Source of the DNA: Acidobacteriaceae bacterium
GTDB lineage: Bacteria; Acidobacteriota; Terriglobia; Terriglobales; Acidobacteriaceae
Length of the DNA: 64,000 nt
Assembly (NCBI GenBank): GCA_027449545.1
Contig: DAIDLI010000155.1
Coordinates: 1 to 64,000, forward strand
Direction of reading: 5' to 3'
Shown here in pieces: positions 1-64,000 of this stretch; positions within the stretch are counted from its first letter, which is position 1, and every line of letters begins with the position of its first letter. A model generated the notes under the pieces. The model had not been told where the DNA came from and did not search any database. It saw only the letters and a list, made by a program, of their open reading frames with translations. The translations under genes were made by a program, and so were the position numbers.

Positions 1-1
1 C

Positions 2-3000
2 GCGCTTGGCCAGACAGTTGCGGCCCCCAAGCCGGCTGAGCACCAGAACGAACTGTCGATGACCGTCGGCGGCCCGGTTCCCCATACCGGCAAGAAGGTG
101 TTCTTCTTTATCGCCTATGACAAATTTCATTCCCGCAGAGCGGCCAACCCGCAACTGTATACGGTCCCGACCGCGCTAATGCGCCAAGGCGACTTTACCC
201 AGCTCAATGAACCCAGCACCAGCATCAGTACCGGCGGCGAGACCGGAACCGGAAGCAACAATCCGCCCTTCCTCTATGACCCCACAAGCAATCAATGCCT
301 CGGCAGCGTCTGCACCCGAACTCCCTTCATGGGCATGAAGGATGGAGTCCCCACCTACAACGTGATCCCGGCGTCGTATATCTCGCCCATCGCCCAGAAG
401 ATGCAGTCGTTCCTGCCCGATCCAACCAACACCAGCTCCGTCTACAACAACTACTTCGGCGGATACCCGGGCGGTTTTGATAACCACCTCATCGATTGGC
501 GCGTGGACTGGGATATCAGCTCCAGGCAGCGCATCTCCACTGTGGGCGCCATGGGCGCCGTCAATTACCTGAACAACTATGGCTCTGGCGGATCCGGGGC
601 GACGAGCTATGGCTTTCTTCCTCCGCCCTACATCGGAGGAGACCTGGCCAACATCTTTCCGAAAAACTACATGGTGGAGGATACCTACACCTTCAGCCCG
701 CGTCTGGTGAACCAGTTCAAATACGGGTTTACCCGTTTCTTCCAGAACATTCACAACGCTACGCAGGGCGTGAAGACCTGGATGGCGCCGACCATGGGCA
801 TCAGCAACCTGCCGCAGGGCCAGGCCGGACAGGAATTTCCCGGAGCTCAATTCGGAACCACCACTACGTTTGGCACGGCAATCACCGGATGGACCCAGAA
901 CAGCAACGCCGCGTCCACTCAGCTCACTACTCCGAATAACTTTGCCCTCACCGATAACCTGCAATGGATGAAGGGTAAGCACGCCTTCACCTTTGGGATT
1001 ACCTATCAGTGGCAGCAGTTTAATAATGCCAATCCGGCCACTTACACAGGGATCCTCTCGCTGGCTTACAACGCATTTTCCACCGCAAACTTCGCCGCCA
1101 ACTCTGATTCGCTGGATGATTCGAAGACCGGCTTCTCCTACGCCAGCTATCTCCTCGGCGCAGTGGGAGGCTCCTCGTCGAACGCCACCTCTGCGCCCTC
1201 GCTCGGCCTGCAGCCGGTGAGCGAACTCGGCGGCCGCTACCATCCGTTTGCGATCTATGTTCAGGACAGCTACAAGATGACACCCAAGCTGACCCTTGAC
1301 CTAGGGCTGCGCTGGGACTACCTGCCGCCCTATCACGAGGTCAAGGACCGCTGGAGCTTCTTGAATCCCAACCTTATCAATCCGCTCACGGGAACCTATG
1401 GACTGATGCAGTTCGCCGGGAGCTACGGCGGCCCCGGAGTGAGCTGCAATTGCACCACCCCGGTAAAGACCTACTGGAAGAACTGGGGACCGCGCCTCGG
1501 CCTGGCCTACCAGGTCAACGACAAGACCGTCATCCGCTCCGGATTTGCCATCGTCTTCACCCAGGCTGGCGGCGTAGGCGGCCGCGGCGGCGCCTTCAAC
1601 GGAACCGGCCAGCTTGGATTCAACATGAGCGCCATCGGCCCCACCGAGGTGGGCACAGGCGCAAGTGCCGGCCCGTCCTATTGGTTGAATAACAGCTCTT
1701 ACTTCAGCAGCATCGGACTGGCAAACACATCGCTCTTTGGCCCGGGCTTCACCTATCCCTCCGCGCCCACTCCGAGTGTGGCGGCCCAGGAACTGAACAC
1801 CGGCTATTACGTGAACAGCGCCGGGAAGTTCGCCAGCGCTGGCGGCGTCAACTATGCAGACCCATACCTTTCCAGCCGCGCCCCCGAACTGGTGCTGTTC
1901 AACTTTGGCTTTGAGCGGGCCCTCACTCAGAACCTGACCCTGGCCGTCAACTACGTCGGCAACGAAAGCCACTTCATCGTCAACTCCGGCACCACCGCCG
2001 GCAATGCGCGCGGATACTGGACCAACGAGCTCGATCCCAGATATCTGGCCATCCTGGGACCGCTTACCGACAGCACTGGCACGCAGCCCCTGCTCGATGC
2101 CCCGGCTACACCCGACAATGTCGCCATTGCTTCCAACGCCGCGCCGGGAATCCCCAATCTTCCCTGGTACGAGACCGCCGCGGCAGTGAATAAATCTGCC
2201 ACCATTGCACACATGCTGGTTCATTTCCCCCAATACAGCGGCGTCGGCGATACCTGGGGCAATGTGGGCAACTTCAACTACAACTCCCTGCAAATCACCA
2301 TCGAACAGCGCATGGCCCACGGGCTGAGCTTCAACGGAAACTACACTCTCTCCAAAAACATCGGAGATGACGGCACCTTCCGTAGTGGCTTCGATATTCC
2401 GGCAGCCGCCATCTCTCACGGTACCAGGAGCTATAAGATGGACCGCATCGAGCGCGGCCTCACCGCCCTCGACCAGACCAACATCTTCCATTTCTATGGG
2501 GTGTATCAGTTGCCGTTCGGCAAGGGTCACATCGGCAACGGCTCCAGGCTGGTGCAATGGGCGGCGGGCGATTGGCAGCTCTCCGGCATCTACACCATCG
2601 AATCCGGAACCCCCTTCCGCGTCACCTGGAGCGGTTGCAGCGGAACCACCATCCCCGGGCAAGGTCAGTGCATGCCCGACCTCGCTGCCAGCTACGGAGG
2701 AAAGCCGCGCATCAACGGGAACTTTGGCAAAGGTCCCAACGGATACCAGAAGGCGAATCTCGGAAAGGTCCAGTACATCGACGTGAACGCCTTCGCCACT
2801 CCGCAGAACGTCTCCACTACCAGTACCCACCAATACCTGCTGGGCAATGCACCCCGCACCGCCGCTTACTCGCTCCGTAATCCGAAGAGCTGGAACGGCG
2901 TGCAGGCCGGCCTGCGTCGCACCTTCCCCCTGCACTGGGAGGGAACCAACTTTATCTTTGAGGCGGATTGCATCAATGTGTGGAACCGCGTAAACTTCGG

Positions 3001-3106
3001 CAGCCCCAACCCAACTTGGTCTGCCGGGTCGAGCTCATTTGGCACGGTCACCAGCGCCAGCGGCGATCCGCGCGACTGGCAGTTCGCCGGCCACATCACC
3101 TTTTAA
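2..3106 (+). CDS. TonB-dependent receptor, Oar-type, 3' part (5' end outside window)
   Basis: The reading frame is open from the first bases of the window, so the gene begins upstream; the first in-frame ATG at 59 is internal. The visible ~1,034 residues correspond to the end of the plug and the whole outer-membrane beta-barrel of an acidobacterial Oar/CarboxypepD-type TonB-dependent receptor. An early GGPV...KVFFF segment is typical of the plug-barrel junction of this family, aromatic beta-strands with repeated NY/FNY motifs follow, and the protein ends in an aromatic residue (HITF) as outer-membrane barrels do. The missing N-terminus would hold the signal peptide and carboxypeptidase-regulatory domain. 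Such receptors take up large ligands, often oligosaccharides, using TonB energy. A sulfatase gene follows on the same strand, so a sulfated glycan ligand is possible but unproven. Confidence 0.9.
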   Translation, partial: ALGQTVAAPKPAEHQNELSMTVGGPVPHTGKKVFFFIAYDKFHSRRAANPQLYTVPTALMRQGDFTQLNEPSTSISTGGETGTGSNNPPFLYDPTSNQCLGSVCTRTPFMGMKDGVPTYNVIPASYISPIAQKMQSFLPDPTNTSSVYNNYFGGYPGGFDNHLIDWRVDWDISSRQRISTVGAMGAVNYLNNYGSGGSGATSYGFLPPPYIGGDLANIFPKNYMVEDTYTFSPRLVNQFKYGFTRFFQNIHNATQGVKTWMAPTMGISNLPQGQAGQEFPGAQFGTTTTFGTAITGWTQNSNAASTQLTTPNNFALTDNLQWMKGKHAFTFGITYQWQQFNNANPATYTGILSLAYNAFSTANFAANSDSLDDSKTGFSYASYLLGAVGGSSSNATSAPSLGLQPVSELGGRYHPFAIYVQDSYKMTPKLTLDLGLRWDYLPPYHEVKDRWSFLNPNLINPLTGTYGLMQFAGSYGGPGVSCNCTTPVKTYWKNWGPRLGLAYQVNDKTVIRSGFAIVFTQAGGVGGRGGAFNGTGQLGFNMSAIGPTEVGTGASAGPSYWLNNSSYFSSIGLANTSLFGPGFTYPSAPTPSVAAQELNTGYYVNSAGKFASAGGVNYADPYLSSRAPELVLFNFGFERALTQNLTLAVNYVGNESHFIVNSGTTAGNARGYWTNELDPRYLAILGPLTDSTGTQPLLDAPATPDNVAIASNAAPGIPNLPWYETAAAVNKSATIAHMLVHFPQYSGVGDTWGNVGNFNYNSLQITIEQRMAHGLSFNGNYTLSKNIGDDGTFRSGFDIPAAAISHGTRSYKMDRIERGLTALDQTNIFHFYGVYQLPFGKGHIGNGSRLVQWAAGDWQLSGIYTIESGTPFRVTWSGCSGTTIPGQGQCMPDLAASYGGKPRINGNFGKGPNGYQKANLGKVQYIDVNAFATPQNVSTTSTHQYLLGNAPRTAAYSLRNPKSWNGVQAGLRRTFPLHWEGTNFIFEADCINVWNRVNFGSPNPTWSAGSSSFGTVTSASGDPRDWQFAGHITF

Positions 3107-3118
3107 CCGGCTTGGCTT

Positions 3119-3151
3119 GGCATCCGCCGCTTCCCAACAGCGGCGGATGCC
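3119..3151 (+). terminator. Hairpin after the receptor gene
   Basis: A perfect 12-bp inverted repeat (GGCATCCGCCGC at 3119-3130 and its complement at 3140-3151) with a 9-nt loop lies 12 bases after the receptor stop codon. There is no T-run after it, so it may be an attenuating or mRNA-stabilising hairpin rather than a classical terminator. Confidence 0.5.
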
Positions 3152-3320
3152 GCCGATCTGCCCGCAAAGTTGCGAAACTACTGCCGCACCCTCGACGAGT
3201 GATCCATTCCCCCCGGGGAAACCGTGTGACCAACAATGCTCTTGCGCCGTATGCTGGATTACGGGCAGCAGCCAAACGCTGCGTCCGCAAGCCATGACAG
3301 CACACCAGGAGCAGATTGGC

Positions 3321-4919
3321 ATGAGCAGCGATCAACCCAAGAGCGTATCCCGCAGAGAAGCATTCCGTACCCTGACAGGCGCCGCGCTCGCCACCACCCT
3401 GGCGCCGGCCGCGCTATCGGCCCAGAACCCACTAGCGGGCTCATCGTCGCCGGCGCCGAGGACGCAAGGCGCTCCGCACATCGCGCGGCATCAAAAGCCC
3501 AACATCCTCTGGATTACCGGCGAGGGAATTCCGCTCCGCGCCCTGAGCTGCTATGGCGGACAGCTTCTCCACACCCCGCACATCGATCGCATTGCCAACG
3601 AAGGCATGCGCTTCGACAACAGCTTCGTCACCAATGCACTTTGCGCTCCCAGCCGCGCCACGCTGCTCACCGGAAAATACGATCACCTCAATGGAATGAT
3701 CTCCAATCCCGGCGATACCACCGGAGGCATGACCAGTCCTACCTTCGACGCTGCTCAGGAGACACTCCCCAAAATCCTGCGCCGCAACGGCTATCGCACA
3801 GGCATGGTTGGCAAATGGCACCTGCCCGCCAACCCCGGTGAAGTGGGTTTTGACTACTTCGTTTTCAAGCGCGGCGCGGGCGGCCCTTATTATGACCCCG
3901 ACCACTACCTGCGCAACCCCAGCCTCGGCAGCAATGTTATTGAAGAGGCTTCCTATCCGGGATACATTACCGACAACGTCACCGATCTGGCCATTGACGG
4001 CATGAAGAAGCTGAAGGAGCCCTTCTTCATGATGCTTCAGTACTTCAATGACCATCGTCCCTTCGATCCGCCGCACAAATACGAGCATATCTACGATGGC
4101 GTTCGGATTCCTGAACCCGGCACCTTCTGGGACGACTACGCCACGCGCTCCTCGGCCGCCCGCGAGGCGCGCATGCGTATCGCCGACATGCCGGATTTTC
4201 ATCCGCCTGCCAAGATGACCACCCGCCAGCGGCAGCAGTGGAACTATCAGCAGTTCATGGCGCACTTCCTGGGCACTCTGCGCGCGCAGGATGACAACAT
4301 GGGACGTCTGCTCGACTACCTCGACCAGAGCGGCCTCGCCGAGAACACAATCGTCATCTACACTGCCGACCATGGCTTCTTTCTTGGAGATCACGGCTGG
4401 TTCGACAAGCGATTCATGTATGAGCAGGCTCTACGCGTGCCGTGGATGATCCGTTATCCCGGCCGCGTGAAGCCGGGCAGCGTGAGCAAAGATTGGGTGG
4501 TCAACATCGACAACGCTCCCACCGCCCTCGATCTGGCCGGCATCGACGTTCCTGCCGACATGCAGGGCCGTAGCATCGCCCCGCTGCTTGGCGGCAGCAC
4601 TCCCGCCGGCTGGCAGACCTCGATGTATTACCACTACTACGAGTTCGCCCCGCCGCACTGGGTTCTTCCCAACTACGGCATCCGCACCCAGCGCTACAAG
4701 CTCATCAGCTACTACACCGTCAACCAGTGGGAGCTCTTCGACCTGGAGAAGGATCCCGACGAGATGGAGAACCTGTTCGAATGGAACGGCTATCGTGTCC
4801 ATCCGGACTACCAGGCGGTGGCAGGCGACCTCGTCAGCCAATTGAAAGCCCTTCGCGCCAGGTACAAGGACAACACCGGCAGTCCCGTTCGTCTCTGGCC
4901 CACCAGCAGCTATGACTAA
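3321..4919 (+). CDS. Tat-exported sulfatase
   Basis: A 532-aa formylglycine-dependent sulfatase of the arylsulfatase/alkaline-phosphatase fold, acting on sulfate esters outside the cytoplasm. The ATG at 3321 is chosen because an AGGAG lies about 10 nt upstream and a twin-arginine signal (SRREAFRTLTG) starts at residue 10; the longer open frame from 3039 would bury this signal. The sulfatase signature CAPSR is at residues 108-112, with Cys108 the residue normally converted to formylglycine. The later YTADHGFFLGDHG motif supplies metal ligands. One oddity is that the first metal-ligand pair, usually an acidic doublet after the initial beta-strand, reads ITGEGI here (residues 65-70), leaving a single Glu. 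It follows a TonB-dependent receptor, which suggests use of a sulfated polysaccharide. The specific substrate cannot be told from sequence. Confidence 0.9.
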   Translation: MSSDQPKSVSRREAFRTLTGAALATTLAPAALSAQNPLAGSSSPAPRTQGAPHIARHQKPNILWITGEGIPLRALSCYGGQLLHTPHIDRIANEGMRFDNSFVTNALCAPSRATLLTGKYDHLNGMISNPGDTTGGMTSPTFDAAQETLPKILRRNGYRTGMVGKWHLPANPGEVGFDYFVFKRGAGGPYYDPDHYLRNPSLGSNVIEEASYPGYITDNVTDLAIDGMKKLKEPFFMMLQYFNDHRPFDPPHKYEHIYDGVRIPEPGTFWDDYATRSSAAREARMRIADMPDFHPPAKMTTRQRQQWNYQQFMAHFLGTLRAQDDNMGRLLDYLDQSGLAENTIVIYTADHGFFLGDHGWFDKRFMYEQALRVPWMIRYPGRVKPGSVSKDWVVNIDNAPTALDLAGIDVPADMQGRSIAPLLGGSTPAGWQTSMYYHYYEFAPPHWVLPNYGIRTQRYKLISYYTVNQWELFDLEKDPDEMENLFEWNGYRVHPDYQAVAGDLVSQLKALRARYKDNTGSPVRLWPTSSYD

Positions 4920-4964
4920 CTCAGAAGCACCCTCCTGACAGAGGAAGACGAGCCCCAAAACAAA

Positions 4965-4997
4965 AAAGAGGCTGACCGGCGTCCGGTCAGCCTCTTT
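4965..4997 (+). terminator. Rho-independent terminator after the sulfatase gene
   Basis: A 15-bp perfect stem (4965-4979 pairing with 4983-4997) has a 3-nt loop and is followed by CTT. It lies about 45 bases after the sulfatase stop and has A-rich and T-rich flanks, so it could stop transcription from both directions between this gene and the convergent 5131-6168 gene. Confidence 0.8.
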
Positions 4998-5130
4998 CTT
5001 GTCGTAACTTATCGAAATGTGTCTGGATCCCTCTCAGGAGGCCACAACGGTACTCCTTTCTAAGGAACTGAGGAGATCACATTCGAATCAACAAGACGAT
5101 GGTTGCGGTGAGACATTGAATCTCCGCGAT

Positions 5131-6168
5131 TCAGCGCTCCTCTTCCTCGACCTGAGGAGTACAACTCTCCGCACGTTCTAACCATGCTTCCCTCCAAAGC
5201 AGGTATGCGCTCCGCGGACAAAACATGCGACACCTCCCGTACTGCCCTCGACAGACTACGGATTCGAGAACAACCGCCGGAGTCCTCATTGGCAGCATCT
5301 CTCCAGTGTCTTCGTTGATGATGCGTTCCACATGGCGAAGCACGCGGAAGGTGCGATTGGTATACGGGATCTGCTCAGGATCAAAATAAAGACCGCGATT
5401 CTTGCCTGCGCAATCCAGCGTATGGTCAATTTCACTGATCGATCGCACCCGTACGAGCTCTCCGGCCCTGAGGTTTAGATTGGAAACCGGTGTGCGCTCT
5501 CCGCATGGAATCGTTCCCATCCGGCGCGGAAAGGCGCCGCCCCGCCACAGAAACCGAAGGTGCTCATAGCAGGAACGCACCAGACGGGACCGCGGGAGGA
5601 GTCGTATCATCGCCATCCAGAAGGCGTGGGTTGTGCCGCACGCTAGCTCCCCCATCGTCAGGTTGCCTGATCGCAGATCTCGAACATACTGACGCATGTC
5701 CCACCAGCGCAGCGGATTGCTGGCTTCGCGGATCTGGGTCGCTTGACAGGAATACCGGACCACCCCGTTGTTCGCTATCAGGCAATAGTTGCTCAGCATG
5801 CGCGCAATCATCTCGCTTGGTTTGGGCGTCGCTTCCGTTTCCGCACAAGCCTCCGCCTGAATCTCTTGTGAAGCAGGACCATCGACGCTTCTCAGCCACG
5901 CCTTCTTCCAGAACAGAAGACAACCCGCCATGCACCCACCATGAGCCGTTCCTGAGCAGCGCGTGTCGAGGTGGACTACATCCTTGAGGTACCGCGCCTT
6001 ATGGGTCATGCTTTCGCACGTCTTGTGCGCACTCTTGCGGATTTGAAATCGGCGGCCACATAACTCAAGCATCTCCGGCATAAATGGCATTCCATCCAGT
6101 GCGCCCTGCGTATCCAGCGTGCACAGAATCTCCGCCGGTGTCTTCACCTCGACCCAATCACCCACTTT
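5131..6168 (-). CDS. Cysteine-rich protein of unknown function with internal duplication
   Basis: I do not recognise this family. The open frame runs up to 6351, but the first 61 codons look non-coding and the first repeat begins at the ATG at 6168 (GGGAG about 14 nt upstream), giving 345 aa; the start is uncertain. Residues 1-96 and 233-335 are copies of one module. Each opens with a [D/E]-[W/L]-V-x-V strand followed by an xxEI helix and TLD. Each closes with a C-x6/7-C-x3-C cluster (Cys72/80/84 and Cys306/313/317) and an identical AWL segment. About 135 residues, also rich in Cys and Trp, separate them. The paired cysteine clusters suggest metal or iron-sulfur binding or disulfides, but no catalytic motif is visible. 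There is no signal peptide. It is the last gene of the exopolysaccharide locus, downstream of a glycosyltransferase, so a role in polymer modification or its control is possible. Confidence 0.75.
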   Translation of the reverse strand, partial: KVGDWVEVKTPAEILCTLDTQGALDGMPFMPEMLELCGRRFQIRKSAHKTCESMTHKARYLKDVVHLDTRCSGTAHGGCMAGCLLFWKKAWLRSVDGPASQEIQAEACAETEATPKPSEMIARMLSNYCLIANNGVVRYSCQATQIREASNPLRWWDMRQYVRDLRSGNLTMGELACGTTHAFWMAMIRLLPRSRLVRSCYEHLRFLWRGGAFPRRMGTIPCGERTPVSNLNLRAGELVRVRSISEIDHTLDCAGKNRGLYFDPEQIPYTNRTFRVLRHVERIINEDTGEMLPMRTPAVVLESVVCRGQYGRCRMFCPRSAYLLWREAWLERAESCTPQVEEEER

Positions 6169-6395
6169 CATAGAAGTTGCAGTATCTCCCGTAGGCTTGC
6201 TCCATAGAGCCGGCGCTGCTCCCCGGCCTTTCTTATGCGCGTGTTCCACGCGCCCCCCACAAACCCTTGAACGTTTCCATGCGCAAAGCCATTCGCCAAT
6301 CCGAACCCTTGCGGGAACGATCATTGCCTCACATGAGAACTGCAATTGCATTCACCAGGCGCGGTGCTGGTAGATAACTCCTGTTCGGCTGTAGA

Positions 6396-7283
6396 TCAGA
6401 GAGGCTTCAACTGAGACTGCATCATGGCCGAAACTTGAGGCCAGAGCCCTCCCGTGTGCAAGCCGAAGCGGTCTTGAACTGCGTACCGCATCAGCGCAAG
6501 TACGCTGGCCGAGTACTCGCCATGCTTCCAGCAGTGCTTTGCATCGTTCAAGTCGATGGCCGCCATCGCACTTCTTCGCCTCCTCCCATCCTGGCGAAAG
6601 TGTTTTGTCACCACCCGCATACACGCCTCTCTCATGTGGGCAAAATCCCGGTGAACCTGCTGCGGATGCTGGCGGTACATGGCAACCGCGCCATCCATAT
6701 GTGTCATGTGCACCAGTTTTGCGCAGCGGATCCAGTAATCCCAATCTTCGGCGACGAGAAGTTCTTCATCGAATTCTCCCACTCGATCCAGAACTCTTCT
6801 TCGGATGAGCGGAACCAAAGGGTTGAACCAATTCCGGTAGCAGAGCGCATCCAGTGGGTGAAGGTTTCGAGGCAGCTCGGCGGAAAATATCGCTATCGGT
6901 TTCAAAGTTTCCGTCACAACCAGATAATCCCCATAGACAAAATCGACCTCCAGATGCTCTTCCATGAAGTTGATCTGACGCTGGATCTTGTCAGGAAGCA
7001 GAACGTCATCCGCATCCAGAAAGGAGACCAGGTCGCCGGAGCAGAGGCGCAGCCCAAGGTTGCGTGCCGAAGACGGCCCTCCATTCTCCTTGGCTGCCGT
7101 CTTCAGCGCTGGATACAGGATCAGAAGCTGTTGGAGAAGGTCGCGCGTATTGTCCGTCGATCCATCATCGACGACGATGCACTCCAAGTAGGGGTATGTT
7201 TGTGCGAAGGCGCTCGAGACGGCGTCCGGCAGGAAGCGTGCCGAGTTGTACGTCGGAATGATGATTGATACCAGCAATGGCAT
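6396..7283 (-). CDS. Glycosyltransferase family 2
   Basis: A 295-aa GT-A fold inverting glycosyltransferase, probably cytoplasmic and adding one sugar to the lipid-linked repeat unit. The N-terminus has the family start (VSIIIPTYNSARFL), the nucleotide-binding VVDDGSTDNT segment near residues 38-47 and the metal-binding FLDADD near residue 90. A later E-D-W (AEDWDYWIRC) matches the usual catalytic ED region. Length is normal for single-domain GT2 enzymes. It lies 75 bp after the flippase gene on the same strand, in the tail of the exopolysaccharide operon. Donor and acceptor cannot be assigned. Confidence 0.9.
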   Translation of the reverse strand: MPLLVSIIIPTYNSARFLPDAVSSAFAQTYPYLECIVVDDGSTDNTRDLLQQLLILYPALKTAAKENGGPSSARNLGLRLCSGDLVSFLDADDVLLPDKIQRQINFMEEHLEVDFVYGDYLVVTETLKPIAIFSAELPRNLHPLDALCYRNWFNPLVPLIRRRVLDRVGEFDEELLVAEDWDYWIRCAKLVHMTHMDGAVAMYRQHPQQVHRDFAHMREACMRVVTKHFRQDGRRRRSAMAAIDLNDAKHCWKHGEYSASVLALMRYAVQDRFGLHTGGLWPQVSAMMQSQLKPL

Positions 7284-7358
7284 GTTCTTCGAAGGCTCCC
7301 AGGCTCTACAGCAGGATGCGAGCAGGCTCCATAAATAGAAGGGAAAGGGAAGCAGCCT

Positions 7359-8933
7359 CTATTTTCGTACCTCCGATCCGTCTGGCGTCGGTGAACAGGA
7401 GGGCTGCCAGCCGCGGAAGGCGAGACTCACCGCTTTGACTGCATAGCGTGGAGAGTGGGCGGGTGCGAGAGCAACGGCTCCGCCGGCGAGAAGAAGCGCT
7501 CCCGATGTGAAGGCCAGTGGTGTGGCATGAAGACCGATTAAGGCCAGCACTCCTGGCAATACCGCACTGATGGCGATCCTTGCCAGATCGGGCCCTGACG
7601 TGCGGATCTGCATCTTCTGTGAGCAATAAAGAAGGGATGTAGATAGATCCAGAATCTGGCCCAGAAAGAACGCCAATGGAATGGCTTGGGTGCCGATCCG
7701 GGGTAAGAAGATACTTGCGGTCACATACCGTAGGCCGGCCCCAGTCAGTTGAAGCGCAAGCCATACACCGACTCGACCGCAGCCCAGGAGGGGAGCGCCC
7801 GCTACCCAGCAGGCCGCCTGCATCGAGTTTGCTACAAGCAGAAGCGGTAGAAGTTCAGAACTGGGCGTGAATTCGGCCGAGAACAGCAGTCGGACAACCG
7901 GGCGCTCCAGCAGACCCAGCAATCCCAGTCCCGTGGCAGAGATAGGAAGAATGACCCGATACAGTAAGTGAAGCCGTTGTGCGAGCACCTCCGGCTCATG
8001 CGAGGTGCTTATGCTTGCCAGCGAGAACACGCCGATGCTGCCCAGAGCGATTTGTGTAACCTGCGAGGAGAGCAAAAAGGCTGCCTGGTAAATACCGGCT
8101 TCTGAGAGACCAGCACACCGAATCAACTGTGCCCTGATCAGGACGTCCACCCAGCTATAGGAGAAACTCATGAGCAGGGAGGCTATGCCCAGCCACGCGA
8201 GCTGAAGTGCCGTGCTCCTCTGCCACGCGAAGCGAAGAGGATGGAAACCGAGCTGATAGCACCGTTGGCCGAGCAGTACCGCGAGTAGCAGGGAGCCCAG
8301 GGCAAACTGCAGGCATGCCCCCACTACTCCCAGATACGCAACCAAAGGAATCGCGGCGAGGGTGGCAAAAATGACCGCGATCGAACGCTTCGTCGCGATG
8401 CCTCGAACGTCGAGAATGCCTTGCAGGAAGCTCAGATAATTGTTACGGAGAGCTTCAATCGGTGCCATCAATACGATAAAGAGGAGTAGGGCAAGTTCCA
8501 GTCTTCGCGAAATCCCTAAATGAGCTAGCACCAGAGGACTTGCGGGCGCGAGAAACAGTGCGAAGCATGCCAGCAGGACGGAAAGGGTCACCGCCATCGT
8601 CAAGGTGCCCGCCACCGAGAGTTGCCGCTGACGCTCCTCCGCGGTTGTGGCCGCCGCAGTGTTGCGGCTCAGTCCTACAATCATCCCGAACTGAACGATC
8701 GTAAACGCGATGGTGGCGATTGCCAGGATCTGGGACCATTCTCCCATTCCACTGGTTTTGAGATAGACGGCGGCGACCTTGTTCCGGATGAGACCGGTGA
8801 GGGCCAGGACGACCTGTAAGCCGCCCAGTTCTGTCATCGCAACTAGGATGGCTTTCGAGTTGAGCGTTCCGAAAAAGTCAGAATGTTCCCGTCCCTGCCG
8901 CCTCGTTGCCGCGAACGGGAGGCTCAGCCGCAT
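7359..8933 (-). CDS. wzx: Wzx-like polysaccharide flippase (MOP superfamily)
   Basis: A 524-aa polytopic membrane protein of the MOP/polysaccharide-transport class, expected to flip undecaprenyl-linked repeat units across the inner membrane. Many hydrophobic helices (roughly 12-14) are spread along the chain, and the length matches Wzx proteins. The start at 8933 has GAGGTG just upstream and overlaps the end of fcl by 10 bp, which suggests translational coupling. Sequence signatures of Wzx are weak, so the call rests on topology, length and its place in a locus that also has Wzy-, Wzz- and Wza-like genes. Confidence 0.85.
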
Positions 8934-9904
8934 GGCACCTCGTTCGGCTGAAGTCGCTTTCCTGGGCCGTATGCGATCTGGCGATACCAGTCAATTGTTC
9001 TGCGAAGACCCGCCGCAAATGAGGTGGTAGCGCGAAATCCAAACTCCCTCTCTGCGCGGCAGGTGTCCAGGCAGCGGCGCGGCTGCCCGTTCGGCAGTCG
9101 GGTGTCCCATACAATTCGGCCGCGAAACCCCGTCATCTCTGCGATCATCCTGGCGAGTTCTGCGATCGAAATTTCCATTCCGCTCCCCAGGTTGACGGGA
9201 TCAGGCTTGTCGTAAAGTTGCGTCGCCAGCAGGATTCCTTCTGCGGCATCATCCACATACAGGAATTCCCGAGTGGGAGAACCATCCCCCCACAGCTCGA
9301 TACGCTCCGCTCCGCAATGCACAGCCTCCATGCACTTGCGAATCAATGCGGGAATTACATGCGAGGTCCGGAGGTCGAAGTTATCACCCGGGCCGTAGAG
9401 ATTCACTGGAAGCAGGAACACGGCGTTCATGCCGTACTCTTGGCAGTATGCCTGGCATTGCACGAGCAGCATCTTCTTGGCCAGTCCGTAGGGCGCATTG
9501 GTTTCTTCAGGGTAGCCATTCCACAGATCCTCTTCGCGAAAAGGCACGGGCGTGTACTTGGGATATGCGCAGATGGTTCCCAGAACCACCGTCTTCTCTA
9601 CCTGGTAGCGGCGAGCCGCCTCCAGCAATTGAATACCCATGATGGCGTTTTCATAGAAGAAGCGGCCGGGGCTGTCGCGATTTGCGCCGATGCCGCCTAC
9701 AACGGCAGCCAGATGAATCAGAATCTCCGGACGATGTTCATGAAAGAGCTGCTGAATATCTACCTCGCGGGTCAGGTCAAACTGCCGGTGCGCGGGAACT
9801 GCGATGCTCCTGCACTCCGCCTGCTCGAGCCGGCGAACTAGGTGTCTGCCGAGAAACCCGCTTCCGCCGGTTACGAGAATTCGCTTTTGACGTAGATCAA
9901 TCAC
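8924..9904 (-). CDS. fcl: GDP-L-fucose synthase
   Basis: A 326-aa extended short-chain dehydrogenase that epimerises and reduces GDP-4-keto-6-deoxy-mannose to GDP-L-fucose using NADPH. The Rossmann motif [11 protein letters not shown] is near residues 12-22 and the catalytic tyrosine-lysine pair appears as YGLAKK. The family region [11 protein letters not shown] is also present. The open frame continues to 10036, but the GTG at 9904 is preferred: it gives the normal N-terminus ([14 protein letters not shown]) and forms a GTGA overlap with the stop codon of gmd. The adjacent gmd makes its substrate, so the pair supplies GDP-L-fucose to the exopolysaccharide. Confidence 0.95.
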
Positions 9905-10938
9905 GCGAACCGCCCTTCTCCCAGTGCAAGTTGGTGTAGCGCGTCCTCTCCTCCTCTCAGTCGAGCTTCCAATTGCTCGACGTCGGATTGGACCATGACC
10001 CGGACCAGGTCCCTGAATCTCACTGTCGGCTGCCATCCCAACACGTTCATTGCGCGGCTGGGGTCGGCACGGAGATGGTCGACCTCGGCTGGGCGAAAAT
10101 AGCGCGGGTCCACGATGACAAACTCACGCCAATCCAGATCGGCTGCCTCAAAGGCAAGCTGCGCAAATTCCCGCACACTATGCGAATCGCCCGTTCCGAT
10201 GACATAATCCCCTGGCATCTCCTGTTGAAGCATGAGCCACATCGCCTGCACATAGTCCGGAGCATATCCCCAATCGCGCCGAGCCTCCAGATTGCCCAGA
10301 TACAGCTTCTTCTGGAGTCCCGACCGGATTTGGGCCACGGCGCGGGTGATCTTGCGCGTGACGAAGGTTTCTCCCCGGCGCGGCGACTCGTGATTAAAGA
10401 GGATCCCGCTGGAAGCGTGCATGCCATAGCTCTCGCGGTAATTGACTGTGATCTGGTGGGCAAAGACTTTGGCGCATGCATAGGGGCTGCGCGGGTGAAA
10501 CGGGGTCGTTTCGTTTTGCGGTGGGGAGGCGCTGCCAAACATCTCGCTCGAGGAGGCCTGGTAATAGCGGCATCTCACCCCGGTGCGTCGTATCGCCTCC
10601 AGCAGGCGCAAACTGCCGCAAGCCACTACGTCGGCCGTGAATTCAGGAACTTCAAAGCTAACCTTCACATGGCTTTGCGCACCCAGGTTGTACACCTCAT
10701 CGGGGCGCAGATCGTAAAGAATGGCGGCGAGCGAACTCCCATCAGTCAAGTCGGCATAATGAAGAAAGAAGCGGGTGTTCGCTTCGTGCGGATCTGCATA
10801 GAGATGATCGATCCGTTCCGTATTGACACTTGACGAACGCCGTTTGAGACCGTGTACCTCATAGCCCAGCGAAAGCAGGAGTTCGGCAAGATAAGAGCCG
10901 TCTTGTCCCGTGCATCCGGTGATCAATGCCTTTGTCAT
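9901..10938 (-). CDS. gmd: GDP-mannose 4,6-dehydratase
   Basis: A 345-aa extended SDR that converts GDP-D-mannose to GDP-4-keto-6-deoxy-D-mannose, the first step to GDP-L-fucose or GDP-rhamnose. The N-terminal motif is [15 protein letters not shown], the active site is YACAK within a PRSPYACAK segment, and the family sequence [17 protein letters not shown] is intact. The ATG at 10938 has GGAG 7 nt upstream; the open frame extends to 11244 but that extension has no family similarity. It overlaps fcl by four bases, so the two are translationally coupled. About 200 bp separate it from the upstream WecA-like gene. GDP-mannose must come from genes outside this window. Confidence 0.96.
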
Positions 10939-11140
10939 GACGTTTCTCCAAGACTGTGAAGCCGCCCGGTACAGAGCCAAAGATACCGCGCTGCCGCGGC
11001 TTCCATTCAATCTCCCCTGCGACATGGATCCGTTCTGCTCAGCACCAGCTGAACTTCGGCTAGGGAACGTGGTCGCGGCCCATCGCGCTCGGTAGGTGAA
11101 GTGGGAAGCTGCGGACCCGCTTACGTGGATAGACGAGCGG

Positions 11141-12232
11141 CTAGGAAAGGGCTCGCACCTGCGGATCTTTCTGGGCCGTCTGCACGGCAGCCGCTTCGCG
11201 CTGACCGGCCAGCGCCACATGGAACTTACGACGGCTGCGGGCAATGGTCGCTCCAGGCATACTTACCGGCAGCCGTGCCAAATAACTGCCAAAGACAGCA
11301 AAGAGCGCAACGAATCCGGCAAGGGCTGGAAGAAACCACCTCGGGTGCATATAGGTCAGTGGGCCGAACGTAGCACATCCCGCCGCGACGGCCCACAGCG
11401 ACCACACGGCATTGCGTTCTGTCATTCCAGCCGCAACCAGTCGGTGAGAGCTATGGTCGCGCCCTCCAACTGAAATCGGCCTGCCGGCCCGCTTGCGCAG
11501 AAGGGATACCAGCACGGAATCGAATAAGGGGTATAAGAACGCCATCAACGCGCTCGCACCCTCGATCCAGCGTGTGGAGGTGGAAACGGGATCAATGGCA
11601 AGCGCGGCGAGAGTAAAACCGAGAAAGAGGCTGCCACAATCACCCAAAAAGATGCGCGCGGGCTTGTGATTAAAGAACAAAAAGCCTGCGCACGCCCCAG
11701 CGACCACAGCCAGCAGGATCGCTCGTTCTCCATCGCCCTTCAGCAGGGTGAGGACGATTCCGGCGATTGCGGCGATCGTCGCCACCCCTCCGCACAGTCC
11801 ATCCATGTTGTCGATCAGGTTGAATGCATTCGTGACCCCGATCAGCCACGCTACGCTCAGCCCGGCATTCACTACCGGCCACGGAGAAACAGAGAACATC
11901 AGACCGCTCGTGACCAGATATATCGCGGGTAAGGCCTGCCCGATCAGCTTGGCAAGTGGCGGAAGCTCGAGCCGATCGTCCACAAAGCCGACCAGCGCGA
12001 TCCACGCCGCGCAAATCGCCAGCCGCGTTGATTCAGCCTCAGCAAACGCCAGAAAGCAGAGAGCCGAGGCCAGCACGATCCCTACGCCTCCGGTGTTCGG
12101 CGTGGCTGAGGTGTGCCAGCGGTCCGGGCGGGGCTGTGCTTGCAGACGAAGCTTGCTGCTCCAGCGCATGAGTGGATAGCAAGCGGATGCGCTCAACGCT
12201 GCTGCACAAACCATTGGCGTTAGGAATTGCAC
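11141..12232 (-). CDS. Undecaprenyl-phosphate sugar-1-phosphate transferase, WecA/MraY family
   Basis: A 363-aa polytopic membrane enzyme of the PNPT family, expected to start the repeat unit by moving a sugar-1-phosphate (often GlcNAc-1-P) from its UDP donor to undecaprenyl phosphate. The family aspartates are visible in [22 protein letters not shown] and [13 protein letters not shown], and the cytoplasmic histidine loop reads [11 protein letters not shown]. Around ten hydrophobic helices are present. The start is taken as the GTG at 12232, with GGGAGGAG just upstream and only 14 bp after the epimerase stop; the in-frame extension to 12298 is less likely. With the WecG/TagA-type enzyme at 18134-18931 it would build the first disaccharide. 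Confidence 0.9.
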
Positions 12233-12246
12233 GATGCGCTCCTCCC

Positions 12247-13272
12247 TCAGGCGTGCTCCAGAATCGCCTCCGGTGCAGATGTGGCCGCGGCTGTGCACGA
12301 CGCCACTGCTTCGCGGGCAGTCATCTCCTGTGCGACCGCATCAATAATCGCCGGCAGCGGGGTGTGGGGACGGAAGCCTACCAGGCGCTCCAATTTCGCA
12401 ACCGACGGAATCCTGCGGAGCATATCTTCGAACCCCTCGCCGTAGGCATCTTTGTAGGGAATGAAGACGATTTCGGAGCTGGACCCCAACTGCGCCCTTA
12501 CCTGTCCCGCCAGGCCTCCGATGCTGATTTCCTGGTCATTGCCAATGTTGATGATTTCGCCTGCGGTCTGAGGACTCTTCGCGATTCGTGCCAGAGCTTC
12601 CACCACGTCTAGCACGTAACCAAAGCACCGGCGCTGCTTGCCATCTCCAAAAACTGTGATCGGTTCATGCAGCAGTGCCTGCCGCACAAAGGTGGGCAGA
12701 ACCATTCCGTAGCGCGCGGTCTGGCGGGGACCGACCGTGTTAAAAAGTCGAATCACCGTGACCGGCACATGCTTCTCGTAAAAGTAGGCCAATCCTAGGA
12801 ACTCGTCGAGCGCCTTCGAGCAGGCGTAGCTCCAGCGGCCAATGCTCGTTGGGCCCATCACCAGGTCGTCCTCTTCACGGAAAGGAACTTTGGCACTCTT
12901 CCCGTACACCTCGGATGTGGAGGCGATGACGACACGCTTCCCCTTCTTTGCAGCGGCATTCAGCACCACCTCGGTCCCATGAATGTTCGTCTCGATTGTC
13001 CGTACGGGGCTGTCTACGACAAGACGGACGCCCACCGCCGCAGCCAGATGGAACACCAGATCGCATCCGTCGATGAGCTCCGAGACCAATGGAGCATTGA
13101 ATACGGTGTCGATCGTGTAATCGAAGGTAGGGCACCCCTTCAGGTGAGCGATGTTCTCGAATGATCCTGTTGACAGGTCGTCGATCACCGACACCGTCCA
13201 ACCTTCGCGGAGGCAGCGCTCTGCGAGGTGGGATCCAATGAAGCCGGCGCCGCCCGTAATCAGAATTCTCAT
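12247..13272 (-). CDS. NAD-dependent nucleotide-sugar epimerase/dehydratase
   Basis: A 341-aa extended SDR that probably acts on a UDP-sugar. The NAD-binding motif GGAGFIGSHL is at the N-terminus and the catalytic pair is in WSYACSKALDE. The middle resembles UDP-glucose 4-epimerase and UDP-glucuronate decarboxylase relatives (a TSEVYG motif and a GPRQTARYGMVLP loop). The ATG at 13272 has AGGAGG 8 nt upstream. It sits just ahead of the WecA-like gene, so it probably supplies the exopolysaccharide donor pool. The exact reaction is not resolved. Confidence 0.88.
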   Translation of the reverse strand: MRILITGGAGFIGSHLAERCLREGWTVSVIDDLSTGSFENIAHLKGCPTFDYTIDTVFNAPLVSELIDGCDLVFHLAAAVGVRLVVDSPVRTIETNIHGTEVVLNAAAKKGKRVVIASTSEVYGKSAKVPFREEDDLVMGPTSIGRWSYACSKALDEFLGLAYFYEKHVPVTVIRLFNTVGPRQTARYGMVLPTFVRQALLHEPITVFGDGKQRRCFGYVLDVVEALARIAKSPQTAGEIINIGNDQEISIGGLAGQVRAQLGSSSEIVFIPYKDAYGEGFEDMLRRIPSVAKLERLVGFRPHTPLPAIIDAVAQEMTAREAVASCTAAATSAPEAILEHA

Positions 13273-13359
13273 TGTTGTATCCTCCTGGGGCCTGCTTATT
13301 TGCTGCCCCGCCTGCTGGCTGGAGCGGCGGGGCGGGGTGTTCCTCACATGCGGCGCACC

Positions 13360-14502
13360 CTACAATTCCCCGGTGCTGGCCGATTCTCTCCGCAGCGGCT
13401 GGCGCGCCTCCACAGGCAATGGCTTCGAAGCACGTGCCAAATTACGCTGTAGAATCCGATTTCGCCATCGCGCGGCAGGAAGTTCGATAAGATGTCGCGA
13501 GAGCTCGCCCAAGGCGACGGTGATTGTGAACGTGAGCGCCAGCGTGGCCACGGCGTTCTGCGTGATCCAGGTCTGTACCGCAAACATCACGGTGTAATGG
13601 AAGACGTAAAGGGCATAGGACAGATCGCCGATCGTGACAAGAAACCGGCAATTGAGCCACCGCGTGACATACGCATCGGGATAGCGCACCACATAGAAAA
13701 AGATCGGAGCGAGAGCTACGCCCTGAATGGAGTAGCGTGCTGTTTGACGAAAGAACTCATCCCGGGCCGCAATCGAAATAAGCAGGATGACAAGGGCAAC
13801 CAGCGCCGCCACCGCGCACAGTCGCCTGCTGAGTTTAGGAAAAGAGTCAATTGCAGGGTTCGCGGCAATGGCCATGATGGCTCCGAACAGTATCGAATCC
13901 AGCCGCGTGTCGGTTCCGGTATAGACGCGATTCCAATTCGCCTGCAAGGGACCCATCATCACGACCCGCCATACAAGCGCCGCCACGCAGGCGCCACCCA
14001 GCCACATTGCCTGCCGGTTTTGTGAGAGTCCTGATCTTTGCAGCCCCAGATAGAGCACCGGAAAAAGAAGATAAAAGTGCTCCTCCACTGCGAGCGACCA
14101 CAAAGGAGATAGGCCGAGAGGAATCGTCAGGCCATGAACCTGTTCCGCATAGTTGGTTAAGAAGAGCTGAATGGCCGCAAAGCCGCGCCATTGCAAAGGT
14201 GCATGTAGAATCCCAATCCAGGCCGCGACGAAGGCCAGCGCCATCGCACAGTAAACGGGCGGAAGGATCCGAAATGCGCGCCGAATGTAGAACCGCCGAA
14301 TGGAAAGATCACCACTGCGGATCCACTCCCGGCGCAGCAGGGTTGTAATCAAATAGCCGCTCAGAAAGAAAAATACCGTTACACCAAACCCGTTGGGGAC
14401 CCACGTCAAGCCGCAGTGGCCGCACAGCACCAGAAAAAACGCGCCGGCGCGAATGCCATCAAGACCCGCAATTCTCTCGTTTCTGGACAGGCCTGTGCTC
14501 AT
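13360..14502 (-). CDS. Membrane acyltransferase, family 3 (OafA-like)
   Basis: A 380-aa polytopic membrane protein of the acyltransferase-3 family, which O-acetylates or otherwise acylates polysaccharides and lipids. The N-terminal GLDGIRA segment is followed by the conserved histidine (LCGHCG) and the FFFLSGYLITTLL membrane segment. An RRFYIRRAFRILPPVY motif follows. About ten membrane helices are predicted by eye, and there is no C-terminal SGNH domain. It lies in the exopolysaccharide operon and so probably decorates the repeat unit. Confidence 0.92.
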   Translation of the reverse strand: MSTGLSRNERIAGLDGIRAGAFFLVLCGHCGLTWVPNGFGVTVFFFLSGYLITTLLRREWIRSGDLSIRRFYIRRAFRILPPVYCAMALAFVAAWIGILHAPLQWRGFAAIQLFLTNYAEQVHGLTIPLGLSPLWSLAVEEHFYLLFPVLYLGLQRSGLSQNRQAMWLGGACVAALVWRVVMMGPLQANWNRVYTGTDTRLDSILFGAIMAIAANPAIDSFPKLSRRLCAVAALVALVILLISIAARDEFFRQTARYSIQGVALAPIFFYVVRYPDAYVTRWLNCRFLVTIGDLSYALYVFHYTVMFAVQTWITQNAVATLALTFTITVALGELSRHLIELPAARWRNRILQRNLARASKPLPVEARQPLRRESASTGEL

Positions 14503-14656
14503 GGATCTACGAGAAAGGAACTCACTCAGATGTCGTGCACCTGGGTGTCAGGATCTTGTGGAATGCATCCAAGAAGAGAAGCAAGTCCGGCTGTAGCTCA
14601 TCCATGGCATCAGCCTCAAGTGGGCCTCGTCAGTCCTCTGTCAACCATGCATAGGG

Positions 14657-15838
14657 TCAGTTCTCCGGCTGTTGCGTGCTATCCGCGTGGAGCGGGCATG
14701 TGATTTGCCCCGACGTAGCGGCCGGCTTCCGCAGGTCGCCAGCAGAGTCGAAAGGCCGCAGCGAATCGGCGTGGGCCGCCGGCAATCGTTGCTGCCGTTT
14801 CCATCGGGCGCTCGCCTGCCAGCGCAAAAGTCCCCATTTGCGTAGCGCGCCGCTCCATGTGCCCGGCCGCGAAATCATTGCGCCCCAGTAGAGTAGGTAT
14901 TCTCCGAAATGGATTCTGGCGCCTAATTGCAATAGCCAATGCAACTCCTCTCGGACCTGAGTTGCCTCCCCGAGGAATGCCAGCGCCCGCAGCCGTCTCC
15001 GAGTCGCTCTGACCCGCATCTCGAGACTCGCCCTAGGGCCCGCTCGCAGGCAATAGTGTCCTAATACTGCACGATCAAAGGCGGATGCATCGGCAATAAA
15101 TCGGTAAATATTCATGATTTCGCGCGGACGCGTCGCTGAGTTGCTGGAGAGCCGATAGGATCCGAACTCCATGGGGAGGCACAGACAAGTACCCTGGCGG
15201 CTTGCTTCCACCCACAGAGGTGCATCGCCGAAGGGATAGAGGCCCGGCTTGCACAGTGGCGACTCTTTCAGCGCAGTCTGCGCCAGGCCAGTGCGCAAGC
15301 ATACCGTCACCGTCTTCACCTTTCCCGCCAGGATTTCGTCCAGCCCGAACTGGTAAACCCCATGGTTCGGGAGTCTCAGCACATTCGAGATCAGGACGGC
15401 TCCCTCTTCGGAGATAATTCTCCAACTACTACAGACCAGGGCAATCCTTGCATCGCTCTCCAAAAGACGTACCTGGGCCTGCAGCTTGTCAGGTCGGTGC
15501 CAGCAGTCGTCTCCCTCACAGAATGCAAGGTATCGTCCGCGAGCGGCATTCAGAATGCGCGCGTCATTCTCGTGCATCCCCACATTCCGGTCTGCCGTGA
15601 TAACCCTGACTAGGTGCGGGTGGGAACGCCAATACTCCAGCGCGATGGCTCGGCTGCCGTCCGTGGAGGCGTCTTCGCCAATGATCAACTCGAAGGGAAA
15701 ATCGGTTTGCTGTGCCAGGACCCCTTCGATCGCATCGCGGAGATAGCGCTCGTGGTTATAGGTCGGCATTGCGACCGTCACCAACGGTTCGGAGGGAAGG
15801 TGGTCCCAGTCCGAATGCTCAATATAAGCCTGCGCCAT
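14657..15838 (-). CDS. Glycosyltransferase family 2
   Basis: A 393-aa GT-A enzyme. The N-terminus reads TVAMPTYNHERYLRDAI, with IIGEDASTDGS as the nucleotide-binding acidic loop and CEGDDCW as the metal-binding motif, a pattern typical of bacterial GT2 enzymes in capsule loci. The start at 15838 has AGAGGA a few bases upstream. The C-terminal ~120 residues are Arg-rich and amphipathic, which could support membrane association. It is flanked by the acyltransferase and WbqC genes. Sugar specificity is unknown. Confidence 0.9.
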   Translation of the reverse strand: MAQAYIEHSDWDHLPSEPLVTVAMPTYNHERYLRDAIEGVLAQQTDFPFELIIGEDASTDGSRAIALEYWRSHPHLVRVITADRNVGMHENDARILNAARGRYLAFCEGDDCWHRPDKLQAQVRLLESDARIALVCSSWRIISEEGAVLISNVLRLPNHGVYQFGLDEILAGKVKTVTVCLRTGLAQTALKESPLCKPGLYPFGDAPLWVEASRQGTCLCLPMEFGSYRLSSNSATRPREIMNIYRFIADASAFDRAVLGHYCLRAGPRASLEMRVRATRRRLRALAFLGEATQVREELHWLLQLGARIHFGEYLLYWGAMISRPGTWSGALRKWGLLRWQASARWKRQQRLPAAHADSLRPFDSAGDLRKPAATSGQITCPLHADSTQQPEN

Positions 15839-16017
15839 GCGTCCTCTTTTGGGTGGTGCCGTCCGAAATGACCCGGACCGGCGTAATCACCCCATTGCTA
15901 CCGCGACAGCAGCGTGAACGATGACAAGCGGAATGTCGCGCGCGGCTACCGATCTTGCACGAGGTGTTGGTGAGCGTTCCAGGCGCGTCTGACAACCAAC
16001 TGGAGTTCCATGCGCAG

Positions 16018-16770
16018 TTAAAAGCGGAATGCTCCGGCAAACTCCGCCTCTGCGCGTTCCTCGGCTGCGACTTTGACACCGTCCAGGTGCGCCCTAATGG
16101 CAGAAGGGGATTCCCACATCAGCGCATCCAGCACTGATAGCTTGGGCACATAGGTGAAACCGGGACAGTCATACCGGAACTCGAAGTCTTCTTGAATATG
16201 CAGCCGGATCTCGTGCTCTGAGAATCGGTTGGGATCGTAGAGGGCTGCTCCGCCGGGAGGGTTAAGGTACTCCGTGGCTCCCGCTGCCTCTGCGATTCTC
16301 AGTGCCCAGTCGGCTGCTGTTTCCACGGGCCCTAAATTCAGGTTCAGTTCAGAAAAGATCTCTGGCGTCCATCTGATTCCAAGGTAATCGCAAACCTTTC
16401 CAAGGCAGCGCACATTGAGTCGCGAAAGATTGCGTTCGCCGTCGCTAAAGCAGTCTTCAAGCAGATCCATCGTCTGCCAGTAATAGGGCGCTCGTCCGCG
16501 GTAGGGCGTGAACTGATGCACGATCTTACGCCGCCAATCGGGTGCTTCCACTGCCTCAATCTGATGGATCGGTGTTTCCCGCGGATGCTTCTTCACGGGC
16601 ACCGTGATGTACTGCCACCCCCCGCCCGGATGCAGGATGCGGTTGCGGTTGACCCAGCCTTCGCGCATATATTGTGGGCTATCGAACACGATCCAGCGTT
16701 CGCAACGGTTCATCAGGTCGAAATACCCGAGATAGGGAAAGAAATATGGCTGCATGACTCCTAGAATCAT
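16018..16770 (-). CDS. WbqC family protein
   Basis: A 250-aa protein matching the WbqC-like family seen in O-antigen and capsule loci. The diagnostic N-terminus QPYFFPYLGYFDLM is present, followed by WIVFDSPQYMREGWVNRNR and a central W-I-T-V-like strand with a lysine-rich loop. WbqC proteins are linked with making acylated or amino-acid-modified amino sugars, but the reaction is poorly defined. The start has AGGAGG close upstream. It lies 40 bp after the DegT aminotransferase gene, which supports a shared role in an amino-sugar branch. Confidence 0.88.
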   Translation of the reverse strand: MILGVMQPYFFPYLGYFDLMNRCERWIVFDSPQYMREGWVNRNRILHPGGGWQYITVPVKKHPRETPIHQIEAVEAPDWRRKIVHQFTPYRGRAPYYWQTMDLLEDCFSDGERNLSRLNVRCLGKVCDYLGIRWTPEIFSELNLNLGPVETAADWALRIAEAAGATEYLNPPGGAALYDPNRFSEHEIRLHIQEDFEFRYDCPGFTYVPKLSVLDALMWESPSAIRAHLDGVKVAAEERAEAEFAGAFRF

Positions 16771-16810
16771 GTGTTCCTCCTCTGCCCGACTGTGGAGACG
16801 GCAGGCGTCT

Positions 16811-18007
16811 TCAGGCGCTTAGGCCGACCTCCCGTCCCGTCAAGCGTTCTGCAGGCATATGTCTGTCGGGCCGATGATGACAGGACTCCACCATGTCACA
16901 GATTCTGTCCACATCGTCCATGCACAAGTCGCTATAGAGCGGCAGCGTAAGGATTCGATCAGCCACTGCTCGGGCAACAGGCAACCGTATACCAGCGAAC
17001 ATGGTTCGATAGCATGGGAAATCGGGAATAATAGGGTAGAAGTAGCGACGCGCCAGAACGTTATACACGCGTAGTTGTTCATAAAGCTGGTCGCGCCCCA
17101 TTCCGAACGTATCTGGCTCCACTTCGATGTTCATATAAGCGTAGTTCTGGGTAACTCCACTGCGTGCCGGTGCAGTCAGGCGGATTCCTGGGATGGATCC
17201 GAGCCGGGCTCGATAGTGTTCCGTAAGGGTTCGTCGAGCGTTGATCATTTCCTCTATTCGATCGAGCAAGAGCGCGCCCATAAGAGCCTGAAACTCCGTC
17301 ATCTTGGCGTTCGTCCCCGGCAACAGAACTTCAGTTTCATTCTCGAATCCAAAGTTCTTCAGGTAGTCCAGTCGGGCTTGGAGCGCCGGATCGCGAAAGA
17401 CGAGCATGCCTCCTTCGATCGAGTGGAATACCTTGGTTGCGTGAAAGCTGAACATGCTCATGTCCCCAAAGCTGCCGATCGGCTGGCCATCTACTTGCAC
17501 TCCGAAAGCGTGGGCGGCGTCGTAGAGGAGCTTCAACCCATGCTTGCGCGCGATTCTCTCCAGTGCCTTCAGTTGGCAGGGTTGACCATATACGTGAACG
17601 GCAAGGATGGCGCTGGTCCAGGGTGTAATTGCCGCTTCAACTAAGTCGGGATCGATCGAATAGTATTTCGGTTCAATGTCCACAAATACCGGCCGCAGCT
17701 TGTTCCAGAACAGCGCATGCGAGGTAGCCACGAAGGTAAAGGGCGTCGTTATGACATCACCAGAAATTCCGAGAGCCTGAAGCCCAATCTGCAATGCCAG
17801 TGTGCCATTCGTAAAGAGGGAGCCATGCGCGGCTCGGAGGTAGCGCAGCAAGTTTTGCCGAAATTGCTGCACAAGCGGACCATCGTTGGTAAGCCAGGCC
17901 CGTTCCCAAATGGTCTCGAGTCCGCGGCAGAAATCCTGGAGCGGCGGCAGTGCGGGGCGTGCCACGGTGATAGGCTTCGCAAACGGCTGAATTGGGCGGA
18001 TCATCAA
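16811..18007 (-). CDS. DegT/DnrJ/EryC1/StrS sugar aminotransferase
   Basis: A 398-aa PLP-dependent aminotransferase that replaces a sugar keto group with an amino group on a nucleotide-activated sugar. The PLP lysine lies in FHATKVFHSIEGG, the hallmark of the family, and the N-terminal FTNGTLALQIGLQALGI segment also fits. Two Met codons (18007 and 18004) are possible starts. It shares a strand and neighbourhood with a Gfo/Idh/MocA oxidoreductase (19819-20871); in UDP-3-amino-sugar pathways such as WlbA/WlbC, enzymes of these two families act one after the other. That pairing is an inference from context. Confidence 0.92.
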   Translation of the reverse strand: MMIRPIQPFAKPITVARPALPPLQDFCRGLETIWERAWLTNDGPLVQQFRQNLLRYLRAAHGSLFTNGTLALQIGLQALGISGDVITTPFTFVATSHALFWNKLRPVFVDIEPKYYSIDPDLVEAAITPWTSAILAVHVYGQPCQLKALERIARKHGLKLLYDAAHAFGVQVDGQPIGSFGDMSMFSFHATKVFHSIEGGMLVFRDPALQARLDYLKNFGFENETEVLLPGTNAKMTEFQALMGALLLDRIEEMINARRTLTEHYRARLGSIPGIRLTAPARSGVTQNYAYMNIEVEPDTFGMGRDQLYEQLRVYNVLARRYFYPIIPDFPCYRTMFAGIRLPVARAVADRILTLPLYSDLCMDDVDRICDMVESCHHRPDRHMPAERLTGREVGLSA

Positions 18008-18133
18008 GCACCCCGAATCGTCAATGTAGATACCGCGTCAGGGCATTCGGACGAGTAGCGGCTCGCGCGTCGTAAGAAAGAAGGGTGAGCAGCAGAAGTT
18101 GAGGTCAGTGGCTTTCTTGCTATCGGACTGCGG

Positions 18134-18931
18134 TCAAGGAGAAGGCCATGTGCTCGGTGCTGATTCGCGGCGCCTCGTGCGGCACCCGAGCGATTCGCTC
18201 AAAAAGACAAAGCTCCGGTAGTTCCGTACCAGCATGCGAGGCTGATGGCACAGACGATGGAGCCATTCGAATCCTGCTCGCTGCAGCCAGAGGGGCGCGC
18301 GTGCCACTGTCCCGGCGTGGTAATCGAAGGCTGCGCCCACTCCCACCATCCACGGTGCCCGGATCCGCCCAAGGTGGGATGCAATCCAACGTTCCTGCTT
18401 GAGAAGTCCCAGCCCCACCCAAACGATGTCGCAGCCCGAGTCGTTGATCATCTTCACTTCCTGCTCGTCCTCCTCCAGGCTCGGGGCGCGGAAGGGCGGC
18501 GAGTAGGTCCCGACGGTCTGCATGTTCGGAAAGAGACGTTCGAGGTTCTGTTGTAGGGTTTTCGGTACTTCAGGCCTGCCACCGTAGAAGAAGTGCTTCC
18601 AGCCGCGCAGCGCACCGAATTCGCAAGCGCGCCACAAGAGCGTGGACCCATAGATGCGGCTTACCCTTACACGTTGCGCCCGTCCCGCCAGCACCACCCC
18701 CACTCCGTCACAGCAAGAGAAGGCGGCATTCTCAATATATTGGGCGTGATCGGCGTAACGCCGGGCGTAATACATGGACTCGGTATTGGTGATCACGATG
18801 TACTGTGGCCGGCGCTCGCTCCGGATGTTCCAGTCCATGGCCCGCAGCACTTCGCCCTCACTGCAAAGTGTGACAGGAATCCCGCAAATTCGTGCGCGAA
18901 CATCGTGACTGTGAGCGACCGGGATCATCAT
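18134..18931 (-). CDS. WecG/TagA/CpsF family glycosyltransferase (GT26)
   Basis: A 265-aa peripheral membrane glycosyltransferase of the GT26 family, which adds the second sugar (for example ManNAc or ManNAcA) to the undecaprenyl-PP-linked first sugar. Visible family features are an early VITNTESMYYARR segment, the DGVGVVLAGR motif, a HFFYGG motif, and late WVGLGLLKQERWI and GVGAAFDYHAGT blocks. It starts 9 bp after the preceding gene. In this locus it would act directly after the WecA-like enzyme encoded at 11141-12232. Confidence 0.93.
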   Translation of the reverse strand: MMIPVAHSHDVRARICGIPVTLCSEGEVLRAMDWNIRSERRPQYIVITNTESMYYARRYADHAQYIENAAFSCCDGVGVVLAGRAQRVRVSRIYGSTLLWRACEFGALRGWKHFFYGGRPEVPKTLQQNLERLFPNMQTVGTYSPPFRAPSLEEDEQEVKMINDSGCDIVWVGLGLLKQERWIASHLGRIRAPWMVGVGAAFDYHAGTVARAPLWLQRAGFEWLHRLCHQPRMLVRNYRSFVFLSESLGCRTRRRESAPSTWPSP

Positions 18932-18940
18932 GTCCCCTTT

Positions 18941-19822
18941 CTAAGCTGGAACCGCGACTGCCCGCTCTTGGAAATATCCCACCGTTTCCTCGATGTGAAG
19001 TTTCGAGGAAGCTCCAAAGAGAATTGCCTCAATGTTGCGGAAGCCGCGGACATAGGCAACTGCTTCTGCCGGCGTTACCGCTCCCGAGGCGAAGATAGAC
19101 ATCGCAACAAATCTCTGTCCTCCCTCCTGGATCAGGGCTTCGTAACTTGCGCGGGAGGGGTTCATGAGGTATCCGGACTTGTTAAAGCTGGCACAAAGCA
19201 GCGGACGCTCCACGCCACATGTGCGGAGATAGGACGCCAGTAAGGGTAAGTTCATCGTGATGAATCCAGCGTCAACGCCATGCTGCCGCCGCGCATAGCT
19301 GACGAACTCTTCAAAAGCGTTCCGCGCACCGAGTCCGAGCAGGAGATCGGTTACGATGTTTTGGAGAAAGATTGCTTCGACCTGGAGATCGTGAAACATG
19401 CGCAACTCGGCGTCGACGAGCAGGCGCATAATCGTGATCGGATCCTGCTGGAGAGCACCTCTCCCAGCATGCAACATCGCTCGGAGCGCCCCCGAGGAAG
19501 AGCCGTCGCCTCGCAGAACGTCCACCACAGCGCCCATGACGCCTTTATCCGCCACCAGATTCGCGTATTTGTGCGCATAGGGCATAGCTGGATAGAGCCG
19601 TATCCCGCGATATCGGTTGGGATGTTGGCGAAAATGATCACAGATCTGCTGCACTCGATCGTGGGTGGTGAACATGAAGTCGCGGATTCCAGCCTCGTAA
19701 GCGTGGTCAATCACATTGATCACGGAGTCGAGCTTGGAAAAGCGTTCCGAAAGGGCCTGCGCCTTCTCTTCCGACATGTGGTTAATGCCAAAAAACTGGT
19801 TATCTCCGAAGATGAGTTTCAT
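18941..19822 (-). CDS. Uncharacterised TIM-barrel-like protein in the polysaccharide locus
   Basis: A 293-aa soluble protein I cannot assign with confidence. The pattern of alternating strands and helices and the GIRDFMFTTHDRV, VEAIFLQNIVTDLL and ILFGASS segments resemble a beta/alpha barrel such as aldo-keto reductases or xylose-isomerase-like proteins. However, no clear cofactor or metal motif is visible. No signal peptide or membrane segment is seen. It overlaps the upstream oxidoreductase gene by four bases (ATGA) and is followed after 9 bp by WecG/TagA. Tight coupling to a sugar dehydrogenase suggests a step in nucleotide-sugar synthesis. Confidence 0.7.
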   Translation of the reverse strand: MKLIFGDNQFFGINHMSEEKAQALSERFSKLDSVINVIDHAYEAGIRDFMFTTHDRVQQICDHFRQHPNRYRGIRLYPAMPYAHKYANLVADKGVMGAVVDVLRGDGSSSGALRAMLHAGRGALQQDPITIMRLLVDAELRMFHDLQVEAIFLQNIVTDLLLGLGARNAFEEFVSYARRQHGVDAGFITMNLPLLASYLRTCGVERPLLCASFNKSGYLMNPSRASYEALIQEGGQRFVAMSIFASGAVTPAEAVAYVRGFRNIEAILFGASSKLHIEETVGYFQERAVAVPA

Positions 19823-20871
19823 CGCAATCTCGTCCTCTCTCCGGTGGCGCGAATTTGCTCAATCACCTTGTCTACCTCAGCAGCAGAAGCCAGGTCGCTC
19901 ACCGCGTCGGTATGCCTTAGAACGATGCTGTCAATGAAGGAATCAAGCTGCCGTGTGAACTCATTGCCCCGCACGTACATCCTCACAGGAGAGGCGATGT
20001 CGGGGATGTAGACCGTAGACCAATCCGTCGCGTAACCTTGCGTTGTGGCGGAGGTGCGGAAGACTTTGTAGGCGTGCTGGTCCGCGACAATCCGGCCCCT
20101 TTGCGTTTCAATATTCAAGCGGTACGCCGGCTTGCGGCAGGAGGGATCGCTCCAATTCACATGGAGCGTAGCGGTCAGGTCCTTATACGCCAGGAGCGCA
20201 TCCACGCGGTCTTCCACGTCTTCTGAAACGAGCGACTGCAAGGAGGCGCCAAGCACTCCTAGCGGAGGGCCCGCCAAAAAGTTGAGGAGGTCGATACCGT
20301 GACTGGCAATATCGCCGAGGCAGCCTCCGCCGTCGCTTTTGCGCGAACGCCAGCCATGCGCCGAACTGCGAACCACCATCGGTGAACGAATGTCGCAGGA
20401 GATATAGGTCGGTTTCCCCAATTCGCCGGAGTGGAGCAGCGAGCGTACGGCTGCAAAGATCTCGTTGAACCTGTTCACGTATCCAACCTGGGCGACGACC
20501 CCCTGCGCCTTCGCGGCTTGGACCAATGCGGCGCTCTCTGCCGCCGACATGCTCAGCGGCTTCTCGATGAAGGTGTGGATTCCTCTCTCCAGAGCGAGCA
20601 TGGCGATGGTGTAATGCGTTTGGGTTGGAGTAGCCACGATGAGAAAGTCCGGCGAGGTGGAGTGCAGGAGGTCGTCGATGCTGCGGTAGCAGGGGATCTC
20701 AAGGTTCTTCTCGACTGCCTTTGCAAAGCACGCCGATGTTTCAACCACCGCAAGGCTCGCAACCAGTGGATGGCCTCGCAAGATGGCCAGGTGCGTGAGG
20801 CCCATGCGTCCGAGCCCAACAATGGCGCCGCGCAGGAGTTGCGGCGCTGATTTGAATGTTGCGTCATCCAT
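19819..20871 (-). CDS. Gfo/Idh/MocA family sugar oxidoreductase
   Basis: A 350-aa NAD(P)-dependent dehydrogenase. The Rossmann motif is AIVGLGRMGLTHL near residues 16-28, and the catalytic lysine is in the family motif FIEKPLS near residue 100. A GGGCLGDIASHGIDLL block holds the usual C-terminal-domain histidine. WlbA-type members of the family oxidise C3 of UDP-N-acetyl-sugars before transamination. The DegT aminotransferase in the same locus makes that assignment plausible but not proven. The stop overlaps the next start as ATGA. Confidence 0.9.
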   Translation of the reverse strand: MDDATFKSAPQLLRGAIVGLGRMGLTHLAILRGHPLVASLAVVETSACFAKAVEKNLEIPCYRSIDDLLHSTSPDFLIVATPTQTHYTIAMLALERGIHTFIEKPLSMSAAESAALVQAAKAQGVVAQVGYVNRFNEIFAAVRSLLHSGELGKPTYISCDIRSPMVVRSSAHGWRSRKSDGGGCLGDIASHGIDLLNFLAGPPLGVLGASLQSLVSEDVEDRVDALLAYKDLTATLHVNWSDPSCRKPAYRLNIETQRGRIVADQHAYKVFRTSATTQGYATDWSTVYIPDIASPVRMYVRGNEFTRQLDSFIDSIVLRHTDAVSDLASAAEVDKVIEQIRATGERTRLR

Positions 20872-20943
20872 CGTTCATTCCCCATGCTCAGTGGCGGTTT
20901 CGAAGGGACGCCCAGGCCGGAATGCCGCGTCCAGCGCGGCAAC

Positions 20944-22074
20944 TTATCGTAGCTCCGGCTCACAATGCCAGCTCGGCTGGCAATAGCGTTGGTAGAGTGC
21001 GAGGTACGAATCCGCGGTCTGCTCGACCGTGTGCTTCCATAGCAGCGGTGCCCGTCTTTCCTGCAGTTCCGCAGCAGTCGCGGACGTCATCAACGCCGAC
21101 TCCAATGCGGAGGCCATTGCATCTGGCGTCGGCGAGGCGAAGAGACATCCGGGCATCCCACTGGCAAGCTCGTAGTGCTCGGGGATTGCCGAGAGCACGC
21201 AAGACAACCCTGCGCACAGCGCTTCCAGGACGCTCAGCGGCATTCCCTCGTGACGCGAGGTGCTGATGAACGCGTCGCTGGCGCTGAGGATCTGTGGCAT
21301 GTCTGCGCGGTTCCCAAGAAACCGAACCGAGCTCTCGATGCCTAGTTGGTGGGCCTGCCGTTGAAGCGGCTTTTGCAGTTCGCCCTCCCCGCATATCTGC
21401 AATTGCAATCCGGGTATCCTGCCTGAGCGGGTGAGCACGGCAACTGCATCGAGAGCGATGTGAAGGGCCTTTTGCGGGCATAGCCGTCCCACCGCCACCA
21501 CCACCCGCTGCTCGTGAGTGAATCCTAGTTGTTGGCGAATCGCATCTCGAGCGAGGCTGATGTTCGTATACTGGGCCTGCCGAATTCCATTCGGGATAAC
21601 GGTCTGCGATAGCGCAGTGAGTGGATTGACGCGGCGGGCAGACTCGGAGCAATAAACGACGTGCGCTCCCCGCGCAAGCCACGCCAGGATGCCGGAGCGC
21701 GGTTCAAAGGTGTTGTGGACGGTGATGACATGAACAAAGGAAGGCATGATGCAGCGCCGAACCAGTCCGCTGAGCGCGTCGGGCATGGGTAAGTGGGAGT
21801 GCACAACGTCGTAATGCCGGCGCTGTGCCAACGACCATAGACGCGCCATCGCCATCCATCCAGCGCTCCCGCGTTTACGGCCTAGAAAGAAAATGCCCAC
21901 CTGCGAGGCGCGCAACAGGTCGGTCCAATATGTCTCATGCGTTGTCCCACTCTGCCGGTCCAGGCAGATGGCGTCGACGTCATTTCCGCGTTTGGCCAGT
22001 TCCGAGCAAAGCGTCGCCATCACGGCCATGGATCCGCCGCAATCGAAGCTGTGGCTCACATGCGCAATTCTCAT
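20944..22074 (-). CDS. Glycosyltransferase family 4
   Basis: A 376-aa GT-B retaining glycosyltransferase. The N-terminus HVSHSFDCGGSMAVM is the usual acceptor-side glycine-rich loop. The C-terminal domain carries VVAVGRLCPQKALHIALDAV and the E-x7-E motif in SRHEGMPLSVLEAL, which binds the nucleotide-sugar. VIPNGI marks the domain linker. Length is standard. It lies between a GT2 gene and the oxidoreductase. Specificity is unknown. Confidence 0.93.
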   Translation of the reverse strand: MRIAHVSHSFDCGGSMAVMATLCSELAKRGNDVDAICLDRQSGTTHETYWTDLLRASQVGIFFLGRKRGSAGWMAMARLWSLAQRRHYDVVHSHLPMPDALSGLVRRCIMPSFVHVITVHNTFEPRSGILAWLARGAHVVYCSESARRVNPLTALSQTVIPNGIRQAQYTNISLARDAIRQQLGFTHEQRVVVAVGRLCPQKALHIALDAVAVLTRSGRIPGLQLQICGEGELQKPLQRQAHQLGIESSVRFLGNRADMPQILSASDAFISTSRHEGMPLSVLEALCAGLSCVLSAIPEHYELASGMPGCLFASPTPDAMASALESALMTSATAAELQERRAPLLWKHTVEQTADSYLALYQRYCQPSWHCEPELR

Positions 22075-22129
22075 CGAAAACCTGCCTTGGGCAGGGAAGC
22101 GCCCGGCACCCCCTCACAGGCCCGTTCGG

Positions 22130-23056
22130 CTACGTCTGGGAGGAGTCAGATATCGGCAATTTCCTGTTTCGCGGCGTTTCTTTCGTCAGGAACTGCCTGC
22201 TTAGATACTGAAGGCTGTAGCGGGAGATAGAGCGGAGCGCAAGGCCGCGGCGCCATCGCGATTGGCCCACCGAATAGTAGATCCAGGGCGTCCTGTGCCA
22301 CTCCATAAGCCGCAGTGTGTGCCGGCTTGTAAGTCGTCGGCAAAGCCACGCCTTCCACGCCGGCATCTGGGGCAACTCCGCGGTGATCGCAGCCACCTCG
22401 GCGCGATAAGCTGCGGCACATAGCAGTGAGCGGTTGTTCCCGTGTTTGCGCCATGCGGCCAGAGGAATGTTCACTGCTTCCAATGGGGCGTAGCGCGCAA
22501 ACCGCGTCCACAGTTCAAAGTCACCTGCCAGTTGGTACTTTGGGTTTAAGCCGCCTGCGCGTTGATAGAGCACGCGGCGCCAGAACATGCATTCCTGCAC
22601 CAGGTTGCCGTAGGCAAGTTCGTGAAACCATCCGTTCGCGATGGATCGCCGCGGATAGGAACTCGGCGACGAGATCAGCGTGCAGGCTCCGGCTCTGTCC
22701 AGGAAGGTCGGCAATCCGGTGATCCATTGCGCGGCGGGGAACTGCGCAAAGAGCTGCGCCACGGTTTCGATTGTCCACGGCAGGTAGAGATCGTCGGCGT
22801 TGAGCCACGCCATCACCTCACCGCTGGTGTGCTTTAGCCCCCAGTCAAGAGCCTCATACTGGCCAGCTCCCTGGACCACTTCGACGCGCATTCGCGGATC
22901 GTGAATTGTACCCAGAAGATCGAGGGTTCCGTCGCTGGACCCTGCGTCGACAATCAGGTACTCGAGCTCCGTGCGATGCGATTGCAGAATCGATGCAACC
23001 GTATCTGCCAAATAGGGAAGGGCATTGAACGTAGTAGTTACAATCGATATCCGCAT
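22130..23056 (-). CDS. Glycosyltransferase family 2
   Basis: A 308-aa GT-A enzyme similar to WcaA-like transferases. It begins ISIVTTTFNALPYLADTV, with LIVDAGSSDGTLDLL as the nucleotide loop and MAWLNADDLYLPW as the metal-binding motif. The QECMFWRR and LAGDFELWTRFA segments correspond to the acceptor region and catalytic D/E. It lies 30 bp after the Wzy-like gene. The donor sugar is not predictable. Confidence 0.92.
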   Translation of the reverse strand: MRISIVTTTFNALPYLADTVASILQSHRTELEYLIVDAGSSDGTLDLLGTIHDPRMRVEVVQGAGQYEALDWGLKHTSGEVMAWLNADDLYLPWTIETVAQLFAQFPAAQWITGLPTFLDRAGACTLISSPSSYPRRSIANGWFHELAYGNLVQECMFWRRVLYQRAGGLNPKYQLAGDFELWTRFARYAPLEAVNIPLAAWRKHGNNRSLLCAAAYRAEVAAITAELPQMPAWKAWLCRRLTSRHTLRLMEWHRTPWIYYSVGQSRWRRGLALRSISRYSLQYLSRQFLTKETPRNRKLPISDSSQT

Positions 23057-23086
23057 TGTGGTTCTTTGTGCAGTGAAGATTGCTAT

Positions 23087-24349
23087 TTAGGCTGTGGCGC
23101 GCAGGGCCGGAGCTGCAGTCTCCGTTTCCCCTGTAGCCCATTGCAGCGGAGCCGAAGAGTTGAGGATCATCGCCAGGAACCAGCTCACCGTTTGGATTTC
23201 CCAGCTGAGCGCCATGCAGCCTATAAGCCATGCCGCGCATGCCGCCACCATGCTCCATCCCGCACGCCGGTCCTGCTCAAGAGTTCTGCCCAGGCCGAGC
23301 AGGAATGCGCCATAGAACAGGCACAAGCTGACCAATCCGCCTTCCATGGTCAATTCCAGTGGGGTATTGTGGACTGCTATGGACAGGATGCCCGCTGACG
23401 CCCCGGCGCCCACCCCGTGAAGCAGGTTGTCCCGTACAACCATCGCTCCGCTATCCCAGAGTTCGCGGCGATCTGAAAGAGATCCGTAGCGCAGCGCCTC
23501 CGGCATGGTGATAAAGCGATCAGAGATTGCGGTGGGGAAGGTTGCGAGCAGTGTTACACCCAGCACAGCGCTGCCCAGTAACATTAGCCAGACCCGCCGG
23601 CTGGCGCGTAGCGCATAGAGGACCGCGACGGCAAACAGCGCAATCGAAGCTCCCCGGGATCCGGTGAGAAGGATGCCCACCACCGCAGCCGGAAGGTAGA
23701 GTCGCAGAGCCGCCTTATGCCATCGCGCAGTTGTTGCGTTAGCTGCATAGATCGCCAGCGGAATCCCGACCACCAGCGCCAGGCCAAGATAGTTAGGATC
23801 CGTACCGAAGCTGTATCTTCCCTGTAGCTCGTCTTCGCCCTCTGCCCTGAAGGGGATTCCCCGTGCAAAGTTCATCACGATCCCGAGCACTCCAAGCCAA
23901 CATCCGGCTACATAGGCTTTGAGCAGCCGCAGGCGAACGGCTGGATGCCATGCGTATTGAGGGAGAATCGCTGAGACTGCGAAGAGAGCCCAGTACAACA
24001 CCACCTTATGCCGCGCTTGTTCGGGAAACTGCGCCCAGGCCAAGGTGCAGGTCGACCAGACGACAAAACCCAGCAGAATCCAGAAGCCCTGCTGGGGACG
24101 GACAGCCCATCGGCGTTGCAGCATGCCGGCAATGCCCAGAAGCAGACACAGATAGCCCAAGCGCATCGCGATGGACCGTCCGTCCGGCAGCCTGAGATCC
24201 GTTGCAAGGACAAAAGCGAATGCAGCAAGCAACCATGGAACGAGGGTTTCGAGAAATGCACGCGGTTTCCTCCATGAAAGCGGAGGAGCAGAAGCTTCAA
24301 GGGGGTAGATAACCGAATGAGCGGGAGGTCTTAGCACAGATTCCTCCAT
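23087..24349 (-). CDS. O-antigen polymerase/ligase-like membrane protein (Wzy/WaaL)
   Basis: A 420-aa polytopic membrane protein with about 11-12 hydrophobic helices and a large periplasmic loop in the second half, the layout of the O-antigen ligase/Wzy family. The block YSFGTDPNYLGLALVVGIP followed by LTGSRGASIALF is typical of this family. A later loop ends in VHNTPLELTMEGGLVSL, which carries the conserved periplasmic His. In this locus it most likely polymerises flipped repeat units. Wzy and WaaL cannot be separated by sequence reading alone. Confidence 0.88.
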   Translation of the reverse strand: MEESVLRPPAHSVIYPLEASAPPLSWRKPRAFLETLVPWLLAAFAFVLATDLRLPDGRSIAMRLGYLCLLLGIAGMLQRRWAVRPQQGFWILLGFVVWSTCTLAWAQFPEQARHKVVLYWALFAVSAILPQYAWHPAVRLRLLKAYVAGCWLGVLGIVMNFARGIPFRAEGEDELQGRYSFGTDPNYLGLALVVGIPLAIYAANATTARWHKAALRLYLPAAVVGILLTGSRGASIALFAVAVLYALRASRRVWLMLLGSAVLGVTLLATFPTAISDRFITMPEALRYGSLSDRRELWDSGAMVVRDNLLHGVGAGASAGILSIAVHNTPLELTMEGGLVSLCLFYGAFLLGLGRTLEQDRRAGWSMVAACAAWLIGCMALSWEIQTVSWFLAMILNSSAPLQWATGETETAAPALRATA

Positions 24350-24439
24350 TGGGCTGGCGTAGGCAGGCAGGGCAACTGGTGGGCATGAGCTGCCTGGCGC
24401 GGTCGAGGCCAGGTCATGCCGCTTATCTCAAGGAACTGC

Positions 24440-25162
24440 TTAGAGACGGTCGTACAGCGCCTGGGGAACGGGCTGAGACAGATTGTTGAGCACCGTGCCC
24501 GCCAGGTGAGCTCCAACAGATTCCAGCCTTTGCTTTGCTTGAGTCGCCGCGGCCCGGTGGCTTGCTTGCGCTTCCACAATCAGCACGGTCGCATCTGCAA
24601 CCGGTGCCCACGTCATCGCCTCGTCGTTGAAGAGGCATCCTGGCGCATCCACGAGCAGAAAGCCGAACTCGCGCTGCAGCTCGGCGACGGCGGCGCGAAG
24701 ATCGCTGGCGGCAACAGATGCTCCGTGTGCGTCGCTCCACCTCAGCAGCCACAGCCTCGGCGCCACACACACACACGATTCCACAAGCGTACCGTTCTGC
24801 TCCCCACTCGGCTTGGGAGGAATCCCGAATACCCCGCTGACGCCGCCCTCCGACGGATTGGCATCGACCAGGCATACCTTCTCATTTGCCTTGGCAGCCA
24901 AGGCACGCGCCGCGCGCGCAACCACGGAACTGCTGCCGTTGGCGCTTTCGATGCCGCAGAACATCACGTGCCGGCACGCGGGGTGAGCCGTCGAAAAGAA
25001 AACCCTTTGTACCAGCCGGTTCAGCTCCTGGTCTGCCGCCGGAGTGGCCTGCGGAAGAGAAGAAGCAATCGGCAAAGAAGGGAATACCGCTTCCGTGTTC
25101 GTAGCAGCGGCGGAGCCAAATTCCCTTTCGAGCTGCGCCAGCAATTCGAAATTCTTGCTCAT
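24440..25162 (-). CDS. Degenerate CpsD/BY-kinase-like ATPase (probable pseudokinase)
   Basis: A 240-aa protein with the layout of the cytoplasmic bacterial tyrosine kinases that regulate polysaccharide export (CpsD/Wzc C-terminal domain). The Walker A' strand VCLVDANPSEGG (from residue 96) and Walker B FGFLLVDAPG are clear. The Walker A loop is altered: residues 70-79 read GIESANGSSS, where active members have a GEGKS/T-type loop, so the ATP-binding lysine is missing. The C-terminus has a single tyrosine (ALYDRL) instead of a tyrosine cluster. It is cotranscribed with the ExeA-like and Wzz-like genes (10-11 bp gaps). It may act as a non-catalytic partner of the chain-length regulator. Confidence 0.82.
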   Translation of the reverse strand: MSKNFELLAQLEREFGSAAATNTEAVFPSLPIASSLPQATPAADQELNRLVQRVFFSTAHPACRHVMFCGIESANGSSSVVARAARALAAKANEKVCLVDANPSEGGVSGVFGIPPKPSGEQNGTLVESCVCVAPRLWLLRWSDAHGASVAASDLRAAVAELQREFGFLLVDAPGCLFNDEAMTWAPVADATVLIVEAQASHRAAATQAKQRLESVGAHLAGTVLNNLSQPVPQALYDRL

Positions 25163-25172
25163 GACGTGTTCC

Positions 25173-26459
25173 TCATTGTGGTCGTGATCCGTCCAGCTGC
25201 GGACTAGGCCGTCGCGGCAGAAGAATCTTCTGCCCCGGAAGAATCAAGTCCGGATTGACGAGATCGGGATTGAGATCCTGAATCTGGCGCAGGATCGCGC
25301 TGTCAAACGCCCCTATGCTCCGCACCGAGATGCCGCTCAGGGTCTCCTGCGGCTGAACCGTGATCTCAGTCGATCGTCCCTTCGTAGAGGGCTGGCCCGG
25401 AATCGTAGCCGTATCCGCGGGCTGAACCGCGCTGGACATCCTGCTCTGAGCCGCTCGTGGGGCGTTCTGAAAAGTGGACCCAGGGGTGGAGCTGTTCGGT
25501 AGGTGCGCTGCCCAAAATGCGGCGACCGCCCCCACGATGAGGATGCTGATCAGAGCTGGAATCCGCATGCGTCGCCACCCCGCTCTTGCTTCCCTGAAGC
25601 TGTGTTCTTGGATCACGGCGACCGAAGGAGCGTCATCCTGTACGCTTTGCTCCCCCGGCTGAAGATCGCGAATCGCTTCATTGACGGTTTCCAGCTCGAC
25701 CTTTTTGCGTTGCAACCCACAACACAGAGACAGCGCATTAAAGCAGATGGTATTGATGTTGCGCGGAATCCCTTGGCTCTCCTCGGCGATCCGCCTCACC
25801 GCTTCAGGCGTAAACAACAGCGCCGCCCCCTGGTATCCTGCTACCCCTAGCCGATGAGCAATGTAGGCGGCCACTTCTTCGGGCACAAATGGATCGAGGC
25901 GGCAGAACGTCGAGATGCGCTGGCGGAGCTGCACCAATCCCGGGCCGCGCAGAGTTTCGGCCAGGCGTGGCTGTCCGCTGAGCACAATCTGCATGAGTTT
26001 AGCCCGCGAGGTTTCAAAGTTCGTGAGCAACCGCAGCATCTCCAGCGCAGGCTCGGTGAGATTCTGCGCCTCATCCACCACCACTACAAAGCGTTTGCCC
26101 GTGCGCGCTGTCGCCATCAACTCTGCATTGAGCTGTTGCAGCATCTCCGCCACAGTTCCTGCGGGTGCTACACCAATGTCGTGCAGGATCTCGCGCAGCA
26201 GGTCCGACGCGTCGCACTGCGAATGGAAGAGGAAGACGGTCCGCGCTGTATCCCGCACCCGGTCCAGAAACTCGAACAGGAGCGTCGTCTTCCCCATTCC
26301 CGGGGGCGCAATCAATGCGGTAAAGCCGCGGTTGCTGCAAAAGGCATACTGCAACGACGCAAGCGCTTCGCGGTGGGTCCGGCTGGAGTACAAAAAACGT
26401 GGATCAGGGGTGGCGCCGAACGGGTCTTCCGCAAATCCAAAGTAGTGGGCCAGCATCAT
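25173..26459 (-). CDS. ExeA/GspA-like AAA ATPase fused to a LysM domain
   Basis: A 428-aa membrane-anchored ATPase. Residues 1-~270 form an ExeA/PEP-CTERM-locus-type AAA domain, with Walker A APPGMGKTTLL near 51-61, Walker B FVVVVDEAQNL near 123-133 and the typical N-terminal YFGFAEDPFGATPDPRFLY. A single transmembrane helix (about 300-325) follows. A Ser/Thr/Pro-rich linker then leads to a C-terminal LysM-like module (ITVQPQETLSGISVRSI...ILPGQKILLP) that would lie in the periplasm on peptidoglycan. Related ATPases occur in exosortase/EPS loci without LysM. It probably couples ATP hydrolysis in the cytoplasm to wall anchoring or assembly of the export machine. Confidence 0.9.
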   Translation of the reverse strand: MMLAHYFGFAEDPFGATPDPRFLYSSRTHREALASLQYAFCSNRGFTALIAPPGMGKTTLLFEFLDRVRDTARTVFLFHSQCDASDLLREILHDIGVAPAGTVAEMLQQLNAELMATARTGKRFVVVVDEAQNLTEPALEMLRLLTNFETSRAKLMQIVLSGQPRLAETLRGPGLVQLRQRISTFCRLDPFVPEEVAAYIAHRLGVAGYQGAALLFTPEAVRRIAEESQGIPRNINTICFNALSLCCGLQRKKVELETVNEAIRDLQPGEQSVQDDAPSVAVIQEHSFREARAGWRRMRIPALISILIVGAVAAFWAAHLPNSSTPGSTFQNAPRAAQSRMSSAVQPADTATIPGQPSTKGRSTEITVQPQETLSGISVRSIGAFDSAILRQIQDLNPDLVNPDLILPGQKILLPRRPSPQLDGSRPQ

Positions 26460-26470
26460 CTGCCCCTGTC

Positions 26471-27937
26471 CTATTCCTTGGGGAGAGCCGCAAGCACAGG
26501 CGCGTCAAGATAGGCTTGCAGCTCACCCGGGGTCCGGAATGTCGGATCCAGCGCGTCCAGTGTAAAGGCGGTGGCAAACGAACCCAGGATCATCAAACCG
26601 CCCGTGATGAGAAGGGATTCCAGCGGCGAGCGCAGCGGCTGGTAGGGCACGGCGGGCTTTTCCGCCAAGGCCACGTTGACAATTCCGCGGCGGTCCAGCG
26701 CATCACTGATTCCTGCCTCTTCGCTCTTGTGCACGTAGAGAAGATAGGCGTCTTCCTTGGTCTTCGCGTCGCGCATCAGGTTTTGCTGGACAACATTGTC
26801 GTCGTTCAGTTTGCGGGCTGTCCCGCGGTATTGGGCAGCAATCGTGGCCGCGGCCGACTCGCTGGCCCGGATTCCGCTCAGATCCGACTGAGCCCTGGCC
26901 AGTTCTCCTTTGACCAGTTCATAGAGCGGGCTCCGGTCGGTGGTCTCATCCCGCATGGGACTGCGCTGGGCGCCCTGAATTGCTGCCGATGTTTGCGCGA
27001 TCTGCTCTTCCACCTCTTGCACGAGAGGATAGCTCGGCGCATATTTGGTCAAGAGTTCGGATCTCTTCAATTGCAGATTCAGCAGCGTCGAATGCAACTG
27101 ACCGAGAAGTTCGGGATTATCCGTGCTGCGGACCGAAGTAACGACGCGCGGCTGAATGGTCTTCAATTGAGCTTCCAGAGTCCGAATGCGGGATTCCGTC
27201 TGCGAGGCTAAAGCCTCAGCTTCATGCGCTTTAGACTCGAAGGCCGTAGCCTGCGCCATGGCGGCATCTCGTTCGTTCTGTGCAGAGATCACTCCGCGAG
27301 TCAGAGAGAACTCAGAGAGCTTGTTCTGGGCCTGCGTCAGTTCGCCCCGGAAGCGCAATGCCTCTTGATCGAAGAACTTGAATTCCCCGGATGGACGGTG
27401 AACCTCAGTGTGCTTCTCGATGTACGCTGCGGCCAGCGCCCGCAGCACGGCGGCGGCCTCCTGCGGATTGCGCGAACTGTAACGCACCGAGATCAGATGA
27501 GTTCTGCGCAGCCCTTCCACCCGCAGATTGCGGCCGATGCGGCGCGCCGCCAACGCCACGGCGGCTTCATCGATCGTCCCGTTCGAGTTGGCTGAAACAA
27601 GCCCGGCCTTCTGCGCCACCGTTCGCAACAGATCGTCATTCTTCAGCAGCTCGACCTCGGAATTGAGATCCTCTTCCGTGACGGGGTTGCCACTAAACTG
27701 GACCGGCGTGATCGTGGATGAGCTGACCACTGGATCGGTGCGCCGGCTCTGCACCAGAATCTCCATCTTTGACTGGTATCTGGGCGTCCAGAGGCCTGCC
27801 AGGATGCTGCCGGCCAGAATCAGCGCGGCCACCACGACCATCCCGCGCCAGTGGCGAAAAGTGACGATGGCCGTGTCCCGTACCGTCGGCAGCGCCAGGC
27901 GGGTATCACGACGGATTTCGATTTCTTGTCTGTTCAT
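26471..27937 (-). CDS. Wzz/GumC-type polysaccharide chain-length regulator
   Basis: A 488-aa inner-membrane polysaccharide co-polymerase. A first TM helix around residues 30-50 is followed by a long periplasmic coiled-coil region (Ala/Glu/Gln-rich, about 170-400). A second TM near 445-465 precedes a short cytoplasmic tail ending in DAPVLAALPKE. The N-terminal WTPRYQSKMEILVQSR strand is typical of the Wzz domain. The chain ends where Wzc proteins continue into a kinase domain. Here the ATPase is a separate, degenerate protein encoded two genes downstream. The ATG has GGAGG upstream and lies 12 bp after the wza-like stop. Confidence 0.92.
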   Translation of the reverse strand: MNRQEIEIRRDTRLALPTVRDTAIVTFRHWRGMVVVAALILAGSILAGLWTPRYQSKMEILVQSRRTDPVVSSSTITPVQFSGNPVTEEDLNSEVELLKNDDLLRTVAQKAGLVSANSNGTIDEAAVALAARRIGRNLRVEGLRRTHLISVRYSSRNPQEAAAVLRALAAAYIEKHTEVHRPSGEFKFFDQEALRFRGELTQAQNKLSEFSLTRGVISAQNERDAAMAQATAFESKAHEAEALASQTESRIRTLEAQLKTIQPRVVTSVRSTDNPELLGQLHSTLLNLQLKRSELLTKYAPSYPLVQEVEEQIAQTSAAIQGAQRSPMRDETTDRSPLYELVKGELARAQSDLSGIRASESAAATIAAQYRGTARKLNDDNVVQQNLMRDAKTKEDAYLLYVHKSEEAGISDALDRRGIVNVALAEKPAVPYQPLRSPLESLLITGGLMILGSFATAFTLDALDPTFRTPGELQAYLDAPVLAALPKE

Positions 27938-27949
27938 GGTGTCCTCCGC

Positions 27950-28654
27950 CTAAAACGGGTTGGGGGTGTAGTAAGCCCCCATGCTGGCCGTCGGAATAAA
28001 CGCTCGGAAGTGCGATGCCGTGCTTTGCGGCACATACAGCAGATCGCCAGGCCGCACAATCGGATCTTCCGCAAGATCGCGGGAGGCCATGAGCTTCTTC
28101 ACGTTGAAGACCTTCCCTTCGAATCCTCCCTCGGTCCGCCGGTAAAGCATCACTCTCGTCAGCTTGGCCTTCTCGTTGAGCCCGCCTGCCACCGCCAGAG
28201 CCTCGCTGAGCGTCAGGTCGCTGCGCAGATCGTATTTGCCGGGGTGCACCACTTGCCCTCCCGCCACAAAGTAGGGCTTCTCGAAGTCCTTCAGCATGAT
28301 CACCACTTGCGGATTGTGGAGGATCGGCGCGTAGGCGGTGCGGATTGCCTCGGTCAACTCGGGCAGCGTCTTCCCCTGGACTTGCAGCGTCCCCACAGCT
28401 TTGAAGCTGCCGTACCCATCGGGCTGCACCGCCACCGTCTGGTTGAACTCGGGAGTCAGCGCAAAATCCACATCGAAGGTGTCTCCTGCGCGCAGGCGAT
28501 AGCGCGCGTGCGGATCGAACAGGTGGGGCGATGACGTGCCTCCGTGCGCTGTCACCGCGCTTTCTGTGGTCGGGGAAGATCCCACATGCTGCGCCGGCAT
28601 CCTGGCAAGCAAAACCACGAACCCCAGGACCAGTACAAGCCATCGATGATTCAT
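27950..28654 (-). CDS. Wza-like polysaccharide export protein
   Basis: A 234-aa export protein with a polysaccharide-export (Poly_export) domain followed by an SLBB domain. The first reads RYRLRAGDTFDVDFALTPEF through the QPDGYGSFKAVGTLQVQGKTL core. The second has a YFVAGGQVVHPGKYDL segment, and a late IVRPGDLLYVPQS. The start is set at 28654, where AGGAAGG precedes ATG and a signal peptide (MNHRWLVLVLGFVVLLARMPAQ) begins; the open frame to 28870 is not credible. The signal peptide has no lipobox cysteine, so unlike E. coli Wza it is not obviously a lipoprotein, and it lacks the C-terminal amphipathic helix. It is the first gene of the long leftward exopolysaccharide operon. Confidence 0.92.
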   Translation of the reverse strand: MNHRWLVLVLGFVVLLARMPAQHVGSSPTTESAVTAHGGTSSPHLFDPHARYRLRAGDTFDVDFALTPEFNQTVAVQPDGYGSFKAVGTLQVQGKTLPELTEAIRTAYAPILHNPQVVIMLKDFEKPYFVAGGQVVHPGKYDLRSDLTLSEALAVAGGLNEKAKLTRVMLYRRTEGGFEGKVFNVKKLMASRDLAEDPIVRPGDLLYVPQSTASHFRAFIPTASMGAYYTPNPF

Positions 28655-29002
28655 TTCGATTTCCTTCCTGGGCCCGCACTCGCCAGATCGAGCCCCGTTT
28701 ACCGGTGTCGAAGTTGCCTGAAGCATTTCCTCGACCAGATCCCGTCGCGGTAGGTTCTGCGCACTTGACGGATAGAGCGCTTCCGTCCGCCCTTGACTCC
28801 CTGGAATGGCTCCGGGCGTAGCTTCGCCCTGTGAGGGACATGCCCTCATTCCCCACACCCCCACCGCCATCCAGTTCCTTCTGGTCTGACTGTGGTTCCA
28901 GCCCTGATCCCTTCCGCTGCGGCTCTCGGTTCAAGTCCTTCTCAGCCCTGCCGCCTAAGCGCTACCGCATCAGCCTTGCGCTCGCATTTCATCGGGACGT
29001 AT

Positions 29003-29374
29003 TCATCCCCTGCCGCGCCTCGCGGTGAACGGCAACAGCCGCGGAGTCGAAAGCGAGGCTGTAACAAACACCCGCCCCGGCATTTCCGGCAACCGGACGC
29101 TGTGCAGAACCTTCGCGTGGCCCACAACGATGCCGCCATGCGGGCCCTCGTGCGGACTCGGCAACATGATCCGGATATCCATGCTCTTGCCTGCTTCCAA
29201 CTCTTGCTCGGTGTGAAACAGAAGCTCAGCCAAACTCATCGTTTCTACCCATCCGTCACGCCAGAGCCTTTCCCCAAAGATGCGAAACCGCATCGGCGAA
29301 CTAACCTGAAAGCGAGTCGCGCTGTGCGCTTCTTTCCCCTGCGCCGATTTCTCCGAAAGTGTCATAGTGGCCAT
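29003..29374 (-). CDS. Divergent PilZ-like protein
   Basis: A 123-aa soluble protein related to the product at 30890-31285. Both have a beta-strand start (RFQVSSPMRFRIFG), an E/R-W-R-x-G turn, a short S-L/I block that corresponds to the PilZ D/NxSxxG motif, and a following strand rich in hydrophobics (MDIRIMLP). PilZ proteins bind cyclic-di-GMP, but the RxxxR motif is absent here and the second motif reads MSLAELLF, so c-di-GMP binding is doubtful. It sits upstream of the exopolysaccharide operon, where PilZ-type regulators are common. Confidence 0.65.
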   Translation of the reverse strand: MATMTLSEKSAQGKEAHSATRFQVSSPMRFRIFGERLWRDGWVETMSLAELLFHTEQELEAGKSMDIRIMLPSPHEGPHGGIVVGHAKVLHSVRLPEMPGRVFVTASLSTPRLLPFTARRGRG

Positions 29375-29791
29375 CGCCCATCTCCAGAGTCCAGACTCAA
29401 CAGCAACTCAATCCAGGGTGCAGATCTGAAGAACTAAAAGTGGACAAACTCTAGCTGTGGAGCCCTTTCAGCGCAATGGGTACCTGGTATCAGTCACCCT
29501 GAGGCAGCTTGGTCCTAGGCCGGTGGGACGGAGAGGGAGAACCAATTCCTGGAACCTCCCTCCTGGCAGTGCCAATGAGAAGGCGCCCTTTGGAGCCATG
29601 GCGTCCGCCGTCCTTTTTTGGGACTCGCCCGGAATCTTGTGCGCGGTGTCACGGCAATCGCACAACATCCGTGGCTCTATTAGGTGCTAAGCTTGTCGTG
29701 CTGAAATGCGACGATGTGGAGGGATGATCGGCCTGCCTGATGGCTTGCTCCGGACTTGGCGAGCGCGATTCTTCGCACCGAAAGTTATGTG
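29375..29791. other. Intergenic region, no gene seen
   Basis: This divergent gap between the PilZ-like gene and the response-regulator gene has no open frame with protein-like composition and no clear hairpin. It presumably holds promoters for both neighbours, but I could not identify convincing -35/-10 boxes. Confidence 0.5.
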
Positions 29792-30580
29792 ATGGAGATC
29801 AGACCGAACTCGGACATCGCCCAGTTCCATTCCCCGTGTGCGGATGGCCCCGGCGACACAGTTCCCCAAACCGCGCGCACCACTTCCACTGACGCCCTGG
29901 AAGCTGCTACCCTCGCCCAGGATGCGCCCCCCATTCGCGTGCTCATCGCCGCCCACGAAACCATTCACCGCGAAAGCCTTGCCTTCGTCCTGCAGGCGGG
30001 GCACGATTTAGAGGTGGTGGCTTCCTGCGCCGACCTGAAAGCGCTCCTGACCTCTGCCCAGAGCTCCAAACCCGACATCTTTCTGCTCGACTCCGGGATG
30101 GGCAAAGAAGGTGGTGCCGACACCCTGCGCGCGCTCAAAGAGCTCGGCAATGCCGCCAAGGTAGTTCTGCTCTGTTCAGCCCTCAGTCGCGAGGAGATGA
30201 TCGCCCTTCTGCGGCTGGGCGCCCGCGGCCTGGTCCTCAAAAGCGAACCCACCGATACCCTGATTCAGTGCCTGCATAAAGTCGCACGCGGAGAATACTG
30301 GCTCGGCAATACCAGCGTGACCGACCTGATTCAGGAACTGTGTGAAGGCGGCAATGGCAAATCCAAATGGGGCAACAAATATGGACTGACGGCTCGAGAG
30401 ATCGAGATCGTCGAGGTCGTCCTTCAGGGCTGTTCCAATCGCGAGATTGCCGCGAGCCTGTCTCTGAGTGAGCACACCGTGAAACACCATCTCTCCAACA
30501 TCTTCGATAAGCTTGGGGTCTATAGCCGCCTTGAGCTGGCTCTCTTCGTCGTCAATCACAGCCTCGATTGCCAGCAGTAG
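29792..30580 (+). CDS. LuxR/NarL-type response regulator with altered receiver
   Basis: A 262-aa DNA-binding response regulator. After a ~45-residue unstructured start, a receiver domain begins at IRVLIAAHETIHRES and runs to about residue 165. A LuxR-type HTH (LTAREIEIVEVVLQG...NREIAASLSLSEHTVKHHL) ends the protein. The phosphoacceptor Asp is present in PDIFLLDSGM and the conserved Lys in GLVLKSEPTD. The acidic pair that binds Mg2+ after the first strand, usually DD, reads AH here. The TTG-led frame from 29756 is possible but the ATG at 29792 is preferred. Between two PilZ-like genes and beside the exopolysaccharide operon, it is a likely regulator of that operon. Confidence 0.88.
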   Translation: MEIRPNSDIAQFHSPCADGPGDTVPQTARTTSTDALEAATLAQDAPPIRVLIAAHETIHRESLAFVLQAGHDLEVVASCADLKALLTSAQSSKPDIFLLDSGMGKEGGADTLRALKELGNAAKVVLLCSALSREEMIALLRLGARGLVLKSEPTDTLIQCLHKVARGEYWLGNTSVTDLIQELCEGGNGKSKWGNKYGLTAREIEIVEVVLQGCSNREIAASLSLSEHTVKHHLSNIFDKLGVYSRLELALFVVNHSLDCQQ

Positions 30581-30889
30581 CGTCGCAACGTACGGATCCC
30601 GGGCGGCTCTCCAAGCTGGCAATGCCCCCGTTGGGGCCAGCGGAAAAGACCGCAACTCCCGTCCCCCGGCTCAAAAGTGCCATGCCTTGCGCTGGAAGTG
30701 CTACCCCCCAGGAGCACCATTCGAACCGAAACGGTGTCCAACTTTAGGCCGATGCCTTGAGCACCACCCGCCTATTGTCGCGGATGACGTTTGCCGCTAG
30801 CTTAGCAATCACTCATTCGCAGGTTGCGTCAGCAACGCGCGGGTCCGATTGTTCCTCTCTGTTGCGGTGCGGGGATGATGGTGAGCTGT

Positions 30890-31285
30890 ATGATCGACGA
30901 GCTGCCGAAACGGAAGAAGCGGTCCTGGTGCTACCCCATTCAGGCTTCCCTCGCGTACAGGATTCATGGCCAGAGGATGTGGCGAAATGGCATCAGCCGA
31001 AGCATCAGCGATGCGGGAATTTTGTTCCAGCCGGACGGCGAGCTGAACGAGGGCGTCGAGTTCGAAGCCCATCTCAGCTTATCTGCAATCACCGACCAGC
31101 CGATCTCCATCAGCTTTCAGGCTATGGTCCTGCAATCCCCGCAACAAGGCATGTGCGCCGCCCGCATCTGTGCCGCTCGGTTATGCCGATCGCACCCGGG
31201 TTCGCACCACCCCATCCCCTTGTCTCGTTCAAAATCTGCCGAAGCAGACAGCCTGGGCGGCATACATTTCGTCGCTTCAGCTTAG
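30890..31285 (+). CDS. PilZ-like protein
   Basis: About 131 aa, paralogous to the product of 29003-29374: the shared core is a Y/FRIxGxRxWRxG segment followed by S-I/L-x-D/A-x-G/E and a beta-rich half. The PilZ second motif is better kept here (SISDAGILFQPDGEL), but no RxxxR is evident apart from a basic KRKKR stretch near the N-terminus. The ATG at 30890 has GGTGAG 5 nt upstream; the ATG at 30875 is also in frame and possible. The C-terminal ~30 residues are low in order. It follows the response-regulator gene on the same strand. Confidence 0.7.
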   Translation: MIDELPKRKKRSWCYPIQASLAYRIHGQRMWRNGISRSISDAGILFQPDGELNEGVEFEAHLSLSAITDQPISISFQAMVLQSPQQGMCAARICAARLCRSHPGSHHPIPLSRSKSAEADSLGGIHFVASA

Positions 31286-31354
31286 CCGGATCTTCCGGGC
31301 ACCCCTGCGCGGTACCGGGTGACGAACCAGGCACCGTCTTGAAGGAGGAAACAC

Positions 31355-31924
31355 ATGACCGATGGGCGCTTGCCGATCCAAAGCGACGGAAGAGGCTGGT
31401 GGGCGGTTTATACCAAACACCAGCATGAGAAGTCCGTGAGTGAAATGTTGTCGGCCAAAGGAGTGGAGGTGTTCCTGCCGTGGTATCACGCAGAGCGGCG
31501 TCGCAGGTCTCGCACCGTAAAGCTCATTCTTCCCTTGTTTCCCGGCTACCTCTTCGTGCGCCAGCAATCGGAGATGCGCTTGCCCGTCCTGTCGACCCCG
31601 GGAGTGTTTCAGATTGTTAGTCAGGGAAGCAGCCTGGGCATCGTTCCTGACGCGGAGATCCAGAATCTACAGCGAGCCATCGCCGCCAGGCGCGGCATTG
31701 AACCGTATCCGTTCTGCCGGGTCGGCGAACGGGTGCGGATCATCCGTGGGCCCCTCAGCGGACTGGAAGGCATTCTCGCTTTCCAGAAAGGCCTCTATAG
31801 GGTCGTCGTCTCGGTGCAGATGCTCGCCCAGGCGGCGGCCGTGGAAGTTCACGCCTCCGAGATCGCTGCCGTTCACCGCGGGGCCGATGAAGTCATCCCT
31901 CTCCATTCCGCCTCGGTCGGTTGA
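31355..31924 (+). CDS. NusG-like antiterminator, UpxY/RfaH type
   Basis: A 189-aa transcription elongation factor of the specialised NusG family. The N-terminal NGN domain (WWAVYTKHQHEKSVSEML...FPGYLFVR) is followed by a KOW motif (GERVRIIRGPLSGLEGIL). UpxY, RfaH and LoaP relatives let RNA polymerase read through long polysaccharide operons. The ATG at 31355 has AGGAGG about 8 nt upstream. It is not part of the ~23-kb leftward exopolysaccharide operon but is transcribed away from it nearby. The operon is a natural target, although I found no ops/JUMPStart-like element. Confidence 0.92.
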   Translation: MTDGRLPIQSDGRGWWAVYTKHQHEKSVSEMLSAKGVEVFLPWYHAERRRRSRTVKLILPLFPGYLFVRQQSEMRLPVLSTPGVFQIVSQGSSLGIVPDAEIQNLQRAIAARRGIEPYPFCRVGERVRIIRGPLSGLEGILAFQKGLYRVVVSVQMLAQAAAVEVHASEIAAVHRGADEVIPLHSASVG

Positions 31925-31994
31925 GGTGGCAAGGCCTCCGAAAGCAGATGGGAAAGGAACAAGTTTCCTCCGATCGATCCCGATACCTTTTGCC

Positions 31995-33125
31995 CTACAT
32001 AGCCCACGGCATGGGAGCAATCGGAGGAAACGTACTCTGGATCTCATGTCGAATCCCATCTCCTGCGTTCATGGCCAATGCCAGTTCCGTGACATGCAGC
32101 GACCAGCGCGCCGAGAGCCGTGGCTCGCGGCCCTCCTTCACGGCATCTGCCAACTCTGCAACTCCTCTCCCAAAATCCATCCTCAACTCCCGTGACTTGT
32201 CGTATGCAAATCCGTTGCGGCGCACGAGTGGAATTTGTGGCTGCATGTGCAGTAATTCGGCCCTGAGCGGATGCCTGTCTTGCCAGCATTGCGGCATCCG
32301 ATGGCGAATATAGACTGGCGAAGCATAATCCCAGCAGTCGGGCGTGGAGAGAACACCGTCATCGCCGAACACCCGAAACCGATGGTCCATCGCGGTATAC
32401 GTGCTGCAGGTGATGCGAGCCACCAACCCACCAGCGAAGCGAATGCATGCAGTTCCAAAGGCGGGCGCATAGCTCTCCTGAACCGGTCCAGAATGATCGG
32501 CCAGCACTCCGCGCGAGCTGACAATCTCCTGCGCGGGGCCAAAGAACGCCGTCAACCATCCCAAATAATATCCGGCATGTTCAAGTGTGCTGCCGACCTC
32601 AAACTCGTCTCGATAGGGCCATGCCGCTCCAGATTTGCTGATCCACTCACGGTAATTCATGAAGAGCTGCTCTTCGTCGAGCTCCGCATAGACCAGTCGC
32701 GGAGTTCCTATACGCCCGGCGCGCAACGCCTTCCAAAGGGTCTGCGCTGTTTCGCCCAACAGGTTGCAGGGTGCGCCGGCAAGAAGCAAACCCCGCCGCT
32801 CGGCGAGCGCTACCAGAGACTGGGCATCCTCCAGGGTCGTGGCTAAGGGCTTTTCGGAATAGACGTGCTTGCCCGCCTCCAAAGATGCTCTGGAAATTAG
32901 ATGATGACTGCCGGGATTGGTTAGATTGATAACCAGCTCCACTGCCGGGTCATTCAGTAACTCGTCCATACAGCGATATCTTCGTAAATGATAAAACAAT
33001 GAGAATTGATCTAAACGAGCGGTGTCCCTGTCATATACACCTGTTATTTTCAGCATAGGATGATTTCTAAATGTCTGTAGGTAAAGATCTGCGACAAATC
33101 CGCATCCTATAAGTGCAGTGCGCAT
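31995..33125 (-). CDS. Gfo/Idh/MocA family oxidoreductase
   Basis: A 376-aa NAD(P)-dependent sugar dehydrogenase-type enzyme. The Rossmann start is TALIGCGFVADLYL, the family lysine lies in YSEKPLATTLED near residue 97, and a C-terminal-domain histidine lies in STLEHAGYYLGWL. The start is the ATG at 33125; the open frame to 33170 adds a non-homologous leader. It is convergent with the NusG-like gene. Its substrate could be a nucleotide-sugar for the polysaccharide or a free sugar; nothing in the sequence decides this. Confidence 0.88.
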   Translation of the reverse strand: MRTALIGCGFVADLYLQTFRNHPMLKITGVYDRDTARLDQFSLFYHLRRYRCMDELLNDPAVELVINLTNPGSHHLISRASLEAGKHVYSEKPLATTLEDAQSLVALAERRGLLLAGAPCNLLGETAQTLWKALRAGRIGTPRLVYAELDEEQLFMNYREWISKSGAAWPYRDEFEVGSTLEHAGYYLGWLTAFFGPAQEIVSSRGVLADHSGPVQESYAPAFGTACIRFAGGLVARITCSTYTAMDHRFRVFGDDGVLSTPDCWDYASPVYIRHRMPQCWQDRHPLRAELLHMQPQIPLVRRNGFAYDKSRELRMDFGRGVAELADAVKEGREPRLSARWSLHVTELALAMNAGDGIRHEIQSTFPPIAPMPWAM

Positions 33126-33421
33126 CACATCCCCACCTCGACGTCGGATGTTTGGCGTGAATACTAGCACGCTTTCGCCTCCTCTGCTGTGCCATCCGTC
33201 CTGAATCCATGCTCGTTCCCGCCGAAAAATGTGCGGTTCTCAAAAACCGCACCCCGTGCGGAATCTCTCCTCTCGTGCCCCGACGATAAAATGGCACCAA
33301 AAGATGCTATCCCTTGGGTACCAATTGGTCCCATAAGCTGATAACATACGCGCAGCTAATTCCCTAAGGTGCGGATAGTTAGTTTCCCGCCGCGAAAATT
33401 TAATGCCTGAAAGGATATCCA

Positions 33422-36400
33422 ATGAGGAAATCCCTCCCCCTCCTGGTTCCCTCAATCCGTGCTGCCTCTTCGGAAGTACATCCATTTCATCCAAAGATGG
33501 TGTATTGTTTACCTGCATTAGGTAAATTTTTCGCTGCCGCGCGATCGAGATCAGCGATGCTCACTCTGCTGCTCAGCTCGGCTTTACTTCTCACCTCCTC
33601 CCTGATGGGACTCGGAGGTTGCGCGTTACCGGTGGGCACAGTGCAGTTCCCGGTTCCGGTGGCGCTCACTTGCAGTCAATCGGCGTTGTCTGCTCCTGGT
33701 TCAGATGCCTGCAGCATCACTTTGAGCGGACCAGCCCCGAGCGGAGGGGTTAGTCTGAATCTTTCGAGCAGTAGCTCCGCAGTGTTAGTGCCAGCCTCAG
33801 CCACAGTTCCAGCAAACGCAGAGAGCGTCGGCTTCACTGTTAAAGTCTCTTCGGCGGCCTCCCCTGGAGTGGTCACAGTGACCGCTGCCGCCAATGGAGA
33901 CAAGGTTGCAACCTCCATCAAGGTCAATGCTGTTGCTACTGCTCCTCCCCCTCCAAGCTTGGCCGGTGTTGCCTGCGCTCAGGCCTCTGTGACTGCACCG
34001 GCGGCTGTTGCTTGTACTGTTTCCCTCAGTGGCGCGGCGCCGGCAGGCGGGTCGAACGTACAACTCACAAGCTCTGAAGCCGCAGTTTCCGTCCCCGCTT
34101 CGGTGACAGTCGCCGCTGGCGCGCAAAGTGTTTCCTTTATTGCAACTGTCGGCTCCACCGCCGCAGCCGGAACTGCCACCATTACAGCGGCTTTGAACAA
34201 CCTCACCAAGTCTACTTCCTTGCAAATCGTAGCGGCTGCTCCAGCTGCGACGCTGAGCTCTCTGTCCTGCGCCCAGGCTTCCGTGAATCCATCAAGTACC
34301 GACACCTGCGCTGCGCAGCTCAGCGGCGCGGCACCCTCGGGAGGAGTCGTGATCCAGCTTCACAGCAGCAGTTCTGCTGTGACCCTTCCGGCTTCAGCCA
34401 CGGTAGCGGCCGGCGCGACAAGCGTTACCTTCGTCGCTAACATTGCGTCATCTGCCCCTGCTGGCACGGTGACGCTCACTGCATCGCTCAACGGTGTAAC
34501 GAAGTCGACGTCGCTTCAAGTAATAGCGGCAGCATCTGCGTTGTCTGTGAGTCCATCAAGTCTCAGCTTCGGCAATGTGACGGACGGCAAGACCTCGACT
34601 CAGACGGTAACCGTCTCGAACTCCGGCAGCAGTGCGGTCCTGGTGAATTCCGCAAGCGCAGCCGGCAGCGGCTTTACGCTTGCCGCTGTGTCTTTACCTG
34701 TCACCTTGAATGCCGGGCAGAGCCTCATCCTTACTGTTCAATTCAGTCCTGCAACTGCTGGCGCTGCCAGCGGCAGCCTGCAAATTGGCAGCAATTCTTC
34801 CGTCACTCCCAACCTCTCCGTAGCGCTTTCGGGAACAGGTGTCGCGCCCTCATCGGTGGCGGTGACACTGACACCCTCGAGCGTCTCCACGGTGGTGAAT
34901 TCGACGCAGCAGTTCACAGCCTCCGTCACGGGCACAACCAACACCGCTGTCACCTGGTCGCTCTCGGGCTCGGGCTGCAGTGGGTCGTCGTGTGGATCGA
35001 TCTCGCAGACCGGCCTCTATACAGCGCCGAATGCAGCGCCATCACCCGCCAACGTCACCGTAACGGCCACCAGTCAACAAGACACCACCAAGCAGGCATC
35101 AGCAACCGTCCAGATTGTGGCGAGTACCGGAAAGGTATACTACATTGCTCCAGCCTCGGCGGGTGGCAGTGACTCAAATGATGGTCTGACGGCAAGCACG
35201 CCCTGGCTCACCCCACAACACTCCGTCAACTGCGGCGACGTCTTGCGGGCGGAACCAGGAACCTATTCCGCCAGCAGCTTCAATAACGGCCAGTGGGGAT
35301 CGGTGAGCTGCCCGGCCGGAAACAATGTTGCGTGGGTGATGTGTACTACGCCCTTTGGATGCACCGTATCCGGCGGCATCTACATTAGCGCCAGCTATTG
35401 GGGATTACAGGGATTCCAGATTTCGACGAGCAGTGGAACCTGTGTCAACGTAGCGCCCAACTTCAACGGAAATCGAGTTGAGGTACATCACATCATCGTC
35501 GCAAACAACATTGTCGGCCCATGTGGGTTCGATGGTATCGGGTCGGTCAGCGGCTATGGTACCAATCCCACCATAGGCGCGGACTATCTCGCCTATCTGG
35601 GGAACATCGCATACAATACCGGAGGAAATTCCTCCACCTGCGCTGCAGCTCTGAGTTTCTGGGTACCCATCCCCTACGATACCCAGGCTGGAACGCACCT
35701 CTATATGTCCGGAAACTTCACCTGGGGCAATACCAGTAACTGCGGCGACGGCGAAGGCATTATCTTTGATACCTTCGATGGCGTGGAAGGATCTTCGACC
35801 CAGCCTCCCTACGCATATCAAGCCGTTGCAGAGAATAACTTGTCTGTGTTCAACGACGGTCCAGGAATTCAGGTCGACCTGAACCAGAACGGCTCTGGAG
35901 CGCATGCGCCGATCTACTTCATGCAGAACACCAGCGCCTATAACTGCCTGGGTCCGTCCAGCGCCACCTACTGTGCGGAGATCGTTCTCGGAACCACCGT
36001 CAACGCCAACGCCAGTAATAACCTCGTGGTTGCGCCTACGCAGTACGCCTTCGGTGGGGGGAGCGTCACCCACTACGGCTCCGCTGCCATCTATGCCCCA
36101 AGCAGCACCAATCAGATCTCCAACGAGTTCGCGTATAGCCCCTACGGCTTTGGCGTGGGCAGCGTTGGCAGCCCTGGCTTCGCGCCTGGTACCGGGAACA
36201 TCACAGCCACGGACCCGCTGTTGGCCGGCCCGGCAGATCCGGGCACGCCGAGTTGCAGCGGTTATGCCACGACAACAGCATGCATGGCGAAGGTCATTGC
36301 GAACTTCGCCCCCACCGCCTCGGCAGCTAGCAGCTATGGATACCAGATGCCGAGCAGTACTCCGGTCAAGAACGCCTACTACCCGCAGTGGCTATGCAGC

Positions 36401-36448
36401 GTAAGTGATCTGCCCGCAGGCATCGTCACGCCGGGCTGCGCTCCATAG
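33422..36448 (+). CDS. Large secreted lipoprotein with Ig-like repeats and a beta-helix domain
   Basis: A 1,008-aa cell-surface protein. The ATG at 33422 has AAAGGA 6 nt upstream. A hydrophobic segment (residues 46-64) ends in an LGGC lipobox (Cys67), so it is probably a lipoprotein with a long N-terminal extension. Three tandem Ig-like repeats follow (about 83-170, 184-270 and 280-370), each with two cysteines around an LSGxAPxGG loop. Then come a choice-of-anchor-D type domain (about 375-480) and a Big2-like module (about 482-570). The C-terminal ~430 residues have the N- and G-rich repeats of a right-handed parallel beta-helix, as in pectate-lyase-like proteins. No catalytic residues could be picked out, so it may bind, cleave or display polysaccharide. 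Confidence 0.85.
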   Translation: MRKSLPLLVPSIRAASSEVHPFHPKMVYCLPALGKFFAAARSRSAMLTLLLSSALLLTSSLMGLGGCALPVGTVQFPVPVALTCSQSALSAPGSDACSITLSGPAPSGGVSLNLSSSSSAVLVPASATVPANAESVGFTVKVSSAASPGVVTVTAAANGDKVATSIKVNAVATAPPPPSLAGVACAQASVTAPAAVACTVSLSGAAPAGGSNVQLTSSEAAVSVPASVTVAAGAQSVSFIATVGSTAAAGTATITAALNNLTKSTSLQIVAAAPAATLSSLSCAQASVNPSSTDTCAAQLSGAAPSGGVVIQLHSSSSAVTLPASATVAAGATSVTFVANIASSAPAGTVTLTASLNGVTKSTSLQVIAAASALSVSPSSLSFGNVTDGKTSTQTVTVSNSGSSAVLVNSASAAGSGFTLAAVSLPVTLNAGQSLILTVQFSPATAGAASGSLQIGSNSSVTPNLSVALSGTGVAPSSVAVTLTPSSVSTVVNSTQQFTASVTGTTNTAVTWSLSGSGCSGSSCGSISQTGLYTAPNAAPSPANVTVTATSQQDTTKQASATVQIVASTGKVYYIAPASAGGSDSNDGLTASTPWLTPQHSVNCGDVLRAEPGTYSASSFNNGQWGSVSCPAGNNVAWVMCTTPFGCTVSGGIYISASYWGLQGFQISTSSGTCVNVAPNFNGNRVEVHHIIVANNIVGPCGFDGIGSVSGYGTNPTIGADYLAYLGNIAYNTGGNSSTCAAALSFWVPIPYDTQAGTHLYMSGNFTWGNTSNCGDGEGIIFDTFDGVEGSSTQPPYAYQAVAENNLSVFNDGPGIQVDLNQNGSGAHAPIYFMQNTSAYNCLGPSSATYCAEIVLGTTVNANASNNLVVAPTQYAFGGGSVTHYGSAAIYAPSSTNQISNEFAYSPYGFGVGSVGSPGFAPGTGNITATDPLLAGPADPGTPSCSGYATTTACMAKVIANFAPTASAASSYGYQMPSSTPVKNAYYPQWLCSVSDLPAGIVTPGCAP

Positions 36449-36465
36449 CATGCTCGAAAGAGGGA

Positions 36466-36498
36466 AGGCCGGCGTCGCTGCTCGCAGGATGCCGGCCT
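36466..36498 (+). terminator. Hairpin after the beta-helix lipoprotein gene
   Basis: AGGCCGGC at 36466-36473 pairs perfectly with 36491-36498 across a 17-nt loop. There is no strong T-run, so termination is possible but weak. Confidence 0.4.
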
Positions 36499-36538
36499 GT
36501 TCCCAACTGGGCCCTCAGAGCCAGGGGGTACAAACACG

Positions 36539-37375
36539 ATGATCAATAGAAAGAAGATCGTGGTAGTGCTCCCGGCTTATAACGCGGAGAAGACACTAGA
36601 ACGTACCTTCCGCGAAATTCCTCCCTCAGTCGATGGCATCATTCTGGTGGATGACGCAAGCACGGACGATACCGCCGGATTGGCGCGGCGGTTGCAGCTT
36701 CACGTGCTCGTGCACGAGCGCAACCGCGGCTACGGAGGCAATCAGAAAACCTGTTATCGAGCGGCGCTGAGAGCTGGTGCTGATGTCGTAGTCATGCTTC
36801 ACCCCGATTATCAATATCCGCCCCTCCTGGTTGAACCAATGGCGACAATGATTGCATTCGGCTTGTACGACGTCGTTCTCGGCTCCCGAATCCTGGGAGG
36901 CGGCGCGCTGCGCGGTGGCATGCCGCCACACAAATACCTTTTCAATCGGGCACTTACTCTTGTACAGAACCTGGCGCTCGGCGCAAAGCTCAGTGAGTAC
37001 CACACCGGGCTTCGGGCCTACAGCCGCGAACTGTTGCAGTCACTCCCCCTGGATGCGAACTCGGATAATTTTGTCTTTGACAATCAAATGTTGGCGCAGT
37101 GTATCTATCGGGGGGCGCGCATCGGTGAAATCTCATGCCCCACCCACTACTTCCCTGAAGCGTCGACTATCGACTTTTGGCAGAGTACGGTCTACGGGAT
37201 CGGCGTGCTGAAAACTACCGCCAGCTTCCTCGCCGCCCGCTTCGGACTGTCCAGGTCACCTGTTTTTGATTCTGCTTTATTGCCGCAGCGGGTAGACCCT
37301 GCTGCCGTTTCATCTAGACTCATCGGGAATCGTCCAGAAGAACATCGCACAGCCCGCAATGCTTCCCCGAGCTAA
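36539..37375 (+). CDS. Glycosyltransferase family 2, polyprenyl-phosphate glycosyltransferase type
   Basis: A 278-aa GT2 enzyme. The N-terminal VVVLPAYNAEKTL, the IILVDDASTDDT loop and the VVMLHPDYQYPP metal motif match the DPM1/polyprenyl-phosphate mannosyl- or glucosyltransferase subgroup. A GSRILGGGALRGGMP segment and LGAKLSEYHTGLRAYSREL also belong to that subgroup. No C-terminal TM pair is evident. It is isolated between the lipoprotein gene and a convergent receptor gene, so it might make a lipid-linked sugar used outside the main locus. Confidence 0.88.
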   Translation: MINRKKIVVVLPAYNAEKTLERTFREIPPSVDGIILVDDASTDDTAGLARRLQLHVLVHERNRGYGGNQKTCYRAALRAGADVVVMLHPDYQYPPLLVEPMATMIAFGLYDVVLGSRILGGGALRGGMPPHKYLFNRALTLVQNLALGAKLSEYHTGLRAYSRELLQSLPLDANSDNFVFDNQMLAQCIYRGARIGEISCPTHYFPEASTIDFWQSTVYGIGVLKTTASFLAARFGLSRSPVFDSALLPQRVDPAAVSSRLIGNRPEEHRTARNASPS

Positions 37376-37432
37376 CGATCGCACGGGGGCATCTGTGGTA
37401 CCGGAAGTGTGTCCCACGACCAATTGATACCA

Positions 37433-37466
37433 AATAAGTGAGCCCGCTTTCGCGGGCTCGCTTATT
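37433..37466. terminator. Bidirectional terminator between convergent genes
   Basis: A 15-bp stem (37433-37447 with 37452-37466, one G-T wobble) closes on a TTTC loop. It is A-rich on one side and T-rich on the other, and lies between the stop codons of the glycosyltransferase (37375) and the receptor (37494). It can act in both directions. Confidence 0.85.
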
Positions 37467-37493
37467 GCTTCTCTTCAGTTAGATTGATCCAAC

Positions 37494-40400
37494 CTAGAAA
37501 GTCAGCTTCAGTGAAAACTGGCCGGAGCGGTTGCCGCCGGGCGCGTACAGCGCGCTCTGTCCGCCGTTCGCTGAACTCTGGTTCCATGTCCCGGTCACCT
37601 GGCCGAAGACAGGATTTCCATTATTCGCGAAGAAGCCGTTGTTGAAGGGACCGAAGGCAGGGTGGTTCAGGATATTAAACAAGTCCGCCTCGAACACGAG
37701 ATGGAGGGCATCGTGAATAGGGAAGTTGCGCTGCGCGGAAAAGTTCCAGGTCGCCATTCCGAGAGCCCTGATCACGTTGCGGGAGAAATTGCCCTGCCTG
37801 GCCGGTGCCCCGTTTACGCCCGGCGGCGGATCCTTGAACGCGGCAGGGTTGATCGCTTTACCGGCCGGATATTGCGGCCCTGTCAGGTACAAGGGCACGC
37901 CAGGAACGACATCGGGCCGAATAAGGGCCGCGGCCCCTACTTGGGATGCGTTACCAGCAAAGTCGCCATCCACGATATTCACCGGCGGCCCGGACTGGAT
38001 CGAAATGATGTCGTTCGTAGACCAGTCGCGGGTAAGCGCCCGCAGAAAGAAATTGCTCTTCACTGCCGGAGGTTGGTAGGTGACGGCCGCCGAGAACAGA
38101 TTACGAATGTCAAAATCTGCATCGCCACGGTTTTCGTTGACGTTGGCCTGGGTCTCGCCGGGATAGATGAAGGTTACCCAATTGCCATACGAACCGTCAT
38201 CGATAGCGTGAGACCATGTATAGTCCACAAGCGCCTGGAGTCCATGACTTAGCTGGCGCTGGAACACCGCTTGCAATGCGTTGTAGTTCGCGGTACCTGT
38301 TTCATCTACCAGCCATGCCTCGGCATAGTTTGGATTTGGGTTGTCGGTGGCCTCAGCTTCCTCAAGCCGCTTCTCCACGGCGCCGACATAGGATATGGTG
38401 AAACTCTGATCGTTGCCCAGGGCCTGCTGCAAGGATACGTTGAATTCCTGCGACCAGGGCAAATTCATATTCGGCTGAATGCCGTACAAGGGGAGCCCAT
38501 TGGTCGCATTGGGCTGCACGTTGACCGGCGCTGCAGCATTTGCTGACCCAGCCGTTGGAGGATAGGTAGCGCCAAAAATGTAGCTGTCTGCCCCATATGG
38601 GTAAAGAGGCTCATCGATAGCTTCCTGGTTGAGCAGCTCCGAGTCGGACAGGCCGTAGAAGATCCCCCATCCGCCGCGGAGGATGAGCTCCCTGCCAGGT
38701 GTTGTCAGCAGCCTGTAGGCTCCGCCAATGCGTGGCGCGATGTTGCCCCAGTGAGTCGTGTAGGGCGGCGTTCCCGGCGGAGCATACGCCAGATTGGCGA
38801 GACTCGTCAGGCTGAAGCCGGTGATGCCCGGCAGGGGGGTGCTTTCTGTTGTCTGAGGCGCGAAGTCCACGTCCCAGCGCAGACCATAGGTCATATTGAA
38901 ACGCGAATTCACGCGCCAGGTATCCTGGGCATATGCGCCCAGATTCTGGAGCTTGTAGCGCCCAGGAGCATAATAGGAATTGACCAGCAAAAAGGGCGTG
39001 CCCGTCTCAAATTCCGAAGGAGCAAGGAAGATAGGGATGCTCCAATACGTAGCCTGTCCGTAGTTGGGCATCATGCGACGATAGTCAAGGCCGAACTTCA
39101 GGTTATGCGCCCCCATCAGCACGGAGAGTGAATCCACGAAGTTCCATTGCCGCTGGTAATTTGTCGCAAAGTTTCCGTTGGTCTCCGTCATGCCGTCGCC
39201 AAAGGCACCATCCACATACAGATTTGCATTCGAGAAGTTGTATGGACCGGGGAAAAAAGTAGGAGCAGGCGGTGGCGCACCGCCATAGGCGCTGGTCACT
39301 TGCGAGGATGAGCTTCCGCCGCTCACGCTATAGTTTGCGCGAAAATCGTCGACCACATGGTCGGACGCTATCCATGTCAATCCGGCAGTGGCTGTCTTGG
39401 TAATGTCCTTTTCAAGGGCCAGGTCATTGACCTCTGTTGCAGTGATGGTGGCGCTGGACGGTGCATGGTCGTAGCGGGCAAACAAACTCAGATTGTTGGA
39501 CAAGTGATAGTCCAGGCGTAGGCTGGCTGCATAGGCATTATAGGGTTGCGAGTAGCTCGCATTGTAGAGAACGATGCCGGAGCCCGGGCTTGTATCCGTT
39601 GCATTTGCGGGGGGCGCAGGAAACATATCTACATAAGGCTGCATGGCGGGTATGGTTCCTGCCCGGACGCCCTGATCAAAGGTGGTGGCGATTAACTGCC
39701 CCGGTTGAACCAAGCGAAGGTTTTCATCGGAAAAGAAGAAAAACGCCTTGTCCTTCAAGATGGGACCGCCGACCACGCCTCCGAAGTCGTTCTGGATTTC
39801 GGGTGCTTTAGGCTGACCGTAGTAATCGTTGAACCAGTTATTCGCATCGAATACGGTGTTGCGCAGATACTCGAACAGATTCCCGTGAAAGTGGTTTGTC
39901 CCGGAGCTCGTAACGATTCCGATTTGCCCGCCCATGGTGCGGCCGTACTCCGGTGCGAAGGTTGAAGTTTCAATACGAAACTCTTGCAGGTCATCCACCG
40001 AGACCAGTGCCATGGTTCCACCCACGATATTGGTGGCACCTACAGCGCCGGCTCCTCCAGGCCCAGGTGTTCCCACATTGATTCCAATATTGGCGCTCAC
40101 GCCATCGATCATCCAGTAATTTTCATCGCCGCGCTGGCCATTGACGACGAACCCTCCCGAGGCGCCATCATTCGTCGCCGCGCTTCCCGCGTTGGTATTG
40201 ACGCCGGGCGTCATATACAGGAGCGACTGAAAGCTGCGGCCGTTCAGAGGAAGGTTCTTCACGAACTGGCGATCGACCACCGTGCTCACCGAAGCATCCG
40301 TCGTATCGATGTTGTTTGCGCCCGCGGTTACTGTTACGGACGAAGAAACGGCGCCAACCTCCATTTTGACGTCTTCGGTGATATGGTCGCCGACGTTGGC

Positions 40401-40733
40401 GATGATCCCCATAAGGGCAATCTGTTTAAAGCCCTGCTTGCTCACCGTGACGTCATAAGTTCCAGGGGGGACGGTCGCAAAGCTGTAGTTACCAGACGAA
40501 TTGGTCGTTGTTGTATTCGAGATTCCGGTTTGAGTGTTGCGGATCATCACGGACGCGTCCGGTATGGTGGCCCCAGAAGCATCAACGACGTGACCGGAGA
40601 TCGCGGCTGTTGGCATTTGCGCCATGACGGCGCGACTGGTGAACAGAAGGCAAAGCAGAATGGGGAAGGCAGAGAGCACTTTTCGGAACACTACACTCGC
40701 GTTTGCCGTTGATAATTTGCGCAGATTCATCAC
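37494..40733 (-). CDS. TonB-dependent receptor, Oar-type, complete
   Basis: A 1,079-aa outer-membrane receptor. Order: signal peptide (1-39, ending VMAQ), carboxypeptidase-regulatory domain (ISGHVVDASGATIPDASV, about 43-130), plug domain with the family segment LPLNGRSFQSLLYMTPGV, then a ~800-residue barrel ending in LKLTF. The Oar family imports or binds large ligands and is expanded in Acidobacteriota, usually without SusD. The start has GAGGT close upstream. Its upstream region carries two copies of a LacI-like element. Divergent GH106-type enzymes suggest a plant-derived or microbial glycan ligand. Confidence 0.95.
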   Translation of the reverse strand: MMNLRKLSTANASVVFRKVLSAFPILLCLLFTSRAVMAQMPTAAISGHVVDASGATIPDASVMIRNTQTGISNTTTTNSSGNYSFATVPPGTYDVTVSKQGFKQIALMGIIANVGDHITEDVKMEVGAVSSSVTVTAGANNIDTTDASVSTVVDRQFVKNLPLNGRSFQSLLYMTPGVNTNAGSAATNDGASGGFVVNGQRGDENYWMIDGVSANIGINVGTPGPGGAGAVGATNIVGGTMALVSVDDLQEFRIETSTFAPEYGRTMGGQIGIVTSSGTNHFHGNLFEYLRNTVFDANNWFNDYYGQPKAPEIQNDFGGVVGGPILKDKAFFFFSDENLRLVQPGQLIATTFDQGVRAGTIPAMQPYVDMFPAPPANATDTSPGSGIVLYNASYSQPYNAYAASLRLDYHLSNNLSLFARYDHAPSSATITATEVNDLALEKDITKTATAGLTWIASDHVVDDFRANYSVSGGSSSSQVTSAYGGAPPPAPTFFPGPYNFSNANLYVDGAFGDGMTETNGNFATNYQRQWNFVDSLSVLMGAHNLKFGLDYRRMMPNYGQATYWSIPIFLAPSEFETGTPFLLVNSYYAPGRYKLQNLGAYAQDTWRVNSRFNMTYGLRWDVDFAPQTTESTPLPGITGFSLTSLANLAYAPPGTPPYTTHWGNIAPRIGGAYRLLTTPGRELILRGGWGIFYGLSDSELLNQEAIDEPLYPYGADSYIFGATYPPTAGSANAAAPVNVQPNATNGLPLYGIQPNMNLPWSQEFNVSLQQALGNDQSFTISYVGAVEKRLEEAEATDNPNPNYAEAWLVDETGTANYNALQAVFQRQLSHGLQALVDYTWSHAIDDGSYGNWVTFIYPGETQANVNENRGDADFDIRNLFSAAVTYQPPAVKSNFFLRALTRDWSTNDIISIQSGPPVNIVDGDFAGNASQVGAAALIRPDVVPGVPLYLTGPQYPAGKAINPAAFKDPPPGVNGAPARQGNFSRNVIRALGMATWNFSAQRNFPIHDALHLVFEADLFNILNHPAFGPFNNGFFANNGNPVFGQVTGTWNQSSANGGQSALYAPGGNRSGQFSLKLTF

Positions 40734-40798
40734 TACCTCACAAGGAATTCTGATTTCTCTTCCATGGCCCGCAACTGCCCCTGGGGGCGGGACTGAGC

Positions 40799-40813
40799 AT
40801 GAGACGATTCAAA
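40799..40813. promoter_or_regulatory. Candidate LacI-family operator, proximal copy
   Basis: The 15-mer ATGAGACGATTCAAA lies 66 bp upstream of the receptor start. On the minus strand its core TGAATCGTCTCA matches a LacI-family consensus (TGAAACGTTTCA) at 10 of 12 positions, with the central CG. An exact second copy lies 80 bp further out. Regulation by a LacI-type protein is an inference; no such gene is in the window. Confidence 0.45.
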
Positions 40814-40878
40814 TCAATTCCCCAAGCAGCTCATTTGTCGGATGTCAAACAGTTTCTGTTGCCTTGGAGGAACGGGGA

Positions 40879-40893
40879 ATGAGACGATTCAAA
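40879..40893. promoter_or_regulatory. Candidate LacI-family operator, distal copy
   Basis: An exact copy of the 15-mer at 40799-40813 lies 80 bp further from the receptor start. Two identical imperfect dyads at this spacing could support repression by looping. Confidence 0.45.
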
Positions 40894-41326
40894 CTAATAG
40901 GATGGGATTTTATAGAACATTTTCGCCACCTGTCAAGGATTCTCTGCGTCGTGCTCGAAAGAAATCTCGGACTTTAATCCTAAATTCTTCAAAAACCTTG
41001 CACTTGGAAGCGTTTGACTCCCCAGACTCGATGAGATGCGGCTTGGCCATCGGGACTCCTGCCTCTTCTGCTCGCGTTCGGCTCGATGGGTGCGGCGGCA
41101 GGAGATGCTTACCAGCGCGTCCTGATGGCGTTCGGGAGAGGAGCTTCCTTGCTGGATGGCCTTATCGGACCCGGAGCCCGCTTCGCCAACTGCGCGGTGC
41201 TCGTACGAACATCCACATTCCGCCCTGAAGCTGGTTACAATCGATTCCACGCCAACACAATCCGAAGTAGGTGGCTGAGCTGGCAATCCTTCAATCTTCC
41301 CGCTCGTAGGTTCCGGATCTCTCTCA
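40894..41326. other. Intergenic region between divergent receptor and GH106 genes
   Basis: No credible gene is seen; open frames here are out-of-phase extensions of the GH106 coding strand. A third CG-centred element (GGAAGCGTTTGA around 41007-41018) is weakly LacI-like. Promoters for the GH106 pair should lie here, but no strong boxes were found. Confidence 0.5.
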
Positions 41327-44293
41327 ATGGCTAATATCCAATCTGAAGGGCCGAGGTGCGAATTGTTAAGGAATCGAAATTTCCAGATTAGGACTGAGAT
41401 AGCCGTTTTCATTTTCGTGTCCGTCATCGCGCCGGGGCTCTCCCCGTCGGTGCATGCGCAAACGGAGAGCACTGTCAGAAACGAATTTCGCAATCCGCCC
41501 AAGAAGTTCCGGCCGATGGTTCGCTGGTGGTGGCCAGGCGGCGATGTCACCGACCCGGAGATTCGGAGGGAAATCGGCATCCTCGATAGCCATGGATTCG
41601 GCGGCGCCGAGATCCAACCCTTGAATACATTCACCTTCCTCCCGAGTCATTTCGCCTTTGCCCCACAGAAGCTCTCCGAAGAAGAGTTGGAGCGGGTGAA
41701 TGACTTTGCCACGCCAACCTTTTTCAAACATGTGCGGGTGGCGGCGGGTGCAGCAAAGGCCCACGGCATGTGGATCGACGATACGTTCGGCTCGGGCTGG
41801 CCGTTTGGGGGGAGTGCGATTACGCCAGAACTCTCGTCAATCCAGTTGAGTTCTACAGATAATGTTGTTGTCGGGTCCCAGGGTTTCACTGGGAAACTGA
41901 AGATCCCCAAGTTTGAACCTGATCTGATGGAATCGTTGCTGATAAAGGACGGATCGAGGCCAGTTTGGCCGAAAGGATGGGAGGAGCGCTTCGAGGCACG
42001 GAGCAAAGTCGTGGCCGTGGTTGCAATGCGTGAAGATGCGTCGCAGCCGTATCCAGCGCACCGCCCCATCATGCTTGACCGCAGCTCAACCGTGGTGCTC
42101 ACGAATCGCATGCAGCCTGACGGCTTGGTCGATTGGAAGGTCCCCGCTGGTAAGTGGCACATCTTTGTATTCCGGCAAATCCCGACGCGCGCAACCGTGG
42201 ATTTCGTCGCCGGTACGGGGCCGCAACTCGTATTGGACCACTTAAACAAGGCTGCGTTCGAAGCCCATGCGGCCCACGTCGGTGATCCATTGGTTGCCGC
42301 TCTCGGGCCCGACGTGGGAACTTCACTCCGCGCTATCTTCTGCGACAGCCTGGAGGTTCAGGAAGACCTTTGGTGGACTGACGACTTTCTTGAGCAGTTC
42401 AGAAAGCGCCGCGGATACGATCTAACCCCCTATCTACCCGTGCTGCGCGAGCCAGGCTATAACGATCCCTACTTTGAGGGCGCCATCGGCCCTCCCGCGT
42501 ATAACGTGACCGGCGGCGATGCGATTCGTGCGGATTATTGGAAAACTGTTTCCGAGCTCATCTTTGACGGGTTCTATCACCCGTTCGATGAATGGGCAGC
42601 GCAGCACCACCTTCTCTCGCGAGTGCAGGCGCACGGATCACCTGGCAATTTGCTCAAAATATATGGCACTGCGAGCATTCCGGAAACCGAAGAACTCGCT
42701 GGCAACAACACCGTGAACTTCATGAAGCTCGCCTCTTCGGCCGGCTACGATTATGGACGAAAGCTGGTTAGCAGTGAGAGTTTTGTTGCTTACGGAAATC
42801 CCTATCGCACCACGCCGGAGATTGTGATTGCCGACAGCAACAAACTTTTCATCTCCGGAATTAACGAGATCATCTACCATGGCTTTCCTTACAAACTCGA
42901 TGCAGGCCCCAAAGGAATTGGCTGGTTTCCTTTCAAGAGCTACAGCTCACAATTCAATGAGGCCAATCCGTTCTGGCCATTCCTTGGGAAGATCAACTCA
43001 TATATCACCCGAATTCAGTACATCGCCCAGACCGGCGCCAGTGATCTTCAGGTCGCCATTTTTCGCAGCAGCCTGAGCCAGGACGACACAGGACCTGCGC
43101 CAGCATCGGGGCCGATGCCGGACCCATTTCCAGGAATCGAAGATGCGCTCACTTCAGCCGGCTTGAGTTTTGGATTTGTCAATGAGGAGACGCTTCTCGG
43201 CGGTAGCACAATGGGCAGAACATTCTCCACCAGCGGAGGCGGGCGCTACAAGGCTATTGTCATTCCTCACGAAACCAGGGTTTCTCCGGAGTTGGTGAAG
43301 AAGCTGGAATCTTTTGCCAATGCGGGTGTGCCGATCATCTTGATCGGAGGGTTGCCAGGAGCAAATGCGAGTTTTGCTTCGCTCAAGCAAGACCGCGACC
43401 GGATCGACGCGGGACTTGCGAAGATCGCGCGCGCTCCATGTGCGGAGATGTCAGCAAATCCCACGGACGCTGCCTCCCATCTTGCGACTCTAATCCCCCC
43501 TCAGGTGAGCGTTGTCTCCGGTGATGTTCTTCCCTTCCTCAAGAAGTCCATCGGCGCAACCAGCTTCTACCTGCTCACGAACCCTAACAGCAGCAGCTCC
43601 AATGCGGTGGTCGCATTCAATGAAACCGCCGTGCCGCAGGTATGGGATCCATGGACAGGGAATGTGCACGGGACGACCTTCACACGCAAGGATGGGCGCG
43701 TGCGTCTCAGCGTGGCCTTGCCGGCCTTCGGATCGGAGTTGATCGCTTTCAATCGTGCGAGCCGGATGTCTATCCCCGCGGCAAAACAATGGGCGGAGAT
43801 GAAAAGTGAGCATGTCGGCGCCCGCGGATGGAGCGTTACCGCCGTCGGCGGCTCGAAACAAGGTGTGGGTATTCACCTGCATCTGCATATGGAGAAGCTT
43901 CAAGACTGGCTGAACGTACCCGAACTGCGCACGTTTTCTGGACGGGCAGCCTACACCACCCACGTTTCGGTGTCGGGGGAAGAACTCAACCATGCTGGGC
44001 GCGTGGTTCTCGATATGGGAGAAGTAAAGGATGCAGCGGAGATAAAGGTAAATGGCATCGAAGCCGGACAACTCGTCTCCCAGCCCTTCTCGCTGAACAT
44101 TCGGCCTCTGCTTCACTCCGGGGATAATGTTCTGGAAATAACCGTGGTCAATACGCTCACCAATTTTGTAAGCTCCCTTCAAGCTCCAAAGAACGCGCTA
44201 AGTAGGAATCGTCACTATTTACCCGCATCATCCGGGCTGCTCGGACCTGTCGTGCTCATTTATGAGATGGGACCCTCGCGAGCAACCCTGTGA
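41327..44293 (+). CDS. GH106-type glycoside hydrolase (alpha-L-rhamnosidase family), copy 1
   Basis: A 988-aa secreted glycosidase. After a signal peptide (about residues 20-45, ending VHAQ), the mature N-terminus has the diagnostic FRNPPKKFRPMVRWWWPGGDV block followed by REIGILDSHGFGGAEIQP. Long family-typical blocks follow, including FCDSLEV, RRGYDLTPYLPVL and an ETEELAGNN motif. A C-terminal beta-sandwich (WLNVPELRTFSG...LDMGEVKDAAEIKVNG) is consistent with GH106 carbohydrate-binding-like domains. Known members release alpha-L-rhamnose from glycans such as rhamnogalacturonan. The ribosome-binding site is weak. A close paralogue starts 25 bp downstream, and the first 170 bp of the mature regions are nearly identical. 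Confidence 0.88.
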   Translation: MANIQSEGPRCELLRNRNFQIRTEIAVFIFVSVIAPGLSPSVHAQTESTVRNEFRNPPKKFRPMVRWWWPGGDVTDPEIRREIGILDSHGFGGAEIQPLNTFTFLPSHFAFAPQKLSEEELERVNDFATPTFFKHVRVAAGAAKAHGMWIDDTFGSGWPFGGSAITPELSSIQLSSTDNVVVGSQGFTGKLKIPKFEPDLMESLLIKDGSRPVWPKGWEERFEARSKVVAVVAMREDASQPYPAHRPIMLDRSSTVVLTNRMQPDGLVDWKVPAGKWHIFVFRQIPTRATVDFVAGTGPQLVLDHLNKAAFEAHAAHVGDPLVAALGPDVGTSLRAIFCDSLEVQEDLWWTDDFLEQFRKRRGYDLTPYLPVLREPGYNDPYFEGAIGPPAYNVTGGDAIRADYWKTVSELIFDGFYHPFDEWAAQHHLLSRVQAHGSPGNLLKIYGTASIPETEELAGNNTVNFMKLASSAGYDYGRKLVSSESFVAYGNPYRTTPEIVIADSNKLFISGINEIIYHGFPYKLDAGPKGIGWFPFKSYSSQFNEANPFWPFLGKINSYITRIQYIAQTGASDLQVAIFRSSLSQDDTGPAPASGPMPDPFPGIEDALTSAGLSFGFVNEETLLGGSTMGRTFSTSGGGRYKAIVIPHETRVSPELVKKLESFANAGVPIILIGGLPGANASFASLKQDRDRIDAGLAKIARAPCAEMSANPTDAASHLATLIPPQVSVVSGDVLPFLKKSIGATSFYLLTNPNSSSSNAVVAFNETAVPQVWDPWTGNVHGTTFTRKDGRVRLSVALPAFGSELIAFNRASRMSIPAAKQWAEMKSEHVGARGWSVTAVGGSKQGVGIHLHLHMEKLQDWLNVPELRTFSGRAAYTTHVSVSGEELNHAGRVVLDMGEVKDAAEIKVNGIEAGQLVSQPFSLNIRPLLHSGDNVLEITVVNTLTNFVSSLQAPKNALSRNRHYLPASSGLLGPVVLIYEMGPSRATL
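41439..41520 (+). repeat. 82-bp identical tract shared with 44401-44482
   Basis: This stretch, coding for the end of the signal peptide and the start of the mature GH106 protein, is base-for-base identical to 44401-44482. Near identity (about six mismatches) continues to about 41609 versus 44571. The rest of the two genes differs far more, including at silent sites, which suggests local gene conversion. Confidence 0.85.
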
Positions 44294-44318
44294 CTTCAGT
44301 CGTACTGCAAGGACATCC

Positions 44319-47228
44319 ATGAATATCAAGCATGATCGAAGCTTCCCGGCAAGAGCTGTCATGGGCGTAGCCGTTGTCCTCTGCGTCATCGCGGCGGGGA
44401 TCTCCCCGTCGGTGCATGCGCAAACGGAGAGCACTGTCAGAAACGAATTTCGCAATCCGCCCAAGAAGTTCCGGCCGATGGTCCGCTGGTGGTGGCCGGG
44501 CGGCGATGTCACCGACCCGGAGATTAGAAGAGAAATCGGCATCCTCGATAGCCATGGATTCGGCGGCGTCGAGATTCAGCCCTTCAACATATTTGTCTTC
44601 ACCCCCAACCTCCTATCGAAAGAAGAGATGGAGCGCGTGAATGACTTTGCCACGCCAAGCTTCTTCAAGCATGTGCGGGTGGCGGCGGATGCGGCCAAAG
44701 CTCATGGAATGTGGGTCGACGACACGTTCGGGACGGGTTGGCCCTTTGGCGGCGGCGTTGCCATCACTCCCGAACTCTCGTCCATTGATCTGCGCTCCGC
44801 GGACAATATTGTGGTTGGCCCCCAAAACTTCTCCGGAAAATTGACCATCCCCAAATTTCATCCTGATCCTATAGCTTCCCTGATGAAGATGGTAGGAGCG
44901 GAGCCCGTTTGGCCAAAAGGATGGGAGCAGCGATTCGAGGCGCGCAGCAAAATCGTCGCAGTGGTCGCTATGCGTGAAGCCTCGCCGCACGCTTCTGCAA
45001 CAGACAAGCCCACATTACTTGACCGCAGTTCTGCCGTGGTGCTGACGGATCGCCTGCGCCCCGATGGCTCTCTGCATTGGGAGATTCCCGCAGGCAAGTG
45101 GCATATCTTTGTCTTCCGGCAATTTCCCACGCGTGAACCAGTGGGAGGCGCCGCGGGCACCGGGCCGCAACTTGTCTTGGATCATTTGAACAAAGCTGCG
45201 TTCGAGGCGCATGCAGCCCGCGTGGGCAATCCTTTGATCGCCGCTCTGGGCCCCGATGTCGGCACTTCCTTCCGCGCCATTTTCTGCGACAGCCTGGAAG
45301 TGGACGAGCATCTCTGGTGGACGGACGATTTTCTCCAGCAGTTCAAACAGCGCCGCGGATATGATTTGACTCCATATCTCGGCGTCCTGTATGAACCCGG
45401 CTACAACAACTATTCGCCCAGCGGCCCGCCGATCTTCAACGTAGCCGGCGGCGACGCAATTCGTGCAGATTATTGGAAAACTGTCTCCGAACTCATCTTT
45501 GAGGGGTTCTATCATCCCTTCGACGCATGGGCGAGACAGCACGAACTATTCTCGCGCGTGCAGGCTCACGGCGCGCCCGGCGATCTGCTCAAGTTGTATG
45601 GCGATGCAAGCATTCCTGAAACCGAGGAGTTGGCGGGCGGAAACACTGTCAATTTCATGAAGCTCGCTTCTTCAGCAGGTTACGATTACGGGCGGAGAAT
45701 CGTTTCCAGCGAAAGTTTTATTGCACAGGGTGATCCTTTTGGAACCACACCGGAGGTCTTTAAGGCTGACACCGACAAACTCCTCATCTCCGGGATCGAT
45801 GAAATCATCTACCATGGATTCCCTTACAAGTTCGACGCCGGGCCCAGAGGGATTGGCTGGTATCCGTTCAGCAAATACACCTCACAAATGAATGAGGTCA
45901 ATCCGTTTTGGCCGTTCATTGGGAAAATCAATACCTATATCACTCGGCTCCAATATATTGCCCAGACCGGAACCAGCCATCTTCAGGTCGCGATCTTTCG
46001 CAGCAGTCTGAGTCAGGATGATACGGGGCCTCCGCCGGCAGCAGGGCCGGTGCCCGATCCGTTTCCGGCAATTGAAAAGGCGCTTACCGCGGCGGGATTG
46101 AGTTTTGGATTTGTCAATGAAGATACACTCCTGCACGGCACAGCAACGAACAGAAGTCTTGTCACCCACGGCGGCGGCGTCTACAAAGCCCTTGTGATAC
46201 CCAATGCAACCAATGTTTCTCCCCAGTTAGTGAAGAAGCTGCAACTCTTTGCTGATGCGCGGGTACCGATTGTGTTTGTAGGTGGTTTGCCCGGAGCCAA
46301 CGCAAGTTTCATGACTCTCCAACAAGACCGCGCGCAGGTCAGCGCGGGCCTTCGTCGAATGAACCGGGTCTCAAGCACCGGAATATCGTCAAATGCTGTG
46401 GATGCCGCTTCGCGGCTCACTGTTCTGATACCACCTCAAGTGACATTCGTCTCTGGCGATGTTCTTGCCTTTCTCAAGAAATCCATAGGCAAAACAAGGT
46501 TCTACCTCCTCACCAATCCTGACGCCAACAGTGCCAGCGCGGTGGTGGAATTCAACGAAAGTGCTGTGCCGCAGATATGGGATCCATGGACAGGCGAAGT
46601 GCGCGGGACGAAGTTCAGCCGGAAGAGTGGCCAGGTGAGTCTCAGCGTGGCATTGCCGCCCTTCGGCTCCAAACTGATCGCCTTCAACGATGAAAGCGAT
46701 ATGCGCCTCCCTGCGCCGACGCATTGGACGGAGTTGGAACAAGAAAATATCGGCGCGGGAGGCTGGAGCGTGGATGCCGTAGGCGACTCGGAGCAAGGCG
46801 TCGGCGTTCATCTGCACCTGGATATGGCAAAGCTGCAAGACTGGCTCAAGGTGCCCGAACTCCGCACGTTTTCAGGAACCGCAACGTACACCACACATAT
46901 TTCCGTATCGCAGGACAAGCTCAAACATGCTGGACGAGCGGTTCTCGACCTGGGGAATGTGAAAGATGCAGCTGACGTAAAGGTAAATGGCGTCGATGCC
47001 GGGCAAGTCGTTATGCCGCCCTTCTCGCTCGATATTCGCCCTCTCCTGCATGCTGGGAAGAATGTTCTGGAAATCACCGTGGCGAACTCCCTCACGAATT
47101 ATGTGAGCACCGTCCAATTTCCGAAGAGTCCCCTGGGAGAACGTCCTCATTACCCGCCCGTCTCTTCCGGCCTTCTCGGCCCGGTCATGTTGGAGTACGA
47201 AGCAAGAGCTTCGCAAAGAACCCAGTGA
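44319..47228 (+). CDS. GH106-type glycoside hydrolase (alpha-L-rhamnosidase family), copy 2
   Basis: A 969-aa secreted paralogue of the product of 41327-44293, with the same domain order and motifs (RPMVRWWWPGGDV, REIGILDSHGFGGVEIQP, FCDSLEV, RRGYDLTPYLGVL, ETEELAGGN and a C-terminal beta-sandwich). The start is the ATG at 44319, preceded by AAGGA at 5 nt spacing; the in-frame codon at 44262 would overlap copy 1 and lacks a ribosome-binding site. The signal peptide ends VHAQ. The 25-bp gap to copy 1 implies one transcript. Differences in the region after residue 60 and in loops suggest different linkage or substrate preference. Confidence 0.88.
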   Translation: MNIKHDRSFPARAVMGVAVVLCVIAAGISPSVHAQTESTVRNEFRNPPKKFRPMVRWWWPGGDVTDPEIRREIGILDSHGFGGVEIQPFNIFVFTPNLLSKEEMERVNDFATPSFFKHVRVAADAAKAHGMWVDDTFGTGWPFGGGVAITPELSSIDLRSADNIVVGPQNFSGKLTIPKFHPDPIASLMKMVGAEPVWPKGWEQRFEARSKIVAVVAMREASPHASATDKPTLLDRSSAVVLTDRLRPDGSLHWEIPAGKWHIFVFRQFPTREPVGGAAGTGPQLVLDHLNKAAFEAHAARVGNPLIAALGPDVGTSFRAIFCDSLEVDEHLWWTDDFLQQFKQRRGYDLTPYLGVLYEPGYNNYSPSGPPIFNVAGGDAIRADYWKTVSELIFEGFYHPFDAWARQHELFSRVQAHGAPGDLLKLYGDASIPETEELAGGNTVNFMKLASSAGYDYGRRIVSSESFIAQGDPFGTTPEVFKADTDKLLISGIDEIIYHGFPYKFDAGPRGIGWYPFSKYTSQMNEVNPFWPFIGKINTYITRLQYIAQTGTSHLQVAIFRSSLSQDDTGPPPAAGPVPDPFPAIEKALTAAGLSFGFVNEDTLLHGTATNRSLVTHGGGVYKALVIPNATNVSPQLVKKLQLFADARVPIVFVGGLPGANASFMTLQQDRAQVSAGLRRMNRVSSTGISSNAVDAASRLTVLIPPQVTFVSGDVLAFLKKSIGKTRFYLLTNPDANSASAVVEFNESAVPQIWDPWTGEVRGTKFSRKSGQVSLSVALPPFGSKLIAFNDESDMRLPAPTHWTELEQENIGAGGWSVDAVGDSEQGVGVHLHLDMAKLQDWLKVPELRTFSGTATYTTHISVSQDKLKHAGRAVLDLGNVKDAADVKVNGVDAGQVVMPPFSLDIRPLLHAGKNVLEITVANSLTNYVSTVQFPKSPLGERPHYPPVSSGLLGPVMLEYEARASQRTQ
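44401..44482 (+). repeat. 82-bp identical tract shared with 41439-41520
   Basis: Second copy of the identical tract described at 41439-41520, lying at the same place in the second GH106 gene. The two copies are in direct orientation about 2.96 kb apart, so recombination between them could delete or fuse the genes. Confidence 0.85.
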
Positions 47229-47716
47229 AGCATGGATTCGCCGCAGAGCGCATCCGTCCTGAGATCGAAGCAGTTTGCTGCACTAGCGGATCCGTACGCG
47301 CTTCCTGCCCGAGGAGGGGCGGGTAATGATCGCCATCGCGCGGCCTCCCGGTATCGCTTACCGCACTTCAGGACGCGATCGCTGGATCCTGCGAATCCCG
47401 ACATCGCCGTCAAATACCAGAATGTCACCAATTTGGTCCCCGTCCCCGCTTCCTCTCCCCAACCCTGGCCGCTCCTGTTCCAGAACATGTCCCGGTAGCA
47501 CACCGAGAAATTGAGGTGTCCTCAGGAGAGCGCGCCAGGAAGTAGGGTGCAGTATTGACGCGAATCCTTGGCCCTCCAGGCAATGCAAAGGGCTGAGCGT
47601 GACGTGGTGCCGGCTCGTACCAGCCGTTTGTTAAATCCCAGAACTTCTTTGCTCAAGGACGCAAGCCGTTCCCAGTCGGCAGTTCAGATCAGTCGGGCGT
47701 CATAAATAAAAATCGA
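47229..47716. other. Intergenic region before the second complete receptor
   Basis: No credible gene is seen; the short frames here have no recognisable composition or ribosome-binding sites. No strong hairpin follows the second GH106 gene, so read-through into the receptor gene is possible besides the promoter at 47717-47746. Confidence 0.5.
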
Positions 47717-47746
47717 TTGACATTGATTACGACTGATGATTATGAT
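47717..47746 (+). promoter_or_regulatory. Sigma-70-like promoter for the receptor gene at 47879
   Basis: TTGACA at 47717-47722 (a perfect -35) and TATGAT at 47741-47746 (one mismatch to TATAAT) are separated by 18 bp. They lie about 130 bp upstream of the receptor start, in an AT-rich island that stands out from the GC-rich surroundings. Confidence 0.65.
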
Positions 47747-47878
47747 GCCGCTTCTATTAGAAAACGCGCGAATGCGCGCCAAATAAGGAAAACTGAGCAA
47801 GTCCAGGGGCGTAATGTGTCAGTCCCACACCACCAAGCCGAACGTTGCCCCATTAAATTCTGAGGAGGTTGCCAAACC

Positions 47879-50800
47879 ATGAATGGATTACGCCAACTGA
47901 AGAGGACTTGCGACGCCGGCCGGGTGGCCTGGGGTTTTGCCGGATCTTTATTCCTGATCTTTGCCCTCTTGTCCGCAACGCTACCGTGTCTGGCTCAGCT
48001 CAGCTCAACCGGCTCCATCACCGGCCGCGTGAGTGATCAGTCCGGTGCGGTGGTAGTGGGCGCGCATGTCACTATCCGCCACATTGAAACTGGCACCGTG
48101 ACGCAAACCATTTCCAACTCGGCTGGCGATTTCGCTCAAATGGGGTTGAACTCCGGACATTACGACATCAGCGTGTCGATGAGCGGATTTGATACCTACC
48201 GGCTGACCAACATTCATCTGGAGCCGATGGGCACTTTCGCAGTGAATGCGGCTCTGAAGCCTGGTAGCGTGTCCACCTCCGTGACCGTTGCTGGCGCCGA
48301 AGAGCAGGTGCAAACCACCACACCCGAAATATCCAATACAGTCTCGGAGGCGGAAACGGAGGCGCTCCCACTGAACGGCCGCAACTACCAGGGACTGGCC
48401 AGCCTGATGCCGGGCGTCATCAATACCTCGCCGGTGGGCGCACAGGGAACTGGCGGCTACTTGACCGACAATTCGATCGATGTGAACGGCTCCGGAACGG
48501 GCGGCTCTCTTTACACGGTAGACGGCGTCTGGAACCTTGACACGGGCGAGCACAATCAAAACACCGTCATTCCCAATCCCGATGCGATTGCCGAAGTGAA
48601 GGTGATGCAGAACAACTACAGCGCTGCGTACACGCTCGCGGGCAATGGCGTCATCATGGTGCAGACCAAGAGCGGTACGGACCAGTTCCATGGCGGTGGA
48701 TGGGAATTCTTGCGCAACACATTCCTGGATACCCGCAACTATGGGCAGCCAGCCAATCAAGGGCCCTCGCCGGAGGAATGGAACATTTTTGGATGGAATC
48801 TGGGCGGTCCCTTGGAGATCCCCAAGGTCTACGCGCCGGCCGAAAAGAGAACCTTCTTCTACTTCAATCAGCAGTGGGTGCGCCAAAAGCAGGAGAGCGT
48901 CATCCAGGGAGCGTCGGCAACCTCGGCGATGCGCAACGGAACCTTTCCAGTCGCTGGTTCGGGTTCTCCCTATCTGAGCAAGGCGAACGGAGGATGGCTG
49001 AAGGACCCCACCAAATCCGGCACCTGCAACGCCAGCAATCAGTCCGCTTGCTTTCCGGACAATCAGATTCCGTTGCAGCGCCTCGATCCGAATGCGCTGA
49101 CCCTTATCAATGCCCTGGCACCTTTGCCCAACAACGAGACCGGCGCCTTCAACAATTACATCAATACGTTTCCGACCCTCACCAATCAGATGGATGTGCT
49201 GGCCAAACTGGACGTCAATCTTTCGTCGACCTTCCGTCTAAGCGGCGAATACATGGATGAGGGAAACACCAGCACCAGCCCCAGCGCCAGCCGCATGGGA
49301 TCGCCCTTCCACAGCGACTATGATCTGTTCAACTCCAACGACCAGGTCGCGCAGCTTCAGTTACTACAGATTTACACGCCGAACCTGACCAATCAGAGCA
49401 GCATCTCTATCAGCGACATGGTTGAGGCGCACGATATCGGCGGCCCCAGCCATCTGTCGGACGTGCCAGGTTTTAACCAGGTGCTGCCTTACACTGGCGG
49501 GTTCCTGCAAAATTATCTGCCCCACGTTGGCCTTGCCGGCGGATGGTCGGGCTTCGGCGCAAGCTCCTGCTGCATCATTCCCCGCTACACCAGCCTCTTC
49601 GATACGGTTGCCGACAACGCCAGCTGGCTGCGCGGCAAACACTTCATCCAGAGCGGGATCACCATTCTGTTTGCCCACACCCGCCAGTGGAATACCGGCG
49701 GACCGCTCATGAATGGCTCCTTCAGCTTCAACGGCCAGACCACGGGCAATCCCATGGCCGATTATTTGCTCGGGTATGCCAACGGCTTCGGACAGGGCGA
49801 TACCGCCTTCCGCCGCTACATGCACTATCCCCTGGTTTCTCCTTATGTGGAAGACCAATGGAAGGCGACGCCCCGGTTCACTGTCAGCGCCGGTCTGCGC
49901 TGGTTCTATGAGCCGTGGAGCGATACAAAGGCGGGAACGGCGGCATCGTTTGATTCCGCGCTCTACAATCCTGCCGATGCGCCCATCGTGCAGACCAACG
50001 GGCGAATCACGCCAACGCCTGCGTACAACCCCGGGAACGGCATGGTGATCAACGGTCAAAATGGCATTCCCACCAACTTCACCCATGCCCACCAGTTCTA
50101 TCTCGCTCCGGTCCTCGGCTTTGCCTGGGATCCCTACGGAAATGGCCGCACCGCTTTCCGCGGCGGCTACGGCGTCACGTATTTCAAGGTGACGGAAGAC
50201 GGCTGTGCTCAGGGATGCGTCAATCCTCCTTTGCTGACCTCGGTGAACCTGATCAATGTGGGCTTCAGCGATCCGGTAGGCGCCGCGGCGCCGCTCACCG
50301 CTCCCGGAACCACAGGCGTCGACCTGCACAACTACCGCGCAGCGCAGATTCAGAACTTCAGCCTTAGCATGCAGCAGCAATTGGCGCAGAGCTGGTTTAT
50401 CTCCATCGCCGGAGCGGGCTCGGTCACCACCCATGAGCCTATAGGGACCGGGGGGCCGATCTTCCCTCTGGGGCAGCCCGCACCAGAGGGCGGTTACGAC
50501 TTCAATCCGCTTATTAACACCGGCAACTACTCGAATGCATACTTCTCTCCCTATCCCGGATATGCGAGCGTGGGCATGTACAGCTCCATCTTCAAGGGCA
50601 ACTGGTACGCACTTGAAACCAGCATCCACCATCCGATTGGCCACGGAGTCTATCTGCGCGCGGTCTACACCTGGTCGCATAACCTCGACAACCTGGGCGG
50701 ATGGATCAATCCCTACAATCTGCGCACTGCCTATGGCAATTCCACTGCGAACGGCGATATTCATCACGTCTTCACGAACAGCCTGATTTACGCGGAACCG

Positions 50801-51274
50801 TTCTTCACGAGCGGAGCAAAGTGGAAGCAGGAGCTTCTGGGTGGGTGGAAGTACTCCGACATGACCACGATCCAGAGCGGCGGTGCGATGTCGATGGGCA
50901 TGAGCATCGCGCACTCCGGACTCGCCGGCCGTCCCAACCAGAACGGCCCGGTCACTTACACCAAGGACTGGAAGAATACCGGCAATCAGTGGTTCAGCAC
51001 CACCCCGTTCAGCCAGCCGGCCGCCGGATACTATGGCAACGTCGGCAATGGCACGCTGCGGGGACCCGGCCTGGTCAACTTCAACATGGCCGCTTACAAG
51101 ACTTTCAGCTTCGCCGAAGGCATCAATCTACAGTTCCGGACGGAGTTCTTCAACGTCTTCAACCACACGAATCCCTACAATCCCACGACCAGCTTTGGCA
51201 ATGGCAACTTCGGCAAGATTACCAGCTACAAAGATTCCCGCACTGGTGAACTGGCCATGAAGTTCAACTTCTAA
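47879..51274 (+). CDS. TonB-dependent receptor, Oar-type, complete
   Basis: A 1,131-aa outer-membrane receptor. A signal peptide (1-40, ending CLAQ) precedes a carboxypeptidase-regulatory domain (ITGRVSDQSGAVVVGAHV...), the plug with LPLNGRNYQGLASLMPGV, and the barrel ending in AMKFNF. The ATG at 47879 has GAGGAGG about 11 nt upstream. Placed after the GH106 pair and before a convergent six-hairpin glycosidase, it probably imports the glycan or glycoside these enzymes act on. It is a different subgroup from the 37494-40733 receptor, with longer extracellular loops. Confidence 0.95.
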   Translation: MNGLRQLKRTCDAGRVAWGFAGSLFLIFALLSATLPCLAQLSSTGSITGRVSDQSGAVVVGAHVTIRHIETGTVTQTISNSAGDFAQMGLNSGHYDISVSMSGFDTYRLTNIHLEPMGTFAVNAALKPGSVSTSVTVAGAEEQVQTTTPEISNTVSEAETEALPLNGRNYQGLASLMPGVINTSPVGAQGTGGYLTDNSIDVNGSGTGGSLYTVDGVWNLDTGEHNQNTVIPNPDAIAEVKVMQNNYSAAYTLAGNGVIMVQTKSGTDQFHGGGWEFLRNTFLDTRNYGQPANQGPSPEEWNIFGWNLGGPLEIPKVYAPAEKRTFFYFNQQWVRQKQESVIQGASATSAMRNGTFPVAGSGSPYLSKANGGWLKDPTKSGTCNASNQSACFPDNQIPLQRLDPNALTLINALAPLPNNETGAFNNYINTFPTLTNQMDVLAKLDVNLSSTFRLSGEYMDEGNTSTSPSASRMGSPFHSDYDLFNSNDQVAQLQLLQIYTPNLTNQSSISISDMVEAHDIGGPSHLSDVPGFNQVLPYTGGFLQNYLPHVGLAGGWSGFGASSCCIIPRYTSLFDTVADNASWLRGKHFIQSGITILFAHTRQWNTGGPLMNGSFSFNGQTTGNPMADYLLGYANGFGQGDTAFRRYMHYPLVSPYVEDQWKATPRFTVSAGLRWFYEPWSDTKAGTAASFDSALYNPADAPIVQTNGRITPTPAYNPGNGMVINGQNGIPTNFTHAHQFYLAPVLGFAWDPYGNGRTAFRGGYGVTYFKVTEDGCAQGCVNPPLLTSVNLINVGFSDPVGAAAPLTAPGTTGVDLHNYRAAQIQNFSLSMQQQLAQSWFISIAGAGSVTTHEPIGTGGPIFPLGQPAPEGGYDFNPLINTGNYSNAYFSPYPGYASVGMYSSIFKGNWYALETSIHHPIGHGVYLRAVYTWSHNLDNLGGWINPYNLRTAYGNSTANGDIHHVFTNSLIYAEPFFTSGAKWKQELLGGWKYSDMTTIQSGGAMSMGMSIAHSGLAGRPNQNGPVTYTKDWKNTGNQWFSTTPFSQPAAGYYGNVGNGTLRGPGLVNFNMAAYKTFSFAEGINLQFRTEFFNVFNHTNPYNPTTSFGNGNFGKITSYKDSRTGELAMKFNF

Positions 51275-51285
51275 CCAACCGGCGA

Positions 51286-51316
51286 GGGCCTTCCGCCTTT
51301 TCCTGCGGAAGGGCCC
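51286..51316 (+). terminator. Hairpin after the receptor gene
   Basis: An imperfect inverted repeat (GGGCCTTCCGC at 51286-51296 and GCGGAAGGGCCC at 51305-51316, one bulge) lies 12 bases after the stop codon and is followed by a modest TTGCCTTTT tail. The remaining sequence to 51560 holds nothing recognisable. Confidence 0.6.
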
Positions 51317-51560
51317 TTGCCTTTTGGGCGAGGAGGACAATGAACTCTCGACGGCCTCAAAACACGAACCTAGCCGAAAGGGCGAGATAACGCACGACTA
51401 CTATTGACGACAGCACGGGCGGTTGTTCGACCGTAAAACAAGCCCCGGAAGTCCGATACTCGTTCATTTGCGGAGCAGAGGAAACCGGTCAGATTCGCGG
51501 ATTGAGGGCGATTCGTCGTGACGCAGTCTGGTCATCGTCATGCTGCTCGAGGTTGTGATC

Positions 51561-53744
51561 CTAAACCTCTTCGCGCATGTGCAGGCCGGTGTGATCCGAT
51601 TGAATGGTGAACCTTCGGTCGCCTCGGCACACATGGCGCAGTTCGCCCTTCACGTCTCTGGGCAATTCAGGGTTCATCAGCGAGGGGGCGCCGCCGAGTT
51701 TGGTGAGATAGCCGAAGAGCGTGCAGACGACGGTCTCTGCGAAGGCTCCGCCGGCCGAACATTCGCGCATGCAGCTCTGACGCTGCGCAATGCGAACGGG
51801 AGCGTCTCGGTCCCGCCGTGTTGCTCCATAGAACTCGTGCGCCTGCGCGTACACGCCTTCATAGACCGCGACCTGAGTCCGCCGCAGAAATGAAACCGCG
51901 GGGTTCCAATAGCCCAGGCGGCACATCGCGTCGACGGTGGCGGCAGGCCACGCGTCGTAGGCGCCCATGGGCCCGTGGTCGGGGCGGTCGGAGTTCGCCG
52001 CTGCCACGTCGCTCAGGGATTGCGCGCGCATCCACTTCTCCATCAGAAGCTCTCGCCGGACAAAGTCCACCATTTCACGCCTGATGTTGGCAGCCAGGTC
52101 CGCGGCCAGGAACCGGCCCACTGTCACGAAATCGTAGCAATGGCGCATCTCCACCCGCGTGCCGTCGCGATGCAGGCTCGCCCACACTCCCTGTCCCGGC
52201 ACGTAAAGCGTCATCACTGCTTTGAGCATGGCATCCGCCTCGATGCGCAACTGGCGAGCCTCGGCCTGATCGCCGGTCTCGTCGAGAATGTCTGCAAGCT
52301 CGCGCATCATCCATACATTCGCGGAATTGAGTGAGGGGACCTTGTCGATATAGGTGGGAACACACTCCAGGAGATTGCTCGCGTTACCGTAGTCGGCAAG
52401 CTCGTCGTTAGGATGCAGTCGCAGTTTCTTCCAGTTCGTAGCCAGAACCCGTAGTCGCTGGAGCACTGTCTGGTCGGCGATCTTCTCGCGCAGGAATTCT
52501 TTATCCTGCGTTACGACCAGATACGACCATGTGAGCCGGAAGATGGACAGATCGTTGGCCGCGTATCCGCGCAGATCCCATCCGGCGGGAACTTGCAGAT
52601 GGGCGGGGGGTGCAGGCCGCACCGTCTTGAAGACGACCACATCGCTGGCGTGTGGATCCTGTTCAAGAAAGAACTTGATTTGCTCCTTCATCTGCCGGGG
52701 TTCGAGCAGTGCGAAGATCGTCGAGAACAGCGAGGTATCCCAGTAATACACCACGCCTTTGGCGCGCTCGCCGCTGGTGATAAAGGTTCGGTTGCTCCAC
52801 AGGTCGGTTCGCAGCAGCACCAGAAGCGTGAGCACGCTGCGGTAATAGATCTCGCGGACCGCTGCATCCTCTGTAACCAGCAGCGGAGCGTTCCCCGAGA
52901 AGAACCGGTTACCCGGCGTGAAGGCGCTCGTCCAGCGCTCGTCCCACACGGCTTTGGTGCGGGCCCACTGCGTCTCAAACCACGCGGGTGTAAGATCTGC
53001 GCGGCCGCGCCTGTCCGGTTCTTCCACGTGCATGAGAAAGCGGATCTCGCGGCTTTCACCCGGTGCAAGTTGCATCTGCCACAAGGCAAACTGGCCGTCC
53101 ACTCTATTTTGCTCAAGATCGAAAAACGAATACACCGCGTCCATCTTCCATTCTTCTGATCTGGCACGAATCTCATGCGGACTGACGAGTTCCTGGTTCA
53201 CAGGCCGCCAGCCGACGTCTGCGGTGATGGCGATGTTCACGTTTTTGGCCGCTGTGTCACGATTGGTGAACTTCACCCGCCACAGGATCACCGTATCCTC
53301 GATGGCCAACCTGTTCGTGGTGACTACATCGAGGCTGCCGACCTGCGCGCGGCGTACAGCCTGGTAAGCAAACCAACGGCAGCTGGTACTTTCATAAGGC
53401 CGTCCGTCGATCGTCATCCCACACAGTGGAAGAGAATTGTAGAGAAGCCAGCGCGGTCCCGATTCGTCACGAGAGAGCGGCCCTCCAGGCAGGAAGTTGA
53501 CGCCGACGAGATCCGGCGCGCATGCGGCCATGTCATGAAAGTTATGCAGCGAGGGCATCTGGGCAAGCAGACCGCAATCGAGCCAACTGCTTCCCAGCTC
53601 GTCCAGCGTCGGCAGTCCGGGGACGCCTGAGGGCATGGCAGCTCGCCCGGTTGCGGACGCAAGAGTCTTACCGTGCAGTAACTCCGTTGAGAGCGCTGCA
53701 AGGCCCGTCTCGCAAAATAGTCGGCGGCTTAGGATCTTAGGCAT
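51561..53744 (-). CDS. Tat-exported six-hairpin (alpha/alpha-toroid) glycosidase-like protein
   Basis: A 727-aa protein with an N-terminal beta-sandwich and a C-terminal alpha/alpha barrel, as in the six-hairpin glycosidase superfamily (GH63, GH78, GH94 and relatives). The YYWDTSLFSTIFALLEP segment resembles the WD-containing active-site helix of this superfamily. Further helix blocks (YGNASNLLECVPTY, GAYDAWPAATVDAMCRLGYW) also fit. The ATG at 53744 is chosen because a twin-arginine signal (LSRRLFCETGLAAL) follows at once; the frame to 53999 is unlikely. It is convergent with the receptor gene. I cannot assign a GH family or substrate. Confidence 0.8.
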   Translation of the reverse strand: MPKILSRRLFCETGLAALSTELLHGKTLASATGRAAMPSGVPGLPTLDELGSSWLDCGLLAQMPSLHNFHDMAACAPDLVGVNFLPGGPLSRDESGPRWLLYNSLPLCGMTIDGRPYESTSCRWFAYQAVRRAQVGSLDVVTTNRLAIEDTVILWRVKFTNRDTAAKNVNIAITADVGWRPVNQELVSPHEIRARSEEWKMDAVYSFFDLEQNRVDGQFALWQMQLAPGESREIRFLMHVEEPDRRGRADLTPAWFETQWARTKAVWDERWTSAFTPGNRFFSGNAPLLVTEDAAVREIYYRSVLTLLVLLRTDLWSNRTFITSGERAKGVVYYWDTSLFSTIFALLEPRQMKEQIKFFLEQDPHASDVVVFKTVRPAPPAHLQVPAGWDLRGYAANDLSIFRLTWSYLVVTQDKEFLREKIADQTVLQRLRVLATNWKKLRLHPNDELADYGNASNLLECVPTYIDKVPSLNSANVWMMRELADILDETGDQAEARQLRIEADAMLKAVMTLYVPGQGVWASLHRDGTRVEMRHCYDFVTVGRFLAADLAANIRREMVDFVRRELLMEKWMRAQSLSDVAAANSDRPDHGPMGAYDAWPAATVDAMCRLGYWNPAVSFLRRTQVAVYEGVYAQAHEFYGATRRDRDAPVRIAQRQSCMRECSAGGAFAETVVCTLFGYLTKLGGAPSLMNPELPRDVKGELRHVCRGDRRFTIQSDHTGLHMREEV

Positions 53745-53992
53745 GATCGAAGAGGATTCGCTCCTTTTCGGGGTTGCGTGCGGAGTTAGGCGCCCAGAGA
53801 TTCCAGGTGAGATGCATAACCTCTCCGAAGAAGGAATGCGCTTTCCCTCGTTGCGAGCAGTATAGCGGCCGTGACAGGCTCCGGATATGCTGCGCCGAAA
53901 ATATGCTGTCACTGCAGGCAGGTTGGGACAACAGGGCTTCAGAATCCGCCACTCCACGGCTGCGGGGACGCCTGTGCCCGCTGGTTTGGCCG

Positions 53993-54157
53993 GTATCAAG
54001 TTCTGGAGATAGCGGACCGTTGCGCTGGGGTGCCTATCCTACGGTGAGCGGTCTCGCCTCAACCGCCTGGGACATGGCAGTGGGGGGTACGGATTTCTAC
54101 TATGCCGATTACGCTTCCGGCGGTGCGAGCGCAGAGACGCTTTGGAACACGAGCTCT
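53993..54157 (+). pseudogene. Remnant of an S53/kumamolisin-like peptidase gene
   Basis: Within an otherwise gene-free kilobase, this frame encodes VSSSGDSGPLRWGAYPT, then VSGLASTAWDMAVGGTDFYY, then a YASGGAS segment. These match the order of conserved segments in acidobacterial sedolisin-type proteases: the SGDSG block with the oxyanion Asp, then GLASTPY...AVGGTDF. Nothing upstream or downstream continues the family, and the catalytic Glu, Asp and Ser regions are absent. It is therefore a decayed fragment. Confidence 0.65.
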
Positions 54158-54841
54158 CCCAGGGATCGAACTCATCTTGGCCGCCTTCGCTGGTGACCAT
54201 GAACAGGGAAGCACCCTCGCCGCCGCGGACCGTGGTTATTCGCTAGTTTCATGGGCAGGAGGATTTCGTTGAACTAGTAGTCCTTGCGGTAGTAGACGCC
54301 GCACGTAACATGCATTAGCTCGTTCCATAGCCTGTCTGCTTCCCGCTTCGCGATCTACCGGGCTTTGCGATGGCCTTCCCTCTTGAGCCGGTTCCTCACC
54401 TTCCATGCATCGAGAACAGCGGCAATCCCAATAGCCCCTATGCGATTCAGCCGTGGGTGCTGAACCCGCTCTTCTGTGATTCCACCTGCGTCCTGAACTC
54501 CTCAGGCAATCACGAGCAGAATCTGGACTGGATCGGCGGCTTCTGGGCGCAGCAACCGTAGGAGCTGCAGCACCGCCACGCCTGTCCCTCTCGCTCCATG
54601 CGAAAGCGGCGCAGGAACTCTTGCGCGGCCCTGCCGGTACACTGTGCCCCGGCAGGGCCAGGGAGTCTCTCAGGAGGGCTCACACAGTTGCTGGTGCCAG
54701 GGTAGGCGCATATTCTGTTGCCTCGCCGACGGAGAGCGCCGTGCTGAATGTGCACGCAGCCGAATCACAGAATCGCCCTTCAGTCTGCAGACCCGCAAAT
54801 CCAGACACCGCCGACGGGTACATTGGTGCAAGTCGGGCTAG
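54158..54841. other. Gene-poor region, probably decayed DNA
   Basis: No intact gene is seen. Short frames such as 54370-54561 lack ribosome-binding sites and family similarity. With the protease remnant just upstream, this looks like a former gene neighbourhood in decay. No insertion-sequence ends or target duplications were recognised. Confidence 0.55.
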
Positions 54842-55750
54842 TCAGGAAATTCTCGATACGTCAATGTTGGAGTGAAACTCTCGCCTGCCCGCAATACTGC
54901 TCCGCAGACAAAAGAGTGCGCCATTCAAGGGAGTGGTCTGGCTGCGGCTGTGCCCACCTCCGCTGGTGACGTAGATGTCGCTGAGATCGGGGCCGCCAAA
55001 GGCGAGGCTCGTCACGTTTTCTGCGGGAATAGAAACGCGGGCAGCGGGCTTTCCGTTGGGATCAAGGCGCACCAAAGCTGCGCCGCCCCAAGCGGCATAC
55101 CAGAGGCAATCTTCGGCGTCGAGCGTGCATCCGTCCGGCATTCCGTCGCTGGCCGGAGCCTGATGAAAGATGCGCTGATTGCGAATGGAGCCGTCAGACT
55201 CATCGTAATCGAAACGGTATATGCAGTGTTTGATGGAGTCTGTAAAGAAAAGCGATTTGCGGTCTCCGCTAAAGGCGAGGCCGTTGGAGCAGCCGATGCC
55301 GTCAAGAAGCAAGGTGAGCGAGCCATCTGGATCGAGGCGGTAAAGCCGCCCCGGCTCTCGGTCGGCTACGGTACCGCAGAAGACTCTTCCCTGCGGGTCG
55401 GCGATTACATCATTGAAGCGGAACTTGAGTTCGGCCTCGATTTGCCGGACGAGAGTGCTCTCCTGGCCTTGTCTCCAGCAGGTAATAGTTCCGCGATCTT
55501 TGAAGAGCAGCAGGGAACCGTCTCGTTGCAAGGTGAAACCGCCGACCGGGCGGCCACAGTAGATCTGCTCGTGAGTGCCAGTGCCCAATCGATAGCGGAA
55601 GAGTCGGCCAGTCGCGATATCGGTCCACAGAAGACAATTCTCCGCCGCATGCCAGAGGGGGTTCTCTCCAAGAATGCAGGCACAGTCGGCGGCAACAGCG
55701 GGATCGCTGCATAGTCTATCCCCAGACGGGTTTGGCATCGGGACATGCAT
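54842..55750 (-). CDS. SMP-30/gluconolactonase family lactonase
   Basis: A 302-aa six-bladed beta-propeller lactone hydrolase, metal-dependent and probably cytoplasmic (no signal peptide). Family metal-site segments are visible in order: LGENPLWH with the Glu ligand, FRFNDVIADPQGRVFCG with the Asn ligand, CSNGLAFSGD, and MPDGCTLDAEDCLWYA with the Asp ligand. Such enzymes open aldonolactones made by sugar dehydrogenases. The start lies 3 bp after the stop of an exported oxidoreductase gene, so the two are coupled. The galactonate-dehydratase-type and DapA-type genes in the divergent operon would act on the resulting sugar acid. Confidence 0.92.
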   Translation of the reverse strand: MHVPMPNPSGDRLCSDPAVAADCACILGENPLWHAAENCLLWTDIATGRLFRYRLGTGTHEQIYCGRPVGGFTLQRDGSLLLFKDRGTITCWRQGQESTLVRQIEAELKFRFNDVIADPQGRVFCGTVADREPGRLYRLDPDGSLTLLLDGIGCSNGLAFSGDRKSLFFTDSIKHCIYRFDYDESDGSIRNQRIFHQAPASDGMPDGCTLDAEDCLWYAAWGGAALVRLDPNGKPAARVSIPAENVTSLAFGGPDLSDIYVTSGGGHSRSQTTPLNGALFCLRSSIAGRREFHSNIDVSRIS

Positions 55751-55753
55751 CGA

Positions 55754-56731
55754 TCATTGCGCTAAAGTGGCTGAGTCAATTCGCATCGGGATGCCGCCAT
55801 GCTGCATACTGCGATGCGCGGCATCCATGAAGGCCATGATCTCCAGCGTCTCTTCTGTGGAGACTGGTGGCTTGCCGCCGCGCATAAACGCAAGGATGGC
55901 CTGGAGCAGCGGCACATAGTCGATTTGCAGGTTGGCAAAGGTCTCGCTCGATCTGTTGTCCAGAAAGGCCGTGGCGCCAAAAGGGAAGTCCGGCCGAAAG
56001 AGATGGACGACACCCACACGGCCATCTTTCCACGCCGCGGTGAGAACGTCGCTGTTGGCGGTGTGCAGACGTGTCACGCTTTCCGCGCCCGGGCCGAGTA
56101 GCGCATAGAGGATAGAGATACTGTGGATGCCATACCAGGACAGATCCAGTGAACTGCCGGTGCCGAGAACTCCAGGTCCCCACACATCGGCGCCGCGCGC
56201 ATTTCCTGACTTCAACTTGGGCAGCACGAAGCGCATGGCCGAAGCGCTAAACCAGCGGACGTGATGCGAGGCCGCGTAGGCCGCTAATGAGGTTGCAGCC
56301 GCGAGCGATGAAGCGAAGGGTTTGTCGACGAAGATAGGTTTGCCGCAGGCGGCTGCCTCCACGAACTCCTGCGGCCGGCTGCTGGCATCGACGCTGAGCA
56401 GGAGGAGTCCGTCGACCCGCGGGCAGAGATCGTGGATTCGGTCGACGAACGGAATTTTCCAGCGGCGCTGCAAAGCTTCAGTAATGCTTGCGATCCGATC
56501 GCGGCTTAGCGCAACGAGTGGGTTGCCGCCACGATAGGCGACGACGACCCGCGCACCGGGCACGTGATCTTTCGCGTGTGTGTCATTCAGGATGCGCGTG
56601 AACTCCTCAGCATGCGTGGAGTCGGTGCCAATAATGCCTAGGCGCAGCTGCAACGTCTGCGCCTGAATATGAACGCAGTACAACAACGTCAGTGCCAGCG
56701 TGAGCCGGGTGCAGCGGCGAAAGAGCAGCAT
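55754..56731 (-). CDS. Exported Gfo/Idh/MocA-like oxidoreductase
   Basis: A 325-aa protein with a Sec signal peptide (MLLFRRCTRLTLALTLLYC, ending IQAQ) before a Rossmann-type domain (LRLGIIGTDSTHAEEF). The start is the ATG at 56731, with AAAGGA at 5 nt spacing. The family Lys is present in FVDKPFASSL, where the EKP motif reads DKP. The glycine-rich loop is degenerate: GTDSTH in place of GxGxxG. Exported family members often bring their cofactor through the Tat system, but no twin arginine is seen here. It may be a sugar dehydrogenase or an inactive binding protein. It is followed at once by the SMP-30 lactonase. Confidence 0.85.
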   Translation of the reverse strand: MLLFRRCTRLTLALTLLYCVHIQAQTLQLRLGIIGTDSTHAEEFTRILNDTHAKDHVPGARVVVAYRGGNPLVALSRDRIASITEALQRRWKIPFVDRIHDLCPRVDGLLLLSVDASSRPQEFVEAAACGKPIFVDKPFASSLAAATSLAAYAASHHVRWFSASAMRFVLPKLKSGNARGADVWGPGVLGTGSSLDLSWYGIHSISILYALLGPGAESVTRLHTANSDVLTAAWKDGRVGVVHLFRPDFPFGATAFLDNRSSETFANLQIDYVPLLQAILAFMRGGKPPVSTEETLEIMAFMDAAHRSMQHGGIPMRIDSATLAQ

Positions 56732-56928
56732 AGTCATCCTTTGTTTAAAGCACAACAATCGCCCCTGCGCAAGATAGGCGGTCACGACCAAGGGGCGTCG
56801 GCAAACGCGGAGGGGGCGGCACGGAACCTGCCGTCTTGAATCCTACACCCCAAGTAGAAGCATCGATTGCGCAACCGGAGGGCGCCCGACGTGCAATTTT
56901 TGGATGGGAGGCAAAGCCACTTCTTCTG

Positions 56929-56957
56929 TTGACAAGCCGAATGGCGAGAGCTAATGT
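56929..56957 (+). promoter_or_regulatory. Sigma-70-like promoter of the catabolic operon
   Basis: TTGACA at 56929-56934 and TAATGT at 56952-56957 are separated by exactly 17 bp. They lie 55 bp upstream of the first gene of the rightward operon. The -35 is perfect and the -10 is weak, which fits a promoter under regulator control. Confidence 0.55.
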
Positions 56958-56978
56958 TCAAGTATCCTATTTGCGAAT

Positions 56979-56990
56979 AGAACACGTTCT
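56979..56990. promoter_or_regulatory. Candidate operator dyad downstream of the promoter
   Basis: AGAACACGTTCT is a 12-bp inverted repeat with five-base perfect arms around AC, lying 21 bp after the -10 box and 21 bp before the first start codon. An IclR-family regulator is encoded in the operon, so this is a candidate autoregulatory site. Confidence 0.45.
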
Positions 56991-57011
56991 GCACAGAAGA
57001 ATGGTGAATAA

Positions 57012-58034
57012 ATGCCTTTTCGACCCAGCTCGGAGCAGGAATTGGAAGATTGCCTGACGCAGCCCAATGCGCAGGATATGGAAGCAGCGCGGCAGTTGAA
57101 CGGCGATGTCGTGGTACTAGGCGCGGCGGGTAAGATGGGACCCACCCTGGTGGGCCGTATCGCTCGCGCCCTTGCCGGGGCGGGCGTTCCGTATCGGGTC
57201 AAAGCAGTGGTTCGCAGGGATCGTGACAATGCCTTCGCGGCTTATCGCTGTGTCGACGTGATCGAAGCCGACCTGCTGGATCGCGCTACCTATGATCGCC
57301 TGCCAGACGCGCCCAATGTGGTCTTTATGGCGGGACGAAAGTTTGGCTCTACGGGCGACCAACCGCTCACATGGGCCACGAATGTGTGGCTTGCCGGTTT
57401 GTCCGCAAACCGCTATCGCAGCTCGCGGATTGTGGCCTTCTCCACCGGTAACGTCTATCCCTTTGTGCCCTTCCAGGCGGCTGCGCCAACAGAAGCGACG
57501 CCGTTGGCGCCGGTCGGGGAGTATGCGCAGTCCACGTTGGGCCGGGAGCGCATTTTCGAGTACTTCGCGAACGCAGCCGGGACGCCGGTGCTGATCTTCC
57601 GTCTAAATTACGCCGTCGATCTCCGTTACGGCGTGTTGGTGGACGTGGCGCAAAAGGTGCTCAACCGACAGCCGGTCGATGTGAGCATGGGCTACTTCAA
57701 TACCATCTGGCAGGGCGATGCCAATTCCTACGTGCTGCGCTCCTTCGCGTTATGCAATACGCCGGCGCAGAAACTGAATGTGACAGGCCAGCAGAAGCTC
57801 TCCGTGCGCCGGGTTGCGGAGCGCTTCGCTGGCATCTTCGAAACAGAGCCCATCTTGACCGGCACGGAGGCGGAGACCGCGTTGCTGAGCGACGCTTCGC
57901 TGTGCATGGAGCGCCTCGGGCCGCCGGAGGTCACGGAAGATGAGCTGATCGAGATGACGGCACACTGGCTGGGGGCGGGTCTAGCCACCCTGGGCAAGCC
58001 GACCGGCTTTGAGAGGCGCGATGGCAATTTCTAA
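57012..58034 (+). CDS. NAD(P)-dependent extended SDR (epimerase-like) lacking the catalytic lysine
   Basis: A 340-aa SDR-fold protein. The nucleotide-binding loop is VVVLGAAGKMGPTL (motif at about 37-43) and a FSTGNVYP strand-turn holds the catalytic-type Ser/Thr. The expected YxxxK reads YAQST (Tyr171, Thr175), so the proton-relay lysine is missing. About 30 extra residues precede the Rossmann fold. The start has GGTGA 5 nt upstream. It is the first gene of the catabolic operon and its end overlaps the DapA-type gene by 14 bp. It could be a sugar dehydrogenase/epimerase with altered chemistry. Confidence 0.85.
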   Translation: MPFRPSSEQELEDCLTQPNAQDMEAARQLNGDVVVLGAAGKMGPTLVGRIARALAGAGVPYRVKAVVRRDRDNAFAAYRCVDVIEADLLDRATYDRLPDAPNVVFMAGRKFGSTGDQPLTWATNVWLAGLSANRYRSSRIVAFSTGNVYPFVPFQAAAPTEATPLAPVGEYAQSTLGRERIFEYFANAAGTPVLIFRLNYAVDLRYGVLVDVAQKVLNRQPVDVSMGYFNTIWQGDANSYVLRSFALCNTPAQKLNVTGQQKLSVRRVAERFAGIFETEPILTGTEAETALLSDASLCMERLGPPEVTEDELIEMTAHWLGAGLATLGKPTGFERRDGNF

Positions 58035-59055
58035 ATCTTGGGAGGAAAGGTTTCGCGAAGGGGCGGTAATTCCTGCGCACCCCCTGGCGTTGACTTCCGC
58101 GCGCAAGCTCGACGAGCGCAGCCAGCGCGCGCTCTCACGCTACTATGCCGCGGCTGGCGCTGACGGTGTCGCGGTGGGCGTGCACACAACACAATTTGAG
58201 ATCCGCGATCCCTCGAATGGCCTGTACGAGCCTGTTCTCAAGCTCGCGGCGGAGACGCTTGCCGATCGCGACATGATCATGGTGGCCGGAATCTGCGGCC
58301 GAACGCAGCAGGCCGTGCGCGAAGCAGAGATTGCGCGCCGACTCGGCTACCATGTGGGACTGCTCAGCCTGGCCGCTTATCGCGATTCCACCGACGACGA
58401 GATGCTTGCGCATGCAAGCGCCGTAGGCCAGGTGCTGCCGATTCTGGGGTTCTATCTGCAGCCGGCGGTCGGCGGCCGTATTCTCTCCTGCTCCTTCTGG
58501 CGGCGTTTTGCGGAGATCGAGAACGTTATCGGCATCAAGGTGGCGCCCTTCAACCGCTATGCAACGCAGGATGTGCTGCGCGGGGTCATCGAGTCTGGTC
58601 GCGCGGGCGAAATTACGTTGTACACCGGTAATGACGATCACATTGTCCTGGATCTCCTTACACCATTCCGCTATGCAGGCCAGACGGTCCGCTTTCGCGG
58701 CGGATTGCTCGGGCATTGGGCGGTGTGGACCGAAGGCGCCGTGCGTATGCAGCGCGAGCTGCGCAAGGCGGCTGACGAGGGGGCCGCCGTCGACAGCCGC
58801 TGGCTGATTCGCAGTGCCGAGGTGACGGACATGAATGCGGCGCTCTTCGACGTAGCCAATGGATTTCACGGATGCATCGCCGGAATTCATGAAGTGTTGC
58901 GGCGCCAGGGCCTGATGCAGGGGCGCTGGTGCCTGAACGAGAAGGAAGATCTGTCACCGGGCCAGGACGCGGAGCTCGACCGAGTGATCGCTGCCTATCC
59001 CCATCTCACCGATGACGGCTTCATCGCGCAACATCGCGACGAGTGGTTCTCCTAG
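58021..59055 (+). CDS. Dihydrodipicolinate synthase (DapA) family lyase/aldolase
   Basis: A 344-aa TIM-barrel class I lyase. The Schiff-base lysine is Lys173 in VIGIKVAPFNRY, and the partner tyrosine is Tyr145 in GFYLQPAVGG. The substrate-binding GTT-type loop is replaced by GVHTTQFE. Start: ATG at 58021, with GAGAGG 5 nt upstream and a 14-bp overlap with the SDR gene; the TTG-led frame at 58009 is not needed. Catabolic members cleave 2-keto-3-deoxy sugar acids to pyruvate and an aldehyde. With the lactonase and dehydratase in the same locus, that role fits better than lysine synthesis. Confidence 0.9.
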   Translation: MAISKSWEERFREGAVIPAHPLALTSARKLDERSQRALSRYYAAAGADGVAVGVHTTQFEIRDPSNGLYEPVLKLAAETLADRDMIMVAGICGRTQQAVREAEIARRLGYHVGLLSLAAYRDSTDDEMLAHASAVGQVLPILGFYLQPAVGGRILSCSFWRRFAEIENVIGIKVAPFNRYATQDVLRGVIESGRAGEITLYTGNDDHIVLDLLTPFRYAGQTVRFRGGLLGHWAVWTEGAVRMQRELRKAADEGAAVDSRWLIRSAEVTDMNAALFDVANGFHGCIAGIHEVLRRQGLMQGRWCLNEKEDLSPGQDAELDRVIAAYPHLTDDGFIAQHRDEWFS

Positions 59056-59095
59056 GAGCACGCGAAGCGAGCTCCATCCGTTTTTGATCGATTGC

Positions 59096-60715
59096 ATGAC
59101 TATGTCGCTTGATCGCATCGTGTTCGCGCTCTATCTGCTCGCCAATCTGGTGATTGGGTTGCTTGCGTCGCGGCACAAGGGCTCGGATACGCGCGGATAC
59201 TTTCTGGCGAGCGAGCAGCTGCCCTGGTATGCGATCGGCGGGTCGATCATTGCCGCCAACATCAGCACCGAGCACTTCATCGGCATGGCCGGGGCGGCGT
59301 ATGCGGCCGGCTTCGTCGTCGGTCAGTGGGAATGGGGCAACTGGTTTACGCTGTCCGTACTGCTCTGGATCTTCCTGCCGTTTTATCTGCGTGGCGGGGT
59401 GTACACCATGCCGGAGTTTCTGGAGCGGCGATTCAACAAGACTTGCCGCTATCTCTTTGCCGCGGCGTCGCTGGTGTTGTGGATTGTGGCGCAGATGGCG
59501 GTGATCATGCTGGCCGGGGCCAAGGCTCTGGAGGCGATGTTCGCGGTGCCACCCCTTTACACAGTTATCGGAATTGCGGCACTCGCGGGAAGCTACACCA
59601 TCTACGGCGGCCTGAAGGCGGTGGCGTGGACGGACTTCCTGCAGTTCCTGACCTTGACCATCGGCGGAGCCATCGTCGCCGTGCTGGGATTAAGGCGCGT
59701 AGGCGGGATCACGGCGCTCATGCATGCGGCGCCGCACAAGTTCAGCATGATCTATCCTGCCACGGACCCCAACTATCCGTGGTTCGGCATCTTCACGCTG
59801 TTTCTCTCCATTGGTATCTGGTACAACTGCACCAACCAGTTTATCGTGCAGCGTTGCCTGGGAGCGCGCTCGGAGTGGGATGCCCGGATGGGGGTCATCT
59901 TCGCCGGCTTCATGAAGCTGGCCATCCCGTTTCTGGTTGTGCTTCCAGGCATCGTTGCCTTCCGGCTGTTTCCCGGTCTCCACGATCCGGATGAGGCCTA
60001 CCCCACGCTGGTCCGAAAGATTGTCCCGCCAGGGCTCGCCGGCGTGGTCATGGCCGGCATCGCCAGCGCTCTTCTCTCGCATCTGGCCTCGGTGCTGAAC
60101 TCGGCAAGCACCGTCTTCACCATGGATCTTTATCAGCCGCTGATTCGCCCCCGGGCATCCGAGAAACACCTGGTGCGGGTTGGGGGCTGGAGCTCGTTTT
60201 TGATTTTGCTCATCGCCGTGGGTATCGCGCTGTGGCTTGCGCGGGGACAGTACGGCGTCTTTTACCTGATTCAGGATGTCGGCGCGTGGATTGCCGCGCC
60301 GATCGCTGCGGTCTTCCTGTTGGGCATTCTGTGGAAGGGTGCCACCGCGGCGGCGGCAACGACAGTCTTGGTCGCGGGCCTTCCGTATACCGCCTTCATT
60401 CAGTACATTGTGTTTCCGCGTGTCGCGTGGCTTCACCCGTATGACAATTACCTGAACAGAACTTTCGTGGTTTGGGCCTGCAGCATGATCGCGATGGTGG
60501 TCATCTCCTGGTTTACTTCTCCTGGAGAGAAGGCGAAGGTGGAGCAAGTTGTCTGGTCGAAGGAGTGTTTGGCACTTCCGCAGGCAGAGCAGGCCCGCAG
60601 CGTGGGGCTGCGAAATCCAGTGCTGTGGTGGGCACTGCTGGTAGCAGCAGCCTTTGCTCTTTATTCGTACATGATCTGGTTTCAGTTTCACAGGTCGATC
60701 GCACGCATCTTGTAA
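59096..60715 (+). CDS. Sodium/solute symporter (SSS/SGLT family)
   Basis: A 539-aa inner-membrane transporter with about 13-14 hydrophobic helices. SSS-family features include the GSIIAANISTEHFIGMAGAAY segment, YTMPEFLERRFN, GGLKAVAWTDFLQ and AGIASALLSHLASVLNSAST. The last holds the Na2-site Ser/Thr residues. The start is the ATG at 59096 (59102 also possible); the ribosome-binding site is weak, so translation may couple to the upstream gene 40 bp away. It closely resembles sugar-type SSS members and probably brings the sugar, sugar acid or glycoside used by this operon into the cytoplasm. Confidence 0.93.
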   Translation: MTMSLDRIVFALYLLANLVIGLLASRHKGSDTRGYFLASEQLPWYAIGGSIIAANISTEHFIGMAGAAYAAGFVVGQWEWGNWFTLSVLLWIFLPFYLRGGVYTMPEFLERRFNKTCRYLFAAASLVLWIVAQMAVIMLAGAKALEAMFAVPPLYTVIGIAALAGSYTIYGGLKAVAWTDFLQFLTLTIGGAIVAVLGLRRVGGITALMHAAPHKFSMIYPATDPNYPWFGIFTLFLSIGIWYNCTNQFIVQRCLGARSEWDARMGVIFAGFMKLAIPFLVVLPGIVAFRLFPGLHDPDEAYPTLVRKIVPPGLAGVVMAGIASALLSHLASVLNSASTVFTMDLYQPLIRPRASEKHLVRVGGWSSFLILLIAVGIALWLARGQYGVFYLIQDVGAWIAAPIAAVFLLGILWKGATAAAATTVLVAGLPYTAFIQYIVFPRVAWLHPYDNYLNRTFVVWACSMIAMVVISWFTSPGEKAKVEQVVWSKECLALPQAEQARSVGLRNPVLWWALLVAAAFALYSYMIWFQFHRSIARIL

Positions 60716-60726
60716 TGGAGGCGCTG

Positions 60727-61512
60727 ATGCAAACCACACGAAGTGTTCCGGCTGTAGAACGGGCTCTGCTCATGCTGGAAGCGCTCGATCGCTCCGCGCG
60801 CGGCCTGAATATCGCGGAGCTGGCCCGCAGCGTACGGATTCCCCGCAGCAGCGCGCACACCATCGCCCTTACGCTGGAACGCAGCGGCTATCTCACGCGC
60901 GATTCAACGCAGCGCCATTGCATGCTCACTCCCAAGGCCTACCTGCTGGGGCGCGAGACGATGAATTACGAGCGCCTGGCCAATGCCGCGCGGGTGCCCA
61001 TGCGCCAGCTGTCAATGCATCTTCGCCTGACCTCGCATATGGCGGTGCTCGACCATCACCAGGCCACCTATATCCAAAAGGTGCAACGGCCAGGCTTACT
61101 GAACTTTGACACCTACGTGGGCAAGCGCACCAATCTCCACTGCACGGCTGTTGGCAAGGTTTTGCTCAGCTATGCTCCGGAGAACTATCGTAATCGGTAC
61201 CTGGAGCGCGGCACCTTCGCACGCTACACGGTCAACACCATCACCCAGGCTTCCGTGCTGCGCGATGCGCTGAATAATGCGCGAGCGCAGGGCTACGCGA
61301 TGGACAATGCGGAGGAGGAGCTGAACATCCGATGCATCGCGGTACCGGTGCTGACGGCGCGGGGGGACGCGCTGGCGGCGCTCTCCATTACTGGGACCAT
61401 GGCCGAGTTGCGCGACAGCCAGATCGCCAATGTACTGGCGCAGTTGCGGCAGACCGCAGCCATGGTGCTGCATCGGCTGCGAGACATGGAGAGAAGCAAT
61501 GCGACATTCTGA
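60727..61512 (+). CDS. IclR-family transcriptional regulator
   Basis: A 261-aa regulator. The N-terminal winged HTH reads VERALLMLEALDRSARGLNIAEL in two blocks followed by RSSAHTIALTLERSGYL. The C-terminal effector domain carries LNFDTYVGKRTNLHCTAVGKVLLSY and RCIAVPVLTARGDALAALSITG. The ATG at 60727 has GGAGG 5 nt upstream, 12 bp after the symporter stop. IclR proteins of this type often repress sugar-acid catabolic operons, and the dyad at 56979-56990 is a candidate target. It lies inside the operon, so it probably autoregulates. Confidence 0.93.
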   Translation: MQTTRSVPAVERALLMLEALDRSARGLNIAELARSVRIPRSSAHTIALTLERSGYLTRDSTQRHCMLTPKAYLLGRETMNYERLANAARVPMRQLSMHLRLTSHMAVLDHHQATYIQKVQRPGLLNFDTYVGKRTNLHCTAVGKVLLSYAPENYRNRYLERGTFARYTVNTITQASVLRDALNNARAQGYAMDNAEEELNIRCIAVPVLTARGDALAALSITGTMAELRDSQIANVLAQLRQTAAMVLHRLRDMERSNATF

Positions 61513-62917
61513 TGAAAGGATCGAATTGCTGGCGGGTGTGGGGCGATGCGACATTACGCCCGCGCCTGGAACCCCGCAGGGGGGATGGGGAGCGCAGGCG
61601 CACCAGCGCGGCAGCGGCGCGGATCTGGCCATGCACGCCACGGCGCTGGTTCTAAAGCAAGGCGACCACACTATCCTGATCGTCGAAGCCGATGCGATTG
61701 GCTTCGATCCGGAGGGAACGGAGCGCATTCTGGATGCCATTGCCAGGCTAACCGGCTTGGAGCAATCGCAGATTCGCTTTTCCTGCAGCCACACGCATTC
61801 GGGTCCGAATACTTTTCGTCTGGCCAATATCAGCGAAGGCCGCGATATGATCCTGGCCTACCTGGAGGGGTTGCCGCAGCGCATTGCCTCGGCGGGGTGG
61901 CAGGCGTTGCAGGGCATGGAGCCGGTTTATGCAGCCGCGACCGTGGGGGCGTGCCGCATCAATCGCAATCGGCGCGTGCGCGTTCCCAGCGGCGAAGTTG
62001 TGGTTGGCGTGAACGAAGCCGCCGCGGCCGATCCCGCGCTGGGGGTGATGCGGTTTGATCGCAAGGACGGAACGACTCTGGCAACGATCGTTCACTACGC
62101 CTGCCATCCCACTACCGTGGGCTGGCAATGCGATCGCTTCACGCCGGACTATCCCGGTCCTGCGCGCAGGGTAATCGAAGAGTATCTGGGAGGCGTATGT
62201 CTGTTCTTGCAGGGCGCGGCCGGAGACCTGGGACCACGCCGAGGCTTCACGGGCGATCGGAACGTCTACCGCAGATTGGGGACAGAGCTTGGCCTGGCCG
62301 CGGCCAGCCTGGGCATGGAATTGGATCCCCTGGAGTCCTGCGCGGAATTCGATTCTGTCATGGTTTCCGGAGCCAACATTGCCCAATACAGGTATCGGCC
62401 AGCTGCCCGCGCTCCCTTGCTGTGCATGCTGACGCGCACGCTGCAGCTTCCGGTGAAGCCGTTGCCGTCACAGGCTGAGCTGGAGGCGGAGCTAGTGCTG
62501 CTCCGGGCGCGCGCAGAAGCCTTTGCCATCGCCGGAGAGAAAACGGAGATGCTGCGCGCGCAGGCGCTCGCGACCCAAGCGGGATGGCGCCTGGAAAATT
62601 CGCGCCGCTATGCAGGTAAGTCAACTGCCGACTGGCCGATGCAATTGATCCGGATCGGTTCTTGCGTCTTCGTCTCCTTGGCCGGCGAGCCGTTTTCCTC
62701 GATCGCCCGGCGCATTCGCGACCAGTCGCCCGCGCGCTGCACATTCGTTTCCGGCTACTCCAACGGAGGCTTCGGCTACATTCCCGATCGGGCGGCTTAT
62801 CGTGAAGGCGGCTATGAGGTGGAAGCAACGCCGTTCAGCGAAGATGCCGCGGATGTGGTCGTGGATCAGGCTTTGAGTGCTATCCAAGAACTATTTAAGG
62901 AGAAGATCGTACCGTGA
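61499..62917 (+). CDS. Neutral/alkaline ceramidase-like hydrolase
   Basis: A 472-aa protein resembling the N-terminal domain of neutral/alkaline non-lysosomal ceramidase. The opening GVGRCDITPAPGTPQGGWG and the zinc-site blocks CSHTHSGPN and VHYACHPTTV are clear, as is LFLQGAAGDLGPR. No signal peptide is seen, unlike secreted ceramidases. Family members of unknown specificity occur in bacterial sugar-catabolic loci, so amide or ester hydrolysis of a sugar derivative is as likely as ceramide hydrolysis. It starts inside the IclR gene (14-bp overlap, GGAGA upstream) and overlaps the next gene by four bases. Confidence 0.88.
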   Translation: MRHSDERIELLAGVGRCDITPAPGTPQGGWGAQAHQRGSGADLAMHATALVLKQGDHTILIVEADAIGFDPEGTERILDAIARLTGLEQSQIRFSCSHTHSGPNTFRLANISEGRDMILAYLEGLPQRIASAGWQALQGMEPVYAAATVGACRINRNRRVRVPSGEVVVGVNEAAAADPALGVMRFDRKDGTTLATIVHYACHPTTVGWQCDRFTPDYPGPARRVIEEYLGGVCLFLQGAAGDLGPRRGFTGDRNVYRRLGTELGLAAASLGMELDPLESCAEFDSVMVSGANIAQYRYRPAARAPLLCMLTRTLQLPVKPLPSQAELEAELVLLRARAEAFAIAGEKTEMLRAQALATQAGWRLENSRRYAGKSTADWPMQLIRIGSCVFVSLAGEPFSSIARRIRDQSPARCTFVSGYSNGGFGYIPDRAAYREGGYEVEATPFSEDAADVVVDQALSAIQELFKEKIVP

Positions 62918-64000
62918 AGATTACCCGCATTTCCAGTCTGGTTGTGAATGCGCGCATGCGCAACTGGATCTTTGTCAAGGTCGAAACCGACCAAGCCGGT
63001 CTCTACGGCTGGGGCGAAGCCACGCTCGAGTGGAAGACTCGCGGCGTGGTGGGCGCTATCGAAGATCTGTCGGTGTTGCTGATCGGCCAGGATCCGCGGC
63101 GCATCGAACACATCTGGCAGATCATGCACCGGCAGTATTTCTGGCGGGGCGGCATCACCAACTACTCGGCGATGAGCGGCATTGACCAGGCGCTGTGGGA
63201 TATCAAGGGCAAGGCGCTGGGCGAGCCGGTGTGCAATCTGCTGGGTGGTCCGGTGCGCGACACGCTGCGCTTTTACGATCACTTGGGCGGCGGGCTGCTT
63301 GAGAACATGTACAAGACCATCGAGCCGGAGCAGTTTGCCGAACGCATTCTCATGAGCCGCGAGAATGGCTTTACTGCGGTCAAGGCGATGCCGATTCCGG
63401 TGTCAGAGCTGATCGAGAGCGCCGCCACCCTAAAGCGGGCAGCCCGCTGCGTGGAATTGATGCGCCGTGCGGTGGGCGATGATTTCGACATCATGCTCGA
63501 TCTGCACGCGCGCTGCTCGCCGGCAGCAGCGATTCAGTTCGGTCGCCTGCTTGTGGACTACAACCTCTACTGGTACGAGGAGCCATGCTGGCCTGAGCAC
63601 ATCGATGCACTGGCGGAGGTGGCTCGGGCGCTGCCCATGCCGATCGCCACCGGCGAGCGGCTGACCGGCCGCTGGGAATTTCGCGAGCTCTTCGAAAAGC
63701 GTGCTTGTTCCATCGTGCAGCCGGATGTGTCGCACTGCGGCGGCATCAGTGAGGCGCGCCGGATTGCGGCGATGGCCGAGGTCTACTCGATCCCAGTGGC
63801 CTGCCACAATCCGCAGGGCCCGGTATCGACTGCAGCCTCGACCCACGTTGGCTTTGCCACACCGAATTATCTGATCCAGGAGATGGTTCGTGCCGACGTG
63901 CCCTGGCGCAACGACATCGTGAGCGAGTTCATTCCACTTGAAGCCGGAGTCTGTACCGCGCCGACGCGGCCCGGATTGGGCATCGAGATCAATGAGCGCG
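62914..64000 (+). CDS. Enolase-superfamily sugar-acid dehydratase, galactonate-dehydratase type (3' end outside window)
   Basis: At least 362 aa of a mandelate racemase/muconate lactonising enzyme family protein; the frame stays open to the window edge. It starts at a GTG (62914) with AAGGAG about 11 nt upstream and forms a GTGA overlap with the preceding stop. Metal and acid/base residues are readable: Asp196 and His198 (LDLHARC), Glu222 (WYEEPCW), Glu248 (ATGERLTG) and His298 (ACHNPQGP). Their spacing (26, 26, 50) equals that recalled for E. coli D-galactonate dehydratase, which favours a six-carbon sugar-acid dehydratase. Its product would be a 2-keto-3-deoxy acid for the DapA-type enzyme. 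Confidence 0.92.
   Translation, partial: MKITRISSLVVNARMRNWIFVKVETDQAGLYGWGEATLEWKTRGVVGAIEDLSVLLIGQDPRRIEHIWQIMHRQYFWRGGITNYSAMSGIDQALWDIKGKALGEPVCNLLGGPVRDTLRFYDHLGGGLLENMYKTIEPEQFAERILMSRENGFTAVKAMPIPVSELIESAATLKRAARCVELMRRAVGDDFDIMLDLHARCSPAAAIQFGRLLVDYNLYWYEEPCWPEHIDALAEVARALPMPIATGERLTGRWEFRELFEKRACSIVQPDVSHCGGISEARRIAAMAEVYSIPVACHNPQGPVSTAASTHVGFATPNYLIQEMVRADVPWRNDIVSEFIPLEAGVCTAPTRPGLGIEINER

Follow-up and report, generated by a model that had tools for sequence, protein, structure and literature searches.

The window, i.e. the whole stretch of 64,000 nucleotides analysed here, contains at the end of a polysaccharide operon a gene for a protein that is built from two diverged copies of one module, each predicted to form an SH3-like barrel, and that carries a conserved loop of three cysteines and one histidine. 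The observation is sound and none of the searched libraries describes the family, although its fold is known in kind. A domain family bearing no name in these libraries is thereby defined, with a precise motif, a confidently predicted structure and a distinct gene context, and its range extends from Acidobacteriota to Actinomycetota. As the best, albeit tentative, explanation we propose that the protein is a cytoplasmic, metal-stapled twin-barrel adaptor that docks to another protein of the polymer assembly or export machinery.

The gene was located on the minus strand at 5131-6171 and encodes a two-module protein of 346 residues within an open frame of 5131-6351; the coordinates given by the sequence-only reading were correct, and the strand, on which it was silent, is minus. 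The ATG at 6171-6169 is the probable start, and most homologues align from about there. As had been supposed, the gene ends a polysaccharide operon (6396..28870, minus strand), which was confirmed by Pfam matches of the neighbours, with the reading as one operon being based on strand and spacing. It is the last gene of this cluster, which runs down from about 28870 and comprises Wza (27950), a Wzz-like protein (26471), Wzy (23087), WecG (18134), WbqC (16018), an acyltransferase (13360), a WecA-like transferase (11141), sugar-nucleotide enzymes, an NAD-dependent epimerase (8924), a Wzx-like flippase (7359) and GT2 (6396), the Pfam matches of the Wzz-like and Wzx-like genes being under the cut-offs. 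A further gene of 293 residues within the cluster (18941-19822, minus strand) adjoins WecG and had no Pfam match. No Rfam match was found in window positions 4800-7400, and a promoter and terminator scan of positions 4900-7400 gave no more than about the level of shuffled sequence.

The two copies were confirmed to be real and their limits were set at residues 1-99 (module 1, 5875..6171, minus strand) and 230-338 (module 2, 5158..5484, minus strand), separated by a linker of residues 100-229 (5485..5874, minus strand) that holds a C142-Q143 motif and a helical pair. Comparison of copy 1 with copy 2 of the window protein by BLASTP yielded an E-value of 5e-11 at 27% identity, and comparison of the profiles of copy 1 (55 rows) and copy 2 (56 rows) yielded about 1e-39 (5e-39 in global and 1e-40 in local comparison) over about 100 columns. 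Copy 2 of the window protein also matches copy 1 of many homologues and vice versa. The opening V-strand, the EI helix, the TLD segment and the final WL, which had been pointed out as shared, are largely kept in both copies. The module is an independent unit, and the three-cysteine loop is likely its ancestral state, because the loop is carried by divergent, lone-module and twin relatives alike. Among the divergent members, L048, L049 and L052 possess it in both modules, with Asn instead of His in copy 2 of L049; L126 and L127 are apparently single-module forms with the loop; and in L128 and L129, which come from the order of an actinomycete metagenome-assembled genome (MAG), two modules are present and the loop reads GC-x3-C or similar.

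Conservation was assessed in a table of 56 rows, from which L001 and L035 (the window itself), L003 (truncated), L058-L075 (repeat entries of the same genes), L038, L040, L050 and L053 (duplicates), L054 and L081 (of insufficient length or match strength) and L126-L132 (found later) were left out. In the loop of module 1, C72-x4-H77-x2-C80-x3-C84 (5920..5958, minus strand), C72, C80 and C84 are invariant in all 55 rows with module 1, taken from several phyla, and H77 is kept in 52 of 55. A conserved set of putative ligands for zinc or another metal is thus present. C142-Q143 (5743..5748, minus strand) likewise occurs in 55/55 rows having module 1, and also in L051, which is without module 1 and where the alignment is doubtful. 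C38 and C52 (6016..6018, minus strand) are each kept in 50 of the 55 rows, and the polar residues D20 and E33 (33/33 rows), R60 (54/55) and Q143 (55/55) are conserved as well. In module 2, C307 and C318 (5218..5253, minus strand), the counterparts of C72 and C80, are each present in 54 of 56 rows. The idea of paired cysteine clusters held for copy 1 and for these two residues, but not for C314, which is Cys in only 21/56 rows and was rejected as a member of a conserved cluster. The equal spacing of C-x7-C-x3-C and C-x6-C-x3-C is partly a coincidence: C318 aligns with C80, both being located 8 residues ahead of a conserved Trp, and not with C84, and C84 lacks a counterpart in module 2 of most members. 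The label 'CxxC-like' is wrong for copy 1, whose motif is C-x4-H-x2-C-x3-C.

Searches of Pfam, NCBIfam and PHROGs gave no family matching the window protein. Neither the protein nor the profiles of the family and of the module had a convincing match among the sequences of solved structures (best E 0.037, a dynein regulatory protein), phage records, PHROGs and viral contigs held no relative (57 pattern matches, 0 confirmed), and no description of such a family was found in the literature searched by peptide motif or by four accession or locus names. As judged from sequence, the family therefore has no description in any of the searched libraries. The sequence-only reading knew no described domain of such a layout, which stands insofar as no curated family was matched and does not stand with regard to the fold, which is that of a known SH3-like barrel; the search for a strong match of a known domain to the full protein or its modules returned only weak structural likenesses.

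The full protein was modelled with AlphaFold2 from 33 sequences with a pLDDT of 89.3 and a pTM of 0.86, and module 1 alone with values of 88.1 and 0.78. The predicted fold consists of two SH3-like barrels, a known kind and not a new one, and the cysteine loop (residues 72-84) sits between two barrel strands according to DSSP of the model. When module 1 was modelled alone instead of in the full protein, the pLDDT dropped from 90 to 66 for residues 51-60 and from 92 to 74 for residues 71-80, as if both segments faced the remainder of the protein. A Foldseek search with the full model placed the beta subunit of nitrile hydratase on top (E 1.2e-3), with Mind bomb at 0.06 and no match at E ≤ 0.001; with module 1 alone the best E-value was 0.044 for a ribosomal protein, followed closely by nitrile hydratase beta and Mind bomb. 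The full model also had no match at E 0.001 among viral predicted structures. VIA-align of the full model with the Mind bomb repeats gave a Z of 7.4 with an rmsd of 11.3 over 125 positions, and the comparison gave a Z of 7.3 for module 2 (rmsd 2.2 over 69) as well as for module 1 modelled alone (rmsd 2.2-2.3 over 67), while entries for ribosomal proteins, photosystem I chain E and nitrile hydratase followed at Z about 5 to 6; Z values under 8 may reflect a common arrangement. The barrels can be called SH3-like and known in kind, and with matches this weak no family is assignable.

The repeats of Mind bomb (Mib1), namely SH3_15 (PF18346) and Mib-HERC2 (PF06701), are tandem SH3-like barrels, the arrangement predicted here for the window protein, and match the model weakly in structure. 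SH3_15 was touched weakly by 5 of the 33 family members (best E 0.0021), and the window protein itself had no sequence match (0 Pfam families at E up to 1). The cysteine loop and the CQ linker characterise the window family and are not known to occur in Mind bomb. The C-terminal SH3-like barrel of nitrile hydratase beta appears alike in topology, with Foldseek E-values from 1.2e-3 upward; however, no Pfam or NCBIfam match to it was seen for the window protein or among the families listed for the 33 members, and in the window family, unlike in nitrile hydratase beta, the cysteines are within the barrel protein itself. The same broad fold with weak scores was found for further small barrels, namely ribosomal protein eL21, PsaE and ferredoxin:thioredoxin reductase chain B.

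The genomic context of the homologues was scanned with 33 seed proteins taken from the window, L055 and L023. The loci were divided into a large and a second group, which correspond to the two halves of a quick tree rooted at its midpoint (support 90, not starred) and are not proven clades, and were compared with control stretches, for which round positions were picked by hand in gene-bearing genomes. At least three polysaccharide genes were detected in 32/41 large-group loci, among which the window is not counted but L055 and L023 are (30/39 without these two), in 0/13 loci of the second group and in 1/20 controls, some loci being short due to contig ends. At least one such gene was detected by the seeds in 3/13 loci of the second group and 7/20 controls. 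Within 600 bases of the large-group genes an exporter was present in 13/41 loci, a glycosyltransferase in 13/41 and either of them in 23/41. A single exporter type as partner was rejected, as Wzx-like and ABC-type genes both occur; because export loci of either type carry the gene, the context does not point to one particular partner. A sugar-nucleotidyltransferase and a PIG-L deacetylase occurred together in 22 of the 41 loci, and the nucleotidyltransferase in 0/20 controls. Companions recurring in about half of the loci, e.g. at L055:3935-9948, are a sugar nucleotidyltransferase, a PIG-L deacetylase, a methyltransferase, RfbC, DUF4910 and an epimerase.

Beyond the seed scan, on which the counts for the large group and the controls rest, 20 selected neighbours, drawn from 9 of the 13 loci of the second group, were re-checked with Pfam, and polysaccharide genes were found to adjoin 3 of the 13 loci: in L083 a flippase overlaps the gene, and in L089 and L090 Wza is located nearby with Wzz/Wzc-like genes. 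As Pfam found genes that the seeds miss, the seed counts are lower bounds and at least 3/13 second-group loci are linked to polysaccharide genes. Other second-group neighbours are ambiguous (a TupA-like ATP-grasp protein in L086, two FemAB proteins in L088 and an FkbM methyltransferase in L026); further ones are an ammonium transporter and a P-II gene in L087, a sodium:solute symporter in L028 and DUF1304 in L031. A ScdA/hemerythrin-type neighbour was observed in two related second-group genomes, by Pfam at L084:9624-10400 and by sequence likeness at L085:9526-10272. The gene is also present on a plasmid of Mesorhizobium ciceri, where it immediately precedes a lipopolysaccharide biosynthesis gene and overlaps it by 4 bases, and on a Bosea conjugative plasmid, where its divergent neighbour is the sole annotated polysaccharide gene in an otherwise unrelated stretch. 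The hypothetical protein WP_024505408.1 of M. ciceri belongs to the same family and has a similar locus; no function or family name is given for it. Thus, homologues are often but not always in polysaccharide loci. The expected association was seen for the large group and not for the family as a whole, and the claim 'always' was rejected, because most second-group loci showed no polysaccharide gene.

On these grounds we favour, with due caution, the adaptor. Each barrel would go back to an ancestral module in which a metal-binding loop with three cysteines, C-D-G-x(4-8)-C-x3-C, lies between two strands. In members of the large group, one zinc ion is most probably bound in module 1 by C72, C80, C84 and either H77 or C142. 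Module 2 has lost one cysteine of the three, and the second site is probably completed by C52 from module 1, so that metal would staple both barrels together. The twin barrel would then dock, like the Mind bomb repeats, onto a polymer assembly or export protein at the inner face of the membrane. The docking proposal follows from the class of fold: in Mind bomb, an E3 ubiquitin ligase, the SH3-like repeats serve as substrate-recognition domains (PMC11701565). No signal peptide was visible by eye in homologues with the invariant cysteines. The membrane side is proposed because the linker helices appear to prefer interfaces, with a median of -4.3 kcal/mol in the large group versus -1.2 kcal/mol in the second group (p 0.004; 42 versus 13 rows, which are not independent), and because hydrophobic N-terminal stretches were seen by eye in L002 and L030. 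The groups showed no difference in the plain hydrophobicity (p 0.13) or the hydrophobic moment (p 0.48) of their linkers. If required for polymer assembly or export, the protein would be a component that is not known to figure in the usual Wzx/Wzy and ABC-type schemes.

The invariant polar residues and a flavoprotein fusion argue against a pure adaptor. In the Caulobacterales MAG of L029 (8729-10903), the twin module stands behind FAD_binding_3 (E 6.6e-12) in one open frame of 725 residues. It is possible, though somewhat less likely than the adaptor, that the protein has a metal or redox cofactor (an iron-sulphur or iron/zinc site) and, as an enzyme or electron carrier, modifies either a sugar precursor or the polymer as it grows. 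The invariance of the three loop cysteines and C142-Q143, together with the near invariance of R60 and the constancy of D20 and E33, is in agreement with this, the polar residues could point to catalysis, nitrile hydratase beta heads the Foldseek matches of the full model, and the paired nucleotidyltransferase and deacetylase genes in about half of the large-group loci fit as well. However, the fusion is a single case from one metagenome-assembled genome, 180 genomes of the order of L029, its own included, held no second family member, and no active-site family was matched. Small barrels are usually binding domains, which also counts against a cofactor enzyme. That flavoprotein was rejected as a general neighbour, as no other context locus has it. 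The more specific idea that the cysteine loop and the CQ linker of the twin barrel hold a metal or an iron-sulphur cluster and that this centre, together with a flavoprotein, acts on sugars, free or lipid-linked, while the polymer is assembled, which would constitute a new class of cofactor-bearing enzyme or electron carrier, is regarded as doubtful. That the protein is metal-binding or redox-active, as had been suggested, is likely; the polymer-modifying role suggested along with it was not supported by this analysis.

It is improbable that the cysteines instead serve as a thiol redox sensor regulating polymer synthesis, with a disulphide switch between C52, C307 and C318. The cysteine C52 does vary together with the set in module 2, which in most members has just two conserved cysteines: it was present in all 50 rows with the two-cysteine form (L077 being judged by eye as C-x10-C against the pattern of the script), in 0/3 rows with all three and in 0/2 with none. 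Yet three cysteines and a histidine in a loop of 13 residues resemble a metal site, and since the C52 pattern requires only two changes on the tree, the co-variation is a lead and not proof, also for the metal-stapled adaptor.

The gene is rare and patchy. Homologues were found in genome contigs at 32 loci, in 17 of 396 sampled genomes of its own phylum (Acidobacteriota) and in 2/60 near relatives, the own genome counted. In the phyla of L019, L023, L018 and L034 they were present in 3/398, 1/244, 1/246 and 4/246 genomes, each including its centre genome, with one of the four in the phylum of L034 being a weak match with stops. Further genome samples had a family member in 5/100 and 3/99 genomes, the order of L029 in 1/180, which is L029's own, and plasmids in 6 of 72,556 records. 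This patchiness, together with second-group loci such as L087 in which no polysaccharide gene was seen, would fit mere co-transfer on variable islands of a protein serving another cell function, but we consider this a poor explanation, given that independent loci from several phyla with differing neighbours still lie inside polysaccharide clusters, often on the same strand and close by, and that 3 of 13 second-group loci are also polysaccharide-linked.

The nearest relative, L003:3498-4148, is about 95% identical to the window protein over 175 residues, with 6 synonymous and 9 nonsynonymous codon differences. Its frame ends near codon 177, other sequence that looks like an insertion follows the stop, and the contig ends shortly after. 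In the window, a NusG-family protein (31355-31924, plus strand), perhaps a specialised antiterminator, adjoins the polysaccharide cluster on the opposite strand, and two adjacent proteins (41327-47228, plus strand), both glycoside hydrolase 106-like and 988 residues long, apparently originated from a tandem duplication.
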